Virus record (IMG/VR): IMGVR_UViG_3300042545_001229
Coordinates: 1-22,948 of that record
Length of the DNA stretch: 22,948 nt
Source: a virus
Strand: one strand, 5' to 3'
Part shown: piece by piece, positions 1 to 22,948 of the stretch
Layout of the letters: the number at the start of each line of letters is the position of its first letter
Numbering within the stretch: the first letter of the stretch is position 1
Position numbers and translations under genes: made by a program
The notes under the pieces: model-generated
Databases searched by the model: none
The model's input: only the letters and a program-made list of their open reading frames with translations
What the model was told of the DNA's origin: nothing

Positions 1-3000
1 GGAACCGTAGAAAAAATATTAGGAGTAGTAACTACCAAATCAAATCATAATTTAAGTAATGACGATATTATAACACTCAAATTAACCACAGATTATAATG
101 AAGTTGTTAAAGTTATTTTTGATCCAGTAAATAGAAAAGTTTTAATGCGAGAAATTGGTTTTTCTGATACTGATGTTTCTGTACCTGAAAGTTCTATAGA
201 TATTTCTTCATATAACGGTAATATAGAAACCGGTGATAAAGTTGTTTATATTGCTACTTCTCCTATAAATGGACTAACCAACTATGGTGTTTATTATGTC
301 TTAAAAACTGATTTTAATTTTATAAAATTATGTCAGTATAGGAGTGATATAAATGAATCCAAGTTCATTAATTTTTCTTCGGATGGAGGTGTTGGAACTA
401 CTCACAAATTGTATTTTGTAAATCCACAAATTTCGTGTGTAAGAACTGCAAAAATAGAATTTGATTTATCTGATAGTAGTTTGAATAATCTAGACCTACA
501 GTTTTACTTTGATTCTAATTTTATTCAAAAAATTAATGAAAGAGCGGGATTTTTTGTAAGTAGACAAGGAGTTCCTGGAAGTGACAATTCTAAAGTTATT
601 TTGGACCTTTCAGCGCAGTTTTTCCCAATTTATTATAATTTATTCCCTAGGGGATCATCTGATGAAACTAAGAAACAAATATCATCAGATAATGATGTAA
701 AATCTTATAATAAAATTTCAATAATAAATCACCAACTGAATAGTAAATTTAAAGTATCAGTTTCTTCTGACAAAACATTCTCTTTCTTTAATACTAAAAA
801 ATTAACTTTTGTTGAAACTAATATTATTAGTCAAAGTGTTACAGAGTTTTCATATAAAACCACCTCCACCAGTGCATTAGGACCAATATCCAAATTAAAA
901 ATTAATTTCCCAGGTAGAGGATACAAAAAATTACCTAATATTAGAGGAGTACAAAGTGTTTCTGGTAAAAATGCAGTATTAAAACTTATATCACCAAATA
1001 TAGGAAGAGTTGAGACTTTTAGTAGAGTCAAAGATGGATTTGATTATCCAACAGATCCTACACTTTCACCATCTCTTAGTGTACCAACTGTTATTGGAAT
1101 AAAAGATATAAGAACTATAGATTACATTGGAATTGTTACTGGGGGTCAACGATATAATAGTTCACCAAAATTAATAGTAAAAAATGATACTAGTGGAATT
1201 GAACTTAACGCTAAAATATCTGGAGGATCCGTAACTTCTGTAGATATCATCAAAAATTCTACTTCACTATCAGCACCATTGGATATTATTTCAATATACA
1301 ATTCAAATGGATATGAAATTGATGCAATTTCGATAGCAGGCGATTTAGTAACATTAGAGTTAACAAATAATCCTACATTTAATCCTTTTATATCTTCCGG
1401 ATTTGGAAGAACTGATTATGTATATCCATTTAAAATCGGAGACAAAATTTTTATTGAAAATTGTAGACTGACCGATTCCACATCCGATCAATCTAATTTC
1501 AATTCATCTTCATATAATTATTCTTTCTTTGACGTTGTTGGCGTAAGTACCAGTAATAATACTGTAACTTATAACATGTCGGGAATTTCTACCGGTTCTT
1601 TTGGTACATATAGTGACGAATTTAATTTGGGTATTGTTATTAATAAAAATAACATGCCTGAGTTTAATATGGTTCTAAAGGATGATGTAAGTTATATTTC
1701 AAATGAAAAAGTAACCTCAGAAACATTTTCCGGTACAGTCATGGAAAATGGTTGGGATAATAAACTCAATCAAATGAGATTGAAAAATATTTCTGGTGAA
1801 ATAAACACTGGAGATAAAATTTTTGGAGAAATATCCAAAATTAATGGTACAGTAGAATATTTTGATGTATTTAATTTATATGCTACTTTAGGAGTTTCTA
1901 GAGATAAAACATCCTCTATAGATTTTTCTTCCGGTATTCTGAATGATTCTTTGCAAAAAATTTCTGATAATTTCTACTATCAGAAGTTTTCATATTCCAT
2001 TAAAGGAAATATTCCTTATAATGTGTGGAGAGAGTCTGTAAGGTCAATTGTTCATCCTTCTGGATTTAAAGAATTTTCAGATTTAGAAATTTTAACTAAA
2101 CCAACTTTGAATGAAGTTAATTTAGGAATTGCTAAATCTTCAGACATGAAACCAAGATTATCAGCAACAGATTCCTTTACATTTATCAATATTGACCAGA
2201 CAGTACCTATAAATCTTAAAACAAATTTTGCAAGAGTTTATGAGGAAGAGTTATTGCCTGATGGATCCATTCAGAATGTTTTTCTTGATGAAGGTATTGA
2301 TTTAACTTCTTATATAATTAATAAAACAAACAAAGTTGTAGAAATAGATGATATTAGTGCTCAATTCGATGGAACATCTGAACAACAACTAGATGGACGT
2401 TTTGCGGACGCATCTGATTTATTGGATGGCAACAAAACATTTATTCAAGAAGAGGTAGTTGGATTCGTTACTACTAAATATTCAGGCATTACTACAAATG
2501 TTGGTTGGAGTAAAACTGTATTTTATGACAGTGTTGGAAATATTGTTGATGCAATATCTAATGATGTTAAATATAAGTCCAATAATAAATCTGTTCAAGA
2601 AGGATTAAATTATTGGAGTGGATTAAGTACTACTTATGTTTCTGGAATATCTACAGAAACTATAGAATCGTTTAAGTACATTATAGATCTTTCCAAATAC
2701 ATTATTAATAATGTGGGAGTTAAAACATCATATCAACTTGGAAATACTGTCAGTATTTCTACAGCAATTTATAACAATATAACTGGGATAACCACAATAA
2801 TTACTTCAAGTGCTCATGGATTATCAACAACAACTACGAATTATGTTGTTTTAAAAAATATATCATTCTTTTTTAATTCTGGTAGCGGAATAACCACTAC
2901 AGTTTTCCCAAATTCAACATCAACTACAGGACCATTAACGACTCAAAAATTTGTTTATCAAGTAGAAGTTATTGATTCGGTTAGATTTAGAGTAAATCCT

Positions 3001-6000
3001 GGACCATCCACTATTTCGTACAATTATGCTAGTGGCGGTACAGTTCAAAAAGCTTTCATATCTACATCCCAGTACACCAATACTACAATTCTACCCGATG
3101 TTGATTGTAGTTTAACCTATAGTGAAAATTGTTGTGCCGATGTTTGGACTGCAATTGGTAATTATGTTGGAATAATAACCACTATAATTGGAATTGGTAC
3201 AACAGGAGCTCCAAATAATATAATATATCCATCTTTAGCGAAAGGTGGATCTACAGTTGGATTGAGTACTTTTAAATTAAAAAATAAAGGAACTTCTTTA
3301 TTCAAACATGAATTTCCTGGCAGTAACGTTGATATAGTTAATGATAAATTTATAATTGCTAATCATAATTTTCAGTCTGGTCAAGAGTTATTGTATTCAT
3401 ATTCTGGTGGCAGTCCTATTGGAATTGCAACTACTTCTTATGTTAATGGTAATCTTGATACATTATTGAATATTTTTAATTATGATGGAACTGCTATTTT
3501 AGAAAATGGATATAACGTTGCAATTACAACAAGTATTTCTGGAATAGTTCCAACAGGTCCAACTGGGACTATAAATTATACTCAAGTTTTGGGATTTAAT
3601 ACCACTGGATTTGGAACAAATGCCTTATTCAATGTATTGATTAATTATAATGGTGGAGGAGTTGCTATATCCACTTCTATTATTCCTACTTATGGTGGAT
3701 ATGGATATAATGTTGGGGAACAGGTTTCTATATCCGGAACGTACTTTGCAGGAACAAGTCCAACTAATGATCTAACATTTATTATCTCAAAAACCGGTCC
3801 AACAGTGATACAATCCGAAGCAAATACAAGTTATTTGTCGGTTCCTTCATTAGATTTAAGTGGAGCAACTTTTGATGTTTCTAGGGATTCGACTGGTGCG
3901 ATTACATATGTAAAAGTTTTAAATGGTGGGTCTGGCTATACTACCAATTCAGTTATTTCTATAGCAGGAACTTATATTGGTGGAACAGGATCTAAAGATG
4001 ATTTATCATTTAGTCCATTAGAACTTGGTACAAAAACTTTACCAACTTCAGTTTTTGTATATAAATTAAATGACAATGAATTTAAACTTTCTGGATTATC
4101 TACAAGTGTATTTTTAAATTTAACTGGTGTAGGCACAGCAACACATTCACTTTCATATAAAGAACCAAATTCTAGTGTAATAATTACTATAGATGGAATA
4201 ATACAAAAAGCTGTAACTAGAAAATCACTGAATGTTTCTTTTGCTTCTAGTGTTTCTTCAGCTTCAACAACAATAATAAGTATTTCTTCGGGAATTTCAT
4301 CTTTATCTACTGGTGATGTTATTGATATTGATGGTGAATATGTTTCCATTAAAACTATCGGCATAACCTCTACGAATCAAATAGAAGTTGTACGTGGTTA
4401 TTTTGGGACAGTTGCATTAGCACACACTGTAGGCGCTAGTGGAACAGTATTAGTGGGTGATTTTAATATTGTTGGAGATGTAATATATTTTGACCAATCT
4501 CCAAATGGAAAAATTGGACCAGTAGGGTTGGAAACAGGATCCGCATTTGGTGGTAGAGTTTTTAGTAGAAAGTTTGATCCCAATATCTCACAAGATAGAA
4601 ATATTCTGTTTGATGATATCTCATTATCTTTTACTGGTATTGCAGCAACAGAATTCACTTTAAAATCTGATGGACAAACTACGAATACTATTTTTAACAA
4701 CGTGAATAGTTCTACCAATATTAATAATAATCCTATAGTAACTATTAACAACGTATTTCAAAATCCAACAAGTGATTATACAGTTGATGGAGTTGGAACA
4801 AACGTAATTAAATTCTTATCGGGAACTCCAAATTCTGGAAAAATATCAAAAGTATCAATATCGACTAGTTATGGGTATGCTCCTAGAATTGGAGCAGCTG
4901 CTACCGTAATAGTTTCTACCGCTGGTACTATTAGTAGTGTAATTGTTACTGGATCTGGATCTGGATATAGAAATCCTCCCGTTATTAGTATTGCGTCCAC
5001 CATTGGATTTGGTGCAAGTGTTGTGGCTACAGTAAGTGCTGCAGGTACAATTTCTGGGTTTACTATTATTAATGCTGGATCTGGATATACAACTACTTCA
5101 AGACCAGAAGTTGCAATTGGAATCCCAACAGGATATAGTAATCTAAGTTTAGGTTATACTGGTGGAACTTCTGGAGTTGGCCAAAAAGCAAAACTTACAG
5201 TTGAAGTTGGTATGGGATCAAGTGTAATAACATACAAGTTTGATGAATCCGGAATTGGATATAAAGTTGGGGATAAACTTACCCCTATCGGAATAGTAAC
5301 TGATCCATCACTAAGTTTCCAACCCCTTGTACTAACAGTTGAAGAGGTGGAGACTGATAGTTTCTATGGATTCTATCCTGGACAATTTGTACAATTTGAT
5401 GATATCTCAGAATTCTTCAATGGATTTACAAAGAAATTTACACTTACAACTACTTTAAATGGCGTAAAACAAGTTTTAGGATTGAGGGTTCCCGATGGAA
5501 CTGATTTGGATATAACTAATAACATTTTTATATACGTAAATGATATTTTACAAGTTCCTAATGTATCATATAAGTTTTCTGGAAGTAGAGTAATATTTAC
5601 TGAACCACCAAAAGCAGGATCCAAGTGTGTTATTCTATATTATAGAGGTTCTTCAATTGATGTTGAGTTAATTGATCCACCTAAAACAATTAAACCGGGA
5701 GATAGTATAATAATACAGGAGAATCCTGAAGATTTATTTGATATCTCTCAATTTGATAGAGTTGTTAAAAAAATTACAGCTGCTGATCAATTTGAAACTT
5801 TTAATTATTATTCTGTTGGTATTATTACAGACCCAACAAAAATTAGACCTCTTACTTGGAAAAAACAACTTAATGATACTGTTATCAATGGTTCTTTATA
5901 TTCTAAATCTAGACCAAATCTACAGAGTAGTGTTAAACCATCTGCAACTATCATTAAGAAAATCGAACCTACAGACACTGTAATATATGTTGACAATGCA

Positions 6001-7905
6001 TATCCACTATTCTCAGATTTAGACTCTCTCCCTGAAGATATAAGAGATGTATTAGTATTAGAAAATAGATCCATTCAGGAATCTCTAGGTCAATGTGTAG
6101 TATCAACATCATCTACAATTTCATCAATTACTATTAATGATGGAGGGGTAGGATATGCTAATACACAATCACCTAAAGTAATTGTTTCCGAGTCTTTAAT
6201 TATTAGAAAAGATCCTATTTTTAATTGGAGTGGTTCTATTGGATTATCAACTTCATATGATTTGAAATCTATTAAGTATAAAAATAAATTTATTTCTGTC
6301 GGGAACAACTCAGTATATTCTACAAGTTTTGATGGAATAAATTGGCAAGTTTCTACAGTTGGATTTGGTCAGTCTTCTAATTTCAATTCACTTGAAGTAG
6401 TTGGGGTTGGAACAAGTAATTTCTTACTTTCCGTAGGAAATCTTGGACAAATAATAAAAGCCACAGATTATGGAAATGTAATATCTCCATGGACACAGAT
6501 TCCGTTACAAGAAGATGTTTCAATTCCTGGTTTTGGAGCGGTCAATAGAGTAAGTAGTGGATATACCGGAACATTTAATGAAATTGCATATTCTAGTATT
6601 ACAAATACTTGGGTTACAGTAGGTGCAGCTGGATCAATATTTGTAGGAACAGGAGTAGGTACTGATTCATTTGTCAGTAGATATTCTGAAACTTTATCTG
6701 ATTTGAATAGTGTGGCTTTTGGAGCTGAATATTTTGTTTCTGTTGGTGATGATGGAGTAATTAGAACTTCGAATGATGGTAATATTTGGGAATTTGTAAG
6801 TTCTCCAGTAATTACTAATTTAAATAAGGTAATTTATGTTGATGGGAAATATGTTGCTGTTGGGGATTATGGTGTAGTCATTAGATCAATAGATCGAACT
6901 TCTTATGAAATCGTTTCAAATAATCTTGGAATTGTAAACATAACAAACATTTATTATAACTATGGTTTCTATGTAATTATTACAGCTTTGGGTGATTTAT
7001 ACTATTCATTTGATTTGAGCAATTGGATTTATCGATCAACATCACAATCGAATTTTATCAATAGTTTAGTATTTGTTGATAATCTTGGTTCAGATGGAAG
7101 ATATGTTGCCATAGGATCTGGAGCTACTGCGATATATGCAGAACCCATTTATAACAGGGCTGAGGCGATTTCCAGTGTAACTTCTGGAGTTGTTACTTCA
7201 ATACAGATTATTAATGGTGGATTTGGTTATGATTTAAATAATCCCCCACCAGTAATAATAGAACCAGATAGTTATAATACTGAATTAATTAAATCATTCA
7301 AAGTTACTGGTGATCACGGAGTTATTATTGGGGTCACAACATATATTTCCGGAACTCCCGGAATTGGAACAACGTCTCCAAAAATTTCTTTTACACTAAA
7401 ATCCGAACAATATGATAATAGTACTTTAGGTATTGGGTATTCATCTCTCAATATTTTTGGAGTTCTCAATAGTCAATTATCTAAAGGTGATTATTTTGTC
7501 ATTACCGATAGTAATGTTGAAACTGGTGGAGACTTAGTAGGAATTACTACACTTCTTGGTGGTATGAGTAACTATCCGAATTCTAAAATTGGTATAGCAA
7601 AATCTTTTATAGATGGAATTTATATTGTAGAAGACGTAACCACACCATCAGTTGGTATTGTTACCGTTACTTGTAATTTTGCTCCTATGGTTGATAATTA
7701 TGTCAAAGTTTATACAAGAGGTTTAAATAATACTGGAGTTGGAACAAATAATTATTATGGAAAATATAGTTGGGCTAAAATTTATGATTACCAAAATAGA
7801 ATCTTAGGCAATCCAAAGACTTTTGAAGTTTTTAATGATAATGGGATTTCTGGAATTTCTTCTTCTCCAAAAATTATAAGGACCAGAAGTGTAATAAGTA
7901 AGTAA
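1..7905 (+). CDS. Giant baseplate-associated virion structural protein, 5'-truncated (T4 gp7 position)
   Basis: The reading frame is open from base 1. The first ATG in the window (145) is internal: the 48 codons before it read as normal protein (ending VIFDPVNRKVL), so the real start lies upstream. At least 2634 residues are encoded here, ending at TAA 7903-7905. The protein is rich in Ser, Thr, Gly, Ile and Asn, with no transmembrane pattern. Visible parts: GxGY/GGxGY beta repeats near 901, 1123, 3682, 3916, 4942, 5065, 6130 and 7210; a segment with FKIGDKIFIENC near 1430-1470; a Cys-containing segment near 3100-3150; NGVxQ-type modules at about 4150-4210, 4630-4840 and 5420-5645; and a propeller-like segment at about 6235-7140. 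It lies directly upstream of gp8, where T4 has baseplate wedge gene 7. The gp7 role is inferred from position and size, since I see no direct gp7 similarity. Being structural is fairly sure; the exact role is not. Confidence 0.8.
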   Translation, partial: GTVEKILGVVTTKSNHNLSNDDIITLKLTTDYNEVVKVIFDPVNRKVLMREIGFSDTDVSVPESSIDISSYNGNIETGDKVVYIATSPINGLTNYGVYYVLKTDFNFIKLCQYRSDINESKFINFSSDGGVGTTHKLYFVNPQISCVRTAKIEFDLSDSSLNNLDLQFYFDSNFIQKINERAGFFVSRQGVPGSDNSKVILDLSAQFFPIYYNLFPRGSSDETKKQISSDNDVKSYNKISIINHQLNSKFKVSVSSDKTFSFFNTKKLTFVETNIISQSVTEFSYKTTSTSALGPISKLKINFPGRGYKKLPNIRGVQSVSGKNAVLKLISPNIGRVETFSRVKDGFDYPTDPTLSPSLSVPTVIGIKDIRTIDYIGIVTGGQRYNSSPKLIVKNDTSGIELNAKISGGSVTSVDIIKNSTSLSAPLDIISIYNSNGYEIDAISIAGDLVTLELTNNPTFNPFISSGFGRTDYVYPFKIGDKIFIENCRLTDSTSDQSNFNSSSYNYSFFDVVGVSTSNNTVTYNMSGISTGSFGTYSDEFNLGIVINKNNMPEFNMVLKDDVSYISNEKVTSETFSGTVMENGWDNKLNQMRLKNISGEINTGDKIFGEISKINGTVEYFDVFNLYATLGVSRDKTSSIDFSSGILNDSLQKISDNFYYQKFSYSIKGNIPYNVWRESVRSIVHPSGFKEFSDLEILTKPTLNEVNLGIAKSSDMKPRLSATDSFTFINIDQTVPINLKTNFARVYEEELLPDGSIQNVFLDEGIDLTSYIINKTNKVVEIDDISAQFDGTSEQQLDGRFADASDLLDGNKTFIQEEVVGFVTTKYSGITTNVGWSKTVFYDSVGNIVDAISNDVKYKSNNKSVQEGLNYWSGLSTTYVSGISTETIESFKYIIDLSKYIINNVGVKTSYQLGNTVSISTAIYNNITGITTIITSSAHGLSTTTTNYVVLKNISFFFNSGSGITTTVFPNSTSTTGPLTTQKFVYQVEVIDSVRFRVNPGPSTISYNYASGGTVQKAFISTSQYTNTTILPDVDCSLTYSENCCADVWTAIGNYVGIITTIIGIGTTGAPNNIIYPSLAKGGSTVGLSTFKLKNKGTSLFKHEFPGSNVDIVNDKFIIANHNFQSGQELLYSYSGGSPIGIATTSYVNGNLDTLLNIFNYDGTAILENGYNVAITTSISGIVPTGPTGTINYTQVLGFNTTGFGTNALFNVLINYNGGGVAISTSIIPTYGGYGYNVGEQVSISGTYFAGTSPTNDLTFIISKTGPTVIQSEANTSYLSVPSLDLSGATFDVSRDSTGAITYVKVLNGGSGYTTNSVISIAGTYIGGTGSKDDLSFSPLELGTKTLPTSVFVYKLNDNEFKLSGLSTSVFLNLTGVGTATHSLSYKEPNSSVIITIDGIIQKAVTRKSLNVSFASSVSSASTTIISISSGISSLSTGDVIDIDGEYVSIKTIGITSTNQIEVVRGYFGTVALAHTVGASGTVLVGDFNIVGDVIYFDQSPNGKIGPVGLETGSAFGGRVFSRKFDPNISQDRNILFDDISLSFTGIAATEFTLKSDGQTTNTIFNNVNSSTNINNNPIVTINNVFQNPTSDYTVDGVGTNVIKFLSGTPNSGKISKVSISTSYGYAPRIGAAATVIVSTAGTISSVIVTGSGSGYRNPPVISIASTIGFGASVVATVSAAGTISGFTIINAGSGYTTTSRPEVAIGIPTGYSNLSLGYTGGTSGVGQKAKLTVEVGMGSSVITYKFDESGIGYKVGDKLTPIGIVTDPSLSFQPLVLTVEEVETDSFYGFYPGQFVQFDDISEFFNGFTKKFTLTTTLNGVKQVLGLRVPDGTDLDITNNIFIYVNDILQVPNVSYKFSGSRVIFTEPPKAGSKCVILYYRGSSIDVELIDPPKTIKPGDSIIIQENPEDLFDISQFDRVVKKITAADQFETFNYYSVGIITDPTKIRPLTWKKQLNDTVINGSLYSKSRPNLQSSVKPSATIIKKIEPTDTVIYVDNAYPLFSDLDSLPEDIRDVLVLENRSIQESLGQCVVSTSSTISSITINDGGVGYANTQSPKVIVSESLIIRKDPIFNWSGSIGLSTSYDLKSIKYKNKFISVGNNSVYSTSFDGINWQVSTVGFGQSSNFNSLEVVGVGTSNFLLSVGNLGQIIKATDYGNVISPWTQIPLQEDVSIPGFGAVNRVSSGYTGTFNEIAYSSITNTWVTVGAAGSIFVGTGVGTDSFVSRYSETLSDLNSVAFGAEYFVSVGDDGVIRTSNDGNIWEFVSSPVITNLNKVIYVDGKYVAVGDYGVVIRSIDRTSYEIVSNNLGIVNITNIYYNYGFYVIITALGDLYYSFDLSNWIYRSTSQSNFINSLVFVDNLGSDGRYVAIGSGATAIYAEPIYNRAEAISSVTSGVVTSIQIINGGFGYDLNNPPPVIIEPDSYNTELIKSFKVTGDHGVIIGVTTYISGTPGIGTTSPKISFTLKSEQYDNSTLGIGYSSLNIFGVLNSQLSKGDYFVITDSNVETGGDLVGITTLLGGMSNYPNSKIGIAKSFIDGIYIVEDVTTPSVGIVTVTCNFAPMVDNYVKVYTRGLNNTGVGTNNYYGKYSWAKIYDYQNRILGNPKTFEVFNDNGISGISSSPKIIRTRSVISK
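3091..3195 (+). other. Cysteine-containing segment in the giant protein
   Basis: Within the first gene a short stretch encodes DVDCSL, then SENCCADVW, followed by a hydrophobic run (IGNYVGIITTIIG). Three cysteines lie within about 12 residues in a protein that otherwise has very few. It follows a beta-rich part ending SGGTVQKAF. I recall comparable C-A-D-V...VGIxT segments in cyanophage baseplate proteins, but cannot check this here. The function is unknown; a metal site or a packing helix is possible. Confidence 0.4.
6235..7140 (+). other. Beta-propeller-like (BNR/Asp-box) domain within the giant protein
   Basis: Seven similar strands of the form [YF]V[AST]VGxxGxI recur at about 6289 (FISVGNN), 6421 (FLLSVGNLG), 6610 (WVTVGAAG), 6730 (YFVSVGDDG), 6847 (KYVAVGDYG), 6967 (FYVIITALG) and 7099 (RYVAIGSG). 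They are spaced 39-63 residues apart, mostly 39-44. Between them lie Asp-box-like motifs of the form SxDGxxW: SFDGINW (6325-6345), SNDGNIW (6769-6789) and the degenerate SFDLSNW (7006-7026). Asp-box repeats mark sialidase-like and Ycf48-like propellers. No catalytic residues can be assigned. A role in binding a surface glycan or a partner protein is inference. Confidence 0.65.
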
Positions 7906-7912
7906 AATGCAA

Positions 7913-7919
7913 CTAAATA
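7913..7919 (+). promoter_or_regulatory. Putative late promoter (CTAAATA) ahead of gp8
   Basis: CTAAATA lies in the 33-base gap between the giant gene and gp8, 19 bases before the gp8 ATG. T4 late promoters use TATAAATA at -10, and T4-like cyanophages are reported to use variants such as CTAAATA. The A-run that follows and the lack of a clear Shine-Dalgarno sequence before the ATG fit a short AU-rich leader. The motif is short and the DNA AT-rich, so chance is possible. Confidence 0.5.
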
Positions 7920-7938
7920 AAAAAAAGTATGTTCTAAA

Positions 7939-9534
7939 ATGCCCGCTATAATATCAGATCAATTTAGAATCTTAAATGCAGATAACTTTGTAAAAAGTGT
8001 TTCTGGAGTAGGTGATACTTCAAACAAATATTATACTTTTATAGGACTTCCTAATAGTAATAATCCAGCTGCTGGGGGATCTCCAACTTGGGTTTCAAAT
8101 ACTCCATCTCCTTTAGATGGATTTAAGGAAGAGTTTCAGGTTAAGGAAAGCATTATATCTTTGAAACAAATTGCAAGTCAAGATGTAAGAAGACTTGTTA
8201 GAAAAGTCACTTGGGTTGCGGGAAATACTTATGAAATGTACAGGCATGATTATAATGTCTTTAATGTAACTTCTGTTACCTCTCAAACGAGTCTATATGA
8301 AGCAAATTATTATGTAATAAATGAAGATTTGCGAGTTTATATATGTTTACAAAATGGAACTGACCCAGAAAATCCCAAAGGAAGACCATCTTTTGATCAA
8401 CCAACTTTTATTGACCTAGAACCCAGAGCAGCTGGCGCTAGTGGTGATGGGTATATCTGGAAATATTTGTACACTATTAAACCTTCTGAAATCGTTAAGT
8501 TTGATTCTATTGAATTTATTCCAGTACCAGAAAATTGGGGAAATACCGGAGAATCAATATCCACAAAAAATAACGCAATTGATGGTAAAATCGAAGTCAT
8601 ATTGATTAATAATAGAGGTTCGAATTATCAACCAATTTCAACATCTTTTTCAAATGTTCCAATTTTGGGAGATGGTTCTGGTGGAAAAGCTACAATAACT
8701 ATTGATTCTTTTGGAAAAGTTTCTGAAATTTTTGTTACTGATGGGGGAAAAGGATATACTTATGGGACAATTCAGTTTTATCCAGGAGCTCCTGGATCTG
8801 AAATTGATGGTCCTCTTCGTCAATTGAGTAATACTGGAATAGGAAGTACATCCATATCTTCTTTTAATGTTATTATTCCACCAAAAGGTGGTCATGGGTA
8901 CGATGTTTATCGAGAATTAGGCGCATACAGAGTATTGTTATACTCTAGATATGAAACTCTAGAAAGTAACCCAGATATTATTTTGGGAAATGATTTCGCT
9001 AGAGTTGGAATTTTGAAAAATCCAACTATTGTTGGAAGTAGTAATCAACTGTTAGATGCATCTTTGGTTAGTGGACTAAATGCTTTAAAACTATCTGGAG
9101 TTACAACTAATACAACGTATGGTGTGGACTCTGTAATTAAACAGACTGTTGGACTAGGTTCTACTGCAATTGGATTTGTATCCTCTTGGGATTCAATAAC
9201 TGGTGTTTTAAAATATTATCAACCGACTGGGTTAGGTTCAAGTGAAACCGGATTTAAAATCATTCCATTCACTTCCAATCCAGATGTTGGATATGGATTA
9301 ACAATTAATTGTTCATCCATCATTGGCCCAACATTATCAATTAATTCTAATTTTAGTGGGGTAAGTACCACAATAAATAATAGAATATATCAGTTAGGTC
9401 AAGAGTTTGTAGCTGGCATTTCTTCTGCTGAATATAATAAAAAGTCCGGTGATATTATCTATTTGGATAATAGACAACCAATTCCAAGATCAGCTAACCA
9501 AAAAGAAGACATTAAAATTGTACTGGAGTTCTAA
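7939..9534 (+). CDS. gp8: Baseplate wedge subunit gp8
   Basis: 531 residues, similar to T4 gp8, the wedge subunit that joins gp6, gp7 and gp10 in the contractile baseplate. Evidence: SGDGYIWKYLYTIKP at residues about 168-182 matches T4 gp8 GDGYVWEYLFEIPP. The following EFIPVPENWG matches the EYIVVPWP...RWG region. The C-terminus GDIIYLDNRQPI...ANQKEDIKIVLEF (residues 504-531) lines up with GEMIYMENRPPI...DQTEEINILFTF. The N-terminus has the K-YYTFIGLPN (IFITFGR in T4) and W-x-S-N-T-PSPLDG pattern. The protein is about 200 residues longer than T4 gp8 (334). The extra length is mainly a middle region with GGKGY (about residue 270) and KGGHGY modules, which also occur in its neighbours. The ATG at 7939 has no strong Shine-Dalgarno sequence. 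Identification is firm. Confidence 0.92.
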   Translation: MPAIISDQFRILNADNFVKSVSGVGDTSNKYYTFIGLPNSNNPAAGGSPTWVSNTPSPLDGFKEEFQVKESIISLKQIASQDVRRLVRKVTWVAGNTYEMYRHDYNVFNVTSVTSQTSLYEANYYVINEDLRVYICLQNGTDPENPKGRPSFDQPTFIDLEPRAAGASGDGYIWKYLYTIKPSEIVKFDSIEFIPVPENWGNTGESISTKNNAIDGKIEVILINNRGSNYQPISTSFSNVPILGDGSGGKATITIDSFGKVSEIFVTDGGKGYTYGTIQFYPGAPGSEIDGPLRQLSNTGIGSTSISSFNVIIPPKGGHGYDVYRELGAYRVLLYSRYETLESNPDIILGNDFARVGILKNPTIVGSSNQLLDASLVSGLNALKLSGVTTNTTYGVDSVIKQTVGLGSTAIGFVSSWDSITGVLKYYQPTGLGSSETGFKIIPFTSNPDVGYGLTINCSSIIGPTLSINSNFSGVSTTINNRIYQLGQEFVAGISSAEYNKKSGDIIYLDNRQPIPRSANQKEDIKIVLEF

Positions 9535-9539
9535 TAGAA

Positions 9540-12500
9540 ATGGCACAAAACACTAATTTAAATACATCTCCATATTTTGATGATTTTGATCCAACAAAAA
9601 ATTATCAAAGAGTTTTATTTAAGCCAGGAACTCCAATTCAAGCAAGAGAACTAACAACACTACAATCTATTCTACAGAATCAGGTTGAAAAATTTGGTAA
9701 ACACTTTTTCAAAGAAGGATCTGTAGTAATTCCCGGAAATATTGCATATGATTCAGAATATACTTGTGTTCAAATTGACCCAACTCACTTAAGTATTCCA
9801 GTAATAACTTATTTGTCATATTTGATTGGTAAACAAATAAAAGGCGAATCGAGTGGAGTATTTGCTAAGATTGAAAATTATATTACTAGTGAAGAATCTG
9901 AAAATGATAGCTTTACTTTGTATATAAAGTACCAAAGTTCTAGTGAAACTGATTTTACTCGTAGTACTTTTATTGATGGAGAAAATTTAATCGTTCTAGA
10001 AAATATTGATTATGGATTAGGTGTTATTAGACTAGAATCATCATTTGCAACTACAATTATATCCAATTCAACTGCAACAGGATCTGCAGCAAAAATAGAA
10101 TCAGGTGTTTATTTCATAAGGGGATTTTTTGTAGACGTTTTTCCTCAAACAGTAATATTAGATCAATATTCAAATTTACCATCCTATAGAATTGGACTAT
10201 CTATTTTTGAAGATATAGCCGTACCTTCCCAAGAAAATTCTGATTTATTTGATAATGCTAGGGGATTTTCAAACTTTGCTGCTCCTGGAGCAGACAGACT
10301 TCGAATTGTAACAACTTTAATAAAAAAATCTTTAAATGATTTTAATGATGAGAACTTTATTGAGTTATTGAGGATTGAAAATGGAAATATTAAGAGAATT
10401 CTTAAAAAAGAAGATATTCCCTCTCTAATAACAGATGAGTTAGCAAGAAGAACAACCGATGAGTCTGGAGATTATTATGTAACCCCATTCAGAGTTGTTC
10501 CAAAAGAATCATTAAATGACAAAATAGGAAATAATGGTGTTTATAATTTAGGTCAATTAACTAAACAAGGAAGTACCCCTTCAGACGACCTATTGACATT
10601 GCAAATTTCTCCAGGAAAAGCATATGTCAAAGGATACGAAGTAGAAACTCTTGTAACAGTAAATGCAGATCTGGAAAAACCCAGAACTACAACAACTGTT
10701 AACGACGTAACTGTTCCTTTTAGTTTAGGTAACCAAGTAGAAGTTAATAATGTTTATGGATCAGTTCCTGTTGGATTTGGTTCAACTAGTCAAGTAACAT
10801 TATATTCAAAAAGAACTGCAACACCAGGTCTTCCTTCTGGAATTCCAGTAGGAGTAGCTAGGATTTATGATTTAAAATTAAAAAATACTGCATATTCCAA
10901 TTCTTCTACTCCTTTTGAAGCATCGGTTTATGATGTACAAACTTATACATATTTGACATTAAATACTACCATAACCCTATCCAAACCATCGTTTGTTGAG
11001 GGTAAAAATAGTTCTGCATCTGGATATTTATCGTCATCTGTTACAAATAGCAATCAATTGGTACTATATCAAACTTCTGGAGATTTTATTGTAGGTGAAC
11101 AATTAAAAATTGATGGTCAAGATATTTCCAGAACAATAGTTAGTGTTAGGGATTATGATCTGGGAGATATAAGACAACTAGTTGGATATGTTGGAACTAC
11201 AACATCTTTTACTGCAGACACTGCAATATCTGTAGGAGTTCCTATTGCACCACAAGGAACTACTTTTACCATCTCTGCAGGCTCTGGGGGAATAAGCACT
11301 GTAACAACATCATCCTCAACTTTTGGGGTAGGGATTAACACTGGAGACATTTTTGTTTATACTAAGTCTGGGGAAATATTACCTACTTACAATAGAGTTA
11401 CTTCTGTAAGTGTTTCTGCAAAATCTATAACTATTGAAGCAACCACAAGTGTTTCTGGCATCAATAGTGGAGGATTACCCGCAAGCACAACAACTACGAG
11501 TGGATTGTTTAAAGGAGTTTCTACATTATTAAATAACAAACAATCATTTTTATTCGCCGAACTGCAAAATCAAAATGTTGCAAGCGTTGATGTTTCTGAT
11601 GCTGAAATAGTTTATAGAAAATCATATTCTGTAACCGTTGCATCTAATGGTTTGACAGCGACTTTAGAAAGTGATACTAATATCACTTTAGAGACATTTG
11701 ATGAGGAAGACTATTCTTTAGTGTTCTCTGATGGTACTGTTGAAACATTAACTTCCAGTCAATTTACGATTACCTCAGGAAGAACTTTAACATTAGTTAA
11801 TTTAAGTAAAAATGGTTCTGCAACATTAACGGTCACTTTAAGAAAAAGAAGATTAAAATCAAGGAAGAAAATTTTTAATAGATGTGCAGTTTTAGATATC
11901 AGGAATTCTAGTACTCGTTCATCTGGAATAGGTAGCACAACTCTCAATGATGGACTAACATATAGTCCATATTATGGCACAAGAGTGCAAGACTCCAGAA
12001 TATCGTTAAATGTACCCGATGTAATCTTCGTTGCAGGTGTTTTTGAATCTTCAGATTCTAATGATGCTGAGTTACCAAGATTGGAAGTTGTTGATTTAAA
12101 TGCAAATATTTTGAATGCAATTAAAGGTGAGATAATTTATGGACAATCGAGTAATGCAATAGCAAAGTTTGTTGCAACTAACGGAACAAATCAATTAGAA
12201 TTTGTATATATTAATGAAAATGCTTTTATTAAAGGCGAAAAAATCCTATTTGGGGAGTCAAATGTTAGTGCAAGAATAAGCGCTTTAATAGAAGGCGATA
12301 GAAATATAATGACTGATTTTCTTTTTGATAATGGTCAAACTTTGGAAATAGTTGACTATTCTTCTTTGAGAAGAAAGTCTGGCGTAACTTCGCCAACAAA
12401 GAGGTTAAAAATAATATATGATTATTACTACATAGATCCTAACGATACGGGAGACTTCGTAACTGTTAGTTCATATGAACGTGAAAGATACTCACAAGAC

Positions 12501-15500
12501 TTGCCAAGAATTTCTTATTATAGAGCAAGCGATATTGTAGACTTAAGACCTAGAGTTAGCCCATATAATAGTACTTTAACTCCGTTTTCTCCGTTTGAAT
12601 TTGATTCAAGAAAGTTTTTACCTGCAACAAATTCTAGTCCATATAATTTTGCTAAAGATAAGGACCTATTTTTATCATATTCTTACTATCTTGGTAGAAT
12701 TGATAAATTATATCTTAACCGATATGGAGAATTTTTTGTTACAAAAGGAGTAGCATCACAAACTCCAATTGCTCCAAATAATATTGAAAATGCTATGGAA
12801 GTAGCTACTATTTCCATGAGTCCATATGTTTATAACGTTAAGGATGTAATCGTTAAATTGTCCTCACACAAACGTTATAGGATGCAAGATATTGCAAGAC
12901 TTGAAGATAGAATAAGAAATATTGAATACTATACTTCACTATCTCTCTTAGAGACTGATACTAAGAATCTATCTTTAAGAGATTCACAAACTCAGTTAGA
13001 TAGATTTAAATGTGGTTTTCTTGTAGATAATTTTAAATCAATACGTTCAGGATCCTTGGGTGATTCTCAACATAAGTGTAGTATTGATACCATAGAAGGA
13101 TTACTTAGACCTCAACATTACACCACTTCAATAGATCTTCTTTTAGGATCAGAATCTGTAACGGGAATATCTAATATTTCAAATCCAGATGCTGATTTAA
13201 GGTTTGTAAAAGATTTAGGAAATCCAAATACAGTTAAAGTTGGCGATGTTGTTTGTTTAAAGTATAGTGATGAAGTATTTTTAAAGAATACTTTTGCAAC
13301 TAGAGTTGAAAATGTCAACCCATTTAATGTTGTTAACTGGATTGGATCTATCGAATTAAATCCATCAACGGATACTTGGATTGAAACTAGAGGATCAAAA
13401 AGGACAATCGATCAAGAAGGAAATTATGAAGCTACACTAAGAGCTCTTGGTGCGGATACTAATACTGGGTTATCTCCAATAGATTGGGGTTCTTGGGAAA
13501 CTACTTGGACTGGTAGACAAGAAATTGCCAGACAAAATGTGCATACTATATTCCAAGGAACTACTTTCGTTGGATCTACAGGTAATTGGTGGAGAGAAGA
13601 ACAAACTTTCAGAGATCAGTTTTTGACCTTTGCAAATGTTACTACTCTTACTACTTCGCAACAATCTAGACAAGGTATTCAATATAAAGTTGGCGAAAGA
13701 ATAGATTCTGTCAACTTGGGAACTTCTGTTGTATCTACAGAAATTGTTCATGTAATGAGATCTAGAAATATTGAGTTCATAGCAAAAAGATTAAAACCAA
13801 AAACAAAAGTTTATGCGTTTTTTGATAACGTTGATATGAACAAATATGTTGTTCCAAAGCTTATTGAAGTCCAAATGGAAAGTGGTACTTTCACTGTTGG
13901 AGAAACAGTCGTTGGTACAGTAGGAACAACATCAATTAAATTTAGATTGTCAACTGCTAACCATAAGTACGGACCATACAATCAACCTGAACAAGTTTAT
14001 ACTGATAATCCATATTCACCTACACAACTAATACCCATATCCTATTCAACAACTTCAACCATATTGAATGTTGATACAGCTTCTCTAGAATTACAATCTG
14101 CTTCTGGATTCTATGGACATATTATTACAAACATGCAACTGAGAGGCGAAACTTCTAAGGCAGTCGCAAAAGTAACGGATGTTAGATTAGTTAGTGATGT
14201 CTCTGGCACTGTGATTGGATCATTGTTTATCCCCGATTCAAGATTGCAGTCTACTCCATCATTTGAAACCGGAACAAAGACTTTTACTCTTACAACCAGT
14301 TCCACAAATACACCAATTATTGGCGCTACAGATAGTATAGCTGATGTTAAATTTAGATCATCGGGAACTATAAACAATACTGAAGAGGTTACTTTAAGAA
14401 CAAGGAATGCAAATGTTGAGAGAACTAGTAGAACTGAAGAAAGAACTTCAACTTCTCAAGAAACAGCACTGACAGCAGGAACTACTTTTATAAACCGTAC
14501 TGTAGTTCAAACCAGATGGGTTGACCCAATTGCACAGTCTTTTGAAGTCCCTGAAGAAACTGGAATTTTTATTACAAAATGTGATTTGTTCTTCAGAACT
14601 AAAGATACTAACAGTTTACCAATTACTATGCAAATCAGAACCATGCAAACTGGTTTGCCAACGACAACAATTATTCCTTTTGCTGAAGTTGTCTTAGATC
14701 CAAGTCAGGTTAATGTATCGGAAGATGGTAGAACTCCAACAACATTTACTTTCCCATCTCCAGTTTATCTTGAGAGTGGAAATGATTATTGTGTAGTATT
14801 ACTTTCAGTATCTAATGAATACACTGTATGGATTTCTAGAATGGGTGAGGAAGATGTAACAACATTGAATCTACCAGAGTCACAAAAAATAGTTGTATCG
14901 CAACAACCTTTATTAGGATCTATGTTTAAGTCTCAGAATGGTGCTACATGGGATCCTAGCCAATTAGAAGATCTCAAACTAACTCTTTATAGAGCAAAAT
15001 TTGTTACAGGATCTTCTACAGTTAGATTCTATAATCCAAAATTAGATATTGGTAATAATCAAATTGTAACTTTAAGACCTAATCCATTAGATTGTATTTC
15101 CAAATCAACTTTGATTGGACTAGGGAAGAGTCTGACTTCAACGGAGGTTACTGGATTAACCCCCGGAAGTCCAATATTGCAACGTAACAATCAAACTTTT
15201 AGATCTAATTTAAAGAGTATAGTTGGTTCTGTAGGAATTGGAAGCACATTAGTAGTAACTTCTGCAGGAGCCGCATTTACATCTACATTTAAAACTTATT
15301 CCAATGTAGATTTAGTTTCCATGACTGGTTTTGGTTTTGGGGCCAAAGTAAATTTAAGTGTTCAAAATGGAGTTGCTATTGCAGCCACAGTTTCTATTGG
15401 AGGTACTGGATACGCTTATGGAGATTCATTAGAAGTTAATTATTCCCAAACAGACGGACTTGGTAATAATTTAATTCTTACAATTCCAAACAATGTAGGA

Positions 15501-17024
15501 ATTATTTCTTCTTTCAATTCTCTATTAGTAGACAGAGTACAAGGAACTCTAAATCAAAATACTGTAGATAGTCTGTACTATGTTGGTTCTTCTGGAACTT
15601 CACTTCTTTCTAATGCAACGGTAAATACCATAACCGATTTGACTGATGGATTACATTTTAAAGTAAGTCACAACAATCACGGAATGTATTCTTTGGCTGA
15701 TAAAGTTGCACTTTCGGGAATGCAACCAGATCAAAAACCTGAAACATTAAAAGCTTTATATGATTCAACATCTACAAGTAATATTTCAGTAAGTTCTGTT
15801 GGAATATTTACAAGCTTTGAGAATGTTCCAGTATCTTCCGTAAATCCCGGATATATTTTAATTGATAATGAAGTTATCAAATACACTGGAGTAGTTACAT
15901 CTACAAATAGTCTAATTGGAATAACTAGAAACATTGACGACACCATTTCTGGATCATACGATATTGAATTTCCTATCTTTAAATATGAACTGAATGGAGT
16001 ATCTCTGAGAAGAATAAATAAAACTCATAATTTATCCGACACTAACTTAGTAACTTATCCAACTGATTTAGATTATTATTATGTTAAGGTTGGAATGAGT
16101 AGTAGAGGTATTGATAGAACACCAGGAAATGTTCTTGGATATCCTGCTTTATATTTTAACGATGATAAGTCTTGTGGGTCATATGATATTGTTCCATTAC
16201 TTGGATCACCAAAAGGACCTAAAGCGACTCAGAACATACCATTTAACGTTATTAGACCAAATATTCAAACATTATTACCACAAAAAACCTCTGTATCCGC
16301 AAAGGTAAGAACCTTTAGTGGATCTACTCCAGATAGTGATTTAACTCCATTTTTAGATCAAGGATTTGTTGATATATCTCTGAATTCCAATAATGAATTT
16401 AATTCTCCAAGAATTATTTCTTCTCAAGTTAACGAAGAAACATATCTATCGAGTTTCCCTGGTAAAAAATCATTCACTATGGAGTTGACATTATCAACTC
16501 AAAATGAAAAAGTTTCTCCAATGATTGATTTGGATAGAGTAAATTTAGTTACTATTGCAAATAGAATTAATTCTAAAGTTGTAGACTATTCTACTGATCC
16601 AAGAGTTAATTCTCTGAAAGATGATCCAACTGCAGCAACATATCTAAGTAACATTGTTATTTTGGATAAGGCTGCTGATAATTTGAAAGTGTTCTTTGAT
16701 GCTTTCAGACATTCAACAAATGATATTAGAGTATGTTATAGAATCTTTAGATCTGATGCTCCTTCAGAACCTCAACTTTGGCAGTTGTTCCCGGGATATG
16801 ATAACTTGGATGCAAATCTACAAGTCATTAATTCGGCTAAAAATAATGGAAGACCTGACAAAAATGTAACAAGTTCAACATCTGAAGACAATTTCAATTC
16901 TTATGAATTTACTGCTGTTAATTTACCGCAGTTTAATGGATTCCAGATAAAGATCTTAATGTCGGGAACTAATTCAGCATTTGTTCCAAAAATTAGAGAT
17001 TTTAGAGTTATTGCAACGATTTGA
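9540..17024 (+). CDS. Giant DUF4815-type virion structural protein (probable baseplate/tail rim, T4 gp9/gp10 position)
   Basis: 2494 residues, starting six bases after the gp8 stop; a GGAG at 9525-9528 precedes the ATG by 11 bases. The N-terminus (residues 13-65: FDPTKNYQRVLFKPG, then QARELTTLQSILQ, FGKHFFKEGSVV) is the DUF4815 signature found in T4-like cyanophage and other phage structural proteins. A long beta-rich region follows, then a conserved-looking middle with a helical RLEDRIRNIEYYTSLSLLE (about residue 1120) and a Trp-rich stretch (WGSWETTW, GNWWREEQ, about 1313-1355). After a Ser/Thr/Arg/Glu-rich linker (about 1620-1650), a segment starting QSFEVPEETGIFITKCDLFF (about 1662-1820) looks like a beta-sandwich. 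A GGTGY repeat is at about residue 1955. No enzyme motif or membrane segment is visible. A baseplate-rim or fibre-attachment role is inferred from position after gp8. Confidence 0.85.
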   Translation: MAQNTNLNTSPYFDDFDPTKNYQRVLFKPGTPIQARELTTLQSILQNQVEKFGKHFFKEGSVVIPGNIAYDSEYTCVQIDPTHLSIPVITYLSYLIGKQIKGESSGVFAKIENYITSEESENDSFTLYIKYQSSSETDFTRSTFIDGENLIVLENIDYGLGVIRLESSFATTIISNSTATGSAAKIESGVYFIRGFFVDVFPQTVILDQYSNLPSYRIGLSIFEDIAVPSQENSDLFDNARGFSNFAAPGADRLRIVTTLIKKSLNDFNDENFIELLRIENGNIKRILKKEDIPSLITDELARRTTDESGDYYVTPFRVVPKESLNDKIGNNGVYNLGQLTKQGSTPSDDLLTLQISPGKAYVKGYEVETLVTVNADLEKPRTTTTVNDVTVPFSLGNQVEVNNVYGSVPVGFGSTSQVTLYSKRTATPGLPSGIPVGVARIYDLKLKNTAYSNSSTPFEASVYDVQTYTYLTLNTTITLSKPSFVEGKNSSASGYLSSSVTNSNQLVLYQTSGDFIVGEQLKIDGQDISRTIVSVRDYDLGDIRQLVGYVGTTTSFTADTAISVGVPIAPQGTTFTISAGSGGISTVTTSSSTFGVGINTGDIFVYTKSGEILPTYNRVTSVSVSAKSITIEATTSVSGINSGGLPASTTTTSGLFKGVSTLLNNKQSFLFAELQNQNVASVDVSDAEIVYRKSYSVTVASNGLTATLESDTNITLETFDEEDYSLVFSDGTVETLTSSQFTITSGRTLTLVNLSKNGSATLTVTLRKRRLKSRKKIFNRCAVLDIRNSSTRSSGIGSTTLNDGLTYSPYYGTRVQDSRISLNVPDVIFVAGVFESSDSNDAELPRLEVVDLNANILNAIKGEIIYGQSSNAIAKFVATNGTNQLEFVYINENAFIKGEKILFGESNVSARISALIEGDRNIMTDFLFDNGQTLEIVDYSSLRRKSGVTSPTKRLKIIYDYYYIDPNDTGDFVTVSSYERERYSQDLPRISYYRASDIVDLRPRVSPYNSTLTPFSPFEFDSRKFLPATNSSPYNFAKDKDLFLSYSYYLGRIDKLYLNRYGEFFVTKGVASQTPIAPNNIENAMEVATISMSPYVYNVKDVIVKLSSHKRYRMQDIARLEDRIRNIEYYTSLSLLETDTKNLSLRDSQTQLDRFKCGFLVDNFKSIRSGSLGDSQHKCSIDTIEGLLRPQHYTTSIDLLLGSESVTGISNISNPDADLRFVKDLGNPNTVKVGDVVCLKYSDEVFLKNTFATRVENVNPFNVVNWIGSIELNPSTDTWIETRGSKRTIDQEGNYEATLRALGADTNTGLSPIDWGSWETTWTGRQEIARQNVHTIFQGTTFVGSTGNWWREEQTFRDQFLTFANVTTLTTSQQSRQGIQYKVGERIDSVNLGTSVVSTEIVHVMRSRNIEFIAKRLKPKTKVYAFFDNVDMNKYVVPKLIEVQMESGTFTVGETVVGTVGTTSIKFRLSTANHKYGPYNQPEQVYTDNPYSPTQLIPISYSTTSTILNVDTASLELQSASGFYGHIITNMQLRGETSKAVAKVTDVRLVSDVSGTVIGSLFIPDSRLQSTPSFETGTKTFTLTTSSTNTPIIGATDSIADVKFRSSGTINNTEEVTLRTRNANVERTSRTEERTSTSQETALTAGTTFINRTVVQTRWVDPIAQSFEVPEETGIFITKCDLFFRTKDTNSLPITMQIRTMQTGLPTTTIIPFAEVVLDPSQVNVSEDGRTPTTFTFPSPVYLESGNDYCVVLLSVSNEYTVWISRMGEEDVTTLNLPESQKIVVSQQPLLGSMFKSQNGATWDPSQLEDLKLTLYRAKFVTGSSTVRFYNPKLDIGNNQIVTLRPNPLDCISKSTLIGLGKSLTSTEVTGLTPGSPILQRNNQTFRSNLKSIVGSVGIGSTLVVTSAGAAFTSTFKTYSNVDLVSMTGFGFGAKVNLSVQNGVAIAATVSIGGTGYAYGDSLEVNYSQTDGLGNNLILTIPNNVGIISSFNSLLVDRVQGTLNQNTVDSLYYVGSSGTSLLSNATVNTITDLTDGLHFKVSHNNHGMYSLADKVALSGMQPDQKPETLKALYDSTSTSNISVSSVGIFTSFENVPVSSVNPGYILIDNEVIKYTGVVTSTNSLIGITRNIDDTISGSYDIEFPIFKYELNGVSLRRINKTHNLSDTNLVTYPTDLDYYYVKVGMSSRGIDRTPGNVLGYPALYFNDDKSCGSYDIVPLLGSPKGPKATQNIPFNVIRPNIQTLLPQKTSVSAKVRTFSGSTPDSDLTPFLDQGFVDISLNSNNEFNSPRIISSQVNEETYLSSFPGKKSFTMELTLSTQNEKVSPMIDLDRVNLVTIANRINSKVVDYSTDPRVNSLKDDPTAATYLSNIVILDKAADNLKVFFDAFRHSTNDIRVCYRIFRSDAPSEPQLWQLFPGYDNLDANLQVINSAKNNGRPDKNVTSSTSEDNFNSYEFTAVNLPQFNGFQIKILMSGTNSAFVPKIRDFRVIATI

Positions 17025-17029
17025 AAATT

Positions 17030-17272
17030 ATGTTAGTACCTGTAGAAGGAAACATGGGGTTGTTTCGAGATGAGAACTCCAATGCTATTCTAAACTGTTC
17101 TGATTCCGAGTACAAAAAGTATTTGGAATTGAAAACAGAACGAATAAACGAAGTTGATAGATTAAATCAAATTGACAACAAGGTTAATGAAATAGATCAA
17201 TTGAAGTCTGATGTAAGTGAAATGAAAGATATGATGAAATTGATTTTGTCCAAATTAGATTCTGGATCATAA
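17030..17272 (+). CDS. Small coiled-coil conserved phage protein
   Basis: 80 residues from ATG 17030 (MLVPVEG). A TTG at 17021, overlapping the upstream TGA, would add three residues (MKI) and is the alternative start; neither has a Shine-Dalgarno sequence. The N-terminal half carries GLFRDENSNAILNC, a short motif I associate with small conserved hypothetical proteins of T4-like cyanophages. The C-terminal half (about residues 35-78) is charged with hydrophobic heptads (EIDQLKSDVSEMKDMMKLIL), predicting one coiled-coil helix. It may be a minor virion component or an assembly helper for the giant protein before it. Function unknown. Confidence 0.75.
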   Translation: MLVPVEGNMGLFRDENSNAILNCSDSEYKKYLELKTERINEVDRLNQIDNKVNEIDQLKSDVSEMKDMMKLILSKLDSGS

Positions 17273-17275
17273 ATA
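17268..17275 (+). promoter_or_regulatory. Putative late promoter (CATAAATA) overlapping a stop codon
   Basis: CATAAATA overlaps the TAA (17270-17272) of the small coiled-coil gene and ends 20 bases before the ATG at 17296. It matches seven of eight bases of the T4 late octamer TATAAATA. The spacing to the start codon is almost the same as for the motif ahead of gp8 (19 bases), which supports a real promoter over chance. Confidence 0.55.
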
Positions 17276-17295
17276 CTTAAAAACGGATTCCAATA

Positions 17296-17628
17296 ATGGC
17301 GGCAAGGAATGTAAACTTAGTTCTTGAACAAGGGGTTGACTTTCAAGCCACCTTTACAATCAGGAATACTAATAACGCACCACTAAACTTAACTGGATAC
17401 ACCGGCATTTCCTCAATTAGGAAACATCCCGCATCTTCAACAACATACCCACTAACACTGGCTTTTCCCGATAGAATCAATGGAAAAATTGCAGTTTCTA
17501 TGGGATATACTGCAACTGACGCGATTGAAGGCGGTCGTTATGTTTATGATATTATTCTTATTTCTCCTAATTCTTACAGAACCCGAGCTGTTCAAGGAAA
17601 CGTTCTGGTAACTCCCGGAGTATCATAA
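17296..17628 (+). CDS. Small Ig-like / BppU-N-like virion structural protein
   Basis: 110 residues, all beta in character. The first part (LEQGVDFQATFTIRNTNNAPLNLTGY) has the pattern of BppU N-terminal-like and Ig-like phage baseplate domains: a strand, then a short N/G turn, then PLNLTGY. The second half, GGRYVYDIILISPN...RTRAVQGNVLVTPGVS, has the Y-x-Y-D-I strand and G-x-V-x-V-T-P-x-V ending common in phage virion proteins. It follows a late promoter motif by 20 bases, and its stop TAA shares one base with the next ATG (TAATG, 17626-17630), so the two are probably translationally coupled. Probably a baseplate or fibre accessory protein; the family call is from pattern only. Confidence 0.75.
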   Translation: MAARNVNLVLEQGVDFQATFTIRNTNNAPLNLTGYTGISSIRKHPASSTTYPLTLAFPDRINGKIAVSMGYTATDAIEGGRYVYDIILISPNSYRTRAVQGNVLVTPGVS

Positions 17629-18305
17629 TGACTGATTACTTAGTAACGTTAAACGAACCAGGTCCATATAGAATTGGTGTTGACTATGAAATTCCTACAA
17701 AGTCAATACAATACGGGAACATAATTCTTGACAATATAAATTCCCAATTTACCGGAGTTGCTCATACATTTGGATTATTTTATACTGGAGATAATTATGT
17801 TCCAATAAATGAACAACAACTCATAGTTAGTTTAAATAATGTAATTCTAGAACCACTTCAAGACTTTGTAATATCAAATAATAATATTATTTTTACAAAT
17901 GCTCCAGATGTTGGAGATGATGTTTTTATTATTGCTCTTGCAACGACAGCAGACTTAACCAGAACTATTAATTATGTTGTTGATAGTGGATCTATCGCAA
18001 TGATTGCGGGTAACAAGGGCTCCGTAACCTTAGATGTAAGTGGAATTATTGAGTCTTTGGTTATCTTGTCCGATCAACAAGGTGATCTGACTCTGGACAT
18101 TAAGAAATCAACATATTCAACATTTCCAACTTTTACTTCCATAGTTGGTGGAGTATATCCACAAATTACAAATGCTAGAAAAGTTAGAGATGATAATTTA
18201 ACTAATTGGGATACAACTTTGGTTGCTGGTAGTATTTTGACTTTTGATGTTATTGCGGTAAATAATATCAATAGATTTCTGATTTCTTTAAAATTAAAAT
18301 TATAA
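17628..18305 (+). CDS. Tail-fibre-like virion structural protein
   Basis: 225 residues. The start is set by TAATG overlap with the previous gene and a GGAG at 17617-17620, seven bases upstream. Two modules can be seen. Residues about 40-110 (GVAHTFGLFY..., VSLNNVILEPLQDFVIS, NNIIFTNAPDVGDDVFI) are the NGVxQxPxxDYxVxGxxIxFxxxPxxGD beta module common in phage fibres. Residues about 120-225 (SGSIAMIAGNKGSVTLDV, DLTLDIKKSTYSTFP, DDNLTNWDTTLVAGSILTFDV, INRFLISLKLKL) match the widespread tail-fibre C-terminal pattern: D-I-x-K-x-T-Y-x-x-F-P, then L-x-x-W-x-T-x-x-x-A-G-D/S, then V-x-R-x-x-x-x-L-K. The latter usually forms the trimeric end of fibre proteins. It probably binds at the baseplate periphery as a short fibre; receptor unknown. 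Confidence 0.8.
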   Translation: MTDYLVTLNEPGPYRIGVDYEIPTKSIQYGNIILDNINSQFTGVAHTFGLFYTGDNYVPINEQQLIVSLNNVILEPLQDFVISNNNIIFTNAPDVGDDVFIIALATTADLTRTINYVVDSGSIAMIAGNKGSVTLDVSGIIESLVILSDQQGDLTLDIKKSTYSTFPTFTSIVGGVYPQITNARKVRDDNLTNWDTTLVAGSILTFDVIAVNNINRFLISLKLKL

Positions 18306-18308
18306 ATA
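18301..18308 (+). promoter_or_regulatory. Late promoter (exact TATAAATA)
   Basis: An exact copy of the T4 late promoter octamer TATAAATA overlaps the TAA stop (18303-18305) of the fibre-like gene and ends 41 bases before the next ATG. In T4 this element is read by RNA polymerase carrying gp55 and gp33 with the sliding clamp. The downstream leader contains a strong ribosome binding site. This is the best promoter candidate in the window. Confidence 0.65.
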
Positions 18309-18334
18309 AAGATAGTTATTAAAAATCGTCCTGT

Positions 18335-18341
18335 AGGGGAG
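18335..18341 (+). promoter_or_regulatory. Strong Shine-Dalgarno sequence
   Basis: AGGGGAG lies eight bases before ATG 18350 and fixes that start. It is one of the strongest ribosome binding sites in the window, together with a private late promoter, so the protein is probably made in high amounts. Confidence 0.7.
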
Positions 18342-18349
18342 TTGTTTAA

Positions 18350-19357
18350 ATGGCACTATTAGTTCCAAATATTGGAGAACTTGAGTCACTCAGATATCTG
18401 GTTGCACAAAACAACCACACAGCCAGTCTTGCTGACCAGTCTCCCAGAAATTTAATTTTAAAACTTTTTACCAGCAACACGACTCCTGCAGAGTCTGATG
18501 TGCCTTCAGATGTTAGATATTATGAACCATATGGAATTGGTAATACAAATGCTTATGGATATGCACCATCTACTGGTTATCCATATTGTGTAAACAATAG
18601 AGCAGATCAAGTTTACACTTCACAGACTGGCATTCTATTAAATGGTTCTCGTTGGAGAATTAATCAAGTTGGTTCTGGTACAACTGCAACATATCCAGAA
18701 CAGACATTTACCTTCACTGGAGAAGCTGGAGATGTCTATGGTTATTATGTAACTCGTGCAAATAATATGCCTGTTGCTGTGCAAGGTGTTGTACACTATG
18801 CTTCTGTTGGTATCGGAACAACCGTATCTAAGGGAGATAATACCGATCCAGTTATTGGAGTTATTGGAAATCAATATATTACAATTGATCCAGATCAGAG
18901 TGTTGATGACCTAACTTTAGGAATGATTGTTGGTGGTAATGCTGGCATTCAGACAGGAACTCAGGTTATTGGTGTTGATAGAGCATTAAAAGTTGTATAT
19001 CTAGATAAATCTCTTATCGATAACATCCAAGTTGCTACAGATCCAAGCGTTACATTTAGTTATGGTAAGATTGTAGCTAATGGACACCAATTAGTAGCAG
19101 GAGATATTCTTTATGTTGCTGCTGGTACTGGAAATACAACAGTACAATCAAATACGTATACCGTATTCTCTGTCCCAAATGCAAATGAGTTCTATACAAC
19201 TCCTGCATTGACTCCGGTTTCAAATTCTACTGTTGGATTAAATACAGCAACTCTTTATAGTTCTATAATGTACGCTGAAAGATTTACGAATGGTCCTTAC
19301 ACGATTCAAAATAATGGAGACCAGATTAAAATTACATTAAATGTTGCTCTTGATTGA
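18350..19357 (+). CDS. Conserved virion structural protein (cyanophage type)
   Basis: 335 residues, MALLVPNIGELESLRYLVAQ at the N-terminus, with a helix-like start and then beta-rich sequence. The ending (YAERFTNGPYTIQNNGDQIKITLNVALD) resembles the C-terminus of conserved cyanophage structural proteins as I remember them. The central part (residues about 150-260) has GIGTTVSKG and a VIGNQYITIDP...LTLGMIVGGNAGIQTGTQVIGVD segment, typical of repetitive fibre or adhesin-like beta structure. Codons are somewhat richer in G and C than in the giant genes, and the gene has an exact late promoter, a strong Shine-Dalgarno sequence and a terminator 30 bases after its stop. That is the signature of a separately and highly expressed virion component. 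Possibly a fibre or head/tail decoration protein; role not proven. Confidence 0.8.
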   Translation: MALLVPNIGELESLRYLVAQNNHTASLADQSPRNLILKLFTSNTTPAESDVPSDVRYYEPYGIGNTNAYGYAPSTGYPYCVNNRADQVYTSQTGILLNGSRWRINQVGSGTTATYPEQTFTFTGEAGDVYGYYVTRANNMPVAVQGVVHYASVGIGTTVSKGDNTDPVIGVIGNQYITIDPDQSVDDLTLGMIVGGNAGIQTGTQVIGVDRALKVVYLDKSLIDNIQVATDPSVTFSYGKIVANGHQLVAGDILYVAAGTGNTTVQSNTYTVFSVPNANEFYTTPALTPVSNSTVGLNTATLYSSIMYAERFTNGPYTIQNNGDQIKITLNVALD

Positions 19358-19360
19358 TAT

Positions 19361-19367
19361 CTAAATA
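19361..19367 (+). promoter_or_regulatory. Possible late promoter (CTAAATA) just upstream of a terminator
   Basis: CTAAATA begins four bases after the stop of the previous gene, followed by AATATA. It is 80 bases before ATG 19448 and, oddly, upstream of the intrinsic terminator at 19387-19419, so a transcript starting here would meet the hairpin within about 30 bases. It may be a chance match or an attenuated promoter. Confidence 0.35.
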
Positions 19368-19386
19368 AATATATTATTCGTTTTTG

Positions 19387-19419
19387 GGGGATTGTTATAA
19401 AAACAATCCCCATTTTTTT
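19387..19419 (+). terminator. Rho-independent terminator
   Basis: A perfect 10-bp stem, GGGGATTGTT (19387-19396) with AACAATCCCC (19402-19411), closes a 5-base loop ATAAA and is followed by CA-free sequence A then seven T residues (19413-19419). On the other strand the stem is not followed by a T-run, so it works on the + strand only. It closes the transcript of the 335-residue structural gene and separates the baseplate block from the repeat-protein genes. Confidence 0.93.
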
Positions 19420-19447
19420 GTTTACTCATTGGGGATTAGGGTTACGG

Positions 19448-19825
19448 ATGAATATCTACGAGTATAACTCATCATCCATAAATGAATACTTGGAAGAAGA
19501 TTTTGGAAGTATTACTTCTTTTCCAAGTGAAGTGTTTGACTGCCAAAAATTGAGTAGTAATTGTGAGGTAGTTGATAATTATGGAAATATTACATGCAAT
19601 GAAACTTTAATTCCTTTTGGAAGTATTAGAATAGAACCATCTAAAGAAAAAGAGACTTATAAAATAATTTCTTCCGAAGCTAGAAAATTTGAAGATATTA
19701 ATAAAAAATCTATTCTATTACATGGAATTGTATTCAGATGGATTGGATTTAATGTTATATTTGAATCTAATAGTTCATTAATAAGACAAGTTATTCCCGA
19801 TGTATCTGGAGGTGGAGTAAAATGA
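19448..19825 (+). CDS. Small protein sharing a module with the following repeat protein
   Basis: 125 residues from ATG 19448, with AGGG six bases upstream (19438-19441). An upstream in-frame TTG (19418) lies in the terminator T-run and is unlikely to be used. The N-terminus EYNSSSINEYLEEDFGSIT matches the form of SYNESSVLLYTTEDYDTL near the N-terminus of the next gene, and IPFGSIRIEPSKEKETYKI resembles its VPYGSLSISGSAVE units. It therefore looks like a single-copy relative of the neighbouring repeats. Later it is more hydrophobic (ILLHGIVFRWIGFNVIFESN). Three Cys occur in residues about 30-50. Its stop overlaps the next start (ATGA, 19822-19825), so the two are probably translationally coupled and may act in the same fibre. 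Function unknown. Confidence 0.75.
   Translation: MNIYEYNSSSINEYLEEDFGSITSFPSEVFDCQKLSSNCEVVDNYGNITCNETLIPFGSIRIEPSKEKETYKIISSEARKFEDINKKSILLHGIVFRWIGFNVIFESNSSLIRQVIPDVSGGGVK
19808..19817 (+). promoter_or_regulatory. Strong Shine-Dalgarno sequence for the repeat protein
   Basis: GGAGGTGGAG, inside the end of the previous gene, places GGAGG nine bases before ATG 19822. Together with the ATGA overlap it fixes the start of the large repeat protein. Confidence 0.75.
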
Positions 19826-22800
19826 CTGACTTCAGTTATCAGGGAATACCACAAAATATTCAATTACAACAAACTTGTTTAGAAGAAATATCTATATCAT
19901 ATAATGAATCTTCCGTACTTCTCTACACTACGGAAGATTATGATACACTACAGGGAATATTACAACCGAATGGTTTTAGTAATAATACAATAAATTTTAG
20001 TCAAACAACGCATACTTTTGACGAAATAAATGATGTATATGATTTGTCGGATGACTATGGACTCATAAGTGTACCGGCTTCAATTAGTGTTGACAATGGT
20101 TCTGTACTAACTTCTACCAGTCTGTATCCTTTTGGTGGATTAACATTTGGTGGATCAGCAAATACTGAATATGTTGATAAGATTTTTTACGGATCTGCAA
20201 AATATAACTTTGTTCACCATCCAAATGATATTGGTGGAACTTTATTTGGATTCGGTGAAAAATTAGAAAGTAAAACTTACGATTATAACGAATCTTCTGT
20301 ACTTCTCTACACAACAGAAGATCTCGGTGATCTAAATGTCACATCTGATTCACCGGACGACTACGGACTTGTAAGTGTACCGGCTTCATTTAGTTTTGAT
20401 CAGGGCTCTATACTAACTTCTACTAGTCTTTATCCTTTCGGTGGATTAACATTTAGTGGATCAGCTATAACTCAAGTAAATTATAGACTATACCTCTCTG
20501 GAACATCTGTAGAAAAAGTAACGTATAGTCCAGAAGGAACTGGAACTCTATTTGGATTTGGACAAGTACTAGAGAGTAGAAGCTACAGATACAATGAACC
20601 ATTAGTTCCATATGGTTCATTAAGTATTTCTGGATCTGCTGTAGAATCATTTACTTTAGATCAACCGGAATCAACTCAACTGTTTGAAATTTATGGTAAA
20701 GCAGTACTCAATGTAACCCCAAGATTCTATGGAAGGGGATCATTTGTTGCTTCTGGACAAGCTATAGAGAAAGATTCGGATACTTATGTAGCTTCAGGAT
20801 CACTCTTCAGCTTTGGAGAGAAAGTTGAGAGTATCACCTACAGATATAGTGAAGATTCGATTGAAGATTCCATAAACGATTATGGATCTATTTTAGATAC
20901 TAATCTTACAGTATTTGAAGATTCTGGATTTATTACTGACAACCCAGGACCAATATTAGATTATGGATTGATTTCCTTAGATATCATACAACCACTAGTT
21001 CCATATGGTTCATTAAGTATTTCTGGATCTTCTGTAGAAAGATTTACTTCAGACTATCTAGAATCAACTCAACTGTTTGAAATTTCTGGATCTGCTTCTG
21101 ATATTAAACTTGCATTCTCTTCTGACACTACTCAGATCTTCCAGATATATGGACAAGCTATAGAGAAAGATTCGGATACCTATATTGGCCAAGGTTCTCT
21201 ATTCACCTTTGGCGAGAAAGTAGAGAGTAGGACCTATAGATACAGCGAAGACTCCGTAGACGATCCCACAGACGACTATGGATCTGTTGTAGACGATGAT
21301 CTTACTGGACTCCAGGATTATGAATTTATCATTAATGATCCAACATCTACAATTGATCATGGTTCCATTATTGAAAGTATCCTTAGTAATCAGTACCCAT
21401 ATGGTTCATTAAGTATTTCTGGATCTGCTGTAGAAAGATCTACTTCAGACTATTCGGGATCAACTCAACTGTTTGAAATTTCTGGATCTGCTTCTGACAC
21501 TAGAACATATTATACAGAGAATACCCAACTCTTCCAGATATATGGACAAGCTATAGAGAAAGATTCAGATACTTATGTAACTTCTGGATCACTCTTTAGC
21601 TTTGGGGAGAAAGTAGAGAGTAGAAGCTACAGATACAGCGAACCATTAGTTCCATATGGTTCATTAAGTATTTCTGGATCTGCTGTAGAGAAATTTACTT
21701 CAAATTATCTGAAGTCAGTTCAACTATTTCAAATTTCTGGATCTGCTTCTGATATTAAACTTACATTCTCTTCTGACACTACTCAGATCTTCCAGATATA
21801 TGGACAAGCTATAACGAAGGATGTAGATTCTTATGTTGCTACTGGATCACTCTTTGGGTTCTCTTCTGGACTAGAAAGTTTTGTACAGAGATATGGTGGT
21901 TTTGGATCAATTAATATCTCTGGTTCCAAGTTTGAAAGTTTCACCAGAACTACTTATATTGGATCTGGTATAATTTCTCTTAGTGGAGATTCTAGAAATT
22001 ACTCCCCAGTTTATCCAATAAATTCTGGAGATCCTAATGCTGGAAAGGGAATTATCCAGATTGTTGATGCAGGATCAATTTACAGGGCAACTCTACCATA
22101 CAAAGCTAAGGGATCTATATTTGTATCTGGTTTTGGTAATGAAAGCTTTATAAGAACGAATTATACAGGTTCCGGATTAATAACCTTCTCCGGAAGATCT
22201 TTTAATAGAGAAATTGCAGTATATGCAAATATTGGATCTGGATTTATTCAGATTTCCACTCAAACTCAACCAATAATTGAAAAGAACACCGAATCATATT
22301 CGGGCTCTGGAACAATTACTTTATCAGATCAAAGAGTTAATAGGAGAGCCTTTAGTTATTCTGGTAATGGTTCAGTCAAACTAACTTCAAGTGCTCAAGA
22401 ATCACTTTCCTCTCAAACTCCAGAACAAACAATTCTCTTTAATACATCTGGAACTGCAAGAGAAAGATTTATTGCACAAACACCTGAAACAGAGGTACTT
22501 TATGAATTTAGTGGAAATTCTGTTCTAAGAAAGGGATTTGCTTATGCTGGATTTGGTCAAATACTCTTTGCAGAATCCTCCTCAGTTGTTACATTTACAT
22601 CCAGTATTTCTGGCCAAGGAACAATCAGATTCAAAACTCATCTGGTTGATAATACTTATGATACTTGTGATTCCGAAGATATTACTTGTGATTATGAAAA
22701 TAGTGCTTCTATAAGATTTGTAGCTAATCCACCAGAATCTACACAACTATTCAATGTCTTTGGATTTGCAAACACCAATCAAATACACACTAATGAGTAT

Positions 22801-22948
22801 ATTGGTCTCGGTAATATTCAAATTTCGGAATCTATTGGAAGAATACGAAAAATCAACTCCTATGTTGGTGTAGGAACTATATTCGAATTATCTGCAAGTC
22901 AAGTATATGATGTCGATTCGTATGTAGGGAAGGGAACTTTATTTGCAC
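19822..22948 (+). CDS. Large repetitive fibre-like structural protein, 3'-truncated
   Basis: Starts at ATG 19822 (ATGA overlap, strong Shine-Dalgarno) and stays open for 1042 codons to the window edge; I read every codon and found no stop. The whole protein is built of short beta repeats of roughly 20-40 residues, such as YxGSGxIxISGxAxE and GSLFxFGEKVESRxYRYSE. Residues about 27-215 hold two copies of SYNESSVLLYTTED plus DDYGLxSVPASxS...LTSTSLYPFGGLTF. Residues about 260-680 hold four near-identical VPYGSLSISGSAVE blocks alternating with IYGQAIEKDSDTY units. After about residue 690 the repeats diverge. There are no Cys except a few (first residues, and TCDSEDITCDYE near 22660-22695). No enzyme motif, signal peptide or membrane segment is seen. 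This is the look of a fibre shaft or other long surface protein; host-contact role inferred. Confidence 0.85.
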   Translation, partial: MTDFSYQGIPQNIQLQQTCLEEISISYNESSVLLYTTEDYDTLQGILQPNGFSNNTINFSQTTHTFDEINDVYDLSDDYGLISVPASISVDNGSVLTSTSLYPFGGLTFGGSANTEYVDKIFYGSAKYNFVHHPNDIGGTLFGFGEKLESKTYDYNESSVLLYTTEDLGDLNVTSDSPDDYGLVSVPASFSFDQGSILTSTSLYPFGGLTFSGSAITQVNYRLYLSGTSVEKVTYSPEGTGTLFGFGQVLESRSYRYNEPLVPYGSLSISGSAVESFTLDQPESTQLFEIYGKAVLNVTPRFYGRGSFVASGQAIEKDSDTYVASGSLFSFGEKVESITYRYSEDSIEDSINDYGSILDTNLTVFEDSGFITDNPGPILDYGLISLDIIQPLVPYGSLSISGSSVERFTSDYLESTQLFEISGSASDIKLAFSSDTTQIFQIYGQAIEKDSDTYIGQGSLFTFGEKVESRTYRYSEDSVDDPTDDYGSVVDDDLTGLQDYEFIINDPTSTIDHGSIIESILSNQYPYGSLSISGSAVERSTSDYSGSTQLFEISGSASDTRTYYTENTQLFQIYGQAIEKDSDTYVTSGSLFSFGEKVESRSYRYSEPLVPYGSLSISGSAVEKFTSNYLKSVQLFQISGSASDIKLTFSSDTTQIFQIYGQAITKDVDSYVATGSLFGFSSGLESFVQRYGGFGSINISGSKFESFTRTTYIGSGIISLSGDSRNYSPVYPINSGDPNAGKGIIQIVDAGSIYRATLPYKAKGSIFVSGFGNESFIRTNYTGSGLITFSGRSFNREIAVYANIGSGFIQISTQTQPIIEKNTESYSGSGTITLSDQRVNRRAFSYSGNGSVKLTSSAQESLSSQTPEQTILFNTSGTARERFIAQTPETEVLYEFSGNSVLRKGFAYAGFGQILFAESSSVVTFTSSISGQGTIRFKTHLVDNTYDTCDSEDITCDYENSASIRFVANPPESTQLFNVFGFANTNQIHTNEYIGLGNIQISESIGRIRKINSYVGVGTIFELSASQVYDVDSYVGKGTLFA
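19900..20466 (+). repeat. Two-copy module at the N-terminal part of the repeat protein
   Basis: The segment beginning TATAATGAATCTTCCGTACT (19900) recurs at 20284, and the DDYGLxSVPAS...FGGLTF segment at 20050-20160 recurs at 20356-20466. Spacings are 384 and 306 bases, both multiples of three, so the middle differs by 78 bases. Many differences are synonymous (TCC/TCT, TAT/TAC, AAT/AAC), so the protein module is held by selection. Confidence 0.8.
20608..21833 (+). repeat. In-frame near-identical direct repeats encoding fibre blocks
   Basis: CCATATGGTTCATTAAGTAT begins at 20608, 21001, 21397 and 21652, spaced 393, 396 and 255 bases (131, 132 and 85 codons). Each copy leads into TTTCTGGATCT and GTAGA, and then a TTTGAAATTTCTGGATCTGC (or similar) segment. 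A second repeat, GGACAAGCTATAGAGAAAGA, occurs near 20755, 21157 and 21544, with a variant near 21808. The segments starting at 21001 and 21652 stay close for about 180 bases. High DNA identity in frame suggests recent duplication or recombination. Confidence 0.88.

Follow-up and report, generated by a model that had tools for sequence, protein, structure and literature searches.

The phage T4 protein gp37, which forms the tip of the long tail fibre, varies at its C-terminal tip. Duplications of small domains in this protein are reported to widen the host range of the phage (Tetart et al. 1996, J Mol Biol 258:726, cited in PMC9603124). A second relevant system is formed by the antireceptors of Streptococcus thermophilus phages, which are described as carrying collagen-like repeats together with variable regions (PMC5601072, citing Duplessis and Moineau 2001). 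Hypervariable fibre genes are also already known from marine phages (PMC3909814). In pelagimyophages and cyanomyophages the host recognition cluster is a hypervariable part of the structural module in which several fibre genes lie between VrlC and the neck gene (PMC7029224).

We analysed a stretch of 22,948 nucleotides (hereafter the window) from IMG/VR virus record IMGVR_UViG_3300042545_001229, which falls in the equivalent region of the structural module. A repeat gene at its 3′ end probably encodes a long, repeat-built virion adhesin, either a fibre or a fibre-like protein, in the host recognition cluster of a T4-like freshwater cyanophage, whose modules are varied by in-frame recombination. 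The variability described for this cluster is at the level of the island, whereas the family reported here varies by modules within a single gene, with identifiable crossover sites. The proposed adhesin resembles gp37, as described above, in that recombination duplicates a small part of an adhesin gene. However, the variable part of gp37 is its C-terminal tip, whereas the C-terminus is the constant part of the window family. Likewise, the S. thermophilus antireceptors are similar by their published description, being receptor-binding proteins with repeats between domains and with variable regions, but their repeats are of another type and they belong to another phage group. What is new here is the family itself, a layout of constant and variable parts that is reversed relative to gp37, a split N-terminal cap and direct recombination footprints.

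The main ORF spans positions 19,822–22,947 on the + strand and contains no stop codon up to the end of the window, in agreement with a preliminary description that had reported an uninterrupted frame of at least 1042 codons running off the sequence. The rest of the gene was recovered from contig L002, which is 99.96% identical to the window over 13,127 nt and finishes the ORF at 1199 amino acids, so that just 157 residues are absent from the window. The same description had called the gene very large, which overstates its size, given that it is exceeded in length by two genes upstream and by the tail-fibre gene downstream.

Codons 671–1042 (positions 21,832–22,947, + strand) form the constant C-terminal region as defined by alignment, which runs on to codon 1199 in L002. 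The C-terminal ~510 amino acids are conserved across 25 relatives (33–49% identity to the window type), and internal DNA repeats were not found in this region. In L002 the protein ends with the peptide IPRSYVIII. Indeed, the pattern R-[TVSA]-[YF]-x-x-[IV]-[IV] terminates 84 of the 85 complete family proteins, including those of S-CAM1, S-CAM3, S-SSM7, Sf-FS3 and S-SCSM2R.

At the opposite end, the stop codon of a 125-amino-acid ORF (positions 19,448–19,825, + strand) and the start codon of the main ORF overlap as ATGA. When used as a blastp query, this short protein matched the N-terminus of every one of the 43 proteins of the fused class (E values of 4e-16 to 6e-5) and none of the main ORFs of the split class. 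The cap is fused in 43 of the relatives’ loci and, as in the window, separate in 29. Judged by these sequence matches, the ORF encodes an N-terminal part of the repeat protein in detached form, and the feature should therefore be taken to start at position 19,448. This upstream ORF had been overlooked in the preliminary description.

The protein belongs to phrog_11522, a family whose function is listed as unknown in PHROGs and of which our literature search found no description. The family profile matches in five stretches, with E values of 6.4e-42 for the part within the window and 1.2e-44 for the full protein, and the protein carries the family’s C-terminal peptide. Members from isolates comprise 2130 amino acids in S-CAM1, 2558 in S-CAM3, 1529/1552 in S-SSM7/S-SSM6a, 1505 in Sf-FS3 and 1369 in S-SCSM2R. 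Like the window protein, they follow a phrog_10467-type protein and end with the same peptide. In contrast, they are only 23–29% identical to it where aligned, the number and order of their modules differ, and their cap is not a separate ORF.

Searches for a described tail-fibre domain or a solved fibre structure identified neither. Pfam returned nothing above the cut-off for the window protein, with FAIM1 and Ribophorin II matches falling below it. Profile searches against the PDB identified no fibre structure and yielded only weak matches (best E value of 0.006), for example to antibody light chains (E values of about 0.01), which have no bearing on function and reflect a Ser/Gly/Tyr-rich composition. 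AlphaFold2 monomer models of the C-terminal 510 amino acids (26 sequences) and of the block region (25 sequences) contain strands only, at pLDDT values of 32.3 and 33.6 that are too low for the models to be usable. PHROG and Pfam profile searches likewise revealed no sequence relation to T4 gp37 and no match to the long tail fibre families gp34–37, and the constant part of the protein is its C-terminus. The S-SCSM2R homologue is annotated as TolB. We rejected this name for the family, since in that protein an inserted FG-GAP propeller accounts for the match.

Upstream of the repeat gene lie genes for baseplate gp8, a 2494-amino-acid DUF4815 protein, small tail-associated proteins and a 335-amino-acid phrog_10467 protein (positions 18,350–19,357, + strand), whereas the downstream 1947-amino-acid gene carries an Mtd_N domain and matches to tail-fibre PHROGs. 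The repeat gene is continuous in position and strand with this run of baseplate and tail genes, which places it in a tail or host-recognition module. The 335-amino-acid neighbour is conserved (84–93% identity in relatives outside the window-type contigs) and serves as a syntenic marker; in S-SCSM2R it is annotated as ‘tail fiber rope protein’. The same gene order is present in the marine isolates S-SSM7, S-SSM6a, Sf-FS3 and S-SCSM2R, and more distant homologues occupy a similar position in S-CAM1 and S-CAM3. Furthermore, a 249-kb relative encodes two photosystem reaction-centre genes (Photo_RC), which indicates a cyanobacterial host.

The variable part of the gene is built from blocks that recur in register, all on the + strand. 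Four copies of a 157-nt core (family D1) are located at positions 20,540–20,696, 20,933–21,089, 21,329–21,485 and 21,584–21,740, as revealed by DNA repeat comparison. Their start-to-start distances of 393, 396 and 255 nt correspond exactly to the spacings of 131, 132 and 85 codons noted earlier, the last being shorter by about 46 codons. The preliminary description was correct in counting four copies, but the blocks are not nearly identical as it had stated. Specifically, copies share 61–82% identity with the reference copy over 157 nt, and the closest pair (blocks 2 and 4) reaches 88% over 198 nt, or 91–92% over 150 nt in L002. Owing to this divergence and to the spacers between copies, Tandem Repeats Finder detected no tandem array in the window. 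An early repeat type (family D6), absent from the preliminary description, precedes the four main blocks, with copies at positions 20,027–20,169 and 20,333–20,475 that are 81% identical over 143 nt and offset by 102 codons.

Exact cores within the window range from 24 to 50 nt, and every offset between them is a whole number of codons. By comparison, exact repeats reached at most 18 nt when the codons of the gene were shuffled 200 times. Two exact 50-nt pairs, at positions 21,113–21,162 and 21,764–21,813 (offset 217 codons) and at positions 20,596–20,645 and 21,640–21,689 (offset 348 codons), are candidate in-frame crossover sites. The same property extends to the family: among 36 distinct genes, the longest internal exact repeat has a median length of 40 nt and a maximum of 203 nt, and all 23 genes with a repeat of at least 30 nt have it at a whole-codon offset. 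In the upstream control gene, the longest internal exact repeat never exceeds 17 nt.

Sequence comparisons further reveal that the repeat zone evolves in concert. Segments of 150 nt drawn from codons 61–670 (positions 20,002–21,831, + strand) mostly find their best DNA match within their own gene rather than in any relative. In contrast, segments from codons 1–60 and 681–1199 mostly match another phage best. The first of these flanks (positions 19,822–20,001, + strand) lacks repeats and is 82–90% identical at the DNA level to contig L011. This contig also shares the cap (89% identity) and the early main ORF with the window and diverges afterwards. A second contig, L010, is 96, 98 and 97% identical to the window in three upstream proteins and 87 and 93% in the next two, but 39% in the repeat protein. 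This mosaic pattern is as allelic exchange would produce.

To compare lengths, 80 loci were collected by means of the 335-amino-acid neighbour, and further loci by means of a C-terminal profile. The repeat gene follows the neighbour wherever downstream sequence suffices, with complete lengths of 737–2636 amino acids; a shortest same-locus gene of 619 amino acids, recovered with the C-terminal profile, extends the range to 619–2636. One gene, that of L040 (1020 amino acids), is a truncated case. Close pairs (at least 75% identity) differ by in-frame insertions or deletions, many of which are whole units of ~20 amino acids or multiples thereof (18, 20, 21, 23, 41, 59, 81 and 82 amino acids), with others of 38, 47, 50 and 71 amino acids. 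The adjacent upstream gene of ~2500 amino acids has no indel of 5 or more amino acids at the same loci, even at 99.8% identity. Thus, repeat number changes among related phages, and the earlier proposal that the blocks are in-frame modules able to expand, contract or swap is borne out.

The clearest footprint is provided by contigs L078 and L140, whose repeat genes are 100% identical at the DNA level except for 780 nt (260 codons) deleted between exact direct repeats of 195 nt, leaving a shorter gene of 7,128 nt. Such a footprint is expected from homologous recombination between direct repeats, although collapse during short-read assembly could imitate it. A broader version of this concern is that the repeats are old and static, and that copy-number differences are artefacts of short-read assembly. 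A typical short read is indeed shorter than the longest repeats, which measure 195 and 203 nt, cultured isolates are invariant, and the assembly of one window-type sample broke within the repeat zone, where L004 ends at position 21,134 and L003 starts at position 21,173. However, length variants recur in independent assemblies: a 1607-amino-acid haplotype was assembled twice (L058 and L126), as was a 1773-amino-acid haplotype (L059, and L057 as far as readable), with an identical 335-amino-acid neighbour protein in both haplotypes, and a 755-amino-acid form occurs in six contigs. Moreover, the eight contigs with the 203-nt repeat are mutually consistent, and the unit indels that separate L041 from L042 and L014 from L017 sit between diverged units. 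The gene of L068 is missing 54 nt (18 amino acids) that six contigs with otherwise identical genes retain, and this deletion lies away from any repeat. Its junction homology is just 2 nt, and this event is therefore not homologous recombination, indicating that short-homology deletion contributes as well. Static repeats seen through assembly errors are thus a very improbable account, and such errors are unlikely to be the sole cause of the length variation.

Two other explanations concern the role of the protein rather than its variability. It might serve as a structural spacer or rope in the tail-fibre complex, whose length varies without contacting a receptor, the receptor-binding tip being borne by the downstream Mtd_N fibre. 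A variable, repetitive middle between constant ends does resemble a length-variable linker, the adjoining gene encodes a dedicated tail fibre carrying an Mtd_N domain, and the rope annotation of the S-SCSM2R neighbour points in the same direction. We nevertheless consider this role rather unlikely, since the zone varies extremely in sequence as well as in length (39% identity against 96–98% for the flanks in L010), and since the marine S-SCSM2R homologue, unlike the window protein, contains an entire FG-GAP beta-propeller inserted within it. Both features are better explained by surface contact. It is even harder to credit that the gene encodes a secreted or internal late protein (a decoy, or an injected or host-surface protein) placed by chance in a structural operon. 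In favour of such a product, we found no proteomic evidence for the family and no Pfam domain in the window protein. However, the gene lies, on the same strand, in an unbroken series of baseplate and tail genes, its beta-repeat composition comes with no enzyme signature, and hypervariability is typical of virion proteins that contact the host.

The adhesin reading, by contrast, draws on this context and on the all-strand, Gly/Ser-rich repeat pattern, from which we infer a fibre or adhesin role. The protein would comprise a small cap, a middle of ~20-amino-acid units grouped into modules of 85–132 codons, and a constant C-terminal half with a near-invariant end peptide. The C-terminal half probably either anchors the protein to the virion or serves as a nucleus for its assembly, and the cap would close the opposite end. 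A location on the virion, an elongated multimeric beta fold and contact with a receptor all appear plausible for such an architecture, which, with its split or fused cap and constant C-terminus, suggests a fibre unlike the T4 long tail fibre.

The middle zone would then be what the virus varies, its modules acting as in-frame recombination cassettes that alter both length and surface. Because the modules are similar in DNA sequence and in register, recombination of whole modules keeps the reading frame. Homologous recombination within or between genomes may remove, add or convert whole modules, and occasional short-homology deletions may likewise change them in frame. As the propeller in the S-SCSM2R homologue suggests, entire binding domains may be accommodated in this zone. 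The selective reason would most likely be altered contact between the virus and its cyanobacterial host. This unannotated, hypervariable family, which occurs in abundant cyanophages, has clearly recognizable constant and variable parts and identifiable crossover sites, and some of its carriers (S-CAM1, S-SSM7 and S-SCSM2R) are in culture. It therefore makes it possible to test whether an adhesin evolves by recombination of in-frame modules.

A bolder version of the adhesin reading, which we put forward only tentatively as a possibility, is diversification free of reverse transcriptase. Here, cassette modules between constant ends would recombine at a high rate in infected cells, such that the population continually samples adhesin lengths and surfaces. 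Among window-type contigs of three datasets (one of them split within the repeat zone), the structure is the same wherever it can be read, and length is fixed in six S-CAM1 isolates that differ at 8–18 points and in three S-CAM3 isolates. Given this constancy, the phrase ‘actively rearranging’ in the preliminary description is too strong for the window phage. Several clusters at 92–100% identity also lack indels, with some lineages at 92–95% identity carrying point changes only. Rearrangement is evident between lineages and in some near-identical pairs, rather than as a rapid process in the window phage.

Directly 3′ of the repeat gene lies an Mtd_N tail-fibre gene of 1947 amino acids (L002:13654-19497, on the near-identical contig that completes the window gene). 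Its counterparts on the related contigs L068 and L071 exceed 2500 amino acids, carry long internal repeats and differ between contigs that are near-identical elsewhere. This pattern in the counterparts suggests that the downstream tail-fibre gene, like the repeat gene, may be open to rearrangement. At the start of the tail-fibre gene, L070 (13417-13622) and L071 (near 4854) differ over roughly 209 nt, a length that is not a multiple of three, and are otherwise 100% identical around this stretch.

The constant C-terminal region of the repeat protein carries a Cys/Asp-rich motif, D-N-D-Y-D-T-C-D-S-x-x-I-T-C-D (window 22585-22740), that is kept among relatives and is a possible metal-binding module. 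A copy of this motif, 18-21 amino acids long, is gained or lost at other places in the protein (insertions, L039 and L063). The homologue in the marine isolate S-SCSM2R (L007:9346-13455) has FG-GAP_2 beta-propeller repeats (E 4.9e-43) as a mid-protein insertion.

Upstream, an 83-amino-acid ORF (window 17021-17272) flanked by well conserved genes exhibits unusually low likeness among relatives (range 36-98%, median 53%).

Follow-up and report, generated by a model that had tools for sequence, protein, structure and literature searches.

Directly upstream of a long repeat-fibre gene in a virus fragment of 22,948 bases, of the T4-like cyanobacterial-phage type (the window, meaning the whole stretch of DNA that was analysed), lies a gene for a protein of only 125 aa that shares sequence motifs with its neighbour and overlaps it by four bases. 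The question raised by this pair is whether the small gene is a repeat copied out of the fibre, a factor that serves the fibre from outside, or a piece of the fibre itself. A preliminary description had treated the small protein as a single-module relative of the repeat protein, arisen by duplication or acting as a cap or adaptor. We compared both proteins with each other and with the products of the same locus in related phages.

Genomic context of the small gene

The gene order of the window is that of Synechococcus phages S-SSM7 and Sf-FS3 and is similar to that of S-CAM1, S-CAM3 and S-SCSM2R. As in the repeat-fibre family of T4-like cyanophages, the head gene (the small gene) lies directly downstream of a phrog_10467 gene. 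The features upstream of it are as follows.

7939-9534, gp8-like baseplate wedge protein
9540-17024, DUF4815 protein
17296-17628, match to the PHROG of L-shaped tail fibre assembly proteins (E 2.4e-26; Pfam LtfC below its cut-off)
from 17628, phrog_10330 gene
18350..19357, + strand, phrog_10467 gene, the anchor by which the locus was found in other phages without bias between split and fused forms
19387..19411, + strand, terminator-like hairpin GGGGATTGTT...AACAATCCCC followed by seven T, between anchor and head gene

At the left end of the window, the truncated ORF 1-7905 contains repeated SVGxxGxIxxSxDGxxW-like units at about 6300-7200, which appear propeller-like by eye.

A module shared by the small protein and the fibre gene

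The two genes and the parts of them that enter the comparisons are given below.

19448..19825, + strand, small gene (ATG at 19448, TGA at 19823-19825), 125 aa, detached fibre N-terminal head, homologous to the N-terminus of one-piece fibres
19448..19645, + strand, head residues 1-66, recurring module YxYNxSS...EDFGSI...DYGxI...PFGSI (profile comparisons)
19646..19813, + strand, head residues 67-122, N-terminus-specific segment (WxGxGTxFExxxGLERxVxP in relatives)
19808..19813, + strand, GGAGGT, Shine-Dalgarno-like site for gene 2, within Gly codons of the head's C-terminus
19822..19825, + strand, ATGA stop/start overlap of the small gene and gene 2
19822..22948, + strand, gene 2, remainder of the fibre, with 1042 aa inside the window and an open end (phrog_11522, E 6.4e-42)
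19900..19938, + strand, first Y-N-x-S-S copy in gene 2, residues 27-39 (motif search)
20275..20460, + strand, best module copy in gene 2, residues 152-213 (profile)
20839..21030, + strand, further module copy in gene 2, residues 340-403 (profile)

Both motifs that had been singled out in the preliminary description are present in both proteins. The small protein has a single YNxSS[IV]xxYxxED, at residue 6, and the window part of gene 2 has two, as described, at residues 27 and 155. Of [IV]P[FY]GS[IL]xI there is a single copy in the small protein, at residue 55, against three in gene 2, at residues 262, 393 and 610; these three copies lie beyond the end of the segment to which that description had confined the likeness. 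When gene 2 was shuffled 20,000 times with its composition kept, the first motif arose 0 times and the second once.

For a clean test of the shared module we used a profile of 18 small proteins from which the window's own clade had been excluded, with the set size fixed at 1000. This profile matched gene 2 with a full-protein E of 5.1e-13, the match being limited to about residues 3-67 of the small protein; it found no match among six other window proteins, and its best E against 200 shuffles was 0.99. The module common to the two genes is thus genuine. The profile-profile alignment proposed earlier also gave significant similarity: 20 small proteins against 76 gene-2 module copies reached a probability of 98.75 % (E 1.2e-15), where column-shuffled controls (n=20) reached at most 1.54 %. 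As the 76 copies had been picked with a profile containing the small family, these values are inflated by selection, and the clade-excluded profile is the cleaner test. The C-terminal half of the small protein showed no similarity to the gene-2 modules by profile-profile comparison (probability 0.05 %).

Searches of the small protein against Pfam and NCBIfam gave no match and those against PHROGs gave only chance-level matches (best 0.067). An alignment of heads compared by sequence with solved structures returned one chance-level match (E 1.6), and gene 2 returned none at E 1. The mean pLDDT of an AlphaFold model of the small protein (31-row alignment A4) was 47.4, with a pTM of 0.21; for 338 aa of L094 (alignment A5), where a head is naturally fused to the first of its repeats, the values were 34.2 and 0.17. 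Neither model is good enough to carry a structural reading. The match of gene 2 to phrog_11522, a family of unknown function, does not extend to the window's small protein, which alone gave no match to this 2130-position profile, whilst 10 of the 31 heads in A4 did match it (best 1.3e-8).

The C-terminus of gene 2 lies outside the window. In a near-identical contig (L003) the gene is complete, at 1199 aa, and ends NNPYQIPRSYVIII, resembling the C-terminus of fused fibres, ...NNPFQIPRTYVVII; this full-length copy carries the family C-terminus N-P-[FY]-Q-I-P-R-x-Y-x-x-I-I.

One-piece and two-part forms of the same fibre

In S-SSM7 and Sf-FS3, and in other contigs, a single long ORF follows the anchor and begins with the small protein's homologue. 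We surveyed this arrangement by classifying the first ORF after the phrog_10467 anchor, ORFs of at least 200 aa being scored as fused. The survey comprised 91 loci (85 contigs, the window and 5 isolate records, with anchor scans that each took the best 80 matches), many of them near-copies of, or contained in, one another. Among the matches listed, 51 loci were fused, 33 were split, five had no downstream ORF on the contig and two were truncated; distinct heads numbered 28 fused and 22 split, again among the matches listed. All five isolate records were fused. The anchor protein is present in 17 phage records, and eleven further isolate records (S-SSM7, S-SSM6a, S-CAM1, S-CAM3) together with one unannotated marine record stood outside the locus count. 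Two heads that lack the W motif (L034 and L035) were excluded from head counts, and the figures for ordinary split heads on cysteines, profiles and modules leave out two divergent split loci (L092 and L102).

A wider set of 163 loci was assembled with S-SSM7-like and S-CAM1-like anchors (best 80 matches per scan) and three genome contigs from bacterial sets; 12 of the 163 have an exact 400-mer in common with a locus of the first set. Among the matches listed, 134 of these were fused (one of which, L185, begins with unrelated sequence), none was split, 14 were truncated and 15 were not readable. The split form is restricted to part of the sampled family, and, the fused form being the wider state, the latter is probably the older.

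Which part of the one-piece fibre corresponds to the small protein is indicated by its C-terminal half. By profile-profile comparison, this half in split small proteins matched fused heads with a probability of 95.4 % (E 5.7e-9). A C-half profile, which itself included 11 fused heads, matched 31 of 33 long fused fibres and did so near the N-terminus in each (L040 has an additional copy further in); the S-CAM3 and S-SCSM2R heads were not found by it. Amongst second genes of split pairs it matched three of 24, weakly (13-16 bits) and internally, and at their own N-terminus the segment was found in 0 of 24 long second genes. Residues 67-122 therefore represent a segment that is normally present in a single copy per fused fibre and is not found at the N-terminus of gene 2. 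The family's N-terminal head, namely the module plus the WxGxGTxFExxxGLERxVxP segment, is present in the small gene, the segment in the window's own head being a weaker version, WIGFNVIFESNSSLIRQVIP. The N-half module, for its part, was found by profile search in 56 of 57 fibres. It is there at least twice in 21 of 33 fused fibres and in 22 of 24 second genes, and this repetition in both forms marks the module itself as an old internal repeat of the fibre. The label of single-module relative holds, then, for residues 1-66 of the small protein but not for residues 67-122, which are the N-terminal segment of the relatives' fused fibre. Homology and complementarity give good support to the view that the small gene and gene 2 are, as judged from sequence, one fibre cut in two.

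The annotated start of the one-piece form may itself need correction in S-SSM7. At L001 8001-8070, the annotated start of S-SSM7 SSSM7_110 lies 23 codons downstream of the homologous start. The intervening segment (LTVFVYDN...) is conserved, begins at TTG and recurs in related contigs, which suggests that the deposited S-SSM7 protein probably lacks the start of the head.

These comparisons bear on what the small protein might otherwise be. Small genes that adjoin fibre genes often encode assembly factors, and the nearby gene at 17296-17628 matches the PHROG of L-shaped tail fibre assembly proteins; both count towards reading the small protein as a fibre assembly chaperone that stays outside the virion. 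In relatives, however, this sequence belongs to the fibre polypeptide itself, and a fibre repeat module within the small protein favours a structural role, so that we hold a chaperone to be unlikely. A still poorer prospect is the duplication originally proposed, whereby one repeat module was copied out of the fibre gene and now forms a cap. Residues 1-66 are clearly the same module as that of gene 2, but residues 67-122 differ from the gene-2 modules. Their match is to the N-terminus of the one-piece fibres that occupy this locus, and they are absent from the start of gene 2, as they are from the N-termini of all 24 long second genes. The cap or adaptor reading, taken apart from its origin, is compatible with the position of the small gene.

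The expectation that the two genes always occur together was borne out for the small gene, which among the matches listed is paired with a following fibre ORF at 32 of 33 split loci; at the remaining one, L107, the contig breaks off 117 nt later. As to the neighbour being a repeat gene, it was only partly borne out: no copy of the head module could be recognised in the L092 second gene, and in L102 the second ORF stops after 263 aa, its continuation lying in another frame.

The junction between the two genes

The ATGA overlap at 19822..19825 was as first described. Across the 32 readable split pairs the overlap is 4 nt in 25 and 1 nt in seven, and the frame of gene 2 with respect to that of the small gene is constant. 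At 19 of 21 distinct split junctions GGAGG stands 6-12 nt upstream of the second start, and at the other two GGTGGGGG is present. In ordinary split heads the GGAGG site is encoded by the glycines of a conserved end (e.g. VIPDVSGGG, VVPDKSGGG), whilst in the divergent L092 and L102 the ribosome site is encoded by other codons. The conserved overlap together with GGAGG points to translational coupling and away from frameshifting.

Programmed -1 frameshifting, by which both frames would be joined and a fused fibre still made, would account for the constant relative frame in 32 of 32 readable pairs, but the ATGA and TAATG/TGATG overlaps both yield that frame automatically. Moreover, no slippery heptamer common to the junctions of the 33 split loci was seen by eye, the second genes have their own start codon with GGAGG or GGTGGGGG at the distinct junctions, and the open codons upstream of the gene-2 start numbered only 5-16 in five junctions checked. 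We consider frameshifting very improbable. As for an artefact or a decaying gene, that is, a sequencing error or recent mutation in a normal fibre gene, fused relatives do exist, but conservation of frame and restart refutes it, 22 distinct small proteins keeping an open frame and, where readable, an overlapping restart, and 18 of the 22 being only 44-53 % identical to that of the window.

We also considered a hidden internal start in fused heads. At the homologous place GGAGG was found in 0 of 26 fused heads, and this candidate was rejected; one head had GGTGG there and five had an in-frame ATG/GTG.

The intergenic stretch before the head gene differs between forms. TAAATAA occurs no more than 30 nt after the anchor stop in 19 of the 21 distinct stretches from ordinary split loci (19358-19411 in the window), in 0 of 28 fused stretches and in 0 of 2 divergent split stretches; we take it to be late-promoter-like. 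Hairpins similar by eye to that of the window are found in both split and fused loci. As TAAATAA precedes the hairpin in the window, the latter could be part of the head gene's 5' leader.

Cysteine content of heads and shafts

Ordinary split heads contain two to five cysteines each in 20 of 20 cases (2.15 % of residues), whilst none of 27 fused heads has more than one (0.12 % of residues), these counts coming from related sequences that are not independent. Head positions 32 and 50 are each cysteine in 15 of the 20. The divergent heads of L092 and L102 have one cysteine each. Second genes contain 0.24 % cysteine overall, and a cysteine within the first 20 residues is present in 11 of 19 and absent in eight (e.g. 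L038, L072 and L095). Elsewhere in the fibre, near its C-terminus, gene 2 residues 949-956 (22666-22689) hold two cysteines seven residues apart (TCDSEDITCD); many fused fibres likewise have two cysteines at this spacing in their last third.

A report on phage Milano describes disulfides by which the baseplate is linked to the tail spike and the short tail fibre (PMC10811340). It is conceivable, if rather doubtful, that the split serves as an exchangeable joint, in which one head lineage would be combined with shafts and tips that recombine between split and fused phages, and disulfides between head Cys32/Cys50 and a cysteine near the N-terminus of the shaft protein would replace the peptide link. 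The cysteine counts of heads and second genes, and the disagreement between the head tree and the fibre C-terminus tree described below, speak for such a joint; the eight second genes that lack an early cysteine and the single cysteines of the L092 and L102 heads speak against it.

Evolutionary history of the split

In the head tree, from which L035 was also left out, the 20 ordinary split heads group as a single clade with support 99/96. It stands beside the S-SSM7 and Sf-FS3 heads, whose rows were flagged as long branches and whose place as sister is unsure. The L092 and L102 heads, 20-22 % identical to that of the window, stand apart from the ordinary split clade and look like a second, separate split event. 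Together with L109 and L110 they represent a divergent split form with a small protein of 115-116 aa that has no Y-N-x-S-S motif and contains PFWIGSGTVFEM...APWLVGDP, with the same 4-nt overlap.

The anchor tree gives a different picture. Split and fused forms alternate on it with at least five changes, two of them forced by well-supported branches, and a single split origin on this tree was rejected on account of the five split/fused changes it requires. Constraining the 21 ordinary split rows to one clade was rejected at p 0.0115, a rejection that depends on L072, as p is 0.137 once that row is left out. Split phages being scattered in this way, cassette exchange or repeated fission would be needed. 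A tree of the fibre C-terminus, which includes the interrupted fibres L058 and L102 on very long branches, also mixes split and fused forms, with five changes, two of them forced, and disagrees with the head tree. The histories of heads, anchors and tips seem to differ in part, which is what exchange of fibre parts would produce. At three split loci (L072, L073 and L074) the heads are identical and the second genes differ (1607 and 1773 aa, and L072 open at 1321 aa), probably through changed repeat number.

Comparison with known fibre systems

The closest described counterparts are S-SSM7 SSSM7_110 and Sf-FS3 SfFS3_93, fibres located, like the pair in the window, at the same locus after the phrog_10467 gene. 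Their N-termini are 27 % identical to residues 1-123 of the small protein (E 1e-3 and 5e-3, respectively). In both, the repeat fibre continues in the ORF of the head as one polypeptide, with no stop and restart after the head, and neither has a cysteine in the whole protein, unlike the window's cysteine-rich head. Where the family standard places head, repeats and C-terminus in one polypeptide, the window has two overlapping ORFs and is a variant.

The T4-type long tail fibre is an end-to-end chain of gp34, 35, 36 and 37, of which the first binds the baseplate. It is likewise one fibre made from separate gene products, a likeness of organization; by comparison, the head in the window is very small, and amongst the relatives examined fused forms are the rule. 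A parallel of arrangement is offered by S-CREM2, in which the small protein of ORF84, 'tail fiber attachment' (42165-42554), is encoded directly before ORF85, a very long tail fibre (42559-57474), and both are recorded in the virion (PMC10665884, Table 3). The small protein of the window matched four phage records; S-CREM2 was not among them and may lie outside the collection searched. In the portion of the open-licence literature covered, we found no paper on the split fibre.

A probable fission variant of the one-piece cyanophage fibre

Taking these lines together, we propose, with a probability of about 0.78, that fission severed the N-terminal head from the fibre to give the small gene, whose translation is probably coupled to that of gene 2, and that the head most likely lies towards the baseplate and bears the shaft. 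In the ancestral state, head and fibre would have been one polypeptide, as in most relatives examined. The reading frame would then have come to stop after the conserved N-terminal segment of the head. Gene 2 starts one base ahead of that stop, shifted to the -1 frame, and its ribosome site falls within the glycine codons of the head. Both proteins would probably be made from one message through translational coupling, and the head would do, as a separate subunit, the job performed by the fibre N-terminus in phages such as S-SSM7.

At the level of sequence comparison, the homology of both halves, the complementarity of the genes, the conserved overlap and the confinement of the split to part of the sampled family are well supported. 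The direction of change is suggested by the sampling, fission being the simpler direction, and coupled translation of head and gene 2 by the junction. Attachment of the head to the baseplate is suggested by its N-terminal position in the fused form and by general knowledge of tail fibres; its joining to the shaft may be non-covalent or mediated by cysteines. The locus is better described as a fission variant of a known one-piece cyanophage fibre with an unusually cysteine-rich head.

Phage fibres decide which host is infected, and the division of long fibres among several polypeptides is usually known only as an end state. In these related phages one locus carries the fibre in both its fused and its split form, with the cut point, the new ribosome site and the change in cysteine content all visible. 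Because the two forms coexist with a visible cut, the transition from a one-piece to a two-part fibre, and any help that it may give to the swapping of tips, becomes directly testable.
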